NCBI GenBank assembly: GCA_002067705.1
Contig: MVRL01000107.1
Span: 1-64,000 of the forward strand
Direction: 5' to 3'
Length of the DNA stretch: 64,000 bases
From: Methanosaeta sp. PtaU1.Bin112
GTDB lineage: Archaea > Halobacteriota > Methanosarcinia > Methanotrichales > Methanotrichaceae
In this document: piece after piece, positions 1 through 64,000 of the stretch
Layout: each line of letters opens with the position of its first letter
How positions within the stretch are numbered: position 1 is the first letter of the stretch
The notes under the pieces: generated by a model
The model's input: the letters and a program-made list of their open reading frames with translations, nothing else
The model's database searches: none
What the model was told of the DNA's origin: nothing
Made by a program: the position numbers and the translations under genes

Positions 1-28
1 TGTGTCCTCCTTATTCCCAAAGTAATGA

Positions 29-367
29 TGGATACAGGGCCTTAATAACAATTTACAGAAAATTAGCTACACTGCCTACGGAGTCAGGCCTTTCAATGCG
101 ATAATATGCATATTGGGAATAATAATTCTGTTTGGACTCATCTACAAATGGCTTGCCAGCCGGTCGAAGAGCAATATATCTTTCAAAGACGCTCTTGTCT
201 TGAGTGCCCGAACGCTGCTGCTTAAGTCGCCGGGCGATATCAAGGTCGAAGGAAAGTATGTCCGTTATGCCATTTGTATACAAAAGGCCATTTTTGGATT
301 CTTTGTGGCTTTATTTTTTGTATTCTTGAATCAGGAGATCCAGTCCTATTTCAAGCCGCCGGGTTAG
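29..367 (+). CDS. C-terminal part of a channel-like membrane protein (partial at left edge, possibly frameshifted)
   Basis: The frame is open from 29 to the stop at 365-367 but has no ATG; the first usable start is TTG at 113. The encoded tail has a motif YGVRPFNAI, a hydrophobic segment, an amphipathic loop ending SPGDI, and a second long hydrophobic helix. This layout matches the two-helix pore module (Ion_trans_2 type) that often follows pentapeptide repeats, but the selectivity-filter stretch normally like TLGFGD is replaced by LLLKSPGD. The upstream sequence is open in another frame (3-104, motif DGYRALITIY), so the gene may carry a frameshift near 25-60 or simply begin outside the window. 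The function of the whole protein cannot be read from this fragment. Confidence 0.5.
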   Translation, partial: WIQGLNNNLQKISYTAYGVRPFNAIICILGIIILFGLIYKWLASRSKSNISFKDALVLSARTLLLKSPGDIKVEGKYVRYAICIQKAIFGFFVALFFVFLNQEIQSYFKPPG

Positions 368-408
368 AGCAAAACCCACAGAATCTCTGAATAGCTGAGT
401 GACCTTTG

Positions 409-2673
409 TCAGCCTTTGTGAAGGACCAAATGAAGTTCCCTTTTTATAACCGGCCAGCTGTCTATTTCTTCAATTCCCGACGGCAGTTCAATAGTCATCA
501 ATCCGGGATATTCTCCCATCTGGCCATTGCTATTCATCGTTTGGCTGCATTTTATTTGGAAATCGTTGAGATACCTATCTGCATGATCATCAGCCAGGAC
601 CGCTACGACGCGAGTAGGCTCACCGGATCCGGTTCCAAACCACGCCTTTGCACGCCATTCTTTCACAGAGGCAAAGATGCAGTTGTTCACATGCCCATAT
701 AAGTTGATATCTGCATTGTCGGATTGAGGATACCATCTACCGTTAGGCGAATATAATAATATCCAAATATTCGTGGATTTCAAATCAGGGCTGATAAATC
801 CGCATATGTTCATGTAACTATCAACAAAATTATTCCCCTTCAACAGGGAGTCTTTATCAACTACAAGTGTATTATCTGAGTTATTGATCCTGGTGATCCC
901 ACCCTTAATGGATTTATTCACTCTTGGCAATTGTGGTGCCTCACCATACATCTCCCGAGAACGAATAACCTCTACGCGATCAACTTCATTAACACCCATT
1001 GGCAATTTATCCAGTCCTTTTTTCTTATCACAACAAGTGGACCATAATGATATGCTTTGGCTTGCTTGCTCATCAGCCAATGCTGCTATAATCGAGAATT
1101 GAGCTGAGCTGTCATTTTCATTACCCGCTTCAACTCTTGCTTCAAATTTGCCATTTTTCATCAAGGCGCTTCTCTTTCCGCCTGAGTCTCTGAGCTGCGG
1201 AATATATTCCTCCATATCCGAGGGCTTGACAAAGATCCATATATCTTTATTTAAACCATCCGGAGCATAATCTCCAAGGATGGAAAACCATCTTGGCACA
1301 TATGAAAATTGCCCAATATTGCTGATATTGGCACTGATCGACCAGACACTGATCTTGCGGGATGTTGTATTCCTTGCGCCCCTATCATCAGTTACTGTTA
1401 AATTGACAGTCATATTTCCTTCATTTGAATAGACCTTCTGTTCGCAGGCTTTGTCGGAATAGCTCTTATCGCCGAAATCCCATTCATAATTTTCGATCGC
1501 GCCATCTTCATCCAGGCTTGATGTGGCATCAAACGATACAATCTGGCCCATTATCAGAGGCTCCTCCGGACTGATATTGATGAACGGAGATGGAAGGCTA
1601 TTCACCTCAATTATCTGAAGAGAATAATTCTCTGCACCATCATTATCAACCACGGTAAGATTCACCGGATATTTTCCGCCTTGTGTGTAGAAATGTGCTG
1701 CATTAATTCCGATGGCATTGCTTCCGTCACCAAAATCCCAGATATAACTTTCTATCTTTCCGCCAATGCCTATGTCCCTGCTGGATGAAGCATCGAAGCT
1801 CACCATCTCTCCAGCATCAGGCGCATATGGTGATCTCTTAAATTCCGCCACTGGCGGGTCATTTAGAGGTCTCAATGCAACCAGAGGAATATTTTCACGA
1901 ATAGGTATTATCATGTAGTTAGTTGCCTTGAAGAAGGGCCCTCCAGGATGCTTCGCTAGTTCAACGCCGGTATAGGGATCTTTCCACCAATCCAGATTGA
2001 GCCAGACATCTCTCGTGTCCATATCAGTATGGATATTGATATTCTGCACATTATAGTGAACCTTGAGCCAATTGATCATTCTGCTAACATCGCTGTCATT
2101 GCCCTCCGCTTTGCCCAAATATGATTCCGCAAAAGCATGTCCACCCATTGGGCCATAGGCGAGCACAATCCTGGATGTGCCGCCAATGGACTCAATGAGG
2201 GATGCCAGCAGAATGGAAAAGTCATCACAGTCACCCTGCCCAGAGTATTTTCCTTTGCCATATTCGAGGCTCTTATTAGAATACTGGAATTCCTCAATCC
2301 CGCGGGTATCTGGTGAATAGCTCCAATTGCTCACCATATAGTCATAAATTGAGGAGATCTGCTCGATGGTTCCATCTCCCGGATATTCCAATGTCAGATT
2401 TCGCCCTTTATCTTTGACGGCCTCATTTCCTACATTGAGCTTGAGATTGATCTCCTTCTTGATATTCTCTATCTTTTCGTATCTTTCTGGAATGGATCCG
2501 GTATCAGGTATTTCTCCTTTCAAGGCAGAGGCGAATGCATTTGCGATGTCATTTTCCGCGGCTAGCCCAGTTGTCGGCAGATTTTCTCCGGATTTATCAG
2601 ATGGTACCTTATAGCAGCAGCCAAGCGATACCAAAATAAGCATGATAAAACATAGTCTGTAGATGGAGCCCAT
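409..2673 (-). CDS. Exported transglutaminase-like protein with two PKD domains
   Basis: 754 residues. The N-terminus is a signal peptide with a possible lipobox (LVSLGC, Cys19), so the protein is probably a surface lipoprotein. A transglutaminase-like domain spans about residues 95-235: the nucleophile motif QGDCDD places Cys149, GGHAF places His179 and LNLDWW places Asp228, a complete Cys-His-Asp triad. Two PKD domains follow (about 273-358 and 360-447), each with the signature WDFGDG/K. The last 300 residues match no family I recognise. Transglutaminase folds of this kind act as proteases or crosslinkers, and PKD domains support surface adhesion, so a role in cell-envelope processing is inferred. 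The gene stands alone with its own TATA box about 30 bases upstream. Confidence 0.8.
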   Translation of the reverse strand: MGSIYRLCFIMLILVSLGCCYKVPSDKSGENLPTTGLAAENDIANAFASALKGEIPDTGSIPERYEKIENIKKEINLKLNVGNEAVKDKGRNLTLEYPGDGTIEQISSIYDYMVSNWSYSPDTRGIEEFQYSNKSLEYGKGKYSGQGDCDDFSILLASLIESIGGTSRIVLAYGPMGGHAFAESYLGKAEGNDSDVSRMINWLKVHYNVQNINIHTDMDTRDVWLNLDWWKDPYTGVELAKHPGGPFFKATNYMIIPIRENIPLVALRPLNDPPVAEFKRSPYAPDAGEMVSFDASSSRDIGIGGKIESYIWDFGDGSNAIGINAAHFYTQGGKYPVNLTVVDNDGAENYSLQIIEVNSLPSPFINISPEEPLIMGQIVSFDATSSLDEDGAIENYEWDFGDKSYSDKACEQKVYSNEGNMTVNLTVTDDRGARNTTSRKISVWSISANISNIGQFSYVPRWFSILGDYAPDGLNKDIWIFVKPSDMEEYIPQLRDSGGKRSALMKNGKFEARVEAGNENDSSAQFSIIAALADEQASQSISLWSTCCDKKKGLDKLPMGVNEVDRVEVIRSREMYGEAPQLPRVNKSIKGGITRINNSDNTLVVDKDSLLKGNNFVDSYMNICGFISPDLKSTNIWILLYSPNGRWYPQSDNADINLYGHVNNCIFASVKEWRAKAWFGTGSGEPTRVVAVLADDHADRYLNDFQIKCSQTMNSNGQMGEYPGLMTIELPSGIEEIDSWPVIKRELHLVLHKG

Positions 2674-2697
2674 TAAGCAATGTTAATTGACCCGATA

Positions 2698-2712
2698 AGA
2701 TTTATACTTTTC
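2698..2712 (-). promoter_or_regulatory. TATA box for the transglutaminase/PKD gene
   Basis: On the minus strand the sequence reads AGTATAAATCTT about 25-38 bases before the ATG at 2673, with no convincing Shine-Dalgarno sequence between. This spacing is typical of an archaeal box A in front of a leaderless or nearly leaderless mRNA. Confidence 0.5.
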
Positions 2713-2754
2713 TAGACAATAATATTAAATACTCTTGCTAAAAAAGAATGCAGA

Positions 2755-3930
2755 TTATTTCGTCGACACTATCTTGATGACGTCTCCATCCTTCAGCTCG
2801 TGCTTCTCGCCCAGGCGCATCTTGGTCTTGCCGTCGATGGCAAAGAGGAAGCTCTCGCCAATATCGGAATGGACCCGGAATGCCAGGTCCCGGGCGGTGC
2901 TGCCCCGCTTCATGAGGAATGCATCGGGCAGAATGACGCCCTTTCGGTCTGTGAACTTGTTCTCGTCTTCCACCGGATAGAGGACGATGTAATCCAGTAG
3001 CTCAAAGACCGCCCGGTTGATGCACTGCTGCACTCCGGTCCCGCCGTATTGCTTCATCAGCTGCCTGATCTTCTCCAGGCCCGCCGTCTGGGCTTTGTTG
3101 AGCTGGCCTGTGACCTCAAAGTCGGAATCTCCCGGATTGTACTTTATCAGCCCCGCCTTCTCTGCCATGCGCAGGGCAATTTCAGCAGCGCCGCTTACCG
3201 GTATCACCATATCATCCTTGAGGGCGAGAAGCTTCTTCACATTCTCCGGCGGAGCCACGTCCATCTTATTGGCCGCCAGGATCATGGGCTTGCTGTAGGC
3301 CCGGAGGAGCCCGGCAAAGCGAAGCACATCCTCATCGTTCCATGAGCCCAATTCCTTTTTCATCTCTGCCAGAGCGCGGCGGATGTGGCTATCCGAGACT
3401 CCGGCTCCTGCCATCTGATCGATGAGAACCTGATCTGGCTTTCCTCCCAGGGCCCTGAAATTTCTCATCAGCTTTTCCCAGTTGCGCTTGAGAATGCCGT
3501 AAAGCCACATCTTGATCTCGTATTCCAGGAACTTGACATCATCAGTGGGATCGTGATTGCCGGTTCCCACGGGATTTCCTTCCAGATCGGTTCCACCGGA
3601 TGCGTCCAGGACGTGGATTACCGCTTCTGCTACCCGCAGTGCATCCAGAAACTCGTTGCCCAGACCCTTGCCCAGATGAGCATCCGGCACCAGCCCGGCT
3701 ACGTCGATCAGCTCGATGGCGATGAAGCGCTGGCCGTCTACACACCGGCCGCAGCCTTCCTTGATGCCCAGCTCCTTGCAGGGGCATTTGACCCGCACAT
3801 AGGAGACGCCGTGATTGGCATCAATAGTCGTAAACGGATAATTGGCAATATCCACCTCAACCAAGGTTGCTGCTTTAAAAAAAGTGGATTTGCCGGAGTT
3901 CGGCTTTCCAGCCAGCCCGACAGAGAGCAT
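2755..3930 (-). CDS. ychF: YchF/Ola1-family (Obg-type) translation-associated GTPase/ATPase
   Basis: 391 residues, usual for the archaeal branch. The P-loop GKPNSGKS is at residues 8-15, the switch II motif DVAGL at 76-80, and a Cys-rich insert (CPC near 49-51 and CGRC near 60-63) between them is typical of archaeal/eukaryotic Ola1-like members. The base-recognition loop reads NKMD. A C-terminal TGS domain (about 325-391) carries the RGSTARDLAF signature. Family members bind the ribosome and hydrolyse nucleotide, probably in translation control. It starts 20 bases after the stop of the FpoF-like gene on the same strand, so the two are probably co-transcribed. Confidence 0.92.
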   Translation of the reverse strand: MLSVGLAGKPNSGKSTFFKAATLVEVDIANYPFTTIDANHGVSYVRVKCPCKELGIKEGCGRCVDGQRFIAIELIDVAGLVPDAHLGKGLGNEFLDALRVAEAVIHVLDASGGTDLEGNPVGTGNHDPTDDVKFLEYEIKMWLYGILKRNWEKLMRNFRALGGKPDQVLIDQMAGAGVSDSHIRRALAEMKKELGSWNDEDVLRFAGLLRAYSKPMILAANKMDVAPPENVKKLLALKDDMVIPVSGAAEIALRMAEKAGLIKYNPGDSDFEVTGQLNKAQTAGLEKIRQLMKQYGGTGVQQCINRAVFELLDYIVLYPVEDENKFTDRKGVILPDAFLMKRGSTARDLAFRVHSDIGESFLFAIDGKTKMRLGEKHELKDGDVIKIVSTK

Positions 3931-3950
3931 ATTAAATCATTGGTCCTTCG

Positions 3951-5048
3951 CTAACGAATTATACTGCTCACTTTCATCTCTGCGCATTTGCTCTCAAAAC
4001 GCTTGACCTTTCCGGCTGCAAGCTTCTTGGCAAGAGCCAGACCCTTCTCTGAGATCGGCTTCTCTGCAATCGCCCCTGCGGCAAGAGTCGCGGCGTAGAT
4101 CTTCTCGCCGGCATCTGTGCGGGTGAGAATGGTAGACCATCCTTCTGCCGAGCCAACGCTGCCCACAGAGATATCAGCCAGCTCACTGGCAAAGTCAAAG
4201 CAAGGACCGCATCCGACGAACGTGAAGGAATCGGTCTCATCTATTTTAACCTCATGAGCTTTTCCGGTCTTATCGATAACCCGGAACATGCCTTTTTTGA
4301 TCTCAAAGCGAGAGACATCCTTGGGAGAAAGCCCGAACCTGCCCTTGACCAGACCGTTCATGAGGGCATCATAGTCGAAGTTCTCCATGCAGAAGAGTCC
4401 GACGAGCAGCGCGATCTTCTCCTGGCCGAACTGGTAGGGCTCATCGAGGAGCTTGACCTTTCGCAGCCCCTGAATCTGGCAAGGTGTGCCCACAAAGCCG
4501 ATCTTCTTGTAGCCTTTCTCCAGGGCAATCCTCACCGCATCGACGCTGTTGGAGATGGTGTACTTGGTTCCGGCTGAGGCGGAAATCTCCTCGGCAGTGG
4601 TAGCAACCTTGGCAATGGTCCTCCATTCTCCATCCTTGTCTGTAACAACAGCGCAGTCGATCACGCCCGATTGCAGAGCCTGTACGAGCAGAGCAGTGGC
4701 CACGCCGCCGTCCTGGGCCGCAGCCGAGGAGTGCTTGGCCTGAGAGGAAATGGCTTTAGTGTAAATCCCCAGCGCTTCATCGGCCTTTCGCGTCCGGCCG
4801 AATAGCTTAGTCTCCATTGCTCCCATATCCAGGAAGGTCCTGGGGCAGTAGGTGAAGCACAGTCCACAGAGCGGATCGTAATTTACCAGAGCGGGCTTAT
4901 TCTCAACATGCTCAATTCTTGGGCAGAAGGCTTCGCAGGTGCCGCAGCGGCAGCATATCTCCGATTTTATGACCTTATACTCCAGCTCTCCGAATCCACT
5001 TTCCAGATAAGTGGGCTCAGCAAACTTCTCCTTAGCAGCCATGATCAT
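3951..5048 (-). CDS. Coenzyme F420H2 dehydrogenase/hydrogenase beta-subunit family protein (FpoF/FrhB-like)
   Basis: 365 residues. The N-terminus holds two ferredoxin-type cysteine groups: C32/C35/C38/C42 with a following Pro, and C61/C64/C68 with a following Pro. The rest is the FrhB fold, with conserved GTPCQIQGLR, an internal CGPC pair and ADISVGSVG near the C-terminus. The family binds FAD and passes electrons between F420 and Fe-S clusters. The size and two-cluster N-terminus fit the FpoF type, which feeds or substitutes for the membrane F420H2 dehydrogenase; the true partner cannot be told because no fpo or frh genes lie nearby. The start could be Met1 or Met3. Probably an operon with ychF. 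Confidence 0.88.
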   Translation of the reverse strand: MIMAAKEKFAEPTYLESGFGELEYKVIKSEICCRCGTCEAFCPRIEHVENKPALVNYDPLCGLCFTYCPRTFLDMGAMETKLFGRTRKADEALGIYTKAISSQAKHSSAAAQDGGVATALLVQALQSGVIDCAVVTDKDGEWRTIAKVATTAEEISASAGTKYTISNSVDAVRIALEKGYKKIGFVGTPCQIQGLRKVKLLDEPYQFGQEKIALLVGLFCMENFDYDALMNGLVKGRFGLSPKDVSRFEIKKGMFRVIDKTGKAHEVKIDETDSFTFVGCGPCFDFASELADISVGSVGSAEGWSTILTRTDAGEKIYAATLAAGAIAEKPISEKGLALAKKLAAGKVKRFESKCAEMKVSSIIR

Positions 5049-5123
5049 GATCTCCGAAAGTTGGTGGGTTAAAGATATCTTCCGACCTAAAGCTTTTATG
5101 GTTCAAAGGGTCTCAGCCAGAGG

Positions 5124-6116
5124 ATGATTCTGGGTCTGGATATCGGTGGAGCCAACACCAAAGCAGCAAGCTCCGAAGGGATGTTTGCGGAAAGCGTCTA
5201 TCTGCCTCTCTGGAAGCATGCCCCCCTGGAGGAGGTTTTGGACAGGTTTGCGGCGCGCCGGCCAGAGGCGGTGGCGGTGGTCATCACCGGAGAGCTGGCC
5301 GACTGCTTCTCTTGCAAGCGAGAGGGAATTTCAGCTCTCACTGGAGCCGTTCGGCAGGCTTTTTCCTGCCCGGTCTATTTCTGGGGCGCAGACGGTTTTT
5401 CCTGGATCGATCCCCTGGAGCTGGCTGCTGCGAACTGGGCTGCATCCGCCACTCTGGTGGCTCGCGAGATGGGTGATTGCCTTTTTGTGGACATGGGCAG
5501 CACCACTACAGACCTCATCGCCATCCGGGATGAGAAGACCTTAGCGGCCAGGACTGACTTTCTCCGTCTTGCCGCGGGCGAGCTAGTCTACATGGGACTG
5601 CTGAGAACAAGGCTGGATGCCCTGCTCCCGCAGGCGCGGATCGGAGGGAGGAAGGTCCCGCTCGCGCCGGAGTTCTTCGCCATCATGGCCGATGCCCGCC
5701 TGGGCCTGGGCCAGATCGGCGAGCAGCGCTATTCTTGCGAGACGCCCGACGGCGCAGGAAAGAAGAGACTTGATGCGCTCCGTAGACTGGCGCGCTCCGT
5801 CTGCGCAGACCTCGATGAGATAGGAGAGCCTGCTGCCCTGGCAATAGCCCAGCAGGCCTGCGAGAGACAAAGAAGCATTTTAATTGCGGCCCTGCAGAGG
5901 CAGGTGCGAAAACATGAGCTGAGGCGAGTGGTAGCGGCTGGAATCGGCGAAGAGCTTATCGCGCAGACGGCGGCATTTCTGGGGCTGGACTGCATGCGCC
6001 TGTCGCAGATATACGGAGAGAAGATATCCGATGTTTTTCCGGCCTATGCCGTAGCCAGGCTGGCAGAGAAGAAGATATCCGAAGCCGCCGGATGTACAAG
6101 GATTGCCGGGATTTAG
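5124..6116 (+). CDS. mfnF: Methanofuran biosynthesis protein MfnF-like ASKHA ATPase (H4MPT-linked C1 pathway family)
   Basis: 330 residues. The N-terminal phosphate loop GLDIGGANTKAA and the second phosphate motif VDMGSTTTDLIAI mark the hydantoinase/acetate-kinase-like ASKHA fold. The sequence matches the family first described as an uncharacterised H4MPT-linked C1-transfer protein and later shown to be MfnF, which joins the aminomethylfuran and tyramine-glutamate halves of methanofuran. It is divergent from the FpoF-like gene, with 75 bases between the starts. The start ATG at 5124 follows AGAGG almost directly. Its presence argues for a methanogen, since methanofuran carries C1 units in methanogenesis. 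Confidence 0.85.
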   Translation: MILGLDIGGANTKAASSEGMFAESVYLPLWKHAPLEEVLDRFAARRPEAVAVVITGELADCFSCKREGISALTGAVRQAFSCPVYFWGADGFSWIDPLELAAANWAASATLVAREMGDCLFVDMGSTTTDLIAIRDEKTLAARTDFLRLAAGELVYMGLLRTRLDALLPQARIGGRKVPLAPEFFAIMADARLGLGQIGEQRYSCETPDGAGKKRLDALRRLARSVCADLDEIGEPAALAIAQQACERQRSILIAALQRQVRKHELRRVVAAGIGEELIAQTAAFLGLDCMRLSQIYGEKISDVFPAYAVARLAEKKISEAAGCTRIAGI

Positions 6117-6146
6117 TCCGATCGCGGGACTGGATTTCTGCGCCTT

Positions 6147-6170
6147 TGATGAATGAAAATCATTTCATCA
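6147..6170 (+). terminator. Stem-loop after mfnF
   Basis: An inverted repeat of about ten base pairs with one bulge and an AAA loop lies 30 bases after the mfnF stop. It has no strong U-tract, so it could be a weak terminator or an mRNA 3'-end structure. Confidence 0.3.
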
Positions 6171-6218
6171 GAGCGTTGCAGTGAGGTATATCTACCTGCA
6201 CGACGCTTTACCTAGTGG

Positions 6219-6593
6219 ATGGCTGAAAAGAAGAACTACTGGGATATGCAAAAGTCATTCTGGAAGACTCCGGCAGGAATTGCGATCTGGGCTCTGCTCC
6301 TGGCGGTATTATTCGGCGGCGGCCTTCTGGCTCTCAACGTCTTTGGATCCCCCTATCCAGTGATAGAGATATTTGATGCCGATCCAGTGGTCATAAGCCA
6401 CGGAAATGCCAGCAACCTGAGCTGGAGCGTGATCGGTGCAAGCCTGGTGAAGATCGATCCGGGGGTGGGCGAGGTAGCGCTTAAAGGTTCGATAGAGGTA
6501 AAACCCCTGGAGACTACCACTTATAGGATTACAGCGATAAATGGATCGACAAATAGGTCCATGACGCTCGAGATAATGGTAGGGATGCCATGA
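6219..6593 (+). CDS. Membrane-anchored Ig-like domain protein
   Basis: 124 residues: a short cytoplasmic N-terminus, one transmembrane helix at about 20-42 (IAIWALLLAVLFGGGLLAL), then an outside-facing beta-sandwich domain. The domain has the pattern LSWSVIGASLVKIDPG...TTTYRITA, which I recognise from Ig-like/CARDB-type repeats of surface proteins. The stop overlaps the start of the downstream nuclease gene by four bases (ATGA), so the two are translationally coupled and probably act together at the cell surface. The specific function is unknown. Confidence 0.7.
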   Translation: MAEKKNYWDMQKSFWKTPAGIAIWALLLAVLFGGGLLALNVFGSPYPVIEIFDADPVVISHGNASNLSWSVIGASLVKIDPGVGEVALKGSIEVKPLETTTYRITAINGSTNRSMTLEIMVGMP

Positions 6594-7273
6594 AATCGTC
6601 CGGCTCGACCTGCGATATCGGGGCGATAGCAAAATTTGCAGGTATACTATTATTTTCTTCGATCATTATCTTTCCAACTATTGGCCATGCATCACTGGAT
6701 GAGGCATATGGAATCGTCACAAATGTCGTTGACGGTGATACCTTTGATGTTACCATAGAGAAAGCTAACGAAAAGGTAGCCTACCGCGTGGAGAGAGTTC
6801 GTCTGGCTGATGTCGACTCCCCGGAAATGGAATCGGAAAAAGGCCCGGATGCAAGGGATTTTACCTATGCGGTGCTCATGAATAAAAGGGTTTTTCTCGA
6901 TATCGATGACCTTTCGGAAAATGGTCGAGATAGCTACGGCAGGATAATATGTGTTGCATACCTCTCTGGATTTTACGGCCAGCCGATAGCTGCCCCTAAT
7001 TTCAACCGCCTTCTGGTGGACAGCGGATTTGCCAGGAGGGACAACTTCACAAATAATGAGTTTGATCCCAGCGATTGGAAGTCCGAGGTAGACCATCAAA
7101 CCTATCCTCAAACAACTGCTGAGCCATTACAGGGACTTGGGTCTCTTGGGTCTGATCTGAAGAAGAATTTCACAGAAGATCTGCTTCCCAGGCTCTCTGA
7201 GTCGGCAGGACGGGAGCTGGAAAAGGCGGCAGCGGAGAGCTTGGATTGGCTGAAAGGGCAGATTAAGATTTGA
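6590..7273 (+). CDS. Secreted staphylococcal-nuclease-like (thermonuclease) protein
   Basis: 227 residues with an N-terminal signal peptide or anchor (about 10-32), then an SNase-like OB-fold domain (about 38-150). Landmarks are VVDGDTFDV, RVRLADVDSPE with the first basic and acidic active-site positions, and SYGRIICVAY containing the second catalytic Arg. The last 60 residues are Leu/Glu-rich and helical. The family cleaves DNA and RNA with Ca2+, so an outside nuclease for nutrient scavenging or biofilm DNA is plausible. Start overlaps the upstream Ig-like gene by four bases. Confidence 0.85.
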   Translation: MKSSGSTCDIGAIAKFAGILLFSSIIIFPTIGHASLDEAYGIVTNVVDGDTFDVTIEKANEKVAYRVERVRLADVDSPEMESEKGPDARDFTYAVLMNKRVFLDIDDLSENGRDSYGRIICVAYLSGFYGQPIAAPNFNRLLVDSGFARRDNFTNNEFDPSDWKSEVDHQTYPQTTAEPLQGLGSLGSDLKKNFTEDLLPRLSESAGRELEKAAAESLDWLKGQIKI

Positions 7274-7317
7274 CTTGATGATATGACACAAAAAAAGGAA
7301 GAAACGGGCAAAAGTTC

Positions 7318-7339
7318 GAAGCCTGAACTATCAGGCTTC
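7318..7339. terminator. Perfect hairpin between convergent genes
   Basis: A nine-base-pair perfect stem (GAAGCCTGA / TCAGGCTTC) with a four-base loop sits between the nuclease gene and the convergent Cys-rich protein gene. Its position suggests a bidirectional terminator or 3'-end processing signal. Confidence 0.55.
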
Positions 7340-7348
7340 CTCTGCATA

Positions 7349-8740
7349 CTATTCTCTCGTGAAGATCACTCCGTTATTCCACGAGATGCTCACAGCTTTA
7401 TTTCCAGAATATTCTATTGAGCCAAAACCAGATCCACTGCCATTATCTCCGTTCCACTCGGCACTAATCTGGTCCCAGCCAGTGAATGTGCCCTGTCCCT
7501 GTTCGGAAATCGGAGAGACTACCTTCCAGGTAAATGAATTCCCAGATTGCTGGATGTCATAGACAAATCCTATATTGCTATTCCAGCGGCCGGAAATGTC
7601 GTAATGCGCTAGTGTTTGTGTGCCTGCCTGCCCTTCCTTCTCCCCCTCAGACGAGATGCTGGTTTCGGATTTCTGACCGCAACAATAGTAAATGTTGGTC
7701 CAATCCTCATCGTATCCTTCCTTTGATGCATAGACATCGACCCTCCAGGTTCCTGCTGGCACCTCCAGAGTGCATTCGCCCTGTGCGTCGGTCGACCGTT
7801 CCAGCTCTTTGTAGTCAGAGCTCTCTGTCTCCCATATCCTGAATTGCAGCAATGCGTCCGCAAGTCCCTTTTCGTCGCCGCTGCAGATCTCTACAACCTT
7901 CGCGCGCAGAAGACATGTATTGCCGTAGCTGTCTGCTTCTTCAAGGGATACCTTCAGTCTATCGCATGCTGATGAAACCTTCTCGGTATTCGTGAGACTA
8001 TTGTCTTCAGGCTTTATGGCGCTTGGGGTCCCTTCTGGCTGCCAGGTATAATTATAATAATATACCAGGCCCCAAAGATCGCGATCCATAAATATAATCT
8101 TGAGTGTAAGCTTGTCAAAATCGGAGTCACAATCTCTGGTATCATGCTCCGGCACCAGCCAGGTCTCTTCCGCAGAATTGATGACTCTCTCTCCCTCTTC
8201 ATAATCACTATCTGAGGCTCTTGCAGAGCATGTCAGAATCGGCCCGTCCGGGAAAGCGACAGCCAGGCCCATTTCATCCCAAATGGTATTGCAATCTCCG
8301 TAATAGATCCTGAAACTGGGGCAACTGCACCCGTCAAAATATGCTTCATTTTCCGGTTTATACGTGCATGTGGCTGAGCAGCTTGCTCCTATCTCAATTT
8401 CCTCACCGGGACGCAGGACGCGGGGCGGCTCCTTCCAATAATATTCATCGAATGCTGCATGTCTGATCTCCTTGCCATTATCCAGATAAGATGTTTCAAC
8501 CGAATACAATACGCAGGACTCATGCAGTGCTATGTCCTGTTCGTCGATAATGTCCTCATAACCATCGTTCGGATCATTGCCATGGGGAACAAAAGAAGAG
8601 TTAAAGTTCTTTGAATCGAGCACCCAAACACCACCCTCTGCTGCACCGGATGATTCCTGAACCTGCGCTAATGCAATTCCCAGCGCTGCGAAAAGAACTG
8701 CTGCGCCGATAAAGCCGATTATCCTCAAATTGCTGCTCAT
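7349..8740 (-). CDS. Cysteine-rich secreted protein of unknown function
   Basis: 463 residues from the ATG at 8740, which is preceded by GGTG at proper distance; an upstream in-frame GTG at 8800 would add 20 residues before the signal peptide. The signal peptide (IIGFIGAAVLFAALGIALA) is clear. The mature part has many Cys (CSATC, CSCPS, CC near residue 350), a Gly/Ala beta-type module (VPAGTWRVDVYA) and a C-terminal lipocalin-like stretch (SGRWNSNIGFVYDIQQSG). Similar C-terminal beta modules occur in other secreted proteins of this window (47647-48345, 63056-63469). No enzyme motif was seen. Confidence 0.7.
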   Translation of the reverse strand: MSSNLRIIGFIGAAVLFAALGIALAQVQESSGAAEGGVWVLDSKNFNSSFVPHGNDPNDGYEDIIDEQDIALHESCVLYSVETSYLDNGKEIRHAAFDEYYWKEPPRVLRPGEEIEIGASCSATCTYKPENEAYFDGCSCPSFRIYYGDCNTIWDEMGLAVAFPDGPILTCSARASDSDYEEGERVINSAEETWLVPEHDTRDCDSDFDKLTLKIIFMDRDLWGLVYYYNYTWQPEGTPSAIKPEDNSLTNTEKVSSACDRLKVSLEEADSYGNTCLLRAKVVEICSGDEKGLADALLQFRIWETESSDYKELERSTDAQGECTLEVPAGTWRVDVYASKEGYDEDWTNIYYCCGQKSETSISSEGEKEGQAGTQTLAHYDISGRWNSNIGFVYDIQQSGNSFTWKVVSPISEQGQGTFTGWDQISAEWNGDNGSGSGFGSIEYSGNKAVSISWNNGVIFTRE

Positions 8741-9042
8741 TCGACTGCACCATACTCTGCCTTTTCTAAGGATTAATAATAACTTTTGCTTCCGGATCAC
8801 CGCAAAGTTGTGGGCTGGGAGGAGTACGGTGGCACCGGGATTCGTCCATGTAGCGGTTGGCTTTGTCTTTTCATCGGATCGCGCGTTTAGAGCGCGCTGT
8901 GCCGTTCGAGCCTCATACGTTCTCTTTGGGCAGCGATGAAAGGAGCGCGGCCAGTTTTATGGTATCCCCCAGAATTAGAGACGGTCCAATAATAACAGCT
9001 AAAAGCCAACAACTTTTTATCTATTCCTGCAAGAATATTATT
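8741..9042. other. Divergent intergenic region with promoter of pentapeptide gene
   Basis: 302 bases between divergent genes. A GC-rich hairpin (GCGCG/CGCGC) lies at 8881-8897. A T-rich TATA-like box (CTTTTTAT) at about 9013-9022 is 21-30 bases before the ATG at 9043. An open frame continues upstream of 9043 from 8857, but it lacks protein-like character and would bury the signal peptide. Confidence 0.4.
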
Positions 9043-10836
9043 ATGAAATGTCCTGAGACGAGATCTGCGATAGGGTTTTTTCTTTTCATGTTCTTTTGCT
9101 TTTCTTTTTCCTCCGCAGTTGTCGAGAATAGCGAATCGCCACACCAGTTATACCAAGACAGATCCAAACTGGCCGATCTAAATCTTAGCGGTCAGAATCT
9201 GTCCGCAGTTCATTTAAATCGTTCCGATATGAGGAGATGCATTTTTGATAAAGCTGATCTCAGTAGAGCTTACTTGCAAGGATCTGAAATATGCAATTCA
9301 TATCTCATAAAGGCCAATCTGACAGAGGCTAACATGGAGGAAACCAGTCTTCATAAATCAGATCTCTCTTTCGCAAATCTAAGAAGAGCAATTCTCGTCC
9401 TATCAGATCTATCTGGCACAAACCTCACCGGTGCAGATCTGACAGGCGCAGATCTGCAGCAATGTCTGATAAATGAAGCAAAGCTTGTTGGCGCAAAGCT
9501 GGACAATGCAAACCTGATGGCTTCGAACCTGAACTGTTCAGATTTGACCGATGCCAGCCTTGTTGGTTCGTATTTGAGGCGGGCTATTCTTCACAACGCT
9601 TCATTGGCAAGAGCAAACATCTCTGGCGCGAGTCTTGTGGGAGCCAACTTGATTTATGCAGATCTATCAAGGGCAGACCTCAGATGGGCAGATATCTCTG
9701 AAGCACGACTCTTTGGAGCAAAGTTTATCGATTCGAATATGTCAGAGTCTAATTTGATTTTTGCAAATCTGACGGGCACCAATCTCAGAAGATCGGACCT
9801 TTCCAACTCTATCCTCAGAGGATCTTGCTTTTCAAATGCCGATATGTCAAATGCTGATCTTTCAGATGCTGATATTTCAGGTGCGGAACTGCATGAAGCT
9901 ATGCTAACAGAAGCCAAACTGAGTCGGGCAAATGCTTCTGGGACATGCATGGATGGAGCAAACCTCAGCAAAGCGGATCTTTCCAATGCCAATCTTGATG
10001 ATGCCAAGATGCACGATGTCAAGCTTGTTGGAGCAAAGCTCATCGGTGCAGATGCCACAGGTGCCTGCATGGAGGACTCCGATCTCAGGGGCGCGAACCT
10101 GACTGGAATGAGGCTTGTTGAAACCAATATGGTAAGCTCCATTATGAAGGGAATCAATATGCGCCGTGCCGTGGCTATGAGTGCAAAGATGAGTTGGGCA
10201 GATTTAAGTGATAGCATATTATCAGCAAGTCAGCTTTCCAGGGTAGAGTTCTATGGCACTAACCTGAGCAAATCGGATTTGAGCAAAGCCGATCTAACAA
10301 GAGCCTATATGATGAGGTCAAACCTGACTGGTTCAGACCTGATGGACGCTGATCTGACTTACACCGACCTGAGCAATGCCAATCTTAAAGATGCCAACCT
10401 GAATTCGGCAAATCTTTACGGGACGGCTTTAAATGGAGCGAACCTTACAGGCTCGGATCTGGTTTCAGCAAATCTGCAGGGCTTGAATTTGATGGGCTCC
10501 AATTTCTATCAGACCAAATTGGATGGGTCTACCTTACAGGGTCCAATGCTCATCCAAGATGTTAATTTGGGAAATGCCAGTCTGAGAAATGCCAGGCTGG
10601 AACTGATTCTATTAAAGAACGTAAGCCTAGCTGGTTCAGATCTCAGAGGAGCCAATCTCACAATGATCATGATGATGGGGGTTGATCTGAGTAACGCGAA
10701 CCTAAAAGGCATAAAATATGACGAATTCAGCCTGCAAAATCTCCTCAACTCCAAACTCAACGGAGTCAGTATGGATGATGGCTTAAAGAATGATTTGAAT
10801 AGCCTGAGAGCAATGGAGATGAAATATAAAGAGTGA
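9043..10836 (+). CDS. Secreted pentapeptide-repeat protein
   Basis: 597 residues. A signal peptide (SAIGFFLFMFFCFSFSSAVV) is followed by about 100 tandem five-residue units of the A(D/N)LXX type, running almost to the end with only a short polar tail. Such repeats fold into a right-handed quadrilateral beta-helix, here long enough for a rod of about 20-25 turns. The start at 9043 was chosen because it places the signal peptide at the N-terminus. Exported long pentapeptide rods have no settled function; a structural or adhesive surface role is inferred. Stop overlaps the start of the next small secreted protein. Confidence 0.88.
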   Translation: MKCPETRSAIGFFLFMFFCFSFSSAVVENSESPHQLYQDRSKLADLNLSGQNLSAVHLNRSDMRRCIFDKADLSRAYLQGSEICNSYLIKANLTEANMEETSLHKSDLSFANLRRAILVLSDLSGTNLTGADLTGADLQQCLINEAKLVGAKLDNANLMASNLNCSDLTDASLVGSYLRRAILHNASLARANISGASLVGANLIYADLSRADLRWADISEARLFGAKFIDSNMSESNLIFANLTGTNLRRSDLSNSILRGSCFSNADMSNADLSDADISGAELHEAMLTEAKLSRANASGTCMDGANLSKADLSNANLDDAKMHDVKLVGAKLIGADATGACMEDSDLRGANLTGMRLVETNMVSSIMKGINMRRAVAMSAKMSWADLSDSILSASQLSRVEFYGTNLSKSDLSKADLTRAYMMRSNLTGSDLMDADLTYTDLSNANLKDANLNSANLYGTALNGANLTGSDLVSANLQGLNLMGSNFYQTKLDGSTLQGPMLIQDVNLGNASLRNARLELILLKNVSLAGSDLRGANLTMIMMMGVDLSNANLKGIKYDEFSLQNLLNSKLNGVSMDDGLKNDLNSLRAMEMKYKE

Positions 10837-11138
10837 CATTGCACATGATACATCCTAAGATAAGAATAATATTATTCATCATGATCTCACTTCTCATAGG
10901 GATGCTCCAATCCGCCTCAGCATCAGGAAATGACATAATTGAGCTGAAAGAGCGACTATCCTCATTTGACGATCCGAAGATTACCGTCCAGGATCTTGCA
11001 TTCTTTCTCATGACTCACAACTTCGATGCAAAACCTACTGGCAACGGCGTAGAACTGGACTTGGATGGAACGATATACAAGCTTGTCCCAAATGGCAATA
11101 AGCCAGGATTATGCGATATTTCGCCAGCTATTCCCTGA
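10833..11138 (+). CDS. Small secreted protein coupled to the pentapeptide protein
   Basis: 101 residues from a GTG that overlaps the preceding stop by four bases (GTGA); the ATG at 10845 would remove four residues. Signal peptide at about 8-30 (RIILFIMISLLIGMLQSASA). The mature region has the pattern TVQDLAFFLMTHNFDA ... LDLDGTIYKLVPNG, which looks like a compact alpha/beta fold. I do not recognise the family. Coupling with the pentapeptide gene suggests the two products work together outside the cell. Confidence 0.65.
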   Translation: MTLHMIHPKIRIILFIMISLLIGMLQSASASGNDIIELKERLSSFDDPKITVQDLAFFLMTHNFDAKPTGNGVELDLDGTIYKLVPNGNKPGLCDISPAIP

Positions 11139-11218
11139 TTATGTCATGAGACATAGATATAACAAAAGCCAAAACAAGATTATCGATAGTGCAATCAAGG
11201 CGACAGACCTGCGACCAG

Positions 11219-14134
11219 TTATCCCCAGAACCTCTTCGTCCTGGCATACTCCCTCTCAGCCTTCAGTATGTCCCTGTAAAACTCCAGCTCGTCATTCTGC
11301 CCCTTTCCCACGACCCTCGCCGCCGTCTCCGGGCCAAGCCCCCGGCTGGCCAGCGCAATAGCAGCGGTTTTGCCGTAGCTCAAGACCAGGTTGGCATTGC
11401 GAAATACTCGCTTTGTCCTGCGCTTGTCTTCGGAGGTCTTCTTCTTCTCCTGCTTCTTAACGACTTTGATCTCCTCTTCCTCCCAGGGCTTGAGAGCGGC
11501 AACCATGTGCGATCCGCATAATGGACACTCAGGCCGCTCTGGCACACGCTCAACCTGTCTCATGCTCTTCCATTTTTTGCAGTTCACGCAAAAGAGGAGA
11601 ACACGATCGTTCATGATGCGATTCTTGAGCAAATCGATGACCGCAGCATCGGCATGCTCCGGCGATGTCACATCCCGGCCACCCCCCCGCCCTGAGATTC
11701 CGATGGGGCTGGGTGAGCTGCAAATGACCTCAATGGTGCCGTCCTTAATTTTCTCCAGCACCCACCTGGCCCTTTCTATGTCCAGCCGGTCATGATAGAT
11801 CTCCCGCAGCGCCTCTTTGTACATGGGAGTGCCCTCAAAGACGGCAAGCAGCTTTGCCATGCTCACCCGCTGATAGTCTACATCTCTAGAAAAGGCCCCG
11901 AATTTGCGGGCTACATGCACCATCTTCCAGCGCAGGAGAGTGGTGTTCTTGAGAGTCATCTCCAAAATGGGCTCTACGTAAGTCGGATCGAGCTCGATCA
12001 GCAGCTTTTTGATCTCCTCCGCGAGCAGGGCACGGGGCAGAGTCAGCTCAATACGGTAGGGATCGATCTGCAGGGCCACATTGCTTCCGAACCGGGCGGA
12101 GAGTATAGAAGTTATCACTCTGCCAAGTGTGTCATTGGTCTTATGGCCGAAGCAGGCGTTGATGATAGCCCCCTCCCCACCGCTCTCCACCACAATATGG
12201 GATTCATCAGGAACAGGCAGGTTTTTTTCCATCTGCTTTTTGATGAGATCCACAAGCTCTTTTGCAGCAGCATCATCGAGAGGATACCTGCTCAAGAGCA
12301 TTGCTGCCGCCCTATCAACTGCCGCTCTGTCCCCTGCCGCAGCATTTCCTGCATCCTCATCGCTTGCAGAATCATCGCCTCCGACCTCCTCACCTTCCCG
12401 CCCATCACCGGCGCTTCCAACATCGGCACCCACTTCGCTTCCTCTGCCTTCCAGAGCCTGCATGATCTCCCGCCGGATGCAGCCTACCTCCTGAGCCACG
12501 GCAAAGGGAACGGGAATCTCTTCTCCTGTCCAGCTGGGAATCTCTCCACTGCGGTGAATGGGCACCACCTTGATCTCATTGTCCTCGATCTCAGTGATCT
12601 CCCAGATCTCCCCTTTGGTGACGAATGTGGACCCAGGCTGGGCGAAGCTGACCACGAATGCCTCATCCAGAGTGCCGACAGAACGGCGGCCCACTATGTC
12701 ATAGACGTTGTACCTCTTCTCATCCGGAATCATGGAGAGATTTTCAATGTAGTACTCCCGCGCCTTGCGAGTCCTCTGCAGGATATCGCCTTGCGGCCTC
12801 ACCAGTCTGTGCTCTGCCATCTGAGCAATGACGCCATCCATCTCTTCCTCAGATAGATCTCGAAAGGGATAAGCTCTGGCGACGATTCTGTGAACCGTTT
12901 TCCGGTCTATGTCGCCAAAATCCATCTCCAGTCCCACAATCTGATTGGCCAGGACATCTGCGGGATTCTCGTGAACCTGGATATCTTCCAGCTCTCCAGC
13001 TGCCGCTCTACGGGAGATGGCGCAGGCCTCGGCCACGTCATCGGCGCTGGTAGCAATGATGGTTCCGGATGAGATCAGGCCTATCCTGTGGCCGGAACGT
13101 CCAACCCTCTGCAAAAGGCGGGAGACCGCTCGGGGCGAGCTGTACTGAATAACGTGGTCCACATCGCCGATATCAATTCCCAGCTCCATGGAGGAGGTGC
13201 AGATCAGGCCGCGCATGTCACCGGCCTTGAAGGCATCTTCAGCCTCCACTCGCGCTTCCACGGATAGGCTGCCGTGGTGCACGCCAATAGGCTCGCCAAG
13301 CTGGCGGAACCGGGAGCCCAGGACCTCCGCCGCCTGCCGGGTGTTGACAAAGATGAGGCACTTTTTGCTGTGCACAATCTCCCGGATGAAGCGAATCTGC
13401 GCTGCCAGATGAGGATCGCACTCCAGGGTGCTGGCCATGGCATAGTCGCCTCTGACCGGAGCGGGGCTCGTCACCCGAAAATCGCTGGCCCTCTCTACGT
13501 CCGTCTCTATGATTTTATAGCTTCGTCCCGTTCCTGCGAGCAGCCTGGCCACGGATTCGGGGGAGCCTACGGTAGCGGAAAGGCCGATTCTCTGAAAATT
13601 TCCAGCAAGCTCTGCCAGCCTCTCCAGGAGCACAGCCAGCTGCGAGCCGCGCTTGGTTGAGGCCATCTCATGCACCTCATCGACCACCACAGTCTTGACA
13701 GTGGAGAGATTCTTTCGCAGGAGCTTTCCGGTGAGCATTATTTGCAATGTTTCCGGGGTGGTGATGAGAAGGTCCGGCGGCTTCAGGGCCTGCCTTCTCC
13801 TATCCGCCTGGCTGGTGTCGCCGTGACGAACGGCGACGCTGATCTGCAGCTTCTTTCCCCACTCCTGGAACCGGCGCAGCATGTCCCGGTTCAGGGCGCG
13901 AAGCGGGGTGATATAGACAGCCTTTGTGCCTTTAACCTTGCTGGAGAGAATCTGATGAAAGATAGGAAGGATTGCCGCCTCAGTCTTTCCCGTGCCAGTG
14001 GGAGCGATGAGCAGCACATTCTCTCCGGAGAGAATAGCAGGAATAGCCTCTTTTTGCGGCTCTGTCGGCTCAAAGATCCTCTCTTCCTCTAGCTTTGCTC
14101 TGATCTGGTCATGGAGACGGAGGAAAGCGTTCAC
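11219..14134 (-). CDS. Lhr-type superfamily 2 DNA/RNA helicase
   Basis: 971 residues. RecA1 carries the Q-motif region, Walker A APTGTGKT (44-51), TPLRALN, the DEVH box near 153 and the motif III GLSATVGS; RecA2 carries FVNTRQAAE, the LGIDIGDVDHV motif and the QRVGRSGHR motif VI. This domain set followed by winged-helix and long C-terminal domains is that of the archaeal Lhr family, which acts in DNA repair and possibly RNA metabolism. A zinc-ribbon-like CVNC ... CPLC pair lies near residue 870, as in archaeal aLhr2. An acidic, Ala-rich low-complexity insert (about 555-600) separates domains. Single-gene unit. Confidence 0.9.
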   Translation of the reverse strand: MNAFLRLHDQIRAKLEEERIFEPTEPQKEAIPAILSGENVLLIAPTGTGKTEAAILPIFHQILSSKVKGTKAVYITPLRALNRDMLRRFQEWGKKLQISVAVRHGDTSQADRRRQALKPPDLLITTPETLQIMLTGKLLRKNLSTVKTVVVDEVHEMASTKRGSQLAVLLERLAELAGNFQRIGLSATVGSPESVARLLAGTGRSYKIIETDVERASDFRVTSPAPVRGDYAMASTLECDPHLAAQIRFIREIVHSKKCLIFVNTRQAAEVLGSRFRQLGEPIGVHHGSLSVEARVEAEDAFKAGDMRGLICTSSMELGIDIGDVDHVIQYSSPRAVSRLLQRVGRSGHRIGLISSGTIIATSADDVAEACAISRRAAAGELEDIQVHENPADVLANQIVGLEMDFGDIDRKTVHRIVARAYPFRDLSEEEMDGVIAQMAEHRLVRPQGDILQRTRKAREYYIENLSMIPDEKRYNVYDIVGRRSVGTLDEAFVVSFAQPGSTFVTKGEIWEITEIEDNEIKVVPIHRSGEIPSWTGEEIPVPFAVAQEVGCIRREIMQALEGRGSEVGADVGSAGDGREGEEVGGDDSASDEDAGNAAAGDRAAVDRAAAMLLSRYPLDDAAAKELVDLIKKQMEKNLPVPDESHIVVESGGEGAIINACFGHKTNDTLGRVITSILSARFGSNVALQIDPYRIELTLPRALLAEEIKKLLIELDPTYVEPILEMTLKNTTLLRWKMVHVARKFGAFSRDVDYQRVSMAKLLAVFEGTPMYKEALREIYHDRLDIERARWVLEKIKDGTIEVICSSPSPIGISGRGGGRDVTSPEHADAAVIDLLKNRIMNDRVLLFCVNCKKWKSMRQVERVPERPECPLCGSHMVAALKPWEEEEIKVVKKQEKKKTSEDKRRTKRVFRNANLVLSYGKTAAIALASRGLGPETAARVVGKGQNDELEFYRDILKAEREYARTKRFWG

Positions 14135-14307
14135 AAATCATCATTTCTGAGCGGGTGTATGAAAGCTTTGCGGCAAAGACGATCCATACCTCGTCGATGA
14201 ACGATTATGAAGAAAGCGGCAAAGCCTGGCAGATGAAACAAAAAATGTTGTGCTGATTGATTCATGCGATAAATGCTCTTTTCGAACTTGGAGCATATCT
14301 CATGATT

Positions 14308-15225
14308 CTATCGATCGGCGTAGATCCCAGATCCCAGCCACCATGTATCATCCACTTTTGCGACATAGCTCAATTTGAATCCTTGGGTCATATTTCTCTC
14401 TGGGTCCTGCTTGAGGTAGTAAATGAATCCGCCTCCGTTTTGGGCCAATGCAGTCATATCCTTGTTGTATTCAACGCCATTGGAGTCTTTGGCATCAATC
14501 CTGTTCTCTCCTACAAATTCCGGCTGAATAGGCTGCGCTAGATTGGTGCCATTGAAGTCAAAGGCAAATACATAGCGGTTTGCTTGCACAAAGCGTCCAT
14601 TTTTATCATTGAAGGCCTTTAAGGCCACCTCTTTGGTAGTATTTAAGGCGAAGTCTCTTGCATCATTTACAAAAGCTACGAGATCTTCTCTTGATTGGTT
14701 GCTGAAGACAGGCTCCTGCACAGGAAGATAGACGCCCGCACCCAGCCACATATCTTCATCCGCTTTGACAACGTAGGTCAGCTTTAGCTCCTTTGCTCCG
14801 GGATGAGCAGGATTCGGCCAGATATAGTATGAAAATCCGCTTCCTCTTTTGGCAACCTCACGCATGTTCCTCTTGAGGGCGACGCCATTGGAATCGGTCA
14901 AGTTGATCACATCTTTGCCTATCAATTTGGGCTCATACGGATGAGCTAAACAGGTTCCATTAAAATCGTAAACAATTATATAGAGATCCCCTCTAACAAA
15001 ATCGCCCTTAGGATCATTAAAGACATTCAGAGCCTTATTCTTGCCCTGCTGCACAACATAGTCTCTGGCCTCAATCACAAAGGCAATCAGTTCATCTCTT
15101 TCCTGGCTGTTTAGAATGTATGCATTGCTCTCGTTTTCACCTATGCTCTCCGCCCAGCCAACTGAAGACATGCCTAAAAGAGCGACTACAGCGGCAAAGG
15201 CTACAGCAAATATAATGCGTCTCAT
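14308..15225 (-). CDS. Secreted tandem Cache-domain protein (two sCache_2-like domains)
   Basis: 305 residues: signal peptide (1-25), then two homologous domains of about 130 residues (45-170 and 180-305). Each repeats the same landmarks: a helix with FVxEARD/FVNDARD, ALNVFND / ALKAFND, a strand Y.FAFDFNGT.LA.P, a ligand-pocket loop DSNGV, and a final strand LSYV/LTYV ending WxLGxGIY. This is the single-Cache type 2 pattern normally found as the sensor of chemoreceptors and kinases for small organic acids. Here there is no transmembrane or signalling domain, so it is probably a free or surface-attached ligand binder. The same pair ends the solute-binding protein at 30450-32096. Confidence 0.85.
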   Translation of the reverse strand: MRRIIFAVAFAAVVALLGMSSVGWAESIGENESNAYILNSQERDELIAFVIEARDYVVQQGKNKALNVFNDPKGDFVRGDLYIIVYDFNGTCLAHPYEPKLIGKDVINLTDSNGVALKRNMREVAKRGSGFSYYIWPNPAHPGAKELKLTYVVKADEDMWLGAGVYLPVQEPVFSNQSREDLVAFVNDARDFALNTTKEVALKAFNDKNGRFVQANRYVFAFDFNGTNLAQPIQPEFVGENRIDAKDSNGVEYNKDMTALAQNGGGFIYYLKQDPERNMTQGFKLSYVAKVDDTWWLGSGIYADR

Positions 15226-15306
15226 ATTCGGTCTCCCCCTTGATTTAGATACATCGGCTTATTTGATTATTGTATTCCCTTTATTTCTTGATGCACTTTT
15301 CAGAGT

Positions 15307-16275
15307 CTATCCGATGGAACTGGAACCGGCAGCTGATTTCACAAGCTCGCACAATGCCTCGTTTACGGGCACCTCTATCTTATGCTTTCTTGCCTGGCGA
15401 ATGATATAGCCGTTAATGGAATCAATCTCTGTATTCCTGCCATTTATCATATCCTGAAGCATGCTTGAGGTATTGGCAGACGTCTTCTCTGCCACAGAAA
15501 TGACCATATCCAATACGCTCCTCTCCTCTCGCCGGATTCCCTCAAAGGCGGCAACGGTCACTGCTTCCCTGACCACAGACTGAACTGTGTTTTGTAGAAT
15601 GGGAGCGAGTACAACCCCATTCTCCCGGCGGGTTAGAGCGGTTATTGGATTGATCACGGCATTGGCGAAGAGCTTGCTGTATTGATGCTCCTTAAAATCC
15701 GGGGAAAATTCTATCTCAAAGCCCTTTTCTTTAAATCTCTCTGCCATAAATTTCCCCAGACCTTCGTCGATTTTAGCCTCAATGATCGTCTTTCCTTTTC
15801 CTTTCAGCTCCACCATGCCATCCTCTGAGAACTTGACGCCCATAATTGTGATTCCCTCAAATACCTGAGAATCTAGCAGCCCAAGCTCACCAAAAGACTC
15901 TCGATTTCCCATGCCATTCATGAGCAGTATGAATATGGCATCTTTCAGCCGCTCTTGCAAGAGCCCGGACCTCTTCAGTTCATCGCAGACTGCAGAGAGG
16001 GAATAGGTCTTAACACATACTATTACTATATTTGGATAAAAATCATTTGCTTTCAGATCGGCAAGATCGGAAAAGCAATACTTGAAATGCAGCAGCTCTT
16101 TTTTTTCCAGAAGGGAAAGCCGCAGGCCCAGTTCGCTTATTGCTTTTATATGGCTCTTTCTTCCTAAAAGCGCCACATTTTCAATCATTCCCTCTGATCC
16201 GCTAGCGGGATCTGAAAGAAGGTATCCCATTAATGAGCCAATGGCTCCAGCACCATAAATCAATATGTCTGCCAT
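15307..16275 (-). CDS. panE: 2-dehydropantoate 2-reductase family protein (PanE/ApbA)
   Basis: 322 residues. The NADP-binding Rossmann motif GAGAIGS is at 8-14, followed by VCVKTY (with the catalytic-region Lys), LMNGMGN and the C-terminal helical domain with KLFANAVINPITALTRREN. PanE reduces ketopantoate to pantoate on the way to coenzyme A. Several paralogues with this fold act on other 2-oxo acids, so the substrate is not proven. Single gene between the Cache protein and a divergent unknown gene. Confidence 0.82.
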   Translation of the reverse strand: MADILIYGAGAIGSLMGYLLSDPASGSEGMIENVALLGRKSHIKAISELGLRLSLLEKKELLHFKYCFSDLADLKANDFYPNIVIVCVKTYSLSAVCDELKRSGLLQERLKDAIFILLMNGMGNRESFGELGLLDSQVFEGITIMGVKFSEDGMVELKGKGKTIIEAKIDEGLGKFMAERFKEKGFEIEFSPDFKEHQYSKLFANAVINPITALTRRENGVVLAPILQNTVQSVVREAVTVAAFEGIRREERSVLDMVISVAEKTSANTSSMLQDMINGRNTEIDSINGYIIRQARKHKIEVPVNEALCELVKSAAGSSSIG

Positions 16276-16415
16276 TTCAATTCATTAAAACATAAGTCAC
16301 CTGCCACTATAAAAATCTCTTCAGAGCCGATAAAATGTATCATTGATTATTAATATATTCGTGCATGCAAAAAGCTTAATTATTAATGTATTTGTAAACC
16401 TTCCAGGGCTTTTGT

Positions 16416-16952
16416 ATGAAGGACGAATTCGAGAGAAAGACCTTTGAGCAAAAGGTATCTTATTTAATAGACAACCTGAGGCAATTGCCAGACGAGCTGG
16501 CTAATGAGGGCATAGAGGTACTGGCAAAGGCAGGCGAGACAGAGTATGCAGTCGTCTTGGCCAGAGACAAAGGAATGACTGATAAGGCAATAGCCATCCT
16601 GACGGATGCAGGAGACTATCTCTGGGCAGCCCTGATCGCCAGGAACGCTGGTCAAGAAGCTCTCTGCCAGAAGCTTTACAGAGATGGATTGCAATACTAC
16701 ACCGATATGGAGATGTTCGGAAGAGCTATCTCTGCAGCCACCGCCCTGGGCATATCTCAAGATGAGATTGATGATCTCTATCGAAGAGGCGTTGCCAGAG
16801 AGAGCCAGGGCGTAGACCTTGCTCACAGCAGAGATCTGATCGATTGCGCGATGCAATCTCTGGATATGTCGATCATCGGCAGGGATGATGAGCTATCCAG
16901 ACAGGTTATGCAGGCTGTGCATGAAGAAATGGAAAAGAATGAAAAAAAATAA
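16416..16952 (+). CDS. Soluble alpha-helical repeat protein of unknown function
   Basis: 178 residues, no signal peptide. The sequence is built of paired helices with motifs such as EVLAKAGETEYAVVLARDKG and DAGDYLWAALIARNAG, resembling an alpha-solenoid (TPR/HEAT-like) but without the TPR consensus. Short AT-rich promoter region with TTAATATATT at about 16348-16357. It is convergent with RNase Z with 30 bases between. Function unknown. Confidence 0.7.
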   Translation: MKDEFERKTFEQKVSYLIDNLRQLPDELANEGIEVLAKAGETEYAVVLARDKGMTDKAIAILTDAGDYLWAALIARNAGQEALCQKLYRDGLQYYTDMEMFGRAISAATALGISQDEIDDLYRRGVARESQGVDLAHSRDLIDCAMQSLDMSIIGRDDELSRQVMQAVHEEMEKNEKK

Positions 16953-16982
16953 TTCGCGCATGGGCATTGGCTGCCCAATCTC

Positions 16983-17900
16983 TCACTCATCCTTTAGATG
17001 GATTTCCAGGGACATTAGATCCTCTGCCGCGATAGTCCTCTCGAAGATGGATTTCGCCTCTCTTAGAAGCTGATGGGTATCCTCAGAATAGCGAGAGCTG
17101 ATATGAGTAAGAACAAGCTTTCCTACATCTGCATTTTTAGCGATTAGAGCTGCCTCTGCAGCGGTGCTGTGTTTGGTCTCTTTGGCCCAGTCTGCCATAT
17201 CATTTGCCAGAGCGCAATCGTGGATCAGCAGATCTGCACCCCGGCTTGCCAGCTCTACGGACCGGCAGGGCCTTGTATCTCCGGTATAGACGATCTTTCT
17301 TCCCGGCCTCGCTGGTCCCATAACCTGATGGGGCTGTATTTTTCTGCCGTCGATCTCAATTGCCTGTCCATGCTGAAGCTTTCCGAACAGGGGCCCAGGA
17401 GGTATGCCGAGGGATATGGCTGCATCGCGGTTGAACCGACCAAGACGAGTGTCCTCCTCCAAAGAATAACCCAGGCTGGGAACGCTATGTTGAGTCGATA
17501 TTGCCCTTACCTGGAAGCCTTTCATCTTCAGCACGTCTCCCGGCGCAAGCTCTATCGCCTGAACATCGAAGTTGCGCGAGAAGTAACAGATGGATTTGAA
17601 ACACTCCACGAGATTCATGGTATGAATTGGCCCGACAATGGTTATCGGATCGGTCCGTCCTTGAAAAGCCATTGTCTCCAATAGCCCGGGAATTCCCAGG
17701 ATATGATCGGCATGCAGATGAGTGAGGAAGATGTAATGCAAGCGCATCATGCCAGTTCTCGCTCGCATCATCTGCCTTTGCGTGCCCTCCGCACAGTCGA
17801 AGAGTATCATCTCTCCCTCGCGGTTGATGAGGATGGCCGAAGGATTTCTCTCCGGCGTAGGAAGAGATCCGGCTGTTCCCAAGAAGGTTACATTTAGCAT
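16983..17900 (-). CDS. rnz: Ribonuclease Z (tRNA 3' endonuclease)
   Basis: 305 residues, the usual length of the short RNase Z. The metallo-beta-lactamase motif THLHADH gives zinc ligands H61, H63, D65 and H66; further ligands are H138 (STQHSVPSLGY), D208 (YTGDTRP) and H266 (LTHISSRY). The exosite/FNR-like loop with LPPGP-type sequence (GIPPGPLFGKLQ) is present. The enzyme trims the 3' trailer of tRNA precursors before CCA addition. It is divergent from a 39-residue membrane ORF. Confidence 0.93.
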   Translation of the reverse strand: MLNVTFLGTAGSLPTPERNPSAILINREGEMILFDCAEGTQRQMMRARTGMMRLHYIFLTHLHADHILGIPGLLETMAFQGRTDPITIVGPIHTMNLVECFKSICYFSRNFDVQAIELAPGDVLKMKGFQVRAISTQHSVPSLGYSLEEDTRLGRFNRDAAISLGIPPGPLFGKLQHGQAIEIDGRKIQPHQVMGPARPGRKIVYTGDTRPCRSVELASRGADLLIHDCALANDMADWAKETKHSTAAEAALIAKNADVGKLVLTHISSRYSEDTHQLLREAKSIFERTIAAEDLMSLEIHLKDE

Positions 17901-18010
17901 CTTTCGGCCTCTCTATAGTTCACCGGGGAGAGACACATGTTTTCACATATCATCTTTTGCATGCAAACCTTTATCTGATAAAAGAGAAGGCACATCTGTT
18001 GGTGTAGGAA

Positions 18011-18130
18011 ATGGATGCGATTGCAATTGTCGAGTGGCTTCAGGCCCTGTTGATAGTGGTGCTCTTCCTGGGAATAATGGCGGCAAGCTTCAAGGTCTGG
18101 CGCTGGAATTATGTAACCCCGCCCAGATAG
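18011..18130 (+). CDS. 39-residue single-span membrane protein
   Basis: An ATG at 18011 opens a 39-codon frame ending TAG at 18128-18130. The product has a short acidic N-terminus, one strongly hydrophobic helix (about residues 11-25, LQALLIVVLFLGIMA) and a basic/aromatic C-terminus (KVWRWNYVTPPR), obeying the positive-inside rule. GGTGT lies about five bases before the start, and a TATA-like CTTTATCTG lies near 17971. An in-frame stop just upstream means it is not part of a larger gene. The function is unknown; it could be a small subunit or regulator of a membrane complex. Confidence 0.5.
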   Translation: MDAIAIVEWLQALLIVVLFLGIMAASFKVWRWNYVTPPR

Positions 18131-18497
18131 AGAAAAGGCGCATAGACAGAGTATATCTTCGATGTTTATTATCTATTTTTGCGACAATAGCGGGCATTAG
18201 GTAGCGAAATGTGGCCTCTGGAAGATCTCTATAGCCACGATACTTCCCAATATCCCATAAATCATAAAACACTGAACACCCAAATGTCGTGCACTTTCAT
18301 GATGAAAACTATATGATCGAGATCACATTTATAAATGAAAACTGCTTCCTTCCCTAAACAGATCAGCCAATGAAATGATCAGCCAGAAAATAAGATGATG
18401 CAAGAGGAAAAATAAAAGACGCAAAAAGGATATTGATAATATAAATAAAGAATATGAGAGTCAATAGCCTATAACAGTCACGTATTGGAGGAGATCT
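18131..18497 (+). promoter_or_regulatory. Intergenic region with S-layer gene promoter and long leader
   Basis: No gene seen. A good archaeal box A (CATTTATAAATG) lies at about 18327-18338, which would start transcription near 18360 and leave a 5' leader of about 135 bases. Directly before the S-layer ATG at 18498 is a strong ribosome-binding site GGAGGAG. A long structured leader and strong site fit a very highly expressed gene. Confidence 0.55.
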
Positions 18498-21400
18498 ATG
18501 AACCATGCCAAGGTCGGTGGAGTCTGTCTGCTTCTATTGATCATAGCTGCGGCTCTGCCAATTAATGTACTGGCGCAAACCCCTTCCGAGAACGGAAATG
18601 CAGATGATGGGGCAACCCCAGACATAAGCCAGAGCTTGCTTTCTAAGAGCACACAAGGAGAGGACATATCGACAGAAAAGCTGGTCAAGCGCAATTCAGG
18701 ACTTAAGCCGCTGGGATCGGCAAAGACTGATGATGCTTCCAAGAGTTCTCAAGCATCCGGCCAGACAGAGACAGCCAATCAGCCAGATGCCCAAGCGGCT
18801 GCCGCAGAGCAGGCTAATGCCGCCCAGGAGAGCTCTGTGCCGGCAGAAGAAGCTCCTGCGCCTATTGCCGAAACTACAGCAACGCCGGAAACCGTCAACT
18901 CCGAAGCTACGGTAACGCCGGAGACTGTCAACTCCGAAGCTACGGTAACGCCGGAGACTGTCACTCCTGACGCTGCGGTGACCGCAGAGACCATTACTCC
19001 TGATGCAATAGCAACGCCGACAAGCTCCGAATCTTCTCTGACACCAGTGGCAGGCGATCAGGTGATCTCTCCGGAAAATCTTATAGCTGAAACACCAGCC
19101 TCCAATGATAATTCCTCCCAGAATGAATCTGTGATAACGCCTCCCGAAACCTCGCAAAATGCATCCAGCAATGAGTCCGAAACTGCTAGTGAGGTAGAGT
19201 CAACAAGCGAATCGATAGAAGACGAAACTGAGTATGGAACGGACAGGATCTGGAGAGAGGGAGACAGCCTGGATTATACCTGGACCCCTCAGAGCTTTTC
19301 CGGATTCTTCTATGATTTGAAGAACGATGTGGGCACAGAAAAGCTCACCATCAGACTTCAGTCATCCGGAAGATCTGTTGACTCAGGGGACCTGATATAC
19401 AGCACCAGTGCCCAGGATACCGATTTCGAATTTGGTGACTGGGGAAGCTATCAGGTTATGGGTTTCATGGCAGACAAATACTTTGCCGGCTACAAGAGCA
19501 ATGAGATCTTCGACAAAGATAGAAGCCTGATCAATGACGGGCAGCTGAGAAGAGTGCTCATCGACACAGACGATGAGAGCACCATTACCACGGGATCTGT
19601 GCTGCCCCTGGAAGAAGACTATGAGCTGCGAATCAAGCAGATAGATCTCGACGGAAACAAGGTCTATATGGCCCTGGCCAAAGATGGAGAGGAGATCGAC
19701 AGCAAGGTAATCGCTCCGGATAGTCTCAAGAGCGCTACCTACCAGTACAAGGTCGATATCTCCGGAGAGGACACTCCAATCGTTATGGCGCATATCTCCA
19801 ATGTCTTTGCCAGCACCGAGTCTGCACTGGTAACAGTCGACGGCCTCTTCCAAATATCCGATACATATGCCGCCGTTGAAGACGGTGATAAGTATGACAA
19901 GATGAAGGTGGTCTCAGTATCCGACGAGGGCGTGGAGATGGAAAATGAGAATTCCATCACCCTTCGCAAGGGCAGCACTGTCAAGATCTTCGGAAATGTG
20001 GGATTTTTAGTTGCGGACGCTGACGAGGTTCGCTTTGCTCCTGTGGTAGAGAGGACCGGAAGCTACGATGTGAGAGGCACCGTTATAAATCCATCCGAAA
20101 CCAAAGATTTTACCTGGACGCCTTACAACTTCGAAGGATTCTATTACGACATCGATGACGATGTTGGCACTGAGAGCCTGCAGGCAAAGATCAGCGGCAG
20201 CACGAAGATAGAAGAAAAGGATCTGATCTACGAGACCAGTCCCCAGCCAGTCAAATTCGAGTTTGAGAGCTGGGGCAAGTATGATGTCATCGGCTTTATG
20301 GCCGATAAATTCTTCGCAGGATACAACAACGAGACCAAGTTTACCGATGAAGAGAGCGTGATAAACGAGGGCCAGCTCAGACGGGTGCTGATCGATAATG
20401 ATGACAGCCAGACAATAGCCAGCGGATCGGTGCTCTCTTTAGATGAAGACTATGAGCTGAGAATCAAACAGGTGGACCTGAATGGCAATAAGGTCTATCT
20501 GGCTTTAGCTCAGGATGGAAAGGAGGTAGACAGCAAGGTAGTGACACCGTCCTCCGATCCGACGGACAGGGCATCCAACTATCTCTATAAAGTGGATATG
20601 GGCTCTTTGAAGGATGTTCCCATAATCGCTGCCCATATTCAGAGCGTCTTCAGGAGCACAGAATCTGATCTGGCAACCGTCGATGCTGTTTTCCAGATCT
20701 CAGAGAATCCCGAGTCGGTTGAAGAGGGCGAGATCCACGGAAAGATGAAGGTGGAGTCGCTAAGCGACGAAGGCATCACTATGCGAAACGATGGGTCCAT
20801 CAGCCTGTCGCGGGGGCGAGAGATCGAGATCATGGATAACCTGAAGATAGAGGTTGCCGATAGCTCCAATAGACTTTTGGCGCCCATCGCCACCAAAGTT
20901 GGAGAGGGCGGGGAGATGACAATAAGCCTTCCTGATGCTATTGTTGATCAGACGGTATCCATCAGCTCCAGGTCCGGGACATCAGCCTTGAGCGGAGTTC
21001 AGATTCTCCTCAATGGCAGCTCCATAGCCACCACCGATGCCACCGGATCGGCCAGCTATACCCCGACAAGCGTTGGTACCTTCCAGATAGTTGGCAAGAA
21101 GAAGGGCTACAACGACGCCAAAGCCAGCCTGGTAGTGAGGACTGCGGCGGAGGCGGCTAAGGTCTCTGCCTTCGAGAAGGCCAATGCAACTCTCACCAAT
21201 CAGCTGATCATCAATGCGCCAGCTGAGGTCATAAAGGGAGAGAACTTCCTGATAACAGTATTAGAGGGCATCAATCAGACCCCGGTGGACGCTGCGTCCC
21301 TGCTTCTGGATGATGAGAATATCGGCCAGACCGCTCCTCAGGGGACGATGGCCTATTCTGCTGCCGTCATAGGCGAGCATACTCTGAAGGCGGAGAAAGA

Positions 21401-21839
21401 GGGATACAATTCCGCTACCAGGAAGATCAATGTAGCATCGGCTCTGAGAATCGTCAATCTGACAGTGCCGGAAAAGGCCAATGCAGGAAGCGAGATCAAG
21501 ATCTCTGCCATTGTGGAGAATGTGGCAAGCAAGGATGACACCCGCCTCCTGGAGCTGCTGGCCAACGGCACTGCTATAGCCTCCAAGAATGCTACAGTCA
21601 AGGCCGGGGAGAATACTACAATCAGCTTCAGCTACAAGCCCAAGGATCAGGGAATGACCAGGATCAGCCTGGATGATCAGAGCAAGACGGTAAATGTGGA
21701 GAAGGCGCAGAGCAACTGGCTTATCGTCGCCTTGATCCTGGTGCTGCTCATCGCCATCGGTGGCGGGTACTACCTGTACAGCAAAGGAGAGCTGGACGGC
21801 CTGCAGAGACAGATCAAGAAGATGATGCAAGGGCGATGA
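18498..21839 (+). CDS. S-layer protein with two S-layer family duplication domains
   Basis: 1113 residues: signal peptide (1-26), a Thr/Pro/Glu/Ala-rich low-complexity segment (about 27-240) and two homologous S-layer domains at about 245-515 and 520-795. Each domain has TWTP.xF.GF.YD, a DVGTE segment, the WG.Y.V.GF.ADK motif and LRRVLID. Ig-like and CARDB-like beta domains (about 800-1075) follow, then one C-terminal transmembrane helix (SNWLIVALILVLLIAIGGGYYLY) with a basic tail. The duplicated domain is the one known from the major S-layer proteins of Methanosarcina. The protein probably forms or anchors the cell envelope lattice. N-linked glycosylation sites (NxS/T) are frequent. Confidence 0.9.
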   Translation: MNHAKVGGVCLLLLIIAAALPINVLAQTPSENGNADDGATPDISQSLLSKSTQGEDISTEKLVKRNSGLKPLGSAKTDDASKSSQASGQTETANQPDAQAAAAEQANAAQESSVPAEEAPAPIAETTATPETVNSEATVTPETVNSEATVTPETVTPDAAVTAETITPDAIATPTSSESSLTPVAGDQVISPENLIAETPASNDNSSQNESVITPPETSQNASSNESETASEVESTSESIEDETEYGTDRIWREGDSLDYTWTPQSFSGFFYDLKNDVGTEKLTIRLQSSGRSVDSGDLIYSTSAQDTDFEFGDWGSYQVMGFMADKYFAGYKSNEIFDKDRSLINDGQLRRVLIDTDDESTITTGSVLPLEEDYELRIKQIDLDGNKVYMALAKDGEEIDSKVIAPDSLKSATYQYKVDISGEDTPIVMAHISNVFASTESALVTVDGLFQISDTYAAVEDGDKYDKMKVVSVSDEGVEMENENSITLRKGSTVKIFGNVGFLVADADEVRFAPVVERTGSYDVRGTVINPSETKDFTWTPYNFEGFYYDIDDDVGTESLQAKISGSTKIEEKDLIYETSPQPVKFEFESWGKYDVIGFMADKFFAGYNNETKFTDEESVINEGQLRRVLIDNDDSQTIASGSVLSLDEDYELRIKQVDLNGNKVYLALAQDGKEVDSKVVTPSSDPTDRASNYLYKVDMGSLKDVPIIAAHIQSVFRSTESDLATVDAVFQISENPESVEEGEIHGKMKVESLSDEGITMRNDGSISLSRGREIEIMDNLKIEVADSSNRLLAPIATKVGEGGEMTISLPDAIVDQTVSISSRSGTSALSGVQILLNGSSIATTDATGSASYTPTSVGTFQIVGKKKGYNDAKASLVVRTAAEAAKVSAFEKANATLTNQLIINAPAEVIKGENFLITVLEGINQTPVDAASLLLDDENIGQTAPQGTMAYSAAVIGEHTLKAEKEGYNSATRKINVASALRIVNLTVPEKANAGSEIKISAIVENVASKDDTRLLELLANGTAIASKNATVKAGENTTISFSYKPKDQGMTRISLDDQSKTVNVEKAQSNWLIVALILVLLIAIGGGYYLYSKGELDGLQRQIKKMMQGR
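18885..18985 (+). repeat. 33-base in-frame tandem repeats in the S-layer gene
   Basis: A unit encoding about eleven residues (pattern TPETVNSEATV) is repeated about three times with small differences, followed by degenerate copies (TPDAAVTAETI). It lies in the Thr/Pro-rich stalk, where length variation by slippage would be tolerated. Confidence 0.75.
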
Positions 21840-21855
21840 GAACAAAGTCGCCCTT
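21829..21855 (+). terminator. Terminator hairpin at the end of the S-layer gene
   Basis: An eight-base-pair stem (AAGGGCGA / TCGCCCTT) with an eleven-base loop overlaps the stop codon and is followed by a T-rich stretch (CTTCTTTTTC). This is a likely transcription terminator. Confidence 0.55.
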
Positions 21856-22060
21856 TGAGCCTTCTTTTTCATCAATTCCATCATTTTCTTTCTTTTTTCT
21901 TTCTCTGCTGGCTGATAGTCATCACTGATTTTTTTGGCAGCAATGGAATTATTGATATACCCTGACGTTTCCTATCATGGCACGGCATAGCATAGGCTGA
22001 ACACAGTGAAGAACCAGCATAGAATACAACACAGGATGAATGAACCAATATCATCAGGGT

Positions 22061-23398
22061 ATGAAAATGAATTACTGGCAACCGAAACTGGAACTCATGG
22101 AGAGAAAAGAGCTTGAAGAGCTGCAATTGCAGCGTCTCAAGGCCGTTGTTGAGAAGGTTTACAGGAACGTTCCCTTTTACCAGAACAAACTCAAGCAAGC
22201 GGGCATCACCCCCCAGGACATTAAAAGCCTCAAGGACCTGTCAAAGTTGCCCACCACAAGAAAGCAGGATCTGAGGGACAATTATCCCTTCGGCCTCTTT
22301 GCCGTTCCCAGGGAGCAGGTGGTGCGGGTGCATGCTTCATCCGGCACTACCGGAAAGCCCACCGTGGTCGGGTACACCGCAAAGGACATCGAGACCTGGT
22401 CTGACCTCATGGCCAGGGACTTTGTGATGGTCGGGGTGGAGAAGGGCGATATCTTCCAGAACGCAGTGAACTACGGCTTCTTCACCGGGGGCCTGGGCGT
22501 GCACTACGGAATCGAGCGCATGGGGGCAATGGCAGTCCCCTCCGGCGTGGGCAACACAGAGAGGCAGCTTGAGATCATGATGGATTTCGGGGTAACAGTG
22601 CTGCATTGCACACCGTCATATGCCCTCTATCTTGCTGAGACCGCCAAGGCCAAAGGCGTGGTCGACAAGCTCAAGCTTCGCATCGGCTGCTTCGGTGCCG
22701 AGCCCTGGTCGGACGAATCGAGAAAGGAGCTGGAAGAGGCCCTGCACATCAAAGCTTATGACTCCTACGGCCTCTCGGAGATGATGGGGCCGGGAGTTGC
22801 TTTTGAGTGCCAGGAGCAGAACGGATTGCACATCTGGGAGGACCACTTCCTCATCGAGATACTGGACAAGAATGAGCAGCCCTGCGCGCCGGGTGAGCCG
22901 GGCGAGCTGGTAGTCACATCGCTCACCAAAGAGGCCATGCCTCTCATCAGATACCACACAGGCGACGTGACCTACATCATGGAAGAAAAATGCAGCTGCG
23001 GGCGCACCAGCAGAAAGCTTCACAGGTTCCTGGGCCGGGCGGATGACATGCTCATCGTGCGAGGAATCAACGTCTTCCCCAGCCAGATCGAGGACGTTCT
23101 GGTGAGCATTCCTGAGATCGGAAACTACTTCCAGGTGGTCGTGGACAGAAAGAAGCATGGTCTGGATGAGATCAGCATTCAGGTGGAGCTGAAGGAAGAG
23201 GCTTTCACCGGCGAGCTGTCCGACCTGGCCAGGATCAGAAAGAAAGCGGAAGACAGGCTGAAGTCAGTTCTCAATGTGAGGAGCAAGATTGAACTGGTGG
23301 AGATGGGCTCCATCCCCAGAACGGCCGGAAAGTCAAAGAAGGTCGTGGATCTGCGGGATGTCTATGCCAAAGATGAGAAAACGATGAAAAAGAGCTGA
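22061..23398 (+). CDS. Phenylacetate-CoA ligase family AMP-forming enzyme
   Basis: 445 residues from the ATG at 22061, which follows CAGGG; an upstream ATG at 22040 would add seven residues without a ribosome site. ATP-binding motif SSGTTGKPTVVGYT near residues 90-103, YDSYGLSEM (A5-type motif), RYHTGD, and the C-terminal GRADDMLIVRGINVFPSQIE hinge place it in the PaaK family. A CSCG pair near the hinge is normal for the anaerobic branch. These enzymes activate aryl acids to CoA esters. In many archaea they sit beside indolepyruvate:ferredoxin oxidoreductase genes, but none are here, so the substrate is open. Confidence 0.88.
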   Translation: MKMNYWQPKLELMERKELEELQLQRLKAVVEKVYRNVPFYQNKLKQAGITPQDIKSLKDLSKLPTTRKQDLRDNYPFGLFAVPREQVVRVHASSGTTGKPTVVGYTAKDIETWSDLMARDFVMVGVEKGDIFQNAVNYGFFTGGLGVHYGIERMGAMAVPSGVGNTERQLEIMMDFGVTVLHCTPSYALYLAETAKAKGVVDKLKLRIGCFGAEPWSDESRKELEEALHIKAYDSYGLSEMMGPGVAFECQEQNGLHIWEDHFLIEILDKNEQPCAPGEPGELVVTSLTKEAMPLIRYHTGDVTYIMEEKCSCGRTSRKLHRFLGRADDMLIVRGINVFPSQIEDVLVSIPEIGNYFQVVVDRKKHGLDEISIQVELKEEAFTGELSDLARIRKKAEDRLKSVLNVRSKIELVEMGSIPRTAGKSKKVVDLRDVYAKDEKTMKKS

Positions 23399-23409
23399 AG
23401 GATGTTTAA

Positions 23410-23430
23410 GCTGCAGAGCCTCCCTGCAGC
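23410..23430 (+). terminator. Hairpin after the ligase gene
   Basis: A seven-base-pair stem (GCTGCAG / CTGCAGC) with a seven-base loop is followed by CTTTTGACATTTTT. It lies between convergent genes and probably terminates transcription of the ligase gene. Confidence 0.5.
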
Positions 23431-23451
23431 CTTTTGACATTTTTATATCTT

Positions 23452-23985
23452 TTATCTGGTCACCTGGCTTATGAGCTCCTGTCCTATTACTGCGCTCTCA
23501 TCAACTGCGGAGAGCAGCTCATCATGAATTGAACTCTGCGAGTAGTAGAGCGTCACCAGCACGCCGGCTTCTTTCGCAGCTTCAATGGCTGGGAGGAAAT
23601 CGCTATCACCAGTGACGATAACTGCTTTCCGGATCATTCTGCCACAGCTCAATCGCACCAGATCCACAGCCAAAGCGATGTCCACCCTTTTTTGAATGAA
23701 CTCGCCACCCACACACCCCAGCCGCCCCAGCTTCACCTCGAATCTGGGAAGCTTTCTCAATGTATAGACGAACTTGTCCATGGAGGCAAATCTGCGGCGC
23801 TCGTCTTCGGTTGGAGGACAGCTCTGATAGGGCATGCAATTATAGTAGTAGGTCCTCAGACGCTCATAATCTCCACATAGAATATCCGAAAAACCAGCCA
23901 AATCGATCTTTGGTTTGCCAAAATCGACATCCAATATCTTAGTTAAATAAGCTCCATCAATGAATACCGCTGCACGGTCTGCCAA
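23452..23985 (-). CDS. NYN-domain (LabA/DUF88-like) putative ribonuclease
   Basis: 177 residues forming one PIN-like NYN domain. The first acidic motif FIDGAYL is near residue 9, a middle acidic residue lies in KRVDIALAVDLV, and the last acidic motif is VTGDSDFLPAI. This arrangement of three metal-binding aspartates is the active site of NYN nucleases, which are proposed to cut RNA. The start follows the AT-rich promoter region 23986-24195, in which I see no other gene. Biological target unknown. Confidence 0.85.
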   Translation of the reverse strand: MADRAAVFIDGAYLTKILDVDFGKPKIDLAGFSDILCGDYERLRTYYYNCMPYQSCPPTEDERRRFASMDKFVYTLRKLPRFEVKLGRLGCVGGEFIQKRVDIALAVDLVRLSCGRMIRKAVIVTGDSDFLPAIEAAKEAGVLVTLYYSQSSIHDELLSAVDESAVIGQELISQVTR

Positions 23986-24195
23986 GATTGTTTCCCACCT
24001 TATTTATAATTACTGCCGTCCCCTCCGAACGGCAGTGCACATTATCTACGTCTCTGCACTTGCTCGATGATATATCAAACTTTTGTTTACCCACATATCC
24101 CTCTCACCAAGGCGCCAATATTTGATGATCGACTATAAAAATATGTGGTACACTACCGCCTGGCGCGTTCCGTTCTCAGAACTCATCTCTGGCCA

Positions 24196-24636
24196 TCAAT
24201 CGCTTTTCTTTACAATCTCGAGGAGCATTATTTCAAAGGTCAGGGTTTGCTCGCAAAGAGGATGGTTGGCATCAAGGGTGACAGTGTCGCCTTCGATCTC
24301 AGTAATTTCGACTGGAACTACCACGCCATTGGAAGCGCATACTTCAAGAGTCATTCCCTCTGCAGGGGTAATCTCTTCAGGAAGATCTTTTTTATCCATT
24401 TTAAATACTTGTTCTTCTCTGTACCGGCCATATGCCTTCTCCGGAGGGATCTGTACCGTCTTGGACTCGCCGGGACTCATTCCCACTACAGCCTCTTCAA
24501 ATCCCAAGATGAGGTTTCCAGAGCCAAGTTCGAACTGAAGTGGATCAGAGCCGACGGAAGAATCAAAAAGAACGCCCGTATCGAGTTTGCCTTTGTAGTG
24601 CACCTTCACGGTATCGCCTATTTTAGCTTGCGTCAT
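24196..24636 (-). CDS. FKBP-type peptidyl-prolyl cis-trans isomerase (SlyD-like short archaeal type)
   Basis: 146 residues. FKBP core motifs KVHYKGKLDTGVLFDSS and FELGSGNLILGFEEAVVGM are followed by the insert-in-flap chaperone domain (about 70-125, with YREEQVFKMDKKDLP) and the closing strand LTFEIMLLEI. It catalyses proline isomerisation and assists folding in the cytosol. GGAAGA precedes the ATG at a suitable distance. Monocistronic, divergent from htpX. Confidence 0.92.
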   Translation of the reverse strand: MTQAKIGDTVKVHYKGKLDTGVLFDSSVGSDPLQFELGSGNLILGFEEAVVGMSPGESKTVQIPPEKAYGRYREEQVFKMDKKDLPEEITPAEGMTLEVCASNGVVVPVEITEIEGDTVTLDANHPLCEQTLTFEIMLLEIVKKSD

Positions 24637-24802
24637 GGGTATCTTCCTCCCATAATAATTGTACCTTCGACTATTTAGATGAGATCGATGAGACTAATAT
24701 CAAAGAGAAGGTCTAATATCCTAGTAGCGACAACGATAAAAGGAAAAGTAAGAAATGCAAATGCAATAAAGGAAATGCAAGATAAAATAAAAGATGGATC
24801 AA

Positions 24803-24809
24803 CAAGGTG
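24803..24809 (+). promoter_or_regulatory. Ribosome-binding site of htpX
   Basis: AAGGTGA lies ten bases before the ATG at 24820 and supports that start over later in-frame Met codons. The preceding 160 bases contain short A/T-rich direct repeats (AAATGCAA) but no gene. Confidence 0.5.
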
Positions 24810-24819
24810 AAATTGAGAT

Positions 24820-25698
24820 ATGAGAAGATGGAAGTCAGATAGAGGACTTGAAGCGAGAATGCTCCTCACAATGGGACTGCTGACTGTGCTCTACCTCGCC
24901 TTTTTGGCTGTGTTGCTGAGCATGGGCGTAGGCCGGATGGGCATCATCCTTTTCATGGGCGCTTTCATATTCCTGCAGTATTTCTTTTCCGACAAGATGA
25001 TCCTCAGCTCCATGGGTGCGAAGATAGTCACCGAGAGCGAGGAGCCCGAGCTTCATCAGATCGTCTCCAGGCTCTGTGCCAATGCTGATCTACCCATGCC
25101 CAAAATCGCCGTAGTGAGGACTAGCATGCCCAATGCTTTTGCTACGGGCAGAAATCAGAGAAATGCCGTGGTAGCTGTGACCACGGGCATCATGGAGCGC
25201 CTCAATTACAGCGAGCTTGAGGCGGTGCTGGCCCATGAGTTGACTCACGTCAAGAACAGGGATATGATGGTCATGACGATAGCCACATTCCTCTCTTCCA
25301 TCGCTCAGATATTGGTGCAGTGGGCACCATTCCTGGGAGGGGGCAGTCGCGACCGTGATTCGGGCAGCAATGTGGCATTGCTCTTTCTGGTCTCCCTGGT
25401 AGTCTGGATAGTGAGCTTCATTCTCATCCGAACCCTCTCTCGCTATCGGGAGTTCGCAGCCGATCGCGGGGCGGCGATCATCACCGGCCAGCCGTCCAAT
25501 CTGATCTCCGCCTTAAAGAAGATCAGCGGATTCAGGGTGCCTACCGAGGACCTGCGCAAGGTGGATGGCCCTGTGAGCGCGCTCTTCATCACCCCGGCAA
25601 TTTCCGGCTCGTCCATCATGAGGCTGTTTTCCACTCACCCAACACTGGAAGCGAGGATTGAGGCTCTGCAGAAGATCGAGATGGAACTGGAGGCATGA
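24820..25698 (+). CDS. htpX: HtpX-family membrane zinc metalloprotease (M48B)
   Basis: 292 residues. Two N-terminal transmembrane helices (about 13-35 and 40-58), then the zinc motif HELTH at 139-143, two further membrane segments (about 150-170 and 185-205), and the third-ligand region SRYREFAADRGAA. HtpX degrades misfolded membrane proteins and is usually stress-induced. The next gene, pspAB-like, begins one base after the stop, so both are made from one mRNA. Confidence 0.92.
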   Translation: MRRWKSDRGLEARMLLTMGLLTVLYLAFLAVLLSMGVGRMGIILFMGAFIFLQYFFSDKMILSSMGAKIVTESEEPELHQIVSRLCANADLPMPKIAVVRTSMPNAFATGRNQRNAVVAVTTGIMERLNYSELEAVLAHELTHVKNRDMMVMTIATFLSSIAQILVQWAPFLGGGSRDRDSGSNVALLFLVSLVVWIVSFILIRTLSRYREFAADRGAAIITGQPSNLISALKKISGFRVPTEDLRKVDGPVSALFITPAISGSSIMRLFSTHPTLEARIEALQKIEMELEA

Positions 25699-25699
25699 G

Positions 25700-26263
25700 A
25701 TGGGGTTTTTAGACTCCATCCTGGGAAAGACCAAACTGCCTGAGGCAAAGACGGATAAACTCTTTGCCATATCGACTGCTGCGGTCACATTGGAGACCAG
25801 CCTGGGCTACAGGTCGGACGGCAAAGCCGCCGTCTGCATCAAGCCCATGGAGTCTTCCCGATATGATGCAGCCCGATCTGAGATAGAGGATCTGCTAAAG
25901 CTGAGCGTAAAGGAGACCGGTACCGACTACAGGATAGAGAAGGATGAGTACAACTACGTCTGGGTGCTCTTAACCGACCCGGACTTCGAGGATCTTGTGA
26001 CCAACATCCAGATGGTCTGCCAGGTCCTGATGGAGCAGGGCTTCGGAACACAGATTCTCGCTGCAGTCTTCCGCTTTAGGGGCGAGGATGTGATCTACTG
26101 GATCTACAGCTTCAAGCTGGGCTCTTACTATCCCTTCGTCCCTGGCAATGGACGGCAGCGCGATACATCCAGGGAATTCCGGCTGAAGGCGTTGATGGAC
26201 AAGGAGATCCCCATCGAGAAGGACGAGAGCCGGTGGTATCCCATGTGGGGAATGCCGCTGTAG
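25700..26263 (+). CDS. PspA-associated protein PspAB-like
   Basis: 187 residues from the ATG at 25700, one base after the htpX stop; a longer frame from 25658 would overlap htpX and has a non-protein-like Arg/Trp leader. The N-terminus MGFLDSILGKTKLP and the following LFAISTAAVTLE are the signature of the PspAB family, found beside htpX or pspA genes in archaea and actinobacteria. It is soluble and probably part of a membrane-stress response. No PspA gene lies in the window. Confidence 0.78.
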   Translation: MGFLDSILGKTKLPEAKTDKLFAISTAAVTLETSLGYRSDGKAAVCIKPMESSRYDAARSEIEDLLKLSVKETGTDYRIEKDEYNYVWVLLTDPDFEDLVTNIQMVCQVLMEQGFGTQILAAVFRFRGEDVIYWIYSFKLGSYYPFVPGNGRQRDTSREFRLKALMDKEIPIEKDESRWYPMWGMPL

Positions 26264-26329
26264 AGTGTTTCAAGCTCAATCAAATGGTTTTTTCATTGGA
26301 TCGGCTTGGTATAGCTACTTGAAGGAGGA

Positions 26330-26770
26330 ATGCGTATTAAAGCAAGACTGGCATTCGTTATTGCCCTATTGGCGCTTGGCTCACTGCTGCCAATGTCGGC
26401 AATGGCATTGAGCGACTCGGACAAAGCCGCTATTAAGCTGACGATATCTGCGGCTCTAAATGATTCAGGAAATTTCGATTATGTTATGCCTGAGATCGAT
26501 GATGAGAATAATCTGGATATCTGGTATGTTCCCAAAAAAACAGACAGCAATGCGAGCCTAAGCGCACTCGGTTTGGTTGTCGGCTCATACCTCGGTGTGA
26601 TTGGGTCCAACCCGGATATATCGGATGCATATTTCTTCATAGGAACACAGGATGATGAAAAAGGCAGCTTTAATTGCCTGCGGTCTTGGATACCCAATGG
26701 CGAGATGACAGATGAAGAGCTCTCCGCTCTTGTGCTAAAAGTCCTGGGAACTTTCAAGGATTTGACTTAA
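26330..26770 (+). CDS. Small secreted protein of unknown function
   Basis: 146 residues with a signal peptide (1-26, ending SAMA). The ATG follows a strong GGAGG at five-base spacing. The mature part has an N-terminal helix (DSDKAAIKLTISAALND), a WYVPKK strand and a C-terminal helix (TDEELSALVLKVLGTF). I do not recognise the family; it looks like a compact alpha/beta domain. Confidence 0.65.
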   Translation: MRIKARLAFVIALLALGSLLPMSAMALSDSDKAAIKLTISAALNDSGNFDYVMPEIDDENNLDIWYVPKKTDSNASLSALGLVVGSYLGVIGSNPDISDAYFFIGTQDDEKGSFNCLRSWIPNGEMTDEELSALVLKVLGTFKDLT

Positions 26771-26816
26771 AATCTCTGCAACTATATAAATTGCATCTTT
26801 TTCTGTTTGCTTGTGT

Positions 26817-26837
26817 AGTCCCGAAACCTTCGGGGCT
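26817..26837. terminator. Hairpin between the secreted protein and the ArsR gene
   Basis: A nine-pair stem with one G-U pair (AGTCCCGAA / TTCGGGGCT) and a three-base loop. No long U-tract follows, so it could be a terminator or an RNA structure near the arsR promoter. Confidence 0.35.
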
Positions 26838-26858
26838 GCACATTCATCGTCTTAGAGC

Positions 26859-26872
26859 GATATGTTTATATC
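26859..26872 (+). promoter_or_regulatory. TATA box with overlapping palindrome (possible ArsR operator)
   Basis: GATATGTTTATATC is an interrupted palindrome that overlaps a box A (TTTATA at 26865-26870) about 30 bases before the arsR ATG. A dimeric ArsR protein bound here would block TBP, so autoregulation of the operon is likely. This is inferred from position and symmetry only. Confidence 0.45.
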
Positions 26873-26899
26873 TGAATAAAGCCTGATAAGACTACTATC

Positions 26900-27244
26900 A
26901 TGACAGCGAAATCCGTCTCAAATATGCGCGTCAAGATCCTCAGCGCTCTGTCCGATCCCATCCGGCTCGATCTGCTGGTGTATCTATCGGGAGGAGAGAG
27001 ATGCGTCTGCGAGATCCTCCCCGCTTTTCAGAGGTCCCAATCGACGATATCCAAACATCTGAACATCCTCTACGAAGCAGATATACTGGAGCGCAGAGTG
27101 GACGGCAAGAGGACGATCTATTGCATAAAAGAGCCAATGGTATTGGAGATAATTCGCATGGTAGATTGCATGGCACTGAAAAAGATATCACAGCTCGCTG
27201 AGGCAGGCAAAATCTTAGAAAAAACGCTCGGCAACAATCAATGA
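26900..27244 (+). CDS. ArsR-family metal/metalloid-responsive transcriptional repressor
   Basis: 114 residues. Winged helix-turn-helix with SDPIRLDLLVYLSGGERCVCEI, the recognition helix QSTISKHLNILYEADILERR and wing residues VDGKRTIY. The Cys-Val-Cys in the third helix is the classical As(III)/Sb(III)-sensing site of ArsR-type proteins. It heads an operon with a DUF318-type permease, a small thioredoxin, a broken DGC protein and a rhodanese protein, pointing to metalloid or thiol-linked stress control. Confidence 0.88.
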   Translation: MTAKSVSNMRVKILSALSDPIRLDLLVYLSGGERCVCEILPAFQRSQSTISKHLNILYEADILERRVDGKRTIYCIKEPMVLEIIRMVDCMALKKISQLAEAGKILEKTLGNNQ

Positions 27245-27263
27245 ATAGCAGGAGCGGATCTCA

Positions 27264-28355
27264 ATGGTTTCTTTCACCATAACGGCGGCCCTGCAGGCTG
27301 GGCTTTCAACTTTGCTGGATTATTTATCAGCACACGTCTTAACCTGCCTCGTCCCGGCATTTTTCATAGCTGGAGCTATAGCTGCTCTTCTGCAGAAGGA
27401 GACGGTGCTCAAGTACTTCGGAGCCGATGCTCCCAAGTGGCTCTGCTACAGCGTGGCTGCCACATCCGGCACAATTCTCGCCGTTTGCAGCTGCACCATC
27501 TTGCCCATGTTTGCAGGAATCCAGAAGAGAGGCGCCGGAATCGGTCCGGCGGCAGCATTTCTCTTCTCCGGGCCAGCCATTAACCTGATGGCAATCATCC
27601 TCACCGCTCGAGTGCTGGGACTGGAGCTGGGCGCGGCCAGGGCGCTGGCTGCAGTCGTCATGGCTGTGATCATCGGCCTCATCATGGCGGCAATATTCCA
27701 AAAGACCGATCAGAAGTGCCCGGTTAGCTCAGCCCGCCCTGATGCCTCTGATTTTCAGATGGTTTCTGATCCATCCCAAACAAGTCGCCCTGATTATGCT
27801 AACGGCATCTTCATTGCGCTGCTGGTTGCCATACTGCTCTCCGCCACCTCAGGTGCTTTGCAGCTTCTGCCCAAGGCAATAATAGTTGGGCTATTGGTAT
27901 TAGCGGCTGCCTGGATGATGAAAAAATACTACCGGCCTGACGAGAGGGATGCATTCCTGAACGAAACCTGGTGGCTGGCCAAGAAGATATTCCCTCTGCT
28001 GGTAGTGGGAACATTTATCACAGGCATCATCGGCTATTTCCTGCCTGTTGAGTGGATACGAAGCCTCTTCGGGACGAACAGCTTCTTCTCCTGCTTTGTG
28101 GCTTCGATGATAGGCGCTCTGCTTTACATGCCTACGCTACTGGAGGTGCCGATCGTTGGCACTCTCTTCGGCTACAGCAGCGGCATTACCGCAGCGGGGC
28201 CGGCATTGTCGCTCCTGCTGGCCGGGCCTTCTCTTTCCCTGCCCAGCATGATAGTGATCACAAAGGTGATTGGCTTAAAGAAAGGCGGCGCTTACATCGT
28301 ATTGGTCGTCCTGATGTCTACTTTAGCAGGCATGGTTTATGGATCGATTGCTTAG
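27264..28355 (+). CDS. ArsP/DUF318-family permease
   Basis: 363 residues with about eight to ten transmembrane helices in two halves separated by a hydrophilic loop (about 155-175). The first half contains the family motif CSCTILPMFAGIQKRGAG and PAAAFLFSGPAINL; the second half has YMPTLLEVPIVGTLFGY and AGPSLSLPSMIVI. This family includes ArsP, an efflux permease for trivalent organoarsenicals, and related Cu/Zn and putative thiol-compound transporters. The start is 19 bases after the arsR stop. The substrate is inferred from the ArsR context. Confidence 0.85.
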   Translation: MVSFTITAALQAGLSTLLDYLSAHVLTCLVPAFFIAGAIAALLQKETVLKYFGADAPKWLCYSVAATSGTILAVCSCTILPMFAGIQKRGAGIGPAAAFLFSGPAINLMAIILTARVLGLELGAARALAAVVMAVIIGLIMAAIFQKTDQKCPVSSARPDASDFQMVSDPSQTSRPDYANGIFIALLVAILLSATSGALQLLPKAIIVGLLVLAAAWMMKKYYRPDERDAFLNETWWLAKKIFPLLVVGTFITGIIGYFLPVEWIRSLFGTNSFFSCFVASMIGALLYMPTLLEVPIVGTLFGYSSGITAAGPALSLLLAGPSLSLPSMIVITKVIGLKKGGAYIVLVVLMSTLAGMVYGSIA

Positions 28356-28377
28356 ATGAAATTGGAGGTTGAATAAA

Positions 28378-28614
28378 ATGGTGAAGATAGAGGTATTGGG
28401 AACAGGCTGCGCAAAATGCAAGAGCCTGCTCAAAAATGTGGAGAAAGCAGTTGCAGAATCGGGCATCACAGCCGAGGTGGTAAAGATCGACGGCATCCAG
28501 GAGATCATGGACCGGGGAGTGATGATGACCCCTGCCCTTTATATTGACGGCAAGTCGGTGATGATGGGCAGGACCGCCACGGTGGAAGAGATTAAGAGAA
28601 TGCTCAAGAAATAG
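28378..28614 (+). CDS. Small thioredoxin-family protein (TM0996/MTH895 type)
   Basis: 78 residues. The ATG at 28378 follows GGAGGT (28364-28369) with eight-base spacing; an in-frame TTG at 28369 overlaps that site and is not the start. The redox motif GTGCAKCKSL is near the N-terminus, and MMTPALYIDGK supplies the cis-Pro. Such redox-active disulfide proteins often accompany DUF318 permeases and may reduce the metalloid or the permease cysteines. Confidence 0.9.
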   Translation: MVKIEVLGTGCAKCKSLLKNVEKAVAESGITAEVVKIDGIQEIMDRGVMMTPALYIDGKSVMMGRTATVEEIKRMLKK

Positions 28615-28625
28615 GAGGGCAATTT

Positions 28626-28923
28626 ATGGAAGAGACAAAGAAATGCCTGTGCAGCAGCTCTGATGTGCGCGTCGTTGCCTGCTCCGGGAGTCGGGGGCCA
28701 TATCCCAGGAATGATTAAAGCGGCAAAAGAAGCGGATCTGATGGTGTCTATAGACGGCTGCCCGGTGCAGTGCGCCGCAAAGACATTGCCGCATGCTGAT
28801 ATCGAGCCGGCCATTCAGATCATCGTCACCGAGCTTGGCATTGAGAAGTCCAATGAGATTAGTGCTGATGAAAAGGCCTGCTCCAGGGTTATTGAAAAGG
28901 TAAAAGAAGAGCTATTGGCCTAA
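28626..28923 (+). pseudogene. DGC-domain (putative zinc-binding) protein gene broken by deletion and frameshift
   Basis: The ATG at 28626 has a good GGAGG site (28614-28618), and its frame encodes a Cys-rich start (KKCLCSSS ... VVACSGS) before running into a stop (TAA at 28716-28718). The rest of the family sequence is in another frame from about 28675: GVGGHIPGMIK and the name-giving IDGCPVQCAAKTL to the TAA at 28921-28923. Intact family members have about 25 more residues between the CSG and GVGG motifs. The join near 28680 therefore looks like an internal deletion that also shifted the frame. It could be a real lesion or an assembly error. Confidence 0.75.
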
Positions 28924-28986
28924 AGAATGGTTAAACGAAGGTTGAAGATCACTGCCGACCAGGAGAAAGATCGGCCTGGAGAAAGA

Positions 28987-30363
28987 ATGACCTCACGATA
29001 CTCACGATATATCGTTTCAGGTTTCATAAAAAGGACAATGCTCATTAGTGGGAATGTGTCTGCGCTCTTGCAGGGATTGGGGCTGATGCTAGGGCTCGCG
29101 CTCTGTATGCCGGCCCTTGCAGAAGCGCAGGCGGATAATCTTGCCGGCCTTCCCAGCGGGGTGTTTGTATCGCCCTCAGATCTCTCGCCGGATGACATTG
29201 TGCTGGACATCAGCCCTGATGGAACAAGGTTCATTGAGGGCGCGGTCAATATCAATTACGAGGGCTTTATGGAAAACGACGGCCAGCTCAAGTCCACCAG
29301 GGAGATAGCCGCAATGCTGAGCGAAGCCGGGCTTTCGAGCAATGATTCCCTGGCGGTTGCTGGAGAGTGTCTTCCCTGCGGGGGCGGGCCGTCTCCGGCG
29401 TTCTTCTCCTACTGGCTGCTCAAATATCTGGGGCATGAGAATGTAAGGATTTTGCAGGGCCACCCGGACGATTGGAAGGCTGCAGGGCTAAATATAAGCA
29501 ACATGCCAGCCACAAGAGAGAAAACGGAATATATTGCCCACACTGCGGCTAAGCTTCTTGCCACATATGAGTTCGTGGTAGCCGGCGGGGCCCAGATTGT
29601 GGATGCCAGGCTGGCCAGAGACTACGCCATCGGCTCCATTCCCGGAGCAGTCAACATTCCTTACGAGATGGTGCTTTCCAATGAGAGCCTCAGGCAAAAA
29701 GCGGACCTGGAGAAGGTCTTTGCAGAGCTGGACAAAGATCGGCCCGTTGTGGTCTATACCAATTTAGGGGTTGAGGCCTCCATCGTCTGGCTGGCGCTTC
29801 AGCTTTCCGGATACGATGCCAGGCTCTACTCCTGGCGCGACTGGCTGGAAAATCAACCCAAATTCAACTATGAGCTGACAAAAGCAGATGCCAATCCGAA
29901 TCCTGTCAAATCCGGCCGGACCACGACGATAACGGTCTCCTTCCGAGAGCTGGAGGCAGATACGAAGAGTTCATCATCTGATAATTCATCAAACGATAAG
30001 GTCAAGCTCACTGTGAAAGGGTGTGCCACCTGCGGATTCGGCTCTCCTCAGGGCTTTGCAAATCTTGCCCGCAAGGATGGATTTGTTCAAATCGGCTCCA
30101 CAGGCCAGGCTGCTTCCGCCACCGGCGGAAACGATACTGAGGTGCAGAAGGCGGACAGAACCCTGCGCTGCAGCGCTATAATTAACGCGGCCGACGGAAC
30201 CGAGGTTACAAGAATGAGCATGCTGCAAACCTCGGCAGGCAAATACATGGGCATTTGGAGCGCCAATGTGGACCCGGGAACCTATAACGTGAGCATAGCG
30301 GCCACTGTTTCCGGAAACGTCCAGACCTTTGTGAATGTTTTGCAGATAACGGTAACCGGATAA
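28987..30363 (+). CDS. Exported protein with two rhodanese-like domains
   Basis: 458 residues from the ATG at 28987, which has GGAG five bases upstream; an ATG at 28927, just after the preceding stop, would add 20 basic residues. A signal sequence follows (LLQGLGLMLGLALCMPALAEA). Rhodanese domain 1 has an active-site loop with Cys (ECLPCGGGP), whereas domain 2 (IVDARLARDYAIGSIPGAVNIPYE) has YTNLGVEA where the catalytic Cys should be. The C-terminal 130 residues are a beta-rich domain with GCATCGFG. It probably handles sulfane sulfur outside the membrane and ends the ArsR-controlled operon. Confidence 0.82.
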   Translation: MTSRYSRYIVSGFIKRTMLISGNVSALLQGLGLMLGLALCMPALAEAQADNLAGLPSGVFVSPSDLSPDDIVLDISPDGTRFIEGAVNINYEGFMENDGQLKSTREIAAMLSEAGLSSNDSLAVAGECLPCGGGPSPAFFSYWLLKYLGHENVRILQGHPDDWKAAGLNISNMPATREKTEYIAHTAAKLLATYEFVVAGGAQIVDARLARDYAIGSIPGAVNIPYEMVLSNESLRQKADLEKVFAELDKDRPVVVYTNLGVEASIVWLALQLSGYDARLYSWRDWLENQPKFNYELTKADANPNPVKSGRTTTITVSFRELEADTKSSSSDNSSNDKVKLTVKGCATCGFGSPQGFANLARKDGFVQIGSTGQAASATGGNDTEVQKADRTLRCSAIINAADGTEVTRMSMLQTSAGKYMGIWSANVDPGTYNVSIAATVSGNVQTFVNVLQITVTG

Positions 30364-30394
30364 GGCCAGAAGGCCCCCTCCGGCTGAATTTTTT
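30364..30394 (+). terminator. Hairpin and T-tract after the rhodanese gene
   Basis: GGCC-AGAA-GGCC directly after the stop, then a T-run (AATTTTTTG) at 30387-30395. It lies between convergent genes. Confidence 0.4.
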
Positions 30395-30449
30395 GTCGAA
30401 ATAATTTATCTGCTCCTCATGCTAATCTTCCTGCACCCAATTTTGCACC

Positions 30450-32096
30450 TCATTCTTCCGCATAAATTCCCGATCCCAAAAACCAGGTGTCATCGACATT
30501 TGTCACATAGCTGAGCTTTAGTCTCTGGGTCATATTTCCGGATGGGTCTGGATAGATGTAGTAGGTGAATCCATTTCCCATTCTGGCTATATCGATGATC
30601 TGGGAGACGAAATCGACGCCATTGGGGTCCAGGGTATGGATGCGGCTTTTGCCTATCAGCTCAGGCTGGTAGGGAAGGGCTAAAGTCTTTCCTTCATAAT
30701 CATAGGCGAAGATATAACGTCCGTCTCTTGAGAAGTCTCCCTTTGGATCATTGAAGACCTCCAGCGCTCTCTGCTTGCCGCTATTCTCGGCATATTCCTT
30801 GGCCTCTTGCACGAATGAGACAAGATTCTCTCTATCTTCCTCAGCAAAATATGCAGAGATGTTGGAGAGATACGTCCCCGTGCCGATATAGATGCTGCGA
30901 TTAATGCTGCCGTTACTATTGCCGTTAATACTGCTGTAAATACTGCTGTTTACATCCTCAATAAAAATCAGCTTGGGCTCATCTCTGTTCTCATGGACGG
31001 GATTGGGATATACTATATACATGACCCCTCCGCCCTTCTCTGCCAGAGAAATCTCGCGACCGACAATGTCTACCCCGTTCACGTCCAACAAGCCTTTCTG
31101 GCCGATCAGCTCCGGCTTGAAAGGATGCGCGATATTCGTTCCGTTGATGTCGTAAGCGAATATGTACAGGTCCCCGCGGACAAACGATCCGGAGCGATTG
31201 TTGAACTCCTGCAGAGCCCTCTCTATGCCGTTATCATTTGCGTAAGCCACGGCCTCCTCTAAGAAGGCCTGAGCTCTTTCTTTGTCCTGATCATTGCCGG
31301 CATCCATTGTAGGAATATATTTGGCCAGAATCTTATCGTAATCGCTTATTCCATTCTCATCTTTATTCGTCTTGATGTAGTCGATCGCCGCCTGGAAGGA
31401 GTGGATGGTTGAATCCGGGACTGCTCTATTGAAGGCATAGTAGTAATCGGTCTGTCCAAGTTCATAGGCTGCCTTAAAATCGTTCGGATTTGCGCCAGCC
31501 TTTTCAATGAGCCAAATGCCGGCTACATCACCATAAGCCCAGGCATCGATGCTGTCGTTCTGCAACATTTCGATGATTGAGCGGGAGGTCTTCTCAAGCA
31601 CCAGCTCCTCCTCAGTCATGCCTTTATCCAGAAGCATTCGTACGGCACTATCCTCATTGATGGCACCTATTTTATAATTTTTTAAATCCTCGCTAGATAT
31701 GATGCTGATGTTCTTATCCTTCTTTGCCAGTAGCACATTTCTTATCGGCCCGATTGTTCCTGCCCATTTGAAGAGCGGCTCTCGTTGCGACAGGCGAGCC
31801 GTCGAAAACAAAGCGACATTTTTTTTCTCCAGTGCCTCTTGGTAACCTTCTTTCCAGGGGAGAATCTGAATGACGCTTCTATTCAGGTTTGCATCCATCC
31901 TATCCCATGCCATCTCCAGCAGGTCCACCGATATGCCTTGCAGCTTGCCGTCCTCCTGATAGTTGAAAGGCGGAAACTGTTCAGTTATATAGATGAGATC
32001 GCTTGCCGAAAAAGCATCCTCAGCGAAGCAGCATGAAATGAACAGCATCAGAATGCCAATAGATGTTAATAGTATATCGCTCGTATTTGCTCTAAT
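30450..32096 (-). CDS. Solute-binding protein (SBP family 3) fused to two Cache domains
   Basis: 548 residues if translation begins at ATT 32096, or 532 from ATG 32048. The ATT start gives a normal signal peptide (basic start, then DILLTSIGILMLFISCC), and a perfect GGAGGAGGAGGAG site lies four bases before it; the ATG lacks both. Next comes an amino-acid-type periplasmic binding domain (about residues 20-265 of the ATG form: YITEQFPPFNYQEDGKLQGISVDLLEM), then two sCache_2-like domains (about 275-410 and 415-532). Each Cache domain has ALxxFN, YIFAYDxxG and LGxGIY-type motifs. No membrane helix or signalling domain follows. It probably captures small acids or amino acids outside the cell. Confidence 0.82.
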   Translation of the reverse strand: MRANTSDILLTSIGILMLFISCCFAEDAFSASDLIYITEQFPPFNYQEDGKLQGISVDLLEMAWDRMDANLNRSVIQILPWKEGYQEALEKKNVALFSTARLSQREPLFKWAGTIGPIRNVLLAKKDKNISIISSEDLKNYKIGAINEDSAVRMLLDKGMTEEELVLEKTSRSIIEMLQNDSIDAWAYGDVAGIWLIEKAGANPNDFKAAYELGQTDYYYAFNRAVPDSTIHSFQAAIDYIKTNKDENGISDYDKILAKYIPTMDAGNDQDKERAQAFLEEAVAYANDNGIERALQEFNNRSGSFVRGDLYIFAYDINGTNIAHPFKPELIGQKGLLDVNGVDIVGREISLAEKGGGVMYIVYPNPVHENRDEPKLIFIEDVNSSIYSSINGNSNGSINRSIYIGTGTYLSNISAYFAEEDRENLVSFVQEAKEYAENSGKQRALEVFNDPKGDFSRDGRYIFAYDYEGKTLALPYQPELIGKSRIHTLDPNGVDFVSQIIDIARMGNGFTYYIYPDPSGNMTQRLKLSYVTNVDDTWFLGSGIYAEE

Positions 32097-32100
32097 AAAT

Positions 32101-32113
32101 CTCCTCCTCCTCC
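32101..32113 (-). promoter_or_regulatory. Very strong ribosome-binding site deciding an ATT start
   Basis: On the minus strand GGAGGAGGAGGAG ends four bases before ATT at 32096-32094. No ATG, GTG or TTG occurs in frame between an upstream TAG and 32048, so the site points to ATT as the initiator. Confidence 0.5.
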
Positions 32114-32272
32114 ACTAATCATCATGATAAAACCGCCACTTTATGCTTATATCAATTTTGCGCACGCTATCATGAAAAGTGTTTTAGATGAATCAAAATA
32201 ATTTATTCCTGGAAATGGTCCTAAAGCCAAGGGGAAGGAGATATTTACCCCTTCACTATACAAGAGCCTTCC

Positions 32273-32947
32273 ATGAAACTCGCAATTACTATTATCGTTC
32301 TGTTGGCGTTGATTTTTGTTTTGCCTGCAATGGGCGAGACGGCGCAGTTCTGGTCAGATCAGGCCAACGCATTCTTTGTATCTGGCGACTATGAAAGGGC
32401 GGCAGCAAGCTATGACAAGGCCCTGGAGCTGGAGCCTAACAGCACAGACCTGTGGAACAATAGAGGAAAAGCTCTGGCCAACCTAGGCAGATTTTATGAA
32501 GCTATCTCATGTTTCAATAGATCGCTGCAGATTAATGCTTCTAATCTCGAATCGAGGAACCTGCTGGCAATTGCGCTCTCTCAGGGATTGAGCAAATTCA
32601 GCGAGGCCATTGTTATCTTCGACCAGATTCTGCAGATAGATCCATCCTATTATGATGCATTGATCGGAAAGGGCATGGCTTTGGCCAATGAGGGCGATCT
32701 GTCCAGCTCTCTGAATTGCTTTGAAAAGGCCACTCAGGCCAGACCCCGAGACCCATCCGCCTGGAATAATAAAGGCGTCGTTCTCAGACAAATGGGAAGA
32801 TATCAGGATGCTTTGACCTGCTTTACCAGAGCTATCGATCTTGACTCCAACCATGAGGCTGCAATGCAGAACCGGGAGATGACCCTGCAGGACCTGCAAG
32901 AAGAACGACAGACATCGCCAAGCATGAGCACAGACAATATGCTATAA
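32273..32947 (+). CDS. Secreted TPR protein
   Basis: 224 residues: signal peptide (1-20, ending AMG), then about five tetratricopeptide repeats between 24 and 205. Clear units are WSDQANAFFVSGDYERAAASYDKALELEPN, the pair with WNNRGKALANLGR and the pair with WNNKGVVLRQMGRYQDALTCF. The polar tail has no further domain. Exported TPR proteins act as scaffolds for other surface proteins. A TATA-like GATATTTAC lies about 30 bases before the start. Confidence 0.88.
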   Translation: MKLAITIIVLLALIFVLPAMGETAQFWSDQANAFFVSGDYERAAASYDKALELEPNSTDLWNNRGKALANLGRFYEAISCFNRSLQINASNLESRNLLAIALSQGLSKFSEAIVIFDQILQIDPSYYDALIGKGMALANEGDLSSSLNCFEKATQARPRDPSAWNNKGVVLRQMGRYQDALTCFTRAIDLDSNHEAAMQNREMTLQDLQEERQTSPSMSTDNML

Positions 32948-32998
32948 GAATAGCTTGAAATAAATGTTCGACAATCATCGATTAGAGGTGTTGGAGAA

Positions 32999-33496
32999 AT
33001 GCTCAAACAGCTCTGTCCTATGATTGCAGCAGCGGTTCTGATCTCCGGAGTATTGGCGATGCCAGCGATATTTGATGAGGCGATGAACAATGCCGGCGAA
33101 AAGGACATAATCACAATCAAGAATTACAATACAGGTGCATCATTGACCGAGGCGTACACTGGAATTAAGCATCTGCAGAGAGAGACACAGGTTAAAACAG
33201 GCTACTGGCAGCAGACCAATACATCTGATGCCCTTGAGGAGGCCGAGAGCGACGGCAATAGCCCGGTCGAAAGACAGGCAGGCGGTCTTGAGGCCAGCAT
33301 CAACTCCAATGTGATAGGCAGAGCCCACATCGCCTGGCAGTCATACGATCCTATCGCCTCTCGCATGGGCCGCCATCAGTTTCTGGGCCGCAGCGTGGAG
33401 GATCTGACAGGAGTATTCTCCATCGAGAAGTTCATCCAGCTCTGGTCTGGCAGCTCTCCAGGTGAGATCAGCATCGAGTGGCTGCCATGCTCTTAA
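32999..33496 (+). CDS. Secreted protein of unknown function
   Basis: 165 residues with a signal peptide (1-20, MIAAAVLISGVLA). The mature region is polar and beta-rich, with motifs such as NVIGRAHIAWQSYDP and GRHQFLGRSVEDLTG. I do not recognise the family. It lies 51 bases after the TPR gene with a preceding GAGGTG-type site, so the two may be co-transcribed. Confidence 0.65.
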   Translation: MLKQLCPMIAAAVLISGVLAMPAIFDEAMNNAGEKDIITIKNYNTGASLTEAYTGIKHLQRETQVKTGYWQQTNTSDALEEAESDGNSPVERQAGGLEASINSNVIGRAHIAWQSYDPIASRMGRHQFLGRSVEDLTGVFSIEKFIQLWSGSSPGEISIEWLPCS

Positions 33497-33603
33497 ACTT
33501 AGTTATTTTTTATATACTATCATCAAAAAAGAAAGCTATTAATAGCCTGCCAGCAAATCACCGATGCAATGGGTTTCAATGCTGCAATAGGGAGGCTATC
33601 GCT

Positions 33604-34080
33604 TTGGAGGTTCTGATAAAGAGATCGGCGCGGCGCAGGAAGACCATCCAGGCCAGAATGGTAGGAGGAAAGATGGAGGTTTTGGCACCTGCTTCTATCT
33701 CGGACGCCGCTTTGCAGGGTCATATCGAAAAGCTGCGCTCTCGGCTAGAGAAGCGGGTCTATCCTAAGGATGATGATCATCTGCACGAGAGAGCCAGAAC
33801 TCTGAATAACCGATACTTTCAGGGATCTCTGCGCTGGAATAGCATTCGCTACTCCGCAAATCAGGAGCGCAGGCGCGGATCATGCAATTGCACCGCCAGG
33901 ACGATTCTGATCAGCAGCAAGCTGGCCAGTCTTCCCCAGTGGGTTGAGGATTACGTGATTGTGCATGAGCTGGCCCATCTCCTTGAGCCAAATCACGGCA
34001 AGAGGTTCAAGGCACTGGTGCGCAGATACCCTCTGGCGGAAAGGGCTATTGGATTTCTCATGGCCACGGAGACGATGTGA
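33604..34080 (+). CDS. YgjP/DUF45-family zinc metallopeptidase
   Basis: 158 residues from the TTG at 33604, which has GGAGG (33591-33595) eight bases before it. An ATG at 33478 in frame would overlap the previous gene and add a stretch unlike the family. The zinc motif HELAHLLEPNH (HExxH plus third His) lies near the C-terminus, preceded by the family pattern RYFQGSLRWNSIRYSANQERRRGSC and the catalytic strand ILISSKLASLP. Bacterial relatives are often linked to restriction or DNA-repair loci; here it is a single gene. Confidence 0.82.
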   Translation: MEVLIKRSARRRKTIQARMVGGKMEVLAPASISDAALQGHIEKLRSRLEKRVYPKDDDHLHERARTLNNRYFQGSLRWNSIRYSANQERRRGSCNCTARTILISSKLASLPQWVEDYVIVHELAHLLEPNHGKRFKALVRRYPLAERAIGFLMATETM

Positions 34081-34229
34081 CCAATCCATGGAGCAAGCGA
34101 TTAAGTGATTGCCGAATCTCTTTAATTATCTGAATTCTGCTATTTTCGCAGTTTTCGTCATGCTTGCCATCTTCGTCATTTATTTATATCTGCAAAACCC
34201 TGAGATTGTATGTTGCAATAGGAGATTGA

Positions 34230-36284
34230 TTGATGAAAAATTTTCTTATTATTATCATCTTTGCCATCCTGCTTGCCTCTTTGAGTGGCGCGGATGCCAG
34301 GGCGGGAGAGACTAACAGGAATAACAGCTCGCTCATCTCCCGGGATCTGCTCTTCGGCAATCCGGACAGAATCACCACCCGAATCAGCCCGGACGGCTCA
34401 AGCATCAGCTTTCTCGCTCCAAAGGACGGCGTGCTCAACATCTGGGTAGGACCGGCAAATGCCCCCGAGAAAGCGAAGCCCATGACCAATGATAGCTACA
34501 GGGGCATCAGAAGCTACCTCTGGTCTTATACCAGCGGGCATATTCTCTATGTGCAGGATGCCAATGGAGACGAGAACTGGCGCGTTTACAGCGTCAATCT
34601 CAGCAGTGGAAAGGTCCTGGACCTCACTCCTTTCAAAGGCGTACGGGCGGAGCTGAGGGCAGTCAGCATCAATCATCCTCATGAGGTCATTATCGCCATG
34701 AATAAGCGTGATCCTCAGTATTTCGACCTCTACAGGCTCAATTTCGAGACGGGAAATATGACGCTGATTCTTGAGAATCGAGAGTTCCTGGACTTTGTGA
34801 TAGATAACGATTTGCAGGTGAGGATGGCTAGCCGGATGACTGATGACGGAGGGGTGGAGATATTTTTGCCTGCCAATAGCATTCCAGCCGGGAGCATCAG
34901 CTGGGAGCCGCTCATGAAGGTCGAGATGGAGGATACCCTTACCACCGGCTTTTCCGGATTCAACAAGAGCAATGCTATCAGCTACCTCATCGACAGCAGA
35001 GGCAGAAATACAGCTGCACTTTACGCTTATGAAATGGCGACTAGAGAGAGCGCTCTTCTAGCCGAGGACCCGAAGTCTGATCTGTACGGCATTATGATTC
35101 ATCCTACTGAGAAGACCCTGCAGGCGGTGGCATTTTACTATGACCGGGTGGCCTGGAAGGTTCTGGACCCGGCTATAGAGAATGATATTGATTTTCTGAA
35201 AAGGGTGGAGGACGGGGATATGTCGGTGGTCAGCCGCAGCCTGGACGACAGGATATGGATTATCGTTTTCACTAAGGACAATGGGCCGGCGCGCTACTAT
35301 CGTTATGACCGGATGGATAAGAATGCCACCTTCCTGTTCACGGACAGAGAGAAGCTGGTGGGGCTTGCCCTGGCGAAGATGATTCCCGCAGTGATAAAGT
35401 CACGCGACGGACTGGATCTGGTTTGCTACTACTCACTGCCGCCAAATAGCGATGAGGACGGAGACGGCTTGCCTGAGAAGCCGCTTCCCATGATTCTGTA
35501 TGTGCACGGCGGTCCCTGGTCTCGTGACTACTGGGGATTTGACTCCATTCATCAGTGGTTGGCTAACCGTGGCTACGCTGTTCTGAGCGTCAATTTCCGC
35601 GGCTCGACGGGTCTCGGCAAGAGCTTCATCAATGCCGGAAACTTGCAGTGGGGTGGGATGATGCATGATGACCTCCTCGATGCGGTGAACTGGTCTGTTC
35701 AGCAGAAGATCGCCGATCCTGAGAAGATTGCAATCATGGGAGGAAGCTACGGAGGCTATGCCGCTCTTGCCGGGCTGACCTTCACACCCCAGACCTTTGC
35801 CTGCGCAGTGGCCATCGTGGGCCCCTCTAACCTGATAACGCTCATGGAGACCATTCCAGCCTACTGGAAGCCGGAGATAGAGAAGTTCACCAAGAGGGTG
35901 GGCGACCATCGAACCGAGGATGGCAGGAAGATGCTGGCAGAACGCTCGCCCCTCAGCTATGTGGAGAGGATAGAGCGGCCCCTGCTTATCGGCCAGGGAG
36001 CCAATGATCCGCGCGTCAAGCAGAATGAGTCTGACCAGATTGTCAAAGCCATGCAGGCCAAGGGACTTCCCGTGACCTATGTTCTCTATGCAGACGAGGG
36101 GCACGGGTTTGCCAGGCCTGAGAACCGGTTATCCTTCTACGCTATAGCTGAGGCTTTTCTGGCAGCGCACCTTGGCGGAGAATTCCAGCCCATCGGCCAG
36201 GATTTTGCCGGAGCCAATCTGACTGTGCCTGCGGGAGCGGCCGAGGTGCCTGGGCTGCAAGAGTCTTTGGAGGAAAGGGCGTAG
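34230..36284 (+). CDS. Secreted S9-family prolyl-oligopeptidase-type peptidase
   Basis: 684 residues. Signal peptide (1-24), a beta-propeller-like region (about 35-390), then the alpha/beta-hydrolase catalytic domain (about 395-650). The catalytic triad is Ser506 in [10 protein letters not shown], Asp593 in GANDPRV and His625 in DEGHGF; the oxyanion region reads [10 protein letters not shown]. The start has GGAG at proper spacing for the double ATG at 34230/34233. The last 35 residues are an extra Ala/Glu-rich tail. It probably cleaves short peptides outside the cell. Confidence 0.92.
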
Positions 36285-36368
36285 GGTTCTCTTTGTTCAA
36301 TCGACAAGCTCACCCAGGCTGAAGTTCGCCTTTTGAGCTGAGACCTGAAGATCTAAGGCAATGCTCCA

Positions 36369-36575
36369 TCAGCAGCGGAATGTTCTGGTGCTGCCTCTTG
36401 CCAAGATCCAGAGCCTCAAGAGGCCGGCTGGTGCCATGCCGCCAAAGGACGCCGGAGGAGCACCATCCGGCGGAGCGCCGCGAGGAGGAATATCGCCCGG
36501 ACCCATTCCGCCGGGCGGCTGACCATTCGGCATTGCAGGAAAGATGAGCAATATGATAGGAAAAGCCAAATACAA
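36369..36575 (-). CDS. Possible short Gly/Pro-rich secreted peptide (weak)
   Basis: The frame starts at TTG 36575 (the only start) and encodes a hydrophobic leader (YLAFPIILLIFPAM) followed by Pro/Gly-rich sequence such as QPPGGMGPGDIPPRGAPP. This looks like a signal peptide plus a collagen-like low-complexity chain, but the last 20 residues lose that character. It may be a remnant. It is divergent from the acylphosphatase gene, with only 20 bases between. Confidence 0.25.
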   Translation of the reverse strand: MYLAFPIILLIFPAMPNGQPPGGMGPGDIPPRGAPPDGAPPASFGGMAPAGLLRLWILARGSTRTFRC

Positions 36576-36595
36576 AAAGAGATGAATCGAATGCG

Positions 36596-37225
36596 ATGAA
36601 GCGGCTCACAGCATTAGTCTCAGGAAAAGTCCAAAGGGTAGGCTACAGAGCCAGGATTACTCAGTTAGCCAATGGCATGGGACTTAAGGGCTTTGTCGAG
36701 AACTTAAGCGATGGAAGAGTCAGAATCATCGTCGAGGGCGATGATGAAAAGATTAAACTATTCGAAGAAGCTATAGACATAAAAAATACCTTCATTCAAG
36801 TGACTAATATTGGAAAAAATTATTCGCAGGCAAATGATGAATTTAGTAGTTTCTATAAACTAGTTGGAACGGGTGAGACTGATTCTCGCCTGGATGAAGG
36901 AATTGGCATATTAAAAGATATGAGAGATCTGCTTATTTCAATCTGCGATGTGCAAAAACAAATGCTCGGAAAGCAAGATCAAATGCTGGAAAAGCAAGAT
37001 CAAATGCTGGAAAAGCAAGATCAAATGCTGGAAAAGCAAGATCAAATGCTCGGGAAGCAAGATCAAATGCTCGGCAAACAGGAAGAGACAATTCTCGAGA
37101 TCAAGGACATGAACCAGAGCCTAAATGATAAAATGGACCGGGCGCTGGACAGGAGCGAGATTATTGAATTGAAAAGCGATGTATCGGAGATGAAATCTGC
37201 TCTGAAAGCGAAGGGCATAATTTAG
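36596..37225 (+). CDS. Acylphosphatase fused to a heptad-repeat coiled coil
   Basis: 209 residues. Residues 1-90 form an acylphosphatase domain: GKVQRVGYR gives the catalytic Arg18 and GFVENLSDG gives the catalytic Asn36, both conserved. After a linker, residues 126-160 are five exact seven-residue units of pattern KQDQML(E/G), flanked by degenerate ones and a further amphipathic helix to the end. A seven-residue period with Met/Leu core positions predicts a long coiled coil, so the enzyme is probably multimeric. Ordinary acylphosphatases are about 90 residues and lack this part. The function of the fusion is unknown. Confidence 0.82.
   Translation: MKRLTALVSGKVQRVGYRARITQLANGMGLKGFVENLSDGRVRIIVEGDDEKIKLFEEAIDIKNTFIQVTNIGKNYSQANDEFSSFYKLVGTGETDSRLDEGIGILKDMRDLLISICDVQKQMLGKQDQMLEKQDQMLEKQDQMLEKQDQMLGKQDQMLGKQEETILEIKDMNQSLNDKMDRALDRSEIIELKSDVSEMKSALKAKGII
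36971..37075 (+). repeat. 21-base tandem repeat (five units) encoding coiled-coil heptads
   Basis: Five in-frame units, AAGCAAGATCAAATGCTSGRV-like, each encoding one heptad. Three units are identical at DNA level and two differ only at the last codon (Glu to Gly). Near-perfect DNA identity implies recent expansion and likely length variation between strains. Confidence 0.9.
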
Positions 37226-37755
37226 GCTGATGGCCTACTTTATGAGCATGCTGCGAGAAATTATGGTTTGAAATTGCAGTCGGCGATTATATCATTGCAG
37301 GTCTATAGTGTCGTTTCCGGTGCTCCATTCTCGAAGGAGTCTATATTGCGAATGCTTTTCCGGTTCGCTTAATTTGAAGTTGTCGAAAACCTATTGAATT
37401 TGATCTGCATTTCGTTTTCTGGATGCAGGCGACGCGCGCGAAAAAGCGCACTAGTACCATGGGGCTCCACTGCCTTTCATGGGCCGACTGGAACTTGCCA
37501 TTTCGTCCACACGTTGGTCAATCGGGAATCTTGATAATTTCGTAAAATTTAATGATTATTATTTTCTAACTTGAGATCCTCACAAAGGATGACATATTTA
37601 TATTTTTCATGTTGGTGGCTAGATGCTCTCAGGCAGTTCTAATGATGAATTCTGTATTAATCTTCGTACACATCTTTGTTAACCTTTTCCTCATCCGATA
37701 AATTGATAATGCCGCCCTGCCAACCATAGCCCAGCTAACCAGAGGTGTACCTGAA
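37226..37755 (+). other. 530-base intergenic region upstream of purL
   Basis: No protein-like frame or RNA gene recognised on either strand. A TATA-like ACATATTTATAT lies at 37592-37603, which would give the purL mRNA a leader of about 125 bases. The part 37380-37500 is more GC-rich than its surroundings, with a short GCGCG/CGC stretch, and could hold a decayed gene. Confidence 0.4.
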
Positions 37756-40095
37756 TTGAAGATAATCGGTCTTTCCGATCCTGAAGTAGAGGTCAGCCTG
37801 CGCGCCGCCGGCATCGGCATGTCTGTTCCGGAAGCGCGCACCATTGCCGGGGTGCTGGGACGCGATCCCACCCTCACGGAATTATTCTGCTATGATGCCA
37901 TGTGGTCCGAGCACTGCTCCTACAAAAGCTCCCGGTCCACCCTTCGAGAATTCCTTCCTACCGATGGCCCCAATGTGGTTATGGGCCCTGTTGAAGACTC
38001 CGGAATAGTGGCCATAGACGACAAATGGTGCGTCGTCATCTCCCACGAGAGCCACAACCATCCGAGCCAGGTTCTGCCCAACGAAGGCGCAGCTACCGGC
38101 ATCGGCGGCATCGTCCGCGATGTCAACTGCATGGGGGCGACAGTTGTCGCCACCGCCGATCCCCTGCGCTTCGGCAATCCCTACGGCCCCAAAGCCAACA
38201 AGGTGCGCTGGGTGGCAGAGGGCGTCGTTGATGGAATCTGGCAGTATGGCAATGCTCTGGGTGTTCCCAACATGGGCGGAGACATCGTATTCAACGATAG
38301 CTTCGATGACAACTGCCTGGTAAATGTAGTTTCCATCGGCATTGTGCGGCGCGACCAGATCATTCGCTCCCGGGCTCCGCCTCTGGCTGGCGAGAAGGGC
38401 TACGACATTATTCTTATCGGAAAGCCCACCGATTCATCCGGCTTGGGCGGCGTCACCTTTGCTTCTGAAGCCCTGCGAGAAGAGGACGAGGAGACAAACC
38501 GGGGCGCTGTGCAGATCCCAGATCCATTCCTGAAGAACGTGCTCTTCAAGGCAAACGACGATCTCTTCAAGCTCGTCCGAGAGGCAGGCGTCGAGATAGG
38601 CTTCAAGGACCTGGGCGGCGGCGGCTTTACCTGCGCCACCTCTGAGATGGGATCTGCCGGCGGCTTCGGCATGGAGATCAACCTGGATGACATGCATAAA
38701 GCTGCCGACTTTCCAGCCGAGGTGCTGAGCATCGCCGAGACTCAGGAGAGATTCCTGATAATATCGCCTCCGGAGTTGCGCGAGAAGATCCTCAAGATCT
38801 ACAACGAGGACTGGGATCTGCCCAACGTTTACGAGGGAGCCAGAGCCAGCGTTGTGGGAAAAATCAATACTGGTGACCGATTCAGGGTTAGCTACAAAGG
38901 CGAGATGGCCTGCGATGTCCCAATAAAGCACCTCACAGAAGGAATCCGCTATAATCGTCTGGAGTTGCCGCGCACCATTAAGGTCTCCGAGCCGGATTTT
39001 GCCGAGCCGGCGGACTACAATGATGTGCTGCTCAAGATCTTAAGGTCGCCCAATATCGCCTCCAGAGAGCACGTCTACCGGTACTATGATACAGAGGTCA
39101 TGGGCAATACCGTTATCCGTCCCGGCGAAGCTGATGCAGGCCTCATAGCTCCGGTTCGGGGGGAGATGTTCGGGGTGGCGCTGGCTGTTGACTCCAATCC
39201 ATTCTACGGACGGCTCAGCCCCTACTGGGGCGGGGCGACAGCAGCTGCAGAGGCCATGAGAAATGTTGCTGCCATTGGAGCGGTACCTTCAACTCTCACC
39301 GACTGCCTGAACTACGGCAACCCGGAAAAACCGGAAGCATTTTGGGAGTTCCGGGAGGGGGTCAAGGGTCTGGCCGAATCCTGCAAGAACCTCTATCTCA
39401 AGGGATTTGAGGACCAACAGCAGCCGGTTCCCATCGTCTCCGGCAACGTCAGCTTCTATAATGAATCGCCTGATGGATCGGTGGATCCATCGCCTGTAGT
39501 GGCCTGCGTGGGCATCATGAAAGACATCTCCAAGGCCATTACAATGGATCTCAAGAAAGCCGGCGACAAGCTATTTCTCATCGGTCCCAGGTTTGACGAG
39601 CTGGGCGGATCTGAGTATTACCAGACCATTCTGGGAGTGACGGGAGCTAATGTGCCCATCGTTCGCTTCGACCTGGAGAGGAATATGATCTATGCAGTCA
39701 TCGATGCCATCGATGAAGGAATCCTGGCAGCGGCGCATGATATCTCCAACGGCGGTCTTGCAGCAAGCCTTTGCGAGATGGCGCTGGTCCGTCCGGCCCG
39801 GTTTGGTTTTGATGTTGATCTGGCGGGAGAGGGCGTACAGGGCAGCGAAGGCGGCATGAGAACTGACAAAATCCTGTTCTCCGAATCCTCAGGCTTTGTC
39901 CTAGAGGCTAAAGCGGGCAGCGAGGCCCGGCTGATTGAGCTATTAAAGAAATACGATCTGGAGCCGATGCAAATCGGCACAGTTACAGGCAAGAGACGGA
40001 TTGTGATATCAAGATCAGGCGAGTCTGTAGCCGACCTAGACCTGGATGAGGCGAGGAATGCCTGGATGTCTGGTCTTGTGGAGGCAATGAGATGA
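37756..40095 (+). CDS. purL: Phosphoribosylformylglycinamidine synthase, large subunit (PurL)
   Basis: 779 residues, the size of the small-type PurL that needs separate PurQ and PurS. The start is TTG at 37756, supported by GAGGTG (37742-37747) eight bases upstream and the family-typical N-terminus. Landmarks are MWSEHCSYKSS, SHESHNHPS, the DPLRFG segment and the duplicated AIRS-like halves with GGGGFTCATSEM and AAHDISNGGLA. It converts FGAR to FGAM with ATP in purine synthesis. It overlaps purQ by four bases. Confidence 0.95.
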   Translation: MKIIGLSDPEVEVSLRAAGIGMSVPEARTIAGVLGRDPTLTELFCYDAMWSEHCSYKSSRSTLREFLPTDGPNVVMGPVEDSGIVAIDDKWCVVISHESHNHPSQVLPNEGAATGIGGIVRDVNCMGATVVATADPLRFGNPYGPKANKVRWVAEGVVDGIWQYGNALGVPNMGGDIVFNDSFDDNCLVNVVSIGIVRRDQIIRSRAPPLAGEKGYDIILIGKPTDSSGLGGVTFASEALREEDEETNRGAVQIPDPFLKNVLFKANDDLFKLVREAGVEIGFKDLGGGGFTCATSEMGSAGGFGMEINLDDMHKAADFPAEVLSIAETQERFLIISPPELREKILKIYNEDWDLPNVYEGARASVVGKINTGDRFRVSYKGEMACDVPIKHLTEGIRYNRLELPRTIKVSEPDFAEPADYNDVLLKILRSPNIASREHVYRYYDTEVMGNTVIRPGEADAGLIAPVRGEMFGVALAVDSNPFYGRLSPYWGGATAAAEAMRNVAAIGAVPSTLTDCLNYGNPEKPEAFWEFREGVKGLAESCKNLYLKGFEDQQQPVPIVSGNVSFYNESPDGSVDPSPVVACVGIMKDISKAITMDLKKAGDKLFLIGPRFDELGGSEYYQTILGVTGANVPIVRFDLERNMIYAVIDAIDEGILAAAHDISNGGLAASLCEMALVRPARFGFDVDLAGEGVQGSEGGMRTDKILFSESSGFVLEAKAGSEARLIELLKKYDLEPMQIGTVTGKRRIVISRSGESVADLDLDEARNAWMSGLVEAMR

Positions 40096-40958
40096 AGATA
40101 GCAGTTATGCAGTTCCCGGGAACGAACTGCGAGTTTGAGACGCTGGTAGCAGTGAAAGCTGTGGACATGGAGGGCGAGATCTTTCGCTGGAACCGATCTG
40201 CCGGCGAGCTGTCCGACTTTGATGGCTTTGTCATACCGGGTGGATTCTCTTATCAGGACAGGATTCGAGCCGGAGTCATAGCCTCCAAAGAGCCGGTCAT
40301 GAGCGCCCTGAAAGAAGAAGCCGACAAGGGAAAGCCGATTCTGGGAATCTGCAACGGATTTCAGATTCTGGTTGAGTCAGGACTTCTTCCTGGCCGGAGC
40401 ATATCCTGCGATAAAGAGAGCGAAAAAGGCAGCAACATGGGCGTCGGCAGCGGAAGCAACAAGGCTTCTTCCAATGTAGATATGGCTCTGGCCCAAAATG
40501 TTATGATCTCCAAGGGAAAGATTGTGCGGCGGGGCTACTACTGCGATTGGGTCAATCTCCGTCATGAATCTCCATCCAAAAGGTGCAGCGGTTCGTTTGC
40601 CATCGAGAGGGGAGCTCTGCTCAAGATCCCAATCGCTCACGGCGAAGGAAATCTGGTCACAACCACTCCCGGGCTGATCAAGAAGCTCAATGACGATCAG
40701 CAGGTGATCTTCCGTTACTGCGATAAGAATGGTCGGATCATAAATGAGTTTCCATTCAATGTAAACGGAAGCACAGAGAGCATAGCCGCCATCTGCAATG
40801 AGCAAGGCAACGTTCTGGGCATGATGCCTCATCCAGAGAGGGCCTTTTTTGCCTGGCAGCTTCCGGCCTTCGATCCGAGAAAGCAGCGAGCCGATGAGGC
40901 CGGTCCGGGCAGAAGGGTATTCGAATCCATGAAGCGCTATATCGAGGTGAACGCATGA
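40092..40958 (+). CDS. purQ: Phosphoribosylformylglycinamidine synthase, glutaminase subunit (PurQ)
   Basis: 288 residues. Class I glutamine amidotransferase with the nucleophile elbow GICNGFQIL and the His-Glu pair in MMPHPERAFF. It is longer than typical PurQ (about 230) because of a polar Ser/Gly-rich insert at about 112-135 (ESEKGSNMGVGSGSNKASS) and a longer C-terminal loop. It supplies ammonia to PurL. Its ATG overlaps the purL stop and its stop overlaps the next ATG, so all three genes are translationally coupled. Confidence 0.95.
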   Translation: MKIAVMQFPGTNCEFETLVAVKAVDMEGEIFRWNRSAGELSDFDGFVIPGGFSYQDRIRAGVIASKEPVMSALKEEADKGKPILGICNGFQILVESGLLPGRSISCDKESEKGSNMGVGSGSNKASSNVDMALAQNVMISKGKIVRRGYYCDWVNLRHESPSKRCSGSFAIERGALLKIPIAHGEGNLVTTTPGLIKKLNDDQQVIFRYCDKNGRIINEFPFNVNGSTESIAAICNEQGNVLGMMPHPERAFFAWQLPAFDPRKQRADEAGPGRRVFESMKRYIEVNA

Positions 40959-41452
40959 GCCCTAACCGGAAGATCAATCTGCGCGTCTGGCTTAAGATAC
41001 CAGATGCCGAGGCTGCCACAGTTAAGAACACTCTCGTTCGGCGTTTGGGCTACAAGAATATCCTGGCCGATGTCAAGAAAGAGCGCTTGTTCTCCATCGA
41101 AATAGATTCGGGCGATCCTGAGGAATTGGCCAAGAGCTTTGCCAAAGAGCTGGTCAACGAGAATAAAGAGAGCTATAAGGCTCTGATCGATGAGCTCCTG
41201 TTTGAGGATGAATACGTGCCGGTAAAAGTCGCGCTCCATATCGAAGATGGAGAGGCCATATCCGTCCGGGAGCGGCTGCGGAGCCGTCTGGGCTTCGGAA
41301 ATGTTGTGGACGTGAAGAAGGCGACCATCTGGAAGCTTTACTTCGATACGCTCAGGCCGGAAGCAGAGGTGGCAGCCAGGGAGATTGCCGAGCGGCTGCT
41401 CATCAATCCGCACAAAGATAGCTACGAGATCCTGAGCAGACCGATTATATGA
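40955..41452 (+). CDS. purS: PurS-like protein, tandem fusion of two PurS domains
   Basis: 165 residues, twice the normal PurS length (about 80). The two halves (about 5-78 and 84-158) repeat the same pattern: a first strand (NLRVWLKIPD / PVKVALHIED), a helix ending RRLGYKN / RSRLGFGN, strand DVKK, then a helix ending in KELVNE / ERLLINP and the final SYKAL / SYEIL. PurS normally works as a dimer that bridges PurL and PurQ; this fusion would make that dimer within one chain. The position as third gene of the purLQS operon with four-base overlaps supports the call. Confidence 0.85.
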   Translation: MSPNRKINLRVWLKIPDAEAATVKNTLVRRLGYKNILADVKKERLFSIEIDSGDPEELAKSFAKELVNENKESYKALIDELLFEDEYVPVKVALHIEDGEAISVRERLRSRLGFGNVVDVKKATIWKLYFDTLRPEAEVAAREIAERLLINPHKDSYEILSRPII

Positions 41453-41458
41453 AGCTAC

Positions 41459-41492
41459 AGGCCTGACGAACAGGCCTTCCTCAATTTTTTTT
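41459..41492 (+). terminator. Terminator of the purLQS operon
   Basis: Seven-base-pair stem AGGCCTG / CAGGCCT with a five-base loop, followed by a run of eight T (41485-41492). It begins right after the purS stop. Confidence 0.75.
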
Positions 41493-41507
41493 GGTGCAAA
41501 TCCTTGC

Positions 41508-41762
41508 TCACAAAATGCTCAATGCAAATGGCAGCATGTCCAGGACGGTCAAGGCGATAACTGCGCCGATCCAGTAAAGTGGTTTATTGAAATACCACGT
41601 TCTGCTCGTGCGGGCATAAATGTAGGCGATATAAGGAAGGAGCGGCACGAAAGAGATCAAAGGATGAGGCTCCAGCTTCAATACGAATGTAAAGATGTAG
41701 CCCTGGCAGAGGAGACAGATAACGGTTGCCAGCCCGACCTTGGCCTGGTTGTTCAATCTCAT
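41508..41762 (-). CDS. Small multi-span membrane protein
   Basis: 84 residues with three predicted hydrophobic helices (about 8-28, 34-50 and 62-82), basic between helices (YARTSRTW). No family recognised. It lies between the purLQS terminator and polX, on the polX strand. Confidence 0.6.
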   Translation of the reverse strand: MRLNNQAKVGLATVICLLCQGYIFTFVLKLEPHPLISFVPLLPYIAYIYARTSRTWYFNKPLYWIGAVIALTVLDMLPFALSIL

Positions 41763-41878
41763 AGTCCCGGTTTTCTCTTTTCCCTGTTTATAAGCCTTTC
41801 ATGCTTTGCAGCTTATTTTCTTGTTGCATATCTTCTTGTAGCATATCATTATCCTTTCCGATAATATCCACGCCCTGC

Positions 41879-43606
41879 TTAGCGCCTCAGCAGGGATAGC
41901 AGCTGCTTGAGAGGCAAGGTATTGATCACATTATTTCTCTCCAACCACGCCCGCCTGGCCACATTCACTCCGTATTTCATATTCAGCAGCTGTTTGGCAT
42001 CGTGGGCATCGGAGTTGATGCAGAGCATAGCGCCCATCTCTTTGGCTGCTCGGCTATTGACATCGTTCAGATCCAGGCGGCTGGGATAGGAGTTTATCTC
42101 CAGGACGGTCTTTGTCCTGGCTGCCGCCTTGAGGACCGCCTGAATGTCCACCTCGTAGGCCTCTCGCTCATCGATTATCCTTCCTGTGGGGTGGGCAATG
42201 ATGTCCACGTTCTCGTTCTCAATAGCCGAGATCAGCCTTCCGGTTATCGACCTCTCCGACTGCTGCAATCCCATATGCACTGAGGCCACCACCACGTCGC
42301 ATCTTGCCAGAAGATCATCGGGATAATCGAGCCTGCCATCGGCTTTGATATCCACCTCCGTTCCCGCCAGAACGGTGAAGTCGATCTCCTTTTGCTGGAG
42401 ACTCTCGTTGACGGCAGCGATGGCCTTGATCTTCCTCTCGAGCTTCTCAGGGTCAAGGCCCCCGGCTATGCCAACGGAAGGCGAATGATCGCAAAGGGCA
42501 ATGTACTCGTAGCCCAGAGCCATAGCGGCATTGGCCATCTCCAGGATGGAAGCTCTGCCGTCCGACCAGTCGCTATGAACATGCAGATCGCCCCGAATGT
42601 CCTTCAGCTCCAGAAGCTGAGGCAGCGCTCCTCGCAGGGCCGCCTCGATCTCGCCCCGGTCCTCCCTCATCTCTGGAGCAATATAGGGCAGACCCAAAGC
42701 AGCGTAGACATCCTCCTCTCGATCATAGAAAATGTCCCGACTGTCTGCCAGGCGGGTGAGCGAGTATTCGCTCAGAGAGAAGCCGCGGCTGAGGGCAAGC
42801 TGCCTCAGCCGGACGTTATGCTCCTTTGAGCCTGTGAAATACTGCAGAACCGTTCCGAAGGACTGATGCTCCACGATCCTCAGGTCGACCTGAATCGTCT
42901 CCTGCACTATGACGCTGGCCTTGGTTGGACCCTGGGCTAAAACCTCTTCGACCAGAGGTATGCGCACGAAGGCAGCGACGACCTCTTCAGGCCGGCTGGC
43001 GGTGGCCAGGATGTCGATGTCCCCCACGGTTTCCCGCGCCCGGCGGAAGCTCCCCGCGACAGTGATGTGCTCCAGGCCCTCCATGTCCCGCAAGCGGGCT
43101 AGAATATCGTTTACAATGGGCTCGGCGGTGCTGTAGAGAATGCGGGTGCTGCGCTTTTTGTACCTTTCAATTGATTTTAGAATGTTTGTCTCCCTGGTCG
43201 GCCCCATCCTGGGAAGCCTTCTGATGCGGTGCTCTCTCGCGGCTGCCTCCAGCTCCTGCAGGTTGGTTATATTCAGCTTTTCGTGCAGCAGAGAAACAGT
43301 CTTCGGGCCGAGCCCTGAGATCTGAAGAAGCTCTACCAGGCCCGGCGGAGTTCCCGCTAAAAGCTCCTGATGAGCCTCGATTTTACCGGTTCTCAGATAC
43401 TCCTCCACCTTCTGGGCGATGGCTTTTCCCACTCCGGGAACGGACTGCAGTCTCTTCTCCTTGCAGACGACGGTTATGTCCTCGGGAAGAGACTCAATGG
43501 CCCGGGCGGCCTTGCTGAAGGCGATGATCTTGAAGCGGTTCTCGGCATGAAGCTCAAGCAGCTCTGCCATCTGGTAGAGAAGGGCGGCAACCTCGCGGTT
43601 TTTCAC
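41879..43606 (-). CDS. polX: Family X DNA polymerase with PHP exonuclease domain (PolX)
   Basis: 575 residues, the normal PolX size. Helix-hairpin-helix regions (LQSVPGVGKAIAQKVEE; ISGLGPKTVSLL) precede the nucleotidyltransferase motif GSFRRARETVGDIDIL with its catalytic Asp pair and VDLRIV for the third Asp. The C-terminal PHP domain (about 335-575) has DLHVHSDWSDG, CDHSPS, GTEVDI, HPTGR and NSDAH metal ligands. It fills short gaps in base-excision repair and has 3'-5' exonuclease or AP-lyase type activity. Confidence 0.95.
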   Translation of the reverse strand: MKNREVAALLYQMAELLELHAENRFKIIAFSKAARAIESLPEDITVVCKEKRLQSVPGVGKAIAQKVEEYLRTGKIEAHQELLAGTPPGLVELLQISGLGPKTVSLLHEKLNITNLQELEAAAREHRIRRLPRMGPTRETNILKSIERYKKRSTRILYSTAEPIVNDILARLRDMEGLEHITVAGSFRRARETVGDIDILATASRPEEVVAAFVRIPLVEEVLAQGPTKASVIVQETIQVDLRIVEHQSFGTVLQYFTGSKEHNVRLRQLALSRGFSLSEYSLTRLADSRDIFYDREEDVYAALGLPYIAPEMREDRGEIEAALRGALPQLLELKDIRGDLHVHSDWSDGRASILEMANAAMALGYEYIALCDHSPSVGIAGGLDPEKLERKIKAIAAVNESLQQKEIDFTVLAGTEVDIKADGRLDYPDDLLARCDVVVASVHMGLQQSERSITGRLISAIENENVDIIAHPTGRIIDEREAYEVDIQAVLKAAARTKTVLEINSYPSRLDLNDVNSRAAKEMGAMLCINSDAHDAKQLLNMKYGVNVARRAWLERNNVINTLPLKQLLSLLRR

Positions 43607-43774
43607 GGGGGAGGATGCGCAGGGATAGGTAATAATATTTTCTCGTCAAGGTTGCATGAGGTCTTGGGCGCTGACGGCGGAGGCAGTCTTTCCGTTATCT
43701 GTAGTCTGGCCCAGTCTGCAATGCAGGATAGATTTCACAGATCATCGGCCTTAATGATGCAGGGAACGAGGCGT

Positions 43775-44080
43775 TCACCATATCCAGCTCAGATCTTTTT
43801 TAAAGTCTTCGTCAGAACTGATTGACAATCTGATGAGTGTTTTCTCTCTTTCGTCAAATTTGCTATATATTTTCAAGAAGAATAGAATATTTGTTGTATT
43901 TAATATACTGCCAAATGCCTGCAATTCTTTTTTCAAAGATATCAATAATTCGTTATTAGGAGATATATCCTCTAAATATTTCTTTAAGTCCAAATAGTCT
44001 TTGGCAGTGTAGCTATTTTTCGGTAGTGTCCCGAATCTACTGTAATTTCGTAGACGCCCTGTATCTTGCAAGTGCGCCAT
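43775..44080 (-). CDS. Small AT-rich hypothetical protein
   Basis: 101 residues from the ATG at 44080 (a GTG at 44116 would add twelve). The product is mostly helical, with Lys/Glu/Leu-rich segments (YLDLKKYLEDISPN, LISLKKELQAFG) and a hydrophobic patch (ILFFLKIYSKFDE). The codon composition is more AT-rich than its neighbours. No family recognised; it is probably an accessory or decaying gene. Confidence 0.4.
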   Translation of the reverse strand: MAHLQDTGRLRNYSRFGTLPKNSYTAKDYLDLKKYLEDISPNNELLISLKKELQAFGSILNTTNILFFLKIYSKFDEREKTLIRLSISSDEDFKKDLSWIW

Positions 44081-44259
44081 GACATTAATTCCAAGAAATA
44101 TATGAAGACGGACCACATTGAATGTTAGAGCATATTATTTAATACTTTATGTCACATTAGTAGCAATTGAAACGAATGCCATGGGAAATTTGCGATTACT
44201 GCATGCCATGCTAACTTGCCCACCTCTCCCGATCGGCCTCACAAGCACCACGTCTGCCC

Positions 44260-44304
44260 GTGCGCTCATGCGGGAGCCTGCCCGGCATCTCAGACGGGGA
44301 CGCT
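44260..44304 (+). repeat. Short dispersed repeat, copy 1
   Basis: About 45 bases, beginning GTGCGCTCATGCGGGAGCC and ending with CATCTCAGACGGGGACGCT. The same sequence recurs at 45095-45154 in the same orientation with a ten-base insertion. It contains a small palindrome (GCGGG-AGCCTG-CCCGG). The two copies flank the toxin-antitoxin pair. Confidence 0.75.
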
Positions 44305-44328
44305 ATCGGTTCTCTCGGTAAATTTGCC

Positions 44329-44619
44329 TCAATGATCTTCGATTGCAGCACATGCCGCAGGCTGAATGGCCTCCAGCGCCTTGAGATCAACCTCACCGGC
44401 GGCAAGTGGCCTGGCCAGCAATCTTCCTTCGTGAAATGCCTTCATGATGCGATCTATTTTTCTCTGAGTATCTATAGAGTAATATGCCTCATCGCAGTTC
44501 GGGCAAACGAATGCCGGAATGTTCTTAATAATTACTACTTGCTCACCAACTCTTGCGATAATCTCTGTTGTCCCTTCTCGCATCTTGCTCTTGCATAGAA
44601 GGCATTCACCAGGATCCAT
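44329..44619 (-). CDS. YgiT-type zinc-finger antitoxin-like protein
   Basis: 96 residues from the ATG at 44619, which has GGAGG seven bases upstream (inside the end of the preceding gene); the longer in-frame start at 44658 would overlap it. Two CxxC pairs (CLLCKSK and CPNCDE) about 30 residues apart form the zinc finger of MqsA/YgiT-type proteins; the remainder is helical without an obvious HTH. Paired one base apart with a DUF4258 gene, a typical type II toxin-antitoxin layout. Confidence 0.8.
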   Translation of the reverse strand: MDPGECLLCKSKMREGTTEIIARVGEQVVIIKNIPAFVCPNCDEAYYSIDTQRKIDRIMKAFHEGRLLARPLAAGEVDLKALEAIQPAACAAIEDH

Positions 44620-44620
44620 T

Positions 44621-44968
44621 CTATTTCCTCCGCTTGCTATTGATCCATTCATCTTCATTTGGCAGATAAACCCTTACAACTATCAGTCTGTTTTTGCAGA
44701 TTGCTACAACTACATGATGTGGTGTTCCTGCTTTCTTCCCTAGCATCAGCACGGCAGGGCAACGATAATCATCATTGTATTCCTCTATTATCTCTCCATT
44801 CTTTATTAAGGATATCAGGTCATCGGATGTGATGTTTCTCTCGAACATCCTTGCACCAGCATGATTGGAAATTATTATACTATTAGTTAAAATAAACAAT
44901 TTTATCTTATCATGCAGGACATCCTCATTATCATTAATATTGCCTGCTGGTGTCATCACCATATACAT
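44621..44968 (-). CDS. DUF4258-family putative toxin
   Basis: 115 residues. The core pattern SNHAGARMFERNITSDDLISLIKNGEIIEEY and HHVVVAICKNRLIVVRVY is that of DUF4258, a RelE/BrnT-like fold found as the toxin partner of YgiT-type zinc-finger proteins. The first 15-20 residues are unusual for the family, so a later start is possible. Expected role: mRNA cleavage or translation block under stress, held in check by the downstream protein. Confidence 0.75.
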   Translation of the reverse strand: MYMVMTPAGNINDNEDVLHDKIKLFILTNSIIISNHAGARMFERNITSDDLISLIKNGEIIEEYNDDYRCPAVLMLGKKAGTPHHVVVAICKNRLIVVRVYLPNEDEWINSKRRK

Positions 44969-45094
44969 CCGTTTTGATATTAATTAAGATATCGGGCAAA
45001 AACAGAATGGGTTTCTAAATGTCCTGCACAATCCTGTCCACCAAGGCGCAAGGCCCTTCAGGTCCCACCGTCGCATCCTTCATGCCGGCTCGCC

Positions 45095-45154
45095 AGTGCG
45101 CTCATGCGGGAGCCTGCCCGCGCCTGCCTGGCATCTCAGACGGGGCCGCTCATT
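45095..45154 (+). repeat. Short dispersed repeat, copy 2
   Basis: Direct repeat of 44260-44304 with ten extra bases (CGCCTGCCTG) in the middle. About 835 bases separate the copies, and the DUF4258/YgiT pair lies between them. It could be a miniature element or a duplicated end left by insertion. Confidence 0.75.
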
Positions 45155-45180
45155 GTATCCCGTATTCTCGATATCCTGCC

Positions 45181-45580
45181 TCAAATTCTCTGCATTCTCT
45201 TCATCTTCAGCCTGCAGAGTCTCTCGATCGCTTCGATGTTTACCCCATCCCAGGCTTCAATAAAGCCCATCTCCTCTGCTATCCTGAAGAGGCCCAATCC
45301 CTTCTCTGTCCTGACGATGACCGAACTCATTCCCGGAGCGCTTCCCACCCCGCCGATGGATATATACGATTGCATTGCTGTAAAGTCAGTGCAGTTTCTG
45401 CATCCAGGGAGCATAAGGACGGCCAGCCTTATGGTCATATCCAAGAGTGCCGGCCAGGCAGACTGCAATACAGCCCCTGCAGCCGGAGCAGAGATTCTTC
45501 TGCCATACCAGATCTACAAGCTCTTGATAGGGCAGAATTCCGGATGTAATGGTATATATCTCAGTGTCGTTTTTTAGCAT
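45181..45580 (-). pseudogene. Remnant of an FrhB-like F420 hydrogenase/dehydrogenase beta subunit
   Basis: The first frame (45580 down to 45386) encodes a start with the Fe-S motif CSGCRGCIAVC and GRPYAP, then stops. A second frame (within 45468-45181) continues with CRNCTDF, ISIGGVGSAPGMSSVIVRTEKG and a C-terminal helix, which is the typical FrhB C-terminus. About 200 central residues, including the flavin-binding part, are missing, and the two pieces are in different frames. Compare the intact family member at 3951-5048. It therefore looks like a gene destroyed by deletion and frameshift. Confidence 0.75.
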
Positions 45581-45613
45581 ATGCTACTCCTCTTATCGAT
45601 AATCCTTTCTAGA

Positions 45614-46525
45614 TCAGTTTGCAGTTTTTTTGTACACCCGTCGGGTCAGGATCTTCACCAGGGCTATGACCATAAATGAGATGGCCACAAGAATTATGGC
45701 AAGGCATAGCGATACATCAAGATCTCCTTGCATTGCGGTATAAATGGCCAGAGGCATGGTCTGGGTGCGACCCTGGAAGTTGCCCGCAAACATGATAGTA
45801 GCTCCGAACTCGCCGAGGGAACGGGCAAAAGCCATGATGGCCCCGGAGAACAGGCCGTTCATGGCTATGGGCAGGATTACATGAAAGAAGGTATAAACGC
45901 GGGAAGCGCCCAGTGTGCGGGCCGCATTCTCGAAGGCCAGATCCACATCCTCAAAGCTGGTCCTGGCCTGGCGAATATAAAAAGGGGAAGAGACAAAGGT
46001 CTGAGCCAGGATTACCGCCATAGTGGTGAAAGCTATGTTTATCCCCATGGCATTCAGGTGCTGACCTACAATTCCCATCCGGCCAAAAGCCATGAGCAGA
46101 GCAATTCCGGCTACAGCCGGGGGCATGATTATCGGCAGGTCTATCAGAGAATCGGCAAGCTCCTTTCCGTGATAATGAAATCGAGCGCTGACGTAGGCGA
46201 TGGGCGTGCCCATAATTACTACCACGAGAGTGGTTATGGTCGAGGTCATGAGACTGAGGCAGAGGGCATCTATCACCACAGGATCGTGCAGAGATCTCAG
46301 GGTTGTCTGCAGAGGGCTTTTTAGAAAGAGCGCCAGCACGGGGAAAGCTATGAAACTAATGGCCAGCATCAGCAAAACGGCCAGGCCGGCTTTGACTGCC
46401 AGATCCCGGAACCAGCAAAAATAGCGATAGTCGGTGGCCTCCGGTTCACTATTGGCCGCATCGGTGGGACTTCTTTCATGGCAGCGGCCAATATCTCGAT
46501 TGCAAGCCATCGATATCTCTTTCAT
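45614..46525 (-). CDS. modB: Molybdate/tungstate ABC transporter permease
   Basis: 303 residues. A hydrophilic N-terminal extension of about 40 residues precedes five or six transmembrane helices typical of ModB/WtpB. The ATPase-coupling EAA-like loop is ENAARTLGASRVYTFFHVILP, and the C-terminal half has ARSLGEFGATIMFAGN. The permease moves molybdate or tungstate, needed for formylmethanofuran dehydrogenase, into the cell. It lies downstream of modA on the same strand. No modC ATPase gene follows; the FrhB remnant is next. Confidence 0.92.
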   Translation of the reverse strand: MKEISMACNRDIGRCHERSPTDAANSEPEATDYRYFCWFRDLAVKAGLAVLLMLAISFIAFPVLALFLKSPLQTTLRSLHDPVVIDALCLSLMTSTITTLVVVIMGTPIAYVSARFHYHGKELADSLIDLPIIMPPAVAGIALLMAFGRMGIVGQHLNAMGINIAFTTMAVILAQTFVSSPFYIRQARTSFEDVDLAFENAARTLGASRVYTFFHVILPIAMNGLFSGAIMAFARSLGEFGATIMFAGNFQGRTQTMPLAIYTAMQGDLDVSLCLAIILVAISFMVIALVKILTRRVYKKTAN

Positions 46526-46594
46526 ACGATCACACTATGCGATCAAATTACGCGATCACACTATCATCGATCCCTGCTTCTATGGCAATTCCAT

Positions 46595-47446
46595 CTAAGC
46601 CGCAGCTCCTGTAGCAGCTGCTGAAGCTGCGCCTTTTGCAGCTGGCTCAGGATTGCTTGCCACTGGGGAAAAGCCATACTTTTCCAGAACCGCGCTCCCC
46701 TCATCCGACATCACCAGATTCATGAAATCCATGCTTTCCATCGAATACCTGGATTGCTGCAATAGTCCCATTGGGTACTCAGCGATGATATTGTATTCAT
46801 CCGGGATGTCTATCTTGTCCACCTTGCTGGCCAGATCCTCGGTAACGTCTGAGACATAAGCAAATCCTACGTCAGCCTCACCCAGTGCTACCTTGGTAAC
46901 CACGTAGTTAACAGTAGTCTCCTGGGATATTACATTGGAGAGCACCTTTTCTTTGTATTCCGGACCGTATGAGGAATCATTGCCCATTTTATCTATGATC
47001 TGCAGAGTATAGTCGCCCACCGGCACATCTTTCGTTCCCATCACGATCTTGATTCCAGGCCTCTCAAGATCAGAGAGGTTGCTGATCTTGGCAGGATTGT
47101 CTTTGGGAACGATGAGGGAGATCTTGTTCTTTGCGAAGATCACTATGCTGCTGTTGTTCATCAGCCCGCCGCTCTTCAGGGCATTCATCTGCTTTTTATT
47201 TGCGGATACGAAAACATCTGCATAGGCCCCATTCTCTATCTGGGTGCGAAGCGCCTGCGAGCCATCGAAATTGAAGACGACTTGAATGCCTGTATCATTC
47301 TTATAGATCCCTCCGATCTCGCTAAAAGCACCTGTTAGTGAAGCAGCGGTAAATACAATGACCTCTTTCGGCCCTGATGCCAGTACAACAGACGAAGCCA
47401 GAATGAGAACTGCGATCGCTGCAGGCAGTGCATATTTGTTCGCCAT
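46595..47446 (-). CDS. modA: Molybdate/tungstate ABC transporter substrate-binding protein
   Basis: 283 residues from the ATG at 47446, preceded by GGAAGGA at proper spacing; an open frame reaches back to 47587 but would bury the signal peptide (YALPAAIAVLILASSVVLA). Motifs VFTAASLTGAFSEIG, FNFDGSQALRTQIENGAYADVF and VKVALGEADVGFAYVSD fit ModA. The C-terminus has an Ala-rich tail after SPVASNPEP. It binds the oxyanion outside the membrane and hands it to ModB. Confidence 0.92.
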   Translation of the reverse strand: MANKYALPAAIAVLILASSVVLASGPKEVIVFTAASLTGAFSEIGGIYKNDTGIQVVFNFDGSQALRTQIENGAYADVFVSANKKQMNALKSGGLMNNSSIVIFAKNKISLIVPKDNPAKISNLSDLERPGIKIVMGTKDVPVGDYTLQIIDKMGNDSSYGPEYKEKVLSNVISQETTVNYVVTKVALGEADVGFAYVSDVTEDLASKVDKIDIPDEYNIIAEYPMGLLQQSRYSMESMDFMNLVMSDEGSAVLEKYGFSPVASNPEPAAKGAASAAATGAAA

Positions 47447-47646
47447 TTTGACTATCCTTCCGAAATATTCTCTTTCATGCATTGAGGTTATGTTAGCGTT
47501 TTTGATTACATTTTTCAGATTAGTGACCTCATCGGCAAAACGTATTAAACTTTGCGCTGGAAAAGGAAGGCCACGGCTGACAATCATAGATAATCATGAT
47601 CTTGTAATTAAAATCAGGATCTGGTCATCAAAATCAGGCTTCTCTG

Positions 47647-48345
47647 CTAATTGGCTTCAAGAGTACCTTCCACAGTCCCCCTCCATCTCTCGCCACTGGT
47701 TGAGAACGCCCTGTACTCACCGAAGGTGGAGGTGCTGCTCAGATTGAGACTGAGTCGATAGAGGTTCACAACTCCGGAAGATATTACATCCAGATTCAGC
47801 TTATCTGCGGAAATCGACCCTGAAGCCAGAACCTTGAGGGTATCGCCACCATCGTTCATATTTCCTGTGCCGAGAACTGTGTTCTCAGATTGAAAAAGCC
47901 TGATGGCCATAAACCGGTTCTTGCTGTCGCTGAGCCGCAAAGACCAGTTTCCTGCCACGCGAGAGGCCGGCGAGATGGTCGGTTCAGGCGATGATGCCGC
48001 CTTCGGCTGGTTTGAACTCACGGCACTTGCTGTCTGAGAAGAGGTCACCTCGCCGGTGTTTGCAGAGCTTCGTGTCTCCTGGGGAGTAGTTCCGCTTCCG
48101 GCTAATTTGCCCGGCATGGTGAAATTTATGCCCTTCTCCTCGCTCCACAGCATCCTTGACTCCTGGGGATTTTCCGGTATTCCGATATTAAAGACGTAGG
48201 TGCCTCTGCTGGCATCGATGAGCTGGTCCACGGAAAGTCCCGATCCCCCATCAATAATGGCGCTGGAATCAATGGCGAAAAAAAGGCAGACCACAAAGAC
48301 CGTTAGAGCAATAGCTACTGGCAATTCATTTATTCTGGATTTCAT
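47647..48345 (-). CDS. Secreted protein with beta-type C-terminal domain
   Basis: 232 residues. Signal peptide (8-28), an N-terminal region with VFNIGIPENPQESRMLWSEEKG, a Ser/Thr/Pro/Ala-rich linker (about 80-128), and a C-terminal beta domain beginning VAGNWSLRLSDS with alternating strands. The C-terminal domain resembles lipocalin-like modules of other secreted proteins in this window. Function unknown. Confidence 0.65.
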   Translation of the reverse strand: MKSRINELPVAIALTVFVVCLFFAIDSSAIIDGGSGLSVDQLIDASRGTYVFNIGIPENPQESRMLWSEEKGINFTMPGKLAGSGTTPQETRSSANTGEVTSSQTASAVSSNQPKAASSPEPTISPASRVAGNWSLRLSDSKNRFMAIRLFQSENTVLGTGNMNDGGDTLKVLASGSISADKLNLDVISSGVVNLYRLSLNLSSTSTFGEYRAFSTSGERWRGTVEGTLEAN

Positions 48346-48406
48346 AACTGATGATCTGTTATGCTCTCCAAGATCTTAAGCATTATCTTAAGCATCATCT
48401 CAAGGA

Positions 48407-48766
48407 TTATGTCAGGTCCGGCTGGTTGATCATCAGTTTTACATATTCTGTGAGAATAGGAATATCCCTGGCAGCAACAGGTTTCCAATTCTCATCAACC
48501 ATTGGCTCCCAGGCATCTCCCTTTATGGCCCAATAGGCAATCTCTTCCACGCTGCACAGCCCTGAGCAGATCCCGTCCGACTTATTCTCATAAAAGCCAA
48601 AGAACTTCCTGCTGATTGAGCCGTACTCCGCCAGATACCAGTGCATGTTTTTCTTATTAAAAAGGTGCAGGTAGATGATCTCTGCACCAATCAGGCAGTG
48701 GTCATAAGTTAATGCTGGCAGTTTAGCCAGGTCGCTTGCTTTGAGGTCTCTAAATCTTCGGCTCAT
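48407..48766 (-). CDS. DUF2958-like protein
   Basis: 119 residues. The pattern IIYLHLFNKKNMHWYLAEYG ... FFGFYENKSDGICSGLCSVEEIAYW resembles DUF2958, a small domain common on mobile elements, though here with more Cys. Its ATG overlaps the HerA-like gene's stop (TAATG), so it is translated from the same mRNA. Function unknown. Confidence 0.6.
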   Translation of the reverse strand: MSRRFRDLKASDLAKLPALTYDHCLIGAEIIYLHLFNKKNMHWYLAEYGSISRKFFGFYENKSDGICSGLCSVEEIAYWAIKGDAWEPMVDENWKPVAARDIPILTEYVKLMINQPDLT

Positions 48767-50379
48767 TATGCTTTCCTCGCCCCAAAAACCTTCTTTAACA
48801 GGCCGCCTGCCTTCTTCTCCCTGGGCCTGACGCTGCCGGATTTTGACCCTGCGGGCGATGCGGGCGGGCTGCCCGATCTCTTGTCTTTGCTCCGGGAAGA
48901 GCGCGATCCGGAGGATGACGCTTTCTCTTTGATAACAATTTGAGTGCTCACTCCACCATGTCTTGATTTCCTCGGCCTGACATTAACTGTGATGGGACGC
49001 TCTATCTCATTGCTCACCAGCATGGCCACTCCTGGCGGCAGTCTCTTGATCTCCTCCTCCAGATCCCCGGTCATTCCCTCCAGGCCTTTGGAAAGGGCTT
49101 TGAGGTCATTGGGATTGGTGACTCTCATTATGATCTGAGTGTTACACTGAGAGATGACATTTTTATCCACGCGGGCCGGCCTCTGGCTGATGATCATCAG
49201 ACCCATGCCGAATTTTCTGCCCTCTGCGGCAATGGTGCGGATGATGCTGGTAGATGCGGCGTTTCCAGTGCCCCTCTCCGGAATGTAGTTATGGGCTTCT
49301 TCTACCACAACCATTCCCGGTGAGATCAGCCTGCGCTTTCTGGCCTCAAAGATGTCGGTCAATAGACGGGATACGATCATAGCCTGCAGCTCAGGGAGGA
49401 TGCCGGTCATGTCGATGACCGCTGCCCTTCCAGGTCGAAGGAGCTCTTCCATTGGCGTTTCCGTTCCCGAGAAGAGACCCAATTCCAGGAGCGATTCCAG
49501 CTGGCTTACCAGGTTCCATTTCACCTTGGAATTGCTCCGCACCACCTGATCTATGATGTCTTCCAGAGTGTAGACATCCGTCTCCGCCCGCAGGGCGCTG
49601 ATAGCCTCGTAGAGCAATCCCAGCTGGCCGCTGCTGCTGCTCTCATGGGGAATCATCTTGGCCACCTCCCGGGCGGACATGTTCATTCCGTTAAAGCGAA
49701 AAGGCCGGTCGGCTCTGGGGTTCATGGCCATCTCCCCAGGAGTGTAGATGGTTGCATCATAGCCTCGCGGCTTGACCTTATATTTAGAGAAGTCTCCGAC
49801 CTTGTTGGCATCTTTCATAGAGGCATACTCGCCATGAGGATCTATGATGAGCAGAGCCACCTTTCTTTCCAGAAGCTCCTCCAGGATCACGGCAGCAGTA
49901 TAGGATTTTCCTGAGCCCGTCTTGGCAAGCACGCTGCAATGCTTCTGTACCAGGGTATTGGCGTCCAGCTCCACCTTGATATCATAGCCCCGCAGCATGC
50001 CTATGTACATGTCTCCTTTGGCCAGGCCGAGAGTTGCTTTGATCAGTTTCTCATCCGCTATGAACACCGGATCACCCGGCCGGGCAGGGCTGGTGGGAAG
50101 ACGCAGCTTGCCGTTGCTTGCCACGCCAATAACCCTGGCGTCAGCGATCATCATCTCTTTGGAATCATAATTGCGAACGGCATCATTTAGCTGGTTCACG
50201 CTGTAGGCGATGTTAGATCGTTTGATGTCCTCTACCTGGGCGAGGGCCCAGTCTCTCCCATCTGCTTTGGCCTTGATATAGGTGCCTCTGCCCACCTCTT
50301 TGTTTATAATGAACTTGAATGCCAATGGATTGGTCTCACCAACAATTGTTCCGACCGATCCCTTTGCTATCGACATCAT
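48766..50379 (-). CDS. HerA-type (DUF87) hexameric ATPase
   Basis: About 537 residues from the double ATG at 50379/50376; the open frame reaches 50466 but the family N-terminus MSIAKGSVGTIVGE starts here. A HAS-barrel (about 1-95) precedes Walker A AKTGSGKSYT (about 151-160), Walker B VVVEEAHNYIPE, and the sensor region ISQRPARVDKNVISQCNTQI. The last 80 residues are Ser/Lys/Gly-rich and basic, a probable DNA-binding tail. HerA works with the NurA nuclease in DNA end resection, but no nurA gene is nearby. Confidence 0.88.
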   Translation of the reverse strand: MMSIAKGSVGTIVGETNPLAFKFIINKEVGRGTYIKAKADGRDWALAQVEDIKRSNIAYSVNQLNDAVRNYDSKEMMIADARVIGVASNGKLRLPTSPARPGDPVFIADEKLIKATLGLAKGDMYIGMLRGYDIKVELDANTLVQKHCSVLAKTGSGKSYTAAVILEELLERKVALLIIDPHGEYASMKDANKVGDFSKYKVKPRGYDATIYTPGEMAMNPRADRPFRFNGMNMSAREVAKMIPHESSSSGQLGLLYEAISALRAETDVYTLEDIIDQVVRSNSKVKWNLVSQLESLLELGLFSGTETPMEELLRPGRAAVIDMTGILPELQAMIVSRLLTDIFEARKRRLISPGMVVVEEAHNYIPERGTGNAASTSIIRTIAAEGRKFGMGLMIISQRPARVDKNVISQCNTQIIMRVTNPNDLKALSKGLEGMTGDLEEEIKRLPPGVAMLVSNEIERPITVNVRPRKSRHGGVSTQIVIKEKASSSGSRSSRSKDKRSGSPPASPAGSKSGSVRPREKKAGGLLKKVFGARKA

Positions 50380-50662
50380 ACTCTTAGATCGCCTTCTAGC
50401 TACATTCCCATTTTCAATACGTATCTTGAAGTATAAAAAGATTGGTCCAAATGCCTGTCTGTCCATTTCAGAAAATTTAATTTAATATAATCGTGCACTG
50501 AGCAATATTGCCTTAAATCTCTGCATTGCTGCCTGCATCAATCCCTAAATATCTCTTACAAACTGAAACACTTTCAATGTATCTTATCTCAATTAGGAGA
50601 AAAATGCCAATAATAATCTAGATATCCTACTTTTGAAATTTTTGTGACACAATTCCTAATTG

Positions 50663-51355
50663 CTATCTCCAATAGTAGCTCGGCGACCTTCTAATCGCCT
50701 GTCCATAGGCCAGTCCTACCAACAGTCCCACGATGTGAGCCATGTGAGCGATGTTGTCTGATGAACCCAATGTCAGGAAATCAATCAGTGCGAATAGTAC
50801 TACTGCGCCTCGAATGCTCATCGGTATGAAGAAGAAGAGCAGTATGCGAATCTCGGGGGCAATTATCGCCAGACATCCCAGCACCCCGAAAAGGGCTCCG
50901 CTCGCACCTACCATGGATCCGCTGGATATTATCATCTGGCCAAAAGCCGCCACAATCCCTGAGAGCATGTAAATCTGCAGGAATTTGCTTTCCCCCACCC
51001 GCCTTTCCAGCTCGGTGCCAAAGAAGAAGAGAAAGAGCATATTCCAGAAGAGATGGTTGAAGTCGGCATGAACGAACATATGAGTTATGAGCGTCCAGGG
51101 CCTTTGCATCAAATAGCTGGGATTTAGAGCCAGATAGTTATATACAAATGAAGGAAAAATTATGCTGATCAGGAATACTACTATGCATATCAGCAATATA
51201 ATCCCTGAATAGGTCACAGGGAGCCCTGAAGGGATATAGCCTCGCCAGCCGTTTGCAGCAATCGGCTCGCCCCATTCGTCTCTCCGTCTGAAGTCCTCTC
51301 TTCTGATTGACATGGTCTGAAATATGGTCTGAAATGGTCTTAATTTAGCTACCAT
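50663..51355 (-). CDS. Rhomboid-family intramembrane serine protease
   Basis: 230 residues. Six or so transmembrane helices; the catalytic Ser is in GASGALFG and the His in NIAHMAHIVGLLVG, with the HMFVHADFNHLFWNM motif in the second helix. Its ATG at 51355 overlaps the upstream TGA by one base (TGATG), so it is coupled to the NYN gene. Rhomboids cut single-pass membrane proteins within the membrane. Confidence 0.92.
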   Translation of the reverse strand: MVAKLRPFQTIFQTMSIRREDFRRRDEWGEPIAANGWRGYIPSGLPVTYSGIILLICIVVFLISIIFPSFVYNYLALNPSYLMQRPWTLITHMFVHADFNHLFWNMLFLFFFGTELERRVGESKFLQIYMLSGIVAAFGQMIISSGSMVGASGALFGVLGCLAIIAPEIRILLFFFIPMSIRGAVVLFALIDFLTLGSSDNIAHMAHIVGLLVGLAYGQAIRRSPSYYWR

Positions 51356-51849
51356 CACTCCGGCACATACTGGCCGTCTCTCAATACTATGACGTAATCC
51401 GCGGAATTTCGCAGGGCTACAGAGAAGCCCGGCTCTGCCCCGAAGATGATCGTCTCCTTGCCATGTTCCATTGCTTTCATGAGCACCGGCTTTAGATCGG
51501 CATCTCGGGTCACAAGTGCCAGGGTATCGATAACAGGGTTGTAGATCATATCCACGCCCTCCACAGCCATTCTCACATCCACGTCGCTGGTGCAGATTAC
51601 CGGATCAAATCCCTGATTTTCCACCGCTTCGACTAATTTCTCCGATGCATACTGGTTCAAGAAGACCTTACCCATCTTGATATCGCCATAATCCTTCAGG
51701 ATATCCCGAATCTCCTCCAGATCCATCTGAAACTCCTTTCTGAGCATATTGGGACCATCCACGAGCAGTCCGATCTTTTTTCTCCCCTTCTCCTTCTTGG
51801 AGCCCAGGTAACTCATGATATGCTCGAACTGTATCGGTATCCGATTCAT
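51355..51849 (-). CDS. NYN-domain protein, TIGR00288-like archaeal family
   Basis: 164 residues. LLVDGPNMLRKEF gives the first metal-binding Asp, ICTSDVDVRMAVEGVDMIYN the middle acidic residues, and LVTRDADLKPVLMKA the last. This is the archaeal NYN family of putative ribonucleases. It lies between tatD and rhomboid in a tight operon. Second NYN protein of the window. Confidence 0.88.
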   Translation of the reverse strand: MNRIPIQFEHIMSYLGSKKEKGRKKIGLLVDGPNMLRKEFQMDLEEIRDILKDYGDIKMGKVFLNQYASEKLVEAVENQGFDPVICTSDVDVRMAVEGVDMIYNPVIDTLALVTRDADLKPVLMKAMEHGKETIIFGAEPGFSVALRNSADYVIVLRDGQYVPE

Positions 51850-51870
51850 GTTGACCCTTTCTTAATAGAT

Positions 51871-52692
51871 TTATCCGATTTTATAAATTCTTTTGGTATT
51901 TTCCGCAGTTATCCGGGCTATCTCTTGAGGATCCATGCCTCTGATCCTGCCAATGAGGCGAACCGAGTCAATTACCAGAGAAGGTTCATTTCTGCCTCCG
52001 CGAGGTGAGAGGAAGGGACTGTCGGTTTCCACCAGCAGTCGGTCCAATGATACATTTCTAGCCAGAATCTGATGATGAGGGGATCGGCAGATATTGGTCG
52101 CCAGTGAAATGTAAAATCCTCTGTCGAGGGCCTCCTTCATAGTTGCGATCGAGCCGCTATAGCAGTGGAAGACGACCTTTTCCAGATTCTTGACCATCTC
52201 CAGCGCAGGCTGCTCTGCATCACGGGAATGAATGACCAGTGGCTTATCGAGGGACTTGGCAAGTTCAATTACCTTTGCAAAGACCTTTGCCTGCTGCTGC
52301 CTGCCGGGAGCATCTTTGCAGTGATAATAATCAAGTCCCGCCTCGCCTATGCCTACGGCCTGGCCGGCATTCTCTTCAATCTGCGCAAAGATCATCTCCA
52401 ATTCCGGCTCTTTTATGCTCTGCAGAGTATTGGGTGAGAGCCCCAACGTAGCAGAGATAAAATCGTGCTTTCGGGCTAGCTCAAGGGACTTGGCATTGGT
52501 GGAGTAGTCCACCCCCGAGTTGATCATGTGGATTAAACCAGATCTTTTAGCGCTCTCCAGCACAGTTTCGCGGTCTTTGTGAAACTGCTTAAAGTCAAGG
52601 TGACAATGCGAATCGATTACACCATGCAAAGAAGCATTTGGCGATGAGATTCCTCCGCGGCACATTCTTTTAGTATCGTTTAGCGCTGTCAT
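51871..52692 (-). CDS. tatD: TatD-family metal-dependent hydrolase
   Basis: 273 residues. TIM-barrel amidohydrolase with the first metal motif DSHCHLDF, GIGEAGLDYY, VIHSRDAE, FHCYSGS and VETDSPFLSP, all standard TatD landmarks. TatD enzymes are 3'-5' exonucleases or DNases in repair or apoptosis-like DNA turnover. First gene of the tatD-NYN-rhomboid operon, divergent from the STAS gene. Confidence 0.92.
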   Translation of the reverse strand: MTALNDTKRMCRGGISSPNASLHGVIDSHCHLDFKQFHKDRETVLESAKRSGLIHMINSGVDYSTNAKSLELARKHDFISATLGLSPNTLQSIKEPELEMIFAQIEENAGQAVGIGEAGLDYYHCKDAPGRQQQAKVFAKVIELAKSLDKPLVIHSRDAEQPALEMVKNLEKVVFHCYSGSIATMKEALDRGFYISLATNICRSPHHQILARNVSLDRLLVETDSPFLSPRGGRNEPSLVIDSVRLIGRIRGMDPQEIARITAENTKRIYKIG

Positions 52693-52849
52693 GTTAATAT
52701 TTCAGCAGCATTCTCCTTTTTAGTCTTGATGGTATTATCTTTTTTGGTGTACCTGATAGTCGGGCCTTGAAGCAGAGAGATCGCATTTTCGTCTGTGTCG
52801 GATGAAGCCTCTCTTCCAGGGCGCTGAGTCGCGAGGGTCCATCTCGCAT

Positions 52850-52861
52850 AAGGAATATAAG
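52850..52861 (+). promoter_or_regulatory. TATA box of the STAS-SpoIIE-permease cassette
   Basis: AAGGAATATAAG lies 24-35 bases before the ATG at 52885, the normal archaeal distance for a leaderless mRNA. No strong ribosome site is present before the first gene. Confidence 0.5.
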
Positions 52862-52884
52862 TTTAGAGTTCCAGGGTCTCTGTC

Positions 52885-53232
52885 ATGAGCAAGATGGAGA
52901 TCATCCATAGACTTATCGAGGATATTCCGGTTATTATCGTATCCGGTAAGATCGATGCCGTATCTTCCAAGGACCTTGGGAATGCTTTGGCCGGACTGAT
53001 AGATGAGAACAAGAGGTTTCTTGTAGTTGACATGGAAAAGGTGGAATATCTCAGCAGCTCAGGCCTGAGAGTGCTCATGGCATCGCTCAACAAGCTTAAA
53101 AATATGGATGGAGATCTGCTACTGGCAGCTCTTCAGCCTTTTGTCAAAGATGTCTTCTCCTTGACCGGAGCGAACAGATTTTTTTCCATCTATCCAAATC
53201 ATGATGAGGCGATCAAGAATATTAAAAAATAA
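52885..53232 (+). CDS. Stand-alone STAS domain protein (anti-sigma factor antagonist type)
   Basis: 115 residues, one STAS domain. The start strand IPVIIVSGKIDAVSS and the phosphoacceptor loop YLSSSGLRVLMAS (Ser equivalent to that of SpoIIAA/RsbV) are present, with a C-terminal NRFFSIYPNHDEAI. In bacteria such proteins are phosphorylated by RsbW-type kinases and dephosphorylated by SpoIIE-type phosphatases. Those partners follow directly: a SpoIIE phosphatase 25 bases downstream and a permease with an RsbW-like tail. Confidence 0.9.
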   Translation: MSKMEIIHRLIEDIPVIIVSGKIDAVSSKDLGNALAGLIDENKRFLVVDMEKVEYLSSSGLRVLMASLNKLKNMDGDLLLAALQPFVKDVFSLTGANRFFSIYPNHDEAIKNIKK

Positions 53233-53257
53233 AGCATAATGAAAGGTCAATGCTCAC

Positions 53258-54646
53258 ATGGCCAACTCACTGATCAGCGATTCCCTGGTGCTGCTCCAGG
53301 CGGTAAGCGTAATCATAGTGGCTGCTCTCCTGATATCTCGCAGCCGGCCGTTCACGGAGATAATCGATGGGCGCCCAACAGCTAAGAGCCAGCTGCTCCT
53401 CTCCATCTTTTTCGGAGCCGTCTCGATCTACGGCTCTCTAATCGGCATTAATTTTCTCGGCGCCATCATCAGCGTGCGTGATCTTGGACCACTCGTAGGA
53501 GGGCTCGCCTGCGGGCCGATGGTAGGACTTGGAGCAGGACTTATCGGCGCAACATTCCGTTTATCTGAGGGGGGATTTACAGCTCCTGCCTGCAGCATAG
53601 CCGTCTCCCTGGCAGGCATCATTGGGGGGCTTATTTACTGGAAAAGAGGCCGCTTTCCTGGCATTATCCCCTCCACTGTTTTTGCAGTCCTCTTTGAGCT
53701 ATTTCATATGCTGCTCACGCTTGCCATCTCCCGGCCTTTCGATATGGCTATGGATGTGGTAGCGCAGGCCTCCTTGCCTATGGTTCTGGCCAATGGGGCA
53801 GGGATGCTCATATTCGCGTTCATCATAGTCAATGTCATCAATGAGAGAGAGACTATGAGAGAAAGGGACAGATACCAGCTTGAGCTGCAGATAAAGAAGG
53901 CTGAACTCATTGTGGCCGCTGATATTCAGAAGAGCTTTCTTCCCGGAAAGATTCCTTCTCCGGAAGGATTTGATATCGCAGCGACCTCCATTCCGGCCAA
54001 AGAGGTTGGCGGGGACTTTTACGATTTTTTCAAGAAGGATGACAATCTGCAGTTTGTAATCGCCGATGTATCCGGAAAGGGCGTTCCTGCGGCATTGTTC
54101 ATGGCACTCTCTCGAATAATTGTCAGGGCGTGTTCTGCTCCTTTGAGGGGCGGATTTGAGAGGCTGAGGTGCGCCAACCAGATGATCGTTGAAGAATCCG
54201 GCTCTGCTACCTCGGGCATGTTCGTGACTCTCTTCCTGGCGAGGCTGAACCTGTTGGATAGAAGCTTGAACTATGCCAATGCCGGCCATAATCCTCCTCT
54301 GCTCTTCCGGGCAGATTCGAAGAGCATAGAGAGAATGGATGTGACCGGCGTGGCTTTGGGGATGATGGCGGATATGGAATATGAACAGCGGCAGATGATC
54401 CTCGATCCAGGCGATGTCCTGCTTCTTTATACCGACGGTATAGTGGAGGCTATGAACGGAAAAGACGAACTCTTTGGTGAAAGCCGCCTCAGATCCTCTC
54501 TTGCGGCTGCTGCCGGCCTCTCTGCTCAGGAGATACTGGATAGCGTCTTGCGTGATCTGGGGATCTTTACCGGAGACATGGAGCAGTCGGACGATATTAC
54601 CGCCCTGGTGATCAAGGTTGAAAGGCGATGTTCAAATGTTGTCTGA
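53258..54646 (+). CDS. Membrane SpoIIE-type PP2C phosphatase with LytS-like sensor
   Basis: 462 residues. The N-terminal 200 residues have about six transmembrane helices in the 5TMR-LYT pattern (FFGAVSIYGSLIGINFLGA, RDLGPLVGGLACGPMVGLGAGLIGATFRLSEGG). A linker helix leads to a SpoIIE domain (about 215-460): SIPAKEVGGDFYDFF, FVIADVSGKGVPAALFMA, YANAGHNPPLL, YTDGIVEA and SDDITALVI, with the metal-binding Asp residues kept. It should remove phosphate from the STAS protein in response to a membrane or outside signal. Middle gene of the cassette. Confidence 0.92.
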   Translation: MANSLISDSLVLLQAVSVIIVAALLISRSRPFTEIIDGRPTAKSQLLLSIFFGAVSIYGSLIGINFLGAIISVRDLGPLVGGLACGPMVGLGAGLIGATFRLSEGGFTAPACSIAVSLAGIIGGLIYWKRGRFPGIIPSTVFAVLFELFHMLLTLAISRPFDMAMDVVAQASLPMVLANGAGMLIFAFIIVNVINERETMRERDRYQLELQIKKAELIVAADIQKSFLPGKIPSPEGFDIAATSIPAKEVGGDFYDFFKKDDNLQFVIADVSGKGVPAALFMALSRIIVRACSAPLRGGFERLRCANQMIVEESGSATSGMFVTLFLARLNLLDRSLNYANAGHNPPLLFRADSKSIERMDVTGVALGMMADMEYEQRQMILDPGDVLLLYTDGIVEAMNGKDELFGESRLRSSLAAAAGLSAQEILDSVLRDLGIFTGDMEQSDDITALVIKVERRCSNVV

Positions 54647-54714
54647 CAGCAGATTGAAATACCAATCCAGTTCAATCTAGTTCGATCAGGCAACTGAGGG
54701 CAGGGAAATCCAGG

Positions 54715-56424
54715 ATGACCAGAAAACCGACCAATCTCATCTACGGCGTTGACGAGAAACCGCCTCTTGCGACGACACTCCTCCTCGGATTGCAGCACAT
54801 ATTCATACTATCTATCGCTTTCATCTTCCCGGTAGTAATAGTAAAGGAGATCGGCGCATCTCCTGAAGACGCGCAAAATCTCATCTGCATGGCCATGCTG
54901 GCAACCGGCTTTTCCACTGCTCTGCAGGCATTTAATAAGGGGCCGGTCGGCTCCGGCTATCTCTGTCCTCTGCTAAACGGCCCGGCCTTCGTGCCTGCGT
55001 CGCTTCTGGCGGGCAAGGCAGGGGGCCTTGCACTCATCTTCGGCATGACGGCCATAGCCGGCGTCTTTGAAGCTCTCTTCTCTCAGGTAGTAAGCCGAAT
55101 GCGCAAGTTCTTCCCGCCGGAGGTGACGGGAACAGTAGTTCTCATGGTGGGAGTGGAGGTGATACCAATCGCCGTGCCCAAGTTTTTTGGAGTGGACAGC
55201 ATCCACACCTCAATTCAAGCGCTGCCTTTCTTTGTGGCATTGATCACTTTAGCAGTCACGGCGGGTTTCAATGTCTGGGGCAAAGGCAAGATGCGTCTTT
55301 ACTCCCTGCTGATCGGCATGGTGACTGGCTATGCAGTCTCCTTTGCTACAGGCATCTTGACCATAGACCAGGCCAGGCTGATATTCGACTCTGCATCTTT
55401 CCAGATTCCAGAGATAGGCAAATTCGGAATGTCCTTTAGTGCTGTGATGCTCGTGCCATTTCTTGTGGCAGCCTTGTCCTCCGCGCTCAAGACCATGGGC
55501 GATCTAACCACCTGCCAGAAGATCAATAATGCAGATTGGAAGAGAATAGAGATGCGATCCATTGGTCGCGGAATGCTTGCCTGCGGAGCGGGAAACATAG
55601 CCTCTGGGCTGCTGGGGGCTCTGGGCCAATCGGTCTCCTCCAGCAACATCGGCCTGTCAATTGCCACCGGTGCAACCAGCAGGCAGATCGGCTATGCGGC
55701 GGGAGGCATTCTCATGCTCCTGGCTTTCTTTCCCAAGTTGGCCGCCATCTTCGTGATCATGCCTACGCCGGTAATGGGAGCCTCACTGATATTCACTGTC
55801 TGTTTTATGATCATGGCAGGAATTCAAATCATCATGTCCCGTATGATTGATTCCAGAAAGACCTTCGTGGTAGGTCTTTCTATAATCTTCGGGCTCTCCT
55901 ATGACGCCCTGCCCGGCCTTTATGCTGGTGTAGATCCAATGCTGAGGCCCATGCTCTCGTCATCTCTGGCGGTTGCCACCATTTGTGCCGTGCTGCTCAA
56001 TGTCTTCTTCCGCCTGGGCATCAGCCAGAAGATGGAGTTTGAGATCGATCCGGCCGCGGATACCTCGGAGAAGATCTTCCAGGTCATGGAAAAGCAGGGC
56101 GGAATTTGGGGCGCCAGGCGAGATGTCATTATGAACTGCATCGCCGCCATGAACGAGCTTCTCGATGCCGCTCCGTTCCTTGGACTAATGGGAAAGAAGA
56201 TATCCATGAGCGTCCAGTTCGATGAGTTCAACCTGGATGCCCGGGCGGTCTATGAGGGCAAGCCCTTTGAGATTCCTGTAGCTATGCCCAGGATCGATTT
56301 CATGCACGATGAAAAGGCAAGCGCACTATCTCTTGCGGCGTTCACCATGAGCAGGTATGTGGATAGGATGAGCTTTTCGGAGAGAGATGGCAAGACCGAG
56401 CTGCATATGCATTTTGAGCATTAG
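54715..56424 (+). CDS. NCS2-family xanthine/uracil-type permease with C-terminal RsbW-like ATPase domain
   Basis: 569 residues. Residues 15-435 hold the 14-segment NCS2 core with motifs PLLNGPAFVPASLLAG, FFPPEVTGTVVLMVG and GQSVSSSNIGLSIATG. The C-terminal 130 residues (about 440-569) are soluble. They contain a helix VIMNCIAAMNELLDAA resembling the N-box of RsbW/GHKL ATPases (with Asp in place of Asn), VQFDEFNLDARAVYEGK, and a last strand TELHMHFEH. The ordinary family ends near residue 440. The start has GGCAGG/GAAATCCAGG upstream, 68 bases after the phosphatase stop. It probably imports a purine or pyrimidine base under control of the STAS protein. Confidence 0.82.
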   Translation: MTRKPTNLIYGVDEKPPLATTLLLGLQHIFILSIAFIFPVVIVKEIGASPEDAQNLICMAMLATGFSTALQAFNKGPVGSGYLCPLLNGPAFVPASLLAGKAGGLALIFGMTAIAGVFEALFSQVVSRMRKFFPPEVTGTVVLMVGVEVIPIAVPKFFGVDSIHTSIQALPFFVALITLAVTAGFNVWGKGKMRLYSLLIGMVTGYAVSFATGILTIDQARLIFDSASFQIPEIGKFGMSFSAVMLVPFLVAALSSALKTMGDLTTCQKINNADWKRIEMRSIGRGMLACGAGNIASGLLGALGQSVSSSNIGLSIATGATSRQIGYAAGGILMLLAFFPKLAAIFVIMPTPVMGASLIFTVCFMIMAGIQIIMSRMIDSRKTFVVGLSIIFGLSYDALPGLYAGVDPMLRPMLSSSLAVATICAVLLNVFFRLGISQKMEFEIDPAADTSEKIFQVMEKQGGIWGARRDVIMNCIAAMNELLDAAPFLGLMGKKISMSVQFDEFNLDARAVYEGKPFEIPVAMPRIDFMHDEKASALSLAAFTMSRYVDRMSFSERDGKTELHMHFEH

Positions 56425-56452
56425 ATGAAAATAAAAAAGATAGCTGACAATC

Positions 56453-57826
56453 CTATTGCACATATTCATAATGCCTGTAACCCTGATGATCTATCCCCAC
56501 CAGAGCAAACTCCTCCCTGGGTTGCAGCATGCTATCCTTCTTCCTGCCTTCATGAAGAAGCTCGTAATCCTGCAGAGAGATCTGCTTTCTCTCTTCCAGC
56601 CTCTGCGGTAGACCCCTCAAGGGCACCGACTCGATCTCAGGCTGAGCAATGGCCGAGAAGAAGAGCGCCGAGCAGCCGCTTCCGTAAGCTCCGAAGCACA
56701 GCCTTTGCCCGGCATGGATCTTTTGCATCTCCAGAAGGCTCGCCAGGCCCAGGTAGATCGATCCGGTGTAGATATTTCCTATCTGCCTGGAGAGGGTGGC
56801 TGTATCCCTGACCTTGGCCGCAAATGCCTGCAGGAATTGCTGAGATTTTGCAAATCGCCGGGCATAGTCCGCCTCTGCCTCCTGATACTTTTGGAGGTCT
56901 TCATACTCCTGGGCTATTGGATCTCGTCCTAGCTCCCGCTCAATCTCGGCAGATCTGCGGCCTTTTCTCCAGTCATGCCTGAAGATGGCAGCAGAGGCAT
57001 ACTCGACCATTCTGGGGTAGGGAATATGAAAGAGAAGATGATCCATGAAATCGGTAACATTCTCTCCATCGCCTGGGACAATCACTCCCTGTCTCCTGGC
57101 TTTAAAGGCAAATGAATCGAAAGCCCCCTGCACGGCATCCAGATAGCACTGGTTGCTGTGCTTTCCGTTTACAATCGCAGTCGTGCAGCCCATAGGCCGG
57201 AAGAAATCGTTCTCATCCCTGGTGAAGGCGCCATAGATCTGCTCCAGTGCCAGCAGCCTGGGATTGCTTTTTACCAGCAGGGCAACGCTGCCCGCCCCCT
57301 GGGTGTACTCCCCGGCTGATGCCAGAGGATACTTGGCCACATCAGAGGCGATGACCACGCCTACCTTGCCTTCCTCTTCCGCTGCCAGCCAGTAGCTGAG
57401 GCTCTCCAGAGCAAATGTTGTGCCGATGCAGGCGGCCTTGAATTCCACGGTGCTGGCTTCCTGAAATGAGCCCTTGCCGTAGATCTGCTCCAGCATGCCG
57501 ATGACGTAGGTTCCGAGGGCTTTGGCCTCGTCCGGAGCGGACTCCGTTCCTACATAAACCTTGCCGATCTCCTCCGGACGAAGCCGGTTTCGCCTCATCA
57601 GCTCCAGAAGCGACATGGCCGCCATGCTGGCCGCATCTTCGTGAGCATCAGCAACGGCCATGCGCTCAATGCCGATTCCCTTGATCAATTTGCCAGGATC
57701 GATACCTCGATTGGCAGAGAACTCTCCTGCCAGAGGCAGAAAGAGCCTGGGCACATAGACTGCTAGATCCTCGATTCCCACGGATTTTTTAGGCACGGTT
57801 TTATCACTCGAGCTCACGATCGGCAT
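56453..57826 (-). CDS. Hydroxymethylglutaryl-CoA synthase, long bacterial/eukaryotic-like type
   Basis: 457 residues, about 100 longer than the usual archaeal enzyme. Catalytic residues are visible: Glu95 in GTESAPDEAKA, Cys133 in EFKAACIGTT and His267 in FHIPYPRMVEY. The condensing-enzyme fold continues to YTGSIYLGLASLLEMQ and GSGCSALFFS. The reaction joins acetyl-CoA and acetoacetyl-CoA to HMG-CoA, the entry to archaeal isoprenoid lipids. The helical stretch at about 290-340 (GRRSAEIERELGRDP) and the length differ from canonical archaeal HMGS. The pathway's usual thiolase/DUF35 partners are absent here. Confidence 0.85.
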   Translation of the reverse strand: MPIVSSSDKTVPKKSVGIEDLAVYVPRLFLPLAGEFSANRGIDPGKLIKGIGIERMAVADAHEDAASMAAMSLLELMRRNRLRPEEIGKVYVGTESAPDEAKALGTYVIGMLEQIYGKGSFQEASTVEFKAACIGTTFALESLSYWLAAEEEGKVGVVIASDVAKYPLASAGEYTQGAGSVALLVKSNPRLLALEQIYGAFTRDENDFFRPMGCTTAIVNGKHSNQCYLDAVQGAFDSFAFKARRQGVIVPGDGENVTDFMDHLLFHIPYPRMVEYASAAIFRHDWRKGRRSAEIERELGRDPIAQEYEDLQKYQEAEADYARRFAKSQQFLQAFAAKVRDTATLSRQIGNIYTGSIYLGLASLLEMQKIHAGQRLCFGAYGSGCSALFFSAIAQPEIESVPLRGLPQRLEERKQISLQDYELLHEGRKKDSMLQPREEFALVGIDHQGYRHYEYVQ

Positions 57827-57947
57827 CTCCTTGCTGCAGGCTCATCCGTGGCCCGATATTATTTCAGGTTTTTGCTTACATCCCCTGGGAAAATATATCA
57901 ATAAGAAACTCCTAACTATAATTCAGAATTTTAGGAGTGATGGCGAT

Positions 57948-58166
57948 ATGACCGATGGAGATGTGTACAAAATAATAGAACTGGTCGGAACAAGCAAGAC
58001 AAGCTGGGAAGAAGCAGTCAAGACGGTAGTTGACAGGGCCACCAAGAGCCTGAGAGACCTTCGCATTGCCGAGGTTAAGGAGCTGGATGTCCGGCTGGAG
58101 AACGGAAAGATTGCAGAATACAGGGCAAAGGTGAGGCTCTCCTTCAAATATGAGGATGATAGTTAA
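57948..58166 (+). CDS. Dodecin-family protein lacking the flavin-stacking Trp
   Basis: 72 residues from the ATG at 57948, supported by GGAGTGA seven bases upstream; an in-frame ATG-less extension to 57831 is not likely translated. Motifs YKIIELVGTSKTSWEEAVKTVVDRA and RLENGKIAEYRAKVRLSF are dodecin. In flavin-binding dodecins the strand after the helix has a Trp (LRWFEV); here the same place reads LRIAEV. Dodecins form twelve-subunit hollow spheres. This one may bind another ligand such as CoA. It is divergent from the HMG-CoA synthase gene. Confidence 0.85.
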   Translation: MTDGDVYKIIELVGTSKTSWEEAVKTVVDRATKSLRDLRIAEVKELDVRLENGKIAEYRAKVRLSFKYEDDS

Positions 58167-58219
58167 ATCTAAATATATATTTTTATTCTTGCAGGCGCAT
58201 TATTTATGCTCTTCTATGA

Positions 58220-59071
58220 TCATCCCCGGATCAACCCCCCTTTGGGCAGAATTCTAATCTCGAAGAGCTTGGGCCAGAGCTTCCCCGTAACAAAGAGCCT
58301 ATCTTCTTTTCCGTCATAGGCAATGCCGTTTAAAACATCCACTCTTCTTGCCTGAAGGCTCTCCTGCGACAAGATCCCCTGCAAATCTATCTTGCCCATC
58401 ACCGCCCCGCTCTCCGGAGAGATTATTGCGATCCAATTTGTGGGCCAGATATTGGCATAGATCTGCCCGTTGACATACTCCAGCTCATTTATCCCCTGCT
58501 GCGGCCTGCCATTGGCTGTGACCTTTATCCGCCCCGTTTCTGTATAGCTCTCCGGATCTAGAATATGCAAAACATCTGTGCCATCGCTCATGATCAGGCT
58601 ACTGCTGTTAGCGGTTATGCCCCAGCCTTCGGTAATGTATCGGAAACGGCCTATTTCGGTCATATTCTCCTTGCAGTAGATCAGGCCAAGGCCAGATTGC
58701 CAGGTAAGCTGAACTATGCGATCCTTCCAGAGAGCTATGCCTTCTCCGAATAAGCTGCTATCCAGGCGCTTCTCATCCAGAATCCGGCCCGTTTCCAGCT
58801 CAATGCGAGAGAGCGTTGACTGTCCGAAGAGTCCCGTTCCCTCGTAGAGCATTCCTTCATCATAAACCAGGCCCTGAGTGAATGACAGGCTGCTGTGCGG
58901 ATAGACATTGACGACCTCATAGCCGAAGGTGGACATCGTGTGATTTTCCTCCTGGGATAAACGAGCGCTGTCCTGCGCGGCAGAGACCATAGCTGCCAGG
59001 AGCATAATAGCTGGGATGAACTTGAGAGCGAATCGTGATAATATGTAGTAATCTATCGGCATAGCAGCCAT
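58220..59071 (-). CDS. Secreted glutamine cyclotransferase
   Basis: 283 residues from the ATG at 59071; 59062 and 59089 are also possible, and the frame is open to 59203. A signal peptide (ALKFIPAIMLLAAMVSAAQ) precedes a five-bladed propeller of the plant-type glutaminyl cyclase family: SFTQGLVYDEGMLYEGTGLFGQS, RLDSSLFGEGIALWKDRIVQLTW, INELEYVNGQIYANIW and VLNGIAYDGKEDRLFVTGK. It converts N-terminal Gln to pyroglutamate on exported proteins, protecting them from aminopeptidases. Convergent with dodecin. Confidence 0.9.
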   Translation of the reverse strand: MAAMPIDYYILSRFALKFIPAIMLLAAMVSAAQDSARLSQEENHTMSTFGYEVVNVYPHSSLSFTQGLVYDEGMLYEGTGLFGQSTLSRIELETGRILDEKRLDSSLFGEGIALWKDRIVQLTWQSGLGLIYCKENMTEIGRFRYITEGWGITANSSSLIMSDGTDVLHILDPESYTETGRIKVTANGRPQQGINELEYVNGQIYANIWPTNWIAIISPESGAVMGKIDLQGILSQESLQARRVDVLNGIAYDGKEDRLFVTGKLWPKLFEIRILPKGGLIRG

Positions 59072-59197
59072 CCTCGGCTCAAATTGCATTAATCTGTTTA
59101 TCCTGGCTTTATGAATTTTTCTGAAATCGACCTCATATAGTTCAGCAAAGAAAAGTGCTATATCCAGGATAATATCATGAAAAGAACAGGAGATTCT

Positions 59198-59716
59198 ATG
59201 CAAACGGCATCAGGCAAAATATCCCTTACAATGGCAGATATCACCACCCTGGAGGTTGATGCTATAGTCAACGCCGCCAACAACTCTCTTGTAGGAGGCG
59301 GAGGCGTGGATGGTGCGATTCACAAAGCTGCAGGCCCGCAGCTCTTTAAGGAATGCCGTCGCATCGGAGGCTGCCCTACGGGCGAGGCCCGAATCACCAG
59401 TGGATATCAGCTTGCAGCAAGATGGATCATTCACACTGTAGGGCCCATATGGCGAGGCGGAGATGAAGGAGAGGACGACCTATTGGCCTGCTGTTATAGA
59501 AATTCATTGATCCTGGGCAGGCAGTATGGCATAAAGAGCATAGCCTTCCCGGCAATCAGCGCCGGAGTTTACGGGTTTCCTATGGAGCGAGCCTGCCGCA
59601 TTGCCCTGAAAGAGATGAAGAGATTCCTGGAGAAGAGCAGCGATATGGAAATCATCGCCGTATGCTTTAGCAATAGCGCCTATCGGTACTACCAGGACGC
59701 CATGCAAGAACTTTGA
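59198..59716 (+). CDS. Macrodomain ADP-ribose hydrolase (O-acetyl-ADP-ribose deacetylase type)
   Basis: 172 residues from the ATG at 59198 with GGAG five bases upstream; an earlier ATG at 59177 has no site. Macrodomain motifs are VNAANNSLVGGGGVDGAIHKAAG, the GEARITSGYQL loop and AFPAISAGVYGFP, all of the MacroD class. It removes ADP-ribose from proteins or deacetylates O-acetyl-ADP-ribose in the cytosol. Single gene. Confidence 0.93.
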   Translation: MQTASGKISLTMADITTLEVDAIVNAANNSLVGGGGVDGAIHKAAGPQLFKECRRIGGCPTGEARITSGYQLAARWIIHTVGPIWRGGDEGEDDLLACCYRNSLILGRQYGIKSIAFPAISAGVYGFPMERACRIALKEMKRFLEKSSDMEIIAVCFSNSAYRYYQDAMQEL

Positions 59717-59934
59717 CGGCTCCCACAACGCGAGCCGCAGGCATCTATGAGACCTGGCATGGCTGGCCTGCCTGAGTCAATTCTTCTAATAGCGAAAGCC
59801 AGACAACGATGCATAAACATCATGAGATATAAATGCAATCCGTGGCGAGAAAGCAATAGGCAAAGGCTGCATCTCGCCTTGGAAAATCTGGGATTAGCCC
59901 AGATTTCGTCCTAAAAGCGGATTCTGCCTTGGTA

Positions 59935-60939
59935 TCAACTAACACAGTATATGCCTATGGCCACCGTAAGAAACGAGATTCCTTTCTGCTTCAAGGAGCA
60001 CCAATCCGTCTTTTCATCGATCACATTGGCCAGCTTCGGGGTGAGGATCCCAAGTCCTAAGACGATGAGTACAGTCATTATCGGCTGAAGTGCTCCTATG
60101 CTTGATACCAGGGAAACCGATCCGACTGCATAGGCAAAGATTGAGAAGATGATTCCAAGGAACTGGAAGGTCTCCTCAGAGATCAAAGCTCCTACAGCGA
60201 ATCCATTCTTTGTAAAGAATCCTTTGACCTCGCTGCGGATGGAAGGAATGACTATGAGAGGCAATACTGCTATCAGACTGCCCAGAGAGGACCAAACATA
60301 GAGATCCCACTCATCGATAGAGATGAGCAGGTACTTCATAGAGAGATAATAGACTGCAGTTAAAACCCAGTATAATATGAAAGGCCTGATGGCGGGGGAG
60401 AGGTTCCCTATAAATCGTACAAATGGCTTGCTTATTAAGCAATTGTTGTTAAAGCCATTATTGTATAAATCAATTCTATCAGAAGAATTTTTATTATAGG
60501 ATATGAGAAGGGTGCCAACAAGAATCAAGAGACCCCCTGCACAATGCCTTATCTCCAAAACCTCTCCTAAAAGAAGTGCGGAGCCCAGGAATACAAATAA
60601 AGGATATATATATTCCAGCGCAGAAACTTTAGAAATTTCTTCAATTTCTAAGGCTTTCATGTAATAAAAGCAAGGTAGTATCTGCAGGCTTCCGAAGAGA
60701 AGAGCAAAAAGAGATTGCGGGTAGACAAAATTAGCGCCGGCTAAAAAAAACACCGGGATTGTAAAGAGCTGAGAAGCCAATACCTGGCATACGATGTACG
60801 CATTTGAATCGTAGGTATAGCTGCTGAGAAGATACTTGTCCAGCAATCCTGCAACTGAGTAAAAAATCATTCCCATAAATGCGAATACAAACCATTCCAG
60901 TTTGAATCCCTCCTGCAAACTATTAATTTTTTTAAGCAT
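59935..60939 (-). CDS. EamA/DMT-family membrane transporter
   Basis: 334 residues with ten transmembrane helices in two EamA halves (about 12-150 and 185-330), separated by a polar Asn-rich linker (SDRIDLYNNGFNNNC). The ALEYIYPLFVFLGSALLLGE and SIGALQPIMTVLIVLG segments are the paired repeat ends typical of the family. The substrate is unknown; relatives export amino acids or metabolites. The gene is richer in A+T than its neighbours, and the 360 bases upstream are strongly AT-rich, hinting at transfer. Confidence 0.85.
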   Translation of the reverse strand: MLKKINSLQEGFKLEWFVFAFMGMIFYSVAGLLDKYLLSSYTYDSNAYIVCQVLASQLFTIPVFFLAGANFVYPQSLFALLFGSLQILPCFYYMKALEIEEISKVSALEYIYPLFVFLGSALLLGEVLEIRHCAGGLLILVGTLLISYNKNSSDRIDLYNNGFNNNCLISKPFVRFIGNLSPAIRPFILYWVLTAVYYLSMKYLLISIDEWDLYVWSSLGSLIAVLPLIVIPSIRSEVKGFFTKNGFAVGALISEETFQFLGIIFSIFAYAVGSVSLVSSIGALQPIMTVLIVLGLGILTPKLANVIDEKTDWCSLKQKGISFLTVAIGIYCVS

Positions 60940-61301
60940 TATTAGAGATTAAGCTATCGTTTATCTTAGATAACTGTTTTAATCAATTTAATATCAATAC
61001 CATAGTAGTTATACTTATCCAATTCTCTATTTATGAAACAACATTGATCTATAAATTTATTATAAATGATACTTTTTAATAACATTATTTGCCTAAATAA
61101 CTGAAAATTATGAAAAAGCAATAATGTATAGATTTTCAAAAAGAGCTAGACCATCCCTTTGTATTATACATATTTGCAAATAGTCAAAAATGATCCGACC
61201 TGGAAATAATGCACCCTAACATAACATATTTAATTTTATAAATTAAACTAATATCTAAATCATATTCCCCTCGCGAAATCCCTAATTTGCTCCCTCCGAA
61301 G
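60940..61301. other. AT-rich intergenic region
   Basis: 362 bases of very AT-rich sequence with many TATA-like stretches (for example near 61050-61075 and 61225-61255) and no coding frame. It probably contains the EamA promoter; nothing else was recognised. Confidence 0.4.
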
Positions 61302-62096
61302 CTAGAGAGAATCGAATAATCTCTGAGCTACAATGATAATGGAGTATGAGCCATCCACATCCTCGACCGTTGGATAAGCAGCAACATAAGAGAGCCAGCG
61401 CATCATCTCAGGCGAATGCATGATCGGCTCATCGGTAAGCTTTCGAGTGATTCTTTTTGCATTGGACAGCTGCTGCTCTCTTCGAAAGAGCGCTTTGGAC
61501 CAGGACTGGCCCAGCCGGTAGATCACCCGCATGCCGCTTTGTTCCACAAGCCGGCAGAGCGATCCATAATTAAACCAGTGTTTGTGGGCCTTGTTTCTGG
61601 GAAGGCCTGAGCTATCACCGGACTCAGAAAGTACATTGGGAACAGAGCAGAAAAGAAATCCGTCCGGCTGCAGGATTCTTGAGAACCGGTCCAGGGCCCG
61701 GGAAGGATCAAGCAAATGCTCCAGTGTCTCAAAGCTCACTACAGCCGCTACACTGCCATCTTCTATTTCGGGAAAAAGCTCGTCCTTATCCAGGTCTTTA
61801 CGGAGAAAGTGCAGATTAGGCATTTTAAATCTCTGATTGGCATAGTTCATCAGAGCGGCATTTTCATCAACGCCGATGACCCTCCCGGCAACGCTGGATA
61901 GCTGTGCGGACCCGTATCCCATGCCACAGGAGATATCAACCACAAGATCCGGTTTCCGTGGCTGGAGAAAATCCGCTGCAAAGAGATAGCGACCCAGGTA
62001 CTCAGCTTTTCGCCAGAGGTTTGAATCACCGGCATCAAAGGGATCTATCTGATCGATGCCATTTCCGCTATACGCCAGGTAGGAAGACATTTGCAT
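61302..62096 (-). CDS. Class I SAM-dependent methyltransferase
   Basis: 264 residues. Motif I VVDISCGMGYGSAQLS, the acidic motif II GVDENAAL, VVSFETLEHLLDPSRALDRFSRIL and FCSVPN mark a Methyltransf_11-like Rossmann domain. A C-terminal helical part has FRREQQLSNAKRI. It resembles methyltransferases that act on sugars or small metabolites in polysaccharide loci, but no glycosyltransferases lie nearby. Substrate unknown. Confidence 0.85.
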   Translation of the reverse strand: MQMSSYLAYSGNGIDQIDPFDAGDSNLWRKAEYLGRYLFAADFLQPRKPDLVVDISCGMGYGSAQLSSVAGRVIGVDENAALMNYANQRFKMPNLHFLRKDLDKDELFPEIEDGSVAAVVSFETLEHLLDPSRALDRFSRILQPDGFLFCSVPNVLSESGDSSGLPRNKAHKHWFNYGSLCRLVEQSGMRVIYRLGQSWSKALFRREQQLSNAKRITRKLTDEPIMHSPEMMRWLSYVAAYPTVEDVDGSYSIIIVAQRLFDSL

Positions 62097-62229
62097 CTCG
62101 CTTCAGGAATGTTTCTGGAATCATTTTATTTCTGTAATCGTCTTATTTCTGGAATCGTTTTATCAATATCCCTGTCATATAGCTTTCTATTCGATTGTTA
62201 TTTATTGAATGAGATTCAGAATGATTGCC

Positions 62230-62934
62230 ATGAAAGCTATTGCGATAAACGGCAGCCCTCACATGGACGAAGGCAATACGGCGATGATACTCAATCCATT
62301 TCTGGAGGGCTTGAAAGAAGCAGGCTGTGATGCGGAAGTCTTCTACACCAGGAAGATGAAGATAGATCCCTGCAATGGTGACATGAGTTGCTGGTTTAAT
62401 AATCCAGGTGTATGCGTCCTGAAGGATGACATGCAGATGCTGGCGCCCAAGCTGAAGGAAGCGGATATCATCATCTGGGCCAGCCCCGTCTACTATTCCG
62501 GCGTAACTGGACCGCTGAAGAACGTAATGGACAGGCAGCTGCCATTACATGTTCTGGGAAGCATGGGAGAAAAGAAGCAGAAGATAGTTCTCGTCTCCTC
62601 CTGCGGTGACTGGGACATTTCCATGTTCGATCCTCTGCTCATGCAGATGAGAGCCATCTATAGCAGACCGGACGGAAGCAGCAGCTTCGCTGGATCCCTG
62701 CTCCGCCCCATGGCAGATGGAGTCAAGGAGATGATAAAGGCCGGGGAGTCGGGATTGGTCGATGGTGTCTTTTCGGCAGTCAGAGAGGCAGGCCGCCAGT
62801 TAGCCAGAGAGGGAATAATCTCCGAAGAGCTGCAACAGAAGGTCAGCCGGCCGCTGATGCCCCGCGATGCCTATTACAAAGCCGCTCAGATGATGATGGA
62901 AGAGATGAAAAAGGCATTAAAGGAAAGAAAATAG
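62230..62934 (+). CDS. Flavodoxin-like (iron-sulfur flavoprotein/NADPH-dependent FMN reductase family) protein
   Basis: 234 residues from the ATG at 62230; ATG codons at 62209 and 62221 would add a few residues. The FMN phosphate loop INGSPHMDEGNTAMI, the second loop SPVYYSGVTGPLKNVMDR and SSCGDWDI fit the family. Three Cys (CNGDMSCWFNNPGVC) lie where Isf-type proteins bind a 4Fe-4S cluster, but the compact CxxC spacing is altered, so cluster binding is uncertain. It probably transfers electrons in oxygen or redox-stress defence. Confidence 0.82.
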   Translation: MKAIAINGSPHMDEGNTAMILNPFLEGLKEAGCDAEVFYTRKMKIDPCNGDMSCWFNNPGVCVLKDDMQMLAPKLKEADIIIWASPVYYSGVTGPLKNVMDRQLPLHVLGSMGEKKQKIVLVSSCGDWDISMFDPLLMQMRAIYSRPDGSSSFAGSLLRPMADGVKEMIKAGESGLVDGVFSAVREAGRQLAREGIISEELQQKVSRPLMPRDAYYKAAQMMMEEMKKALKERK

Positions 62935-63055
62935 CGCAGGAATAGAAACAAGATGATCCGGGCCGCGGTCCGGGATATTTTTGCTCCTGGTGAAGTGGCG
63001 CGGCTCGCTTCACCAGGCACAATCTATAATAGATAATTAAATACAACATTGATGC

Positions 63056-63469
63056 ATGAGACAGATTTGCTGTTTTGCACTATTGGCCATGACCTTCCTG
63101 GCCATTGGAATCTCTGCCGCGCAGGTTCCTGACCTTCTGGGAGATTGGACTGCAGAGTGGAACTCGTACGATAATGGAATCGGATTTTCCAATTCTACGG
63201 AAAACGAGAGCTTGCTGATCTCCATAACTGAGCAGAAAGAGCGCATCTTTGCAGGAAATATTACATTTGAGATGGATAACGAGAGCATAAGCAGCGAGGG
63301 CTTTGCGGGAGCCATTGGCCTGGACGGCAAGACACTGTATATTTCCGAGTTTGATAGAGGCTATAGCTTTGGCACATTGATTTCCAGCGATGAAATGGAG
63401 CTGATCTATCTACAGGATGGAGACGATGGTTCAGTTGCTATCGATAAGATTCACCGGATAAATAAATAA
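63056..63469 (+). CDS. Small secreted beta-domain protein
   Basis: 137 residues. Signal peptide (1-22, ending SAA), then a beta-rich domain starting LLGDWTAEWNSYDNG with alternating strands ending YLQDGDDGSVAIDKI. The start resembles the lipocalin-like C-terminal modules of two other secreted proteins in this window. Function unknown. Confidence 0.65.
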   Translation: MRQICCFALLAMTFLAIGISAAQVPDLLGDWTAEWNSYDNGIGFSNSTENESLLISITEQKERIFAGNITFEMDNESISSEGFAGAIGLDGKTLYISEFDRGYSFGTLISSDEMELIYLQDGDDGSVAIDKIHRINK

Positions 63470-63552
63470 AAAATTCTTAGCGCTGAGGAAAACTCGCCTG
63501 AAAAGCTATCAGACCATCAGGGTTGACAGCTTTCAATCATTTTTTCTGACAT

Positions 63553-64000
63553 CTAGATCACGCCCTTGGTGCTGGGAACTCCGGTTCCCTCTTTTATGGC
63601 CGCCTCACGAATGGCAAAGCCAAGGGCCTTGAAGATGCTCTCTATTTTGTGGTGATCGTTCTCTCCGTAGAAACGCACGTGCAGGGTCAGCCTGGCGCCC
63701 AAACAGATGGCCTCCAGGAATGGCTGCAGGAGCTGTGCCTCAAAGTCGCCGATCCTCTCGCTCTGAAGCTGTCCGATCATTACCAGATAAGGCCGGCCAC
63801 TGAAATCCAGAGCCACGTCGGCCAGGGCCTCGTCCATGGGAACAGAGGATGCGCCGTAGCGGCGAATTCCTATGCGCTCTCCCAGGCTCTCGTTCAGGGC
63901 CAGGCCCATAGCTTCACCCAGTGCGTTTGTGCTGTACAATCCTGTCTCTGCCTGGGCATAAAGGTCCATCTGGGCTGTCCGGGCGAGGGCAGTGAGCATG
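63553..64000 (-). CDS. hisB: Imidazoleglycerol-phosphate dehydratase, 3' part (right edge)
   Basis: About 148 C-terminal residues are in the window; a full enzyme is near 190. VPMDEALADVALDFSGRPYLV, the second metal motif ENDHHKIESIFKALGFAIREA and the terminal GVPSTKGVI fit HisB, which dehydrates imidazoleglycerol phosphate in histidine synthesis. The first metal motif, normally DDHHTVED, is replaced by STNALGEA (near residue 24-31 of the visible part), so both His are lost. The 5' end lies beyond 64000. Confidence 0.85.
   Translation of the reverse strand, partial: MLTALARTAQMDLYAQAETGLYSTNALGEAMGLALNESLGERIGIRRYGASSVPMDEALADVALDFSGRPYLVMIGQLQSERIGDFEAQLLQPFLEAICLGARLTLHVRFYGENDHHKIESIFKALGFAIREAAIKEGTGVPSTKGVI

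Follow-up and report, generated by a model that had tools for sequence, protein, structure and literature searches.

Gene Content of the Locus

A three-gene locus in the window, the 64,000-nucleotide stretch of Methanothrix DNA analysed here, was found to encode a STAS protein and a membrane phosphatase of the partner-switching type next to a transporter that ends in a degenerate RsbW-like domain. Because these switch genes adjoin a transporter with a degenerate kinase tail, the transporter is suggested as what the switch controls. We give about even chances to the whole proposal, namely that the locus is a partner-switching module with the transporter as its output, in which the STAS protein docks on a tethered pseudo-RsbW tail. 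Below, G numbers denote genomes (G000 is that of the window) and L numbers denote loci of the comparison set. The features are as follows.

52885-53232, + strand: STAS protein gene (115 aa)
53056-53058, + strand: codon of Ser58 of the STAS protein, the candidate phosphoacceptor (motif YLSSSGLRV)
53258-54646, + strand: membrane phosphatase gene (462 aa)
Phosphatase residues 32-191: 5TMR-LYT sensor (5TM-5TMR_LYT, Pfam PF07694, 2.5e-38)
Phosphatase residues 261-454: SpoIIE-type PP2C domain (Pfam PF07228, 2e-49)
54715-56424, + strand: gene of the NCS2-fold (SLC23-like) permease with the putative pseudo-RsbW tail (569 aa)
55489-55491, + strand: Lys259 in TM8, at the site of the substrate-binding Glu (E241 in UraA, E356 in UapA), by profile alignment
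55642-55644, + strand: Ser310 in TM10, where the NAT signature motif normally begins with E/Q, by profile alignment
56029-56421, + strand: C-terminal tail, permease residues 439-569 (~131 residues), a degenerate GHKL/RsbW-like domain
56155-56157, + strand: Glu481 of the tail, equivalent of the RsbW N-box Glu49, by residue census of the alignment

All three open reading frames of the cassette described in the original prediction (STAS protein, SpoIIE-type membrane phosphatase, and NCS2 permease) are present and have Pfam matches; the intergenic gaps are 25 bp between the STAS and phosphatase genes and 68 bp between the phosphatase and permease genes. The STAS protein matched the Pfam STAS family at 1.3e-19 and TIGR00377 at 2.9e-21. 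By likeness to the D-S-[ST]-G motif of RsbV and SpoIIAA, Ser58 is a candidate for the exact phosphoacceptor residue, and a Ser was kept at this position in all aligned STAS homologues except that of L040, a decayed copy of the locus, which has Gly. The PP2C motifs VGGDFYDF, ADVSGKG, YTDG, and DDIT are all intact in the phosphatase. As for its sensor, equivalents of the BtsS pyruvate residues R72, R99, and C110 were kept in 14/14 5TMR sensors and that of S113 in 0/14. With three of these four residues present, a pyruvate-like carboxylate is a plausible ligand by analogy, a suggestion tempered by the report that the S113A mutant of BtsS lost pyruvate sensing (PMC10653868).

The locus contains no sigma-factor gene, nor an RsbW kinase gene with an intact active site, although such kinase genes are present in sister loci. 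To our knowledge, archaea lack bacterial sigma factors, and the claim that this switch lies in an organism expected to be without them was upheld. Two RsbW-type domains are encoded elsewhere in G000, which has four STAS, four SpoIIE, and two RsbW-type proteins in total; the kinase for the window STAS protein is therefore presumably encoded elsewhere in the genome and acts in trans. G000 also carries two further STAS/RsbW sets beyond the window locus.

Fold and Residues of the Permease Tail

The last ~130 residues of the permease had no match above cut-off in Pfam or NCBIfam, and a sequence search of the PDB with the tail profile returned chance matches only (best E 0.58). The relation to RsbW was visible only by fold search and profile-profile comparison. 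An AlphaFold2 model of the tail, built from an 11-sequence alignment, had a mean pLDDT of 88.7 and the order b-a-a-b-b-a-b-b, which is the secondary-structure order of the RsbW/SpoIIAB GHKL fold. When this model was compared with the PDB using Foldseek, UsfX, RsbW, and SpoIIAB came first (E down to 6.2e-5, probability 1.00, TM about 0.6-0.7), mostly as chains from partner complexes. An hhalign comparison of 28 tails with nine archaeal RsbW sequences yielded a probability of 94.1% along almost the full domain, whereas the controls (STAS, PP2C, and 20 column-shuffled RsbW) gave 0.1-0.9% against the tails. The structure prediction, the Foldseek comparison, and hhalign thus agree on the degenerate RsbW/GHKL fold that had been predicted. 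A model of the entire permease was of low quality (pLDDT 49), so we make no claim on where the tail sits relative to the membrane domain. Pairwise dN/dS within Methanothrix and a sister genus was 0.08-0.16 for the tail and 0.055-0.104 for the membrane part; purifying selection acts on the tail. Its most strongly conserved motifs are WGAR, FDEFNLD, and HFDH.

In GHKL ATPases, the N-box Asn binds Mg2+, an Asp binds adenine, and the glycines form the GGxG motif. The Mg2+-binding Asn was found in 0/28 tails, the adenine-binding G1 Asp in 0/28, and the G2 GGxG was lost in all 28, a census on which the tail as an active kinase was rejected. The N-box Glu was kept in 25 of the 28 tails and in 9/9 archaeal RsbW sequences; in the RsbV-RsbW crystal structure, this residue (RsbW Glu49) contacts the phosphoacceptor Ser of RsbV (PMC7340262). 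The equivalents of two other STAS-contacting residues of RsbW, D42 and S48, were not charge-conserved in the tails. Because the catalytic residues are gone and the STAS-contacting Glu is kept, the tail resembles a pseudokinase in which the STAS-binding face may have survived. As part of our proposal, the tail would descend from an RsbW-like kinase that lost ATP binding and catalysis and kept the face for STAS docking.

Membrane Domain and Possible Cargo

The Pfam Xan_ur_permease match (1.5e-56) covers permease residues 21-398 only, and the NCBIfam match ends at ~432. The permease is the only PF00860 match in G000; the sequence-family match gives it the NCS2/NAT transporter fold, and UraA and UapA are its nearest solved relatives. 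Instead of the TM8 Glu and TM10 Glu/Gln of NCS2/NAT nucleobase transporters, it has K259 and S310, the latter at the residue that opens the NAT signature motif as previously defined (PMC10011568). Among aligned archaeal tail-bearing permeases, the TM8 Lys is present in all except the f26 tandem pairs (Gln/Asn), and the TM10 position is Ser, Ala, or Gly. In contrast, tail-less archaeal NCS2 proteins (L014-L017, L019, and L020) kept Glu at both positions, and bacterial tail-bearing permeases have an Asp, read by eye, at the TM8 position. Since both substrate residues are replaced, the idea that the switch gates base uptake is doubtful, and the basic residue in the substrate site suggests an anionic cargo.

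Conservation of the Locus and Dedication of the Switch

The original prediction would have failed if the tail lacked a GHKL fold or if the trio were not kept together in related genomes; both checks went in its favour. The order STAS-PP2C-permease recurs in Methanothrix MAGs and one sister genus (L029, L030, L031, L035, and L038, the last cut by a contig end), indicating that it is not due to chance. In L034, which belongs to another sister genus, the order is PP2C-permease. More distant members of the family have an intact RsbW-like gene between the PP2C and permease genes (L037, L093, L105, L106, and L107), and in L036 this gene adjoins an opposite-strand permease gene; the two sister-locus RsbW genes tested matched Pfam HATPase_c_2 at 8.7e-28 and 2.6e-29. 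Two other families of the phylum have STAS-PP2C-RsbW-permease (L150) and permease-STAS-PP2C (L094 and L097), respectively. No STAS or SpoIIE gene was found beside the tail permeases of L032, L090, L095, L096, and L099-L104 or beside the bacterial H1 and H3. An RsbW-type kinase was encoded elsewhere in every Methanothrix-clade genome checked apart from G002, which is incomplete.

Six genomes (G033, G036, G062, G063, G064, and G066) have their only STAS match and their only clear RsbW-type (HATPase_c_2) match in this locus; further hits in G062, G063, and G066 were below the cut-off and in large ORFs. Within genera g9, g4, and g5, STAS and RsbW occurred together in 6/6 permease-bearing genomes and in 1/11 of the others, the exception being G067, which retained STAS-PP2C-RsbW and has no tail permease. 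Across 393 genomes of the phylum, SpoIIE was present in 19/19 strict tail carriers versus 97/374 others, counts that ignore phylogeny and leave out the weak tail hits in G219 and G223. The weak hit in G219 adjoins a SpoIIE gene and is itself probably an RsbW gene. Most SpoIIE-bearing genomes of the phylum are without a tail permease; the permease is therefore not the general target of such switches, and other targets must exist.

Proposed Mechanism and Alternatives

According to our proposal, binding of a ligand, probably a small carboxylate, would cause the membrane sensor-phosphatase to dephosphorylate the STAS protein, which would then dock on the pseudo-RsbW tail of the permease and alter transport. 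An RsbW-type kinase, encoded by the adjacent gene in sister genera and elsewhere in Methanothrix, would re-phosphorylate the STAS protein, and phosphorylation would release it from the tail. The gene content and its conservation, the fold, the loss of catalytic residues, the intact STAS Ser and PP2C motifs, and the sister-locus kinase were computed; from these we infer that the STAS protein binds the tail, that phosphorylation governs this binding, and that transport changes as a result, as well as the nature of the ligand and of the substrate. The RsbW fold of the tail, its lost catalysis and kept Glu, the gene linkage, both genome comparisons (6/6 versus 1/11 and 19/19 versus 97/374), and the tail dN/dS support the module. 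G067, the tail permeases without STAS or SpoIIE neighbours, the D42 and S48 equivalents, and the SpoIIE genomes without a tail count against it. We tentatively put forward a bolder version, for which we would not claim even chances: in archaea and some bacteria, a phosphorylatable STAS protein may act post-translationally on a kinase-derived pseudokinase domain fused to an elevator-type transporter. This would amount to a split form of the SLC26-STAS transporters that can be switched, responding to a pyruvate-like carboxylate and carrying an anion, and it would provide the first target identified for archaeal "anti-sigma" proteins.

The most serious competitor, unlikely in our judgement, is that the tail is a structural, dimer-stabilising domain, or one that binds another partner or ligand, without STAS contact, and that the operon reflects co-regulation only. 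NCS2 proteins are functional dimers, RsbW itself forms dimers by way of b1/a1 (PMC7340262), many tail permeases do not adjoin STAS genes, and the motifs WGAR, FDEFNLD, and HFDH have no likeness in RsbW and in part fall outside the face known to bind STAS. However, such a tail would not be expected to be linked recurrently, in several lineages, to exactly the STAS/PP2C/RsbW set, nor to show the co-absence seen in g9, g4, and g5, and the retained Glu also argues for STAS contact. Signalling could instead run in reverse, the permease being a transceptor whose tail holds or frees the STAS protein depending on the state of transport, with the true output elsewhere, at other targets of the kinase. 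Receptor-like transporters are reportedly exemplified by Sul1 and Sul2, the two further STAS/RsbW sets of G000 could receive the signal, and G067 retains the switch without the permease. We nevertheless consider this improbable, as a dedicated membrane sensor is already part of the module, and no second STAS protein or clear RsbW-type kinase was found in the permease-bearing g9 and g4 genomes.

In the original prediction, the tail itself was the kinase, tethered to the transporter and phosphorylating the STAS protein so as to regulate nucleobase transport. This version accounts for the GHKL fold, the kept N-box Glu, and a Methanothrix locus without a kinase gene, but it now appears very improbable: every ATP/Mg2+ motif checked is gone in 28/28 tails, sister loci have a separate intact RsbW, nearly all Methanothrix-clade genomes checked encode an RsbW-type kinase elsewhere, and the substrate residues of the permease are changed. 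Overall, the original interpretation was partly supported, and docking of the STAS protein on a pseudokinase tail is the reading that we carry forward.

Comparison with Known Systems

The locus can be described as a variant of partner switching in which a transporter is the proposed output. For the target that vies with the STAS protein for the kinase in such systems, the permease tail is a candidate. Like RsbU/RsbV/RsbW and SpoIIE/SpoIIAA/SpoIIAB of Bacillus, it has a STAS protein with the conserved Ser, a PP2C phosphatase with its motifs, and, in sister loci, an intact RsbW; unlike them, it has a permease with a degenerate RsbW-like tail as its conserved neighbour rather than a sigma-factor gene. 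The same three proteins were described in methanogens by a 2009 genome paper on Methanomicrobiales, in which their targets were undeterminable and their spread was limited to that order (PMC2686161). Here, a candidate target is attached and the spread is wider, including Methanothrix and relatives, so that archaeal SpoIIAA/SpoIIAB/SpoIIE-like proteins gain a concrete candidate target, in several genomes that of the only such switch found. Fusions of 5TMR and PPM phosphatase domains with the identical architecture have been noted in archaea (PMC11109136), although the parts of that account available to us do not describe the STAS/kinase/permease context.

The permease shares with UraA, UapA, and XanQ (NCS2; NAT, SLC23) the fold, most of the NAT motif (N-x-G-x4-T-G), and the Asp four residues after the TM8 site, and differs from them in the TM8 Lys for Glu, the TM10 Ser for Glu/Gln, and the extra 131-residue tail. 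SLC26/SulP transporters belong to the same fold superfamily and likewise associate STAS with a transporter, but as a fused C-terminal domain; here, the STAS protein is a separate, phosphorylatable gene product, and it is the transporter that bears the GHKL-like fold of a STAS partner. A precedent for control of a transporter by a STAS protein, in favour of the proposed module, is the stand-alone MlaB, which regulates an ABC transporter (PMC7367683), acting on it through MlaF at the phosphosite face; that system, in contrast, has no PP2C/RsbW set and no GHKL-like tail. No description of an NCS2 transporter with an RsbW-like tail was found in the open-access literature, where absence is not proof. 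The tail represents a domain absent from Pfam and NCBIfam, and the NCS2-fold transporters that carry it form a clade with archaeal and bacterial members. The locus suggests fast control of uptake through a reversible protein switch.

Origin and Spread of the Tail

When 40 permeases were placed in a tree, the 31 with a tail, bacterial proteins included, fell into one clade (97/98), and the kinase-less loci of Methanothrix, G031, and G035 also formed one (100/100); some branches are long, so the inner order is unsure. The simplest reading is that the tail was acquired once and descended vertically, and that the adjacent kinase gene was lost in the Methanothrix line, with a gain elsewhere as the less simple alternative. 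The phage records listed contained ordinary xanthine/uracil-type permeases only, with no tail. When the tail was searched by tblastn, it was found in "solute carrier family 23" proteins on plasmids of Azospirillum, Thiodictyon, and Pseudoroseomonas, and these three plasmid records, which constitute the bacterial evidence, indicate that the architecture is not only archaeal. The Thiodictyon plasmid carries two tail permeases and the remnant of a third, with a STAS gene adjoining the remnant.

Gene neighbourhood of the trio and related modules

Upstream of the STAS, phosphatase and permease genes, the window carries a group of genes whose order next to the trio was the same in other Methanothrix MAGs.

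48766-52692, strand opposite to the trio: HerA-like ATPase, rhomboid-like, NYN and TatD-like genes

Several archaeal STAS/RsbW modules were adjoined by a metallo-beta-lactamase-fold protein of about 570 aa, the C-terminal half of which received no family assignment. This protein, which at locus L033 (genome G002) adjoins the tail permease (the NCS2-fold permease with a C-terminal RsbW-like domain), may be an additional component of the proposed switch.

Metallo-beta-lactamase-fold genes (locus: coordinates within it)
L042: 2478-4196
L043: 9355-11097
L036: 2507-4249
L148: 4826-6568
L106: 960-2675
L093: 2502-4205
L154: 382-2094
L033: 257-1957, beside the tail permease

Domain fusions, variant permeases and decayed copies

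Two multidomain proteins were found. The first combines an N-terminal STAS domain with a C-terminal TCAD9/APH-like kinase region, and a tail permease is encoded nearby, as is an RsbW module; the second, followed by two STAS genes, carries a PAS-like region, SpoIIE and RsbW domains on a single chain.

L092 (G134): 1255-3690, 811-aa STAS-kinase-like protein
L043 (G000, contig C150): 6110-9160, 1016-aa sensor

On a gammaproteobacterial plasmid, that of Candidatus Thiodictyon syntrophicum, SLC23 permeases that carry the tail occur twice, together with what remains of a third such permease; the same stretch includes a STAS gene, whose motif reads SSAG.

L112: 1147-8390, SLC23 permease cluster

NCS2-fold permeases stood in tandem pairs at L102, L103 and L104, loci of family f26. 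In the second permease of each pair, the match to the tail model covers no more than the model's first ~75 positions, and the TM8 site (Lys259 in the window permease) is Asn.

One switch locus has decayed: its STAS ORF is whole, yet one Ser of the SSSG motif is replaced by Gly; the PP2C and RsbW genes are each split across several frames, and only tail fragments of the permease are left.

L040 (G032): 4885-7350, decayed switch locus

At L039 (G009), two frames spanning 6544-8260 together hold a second tail permease, apparently a frameshifted copy.
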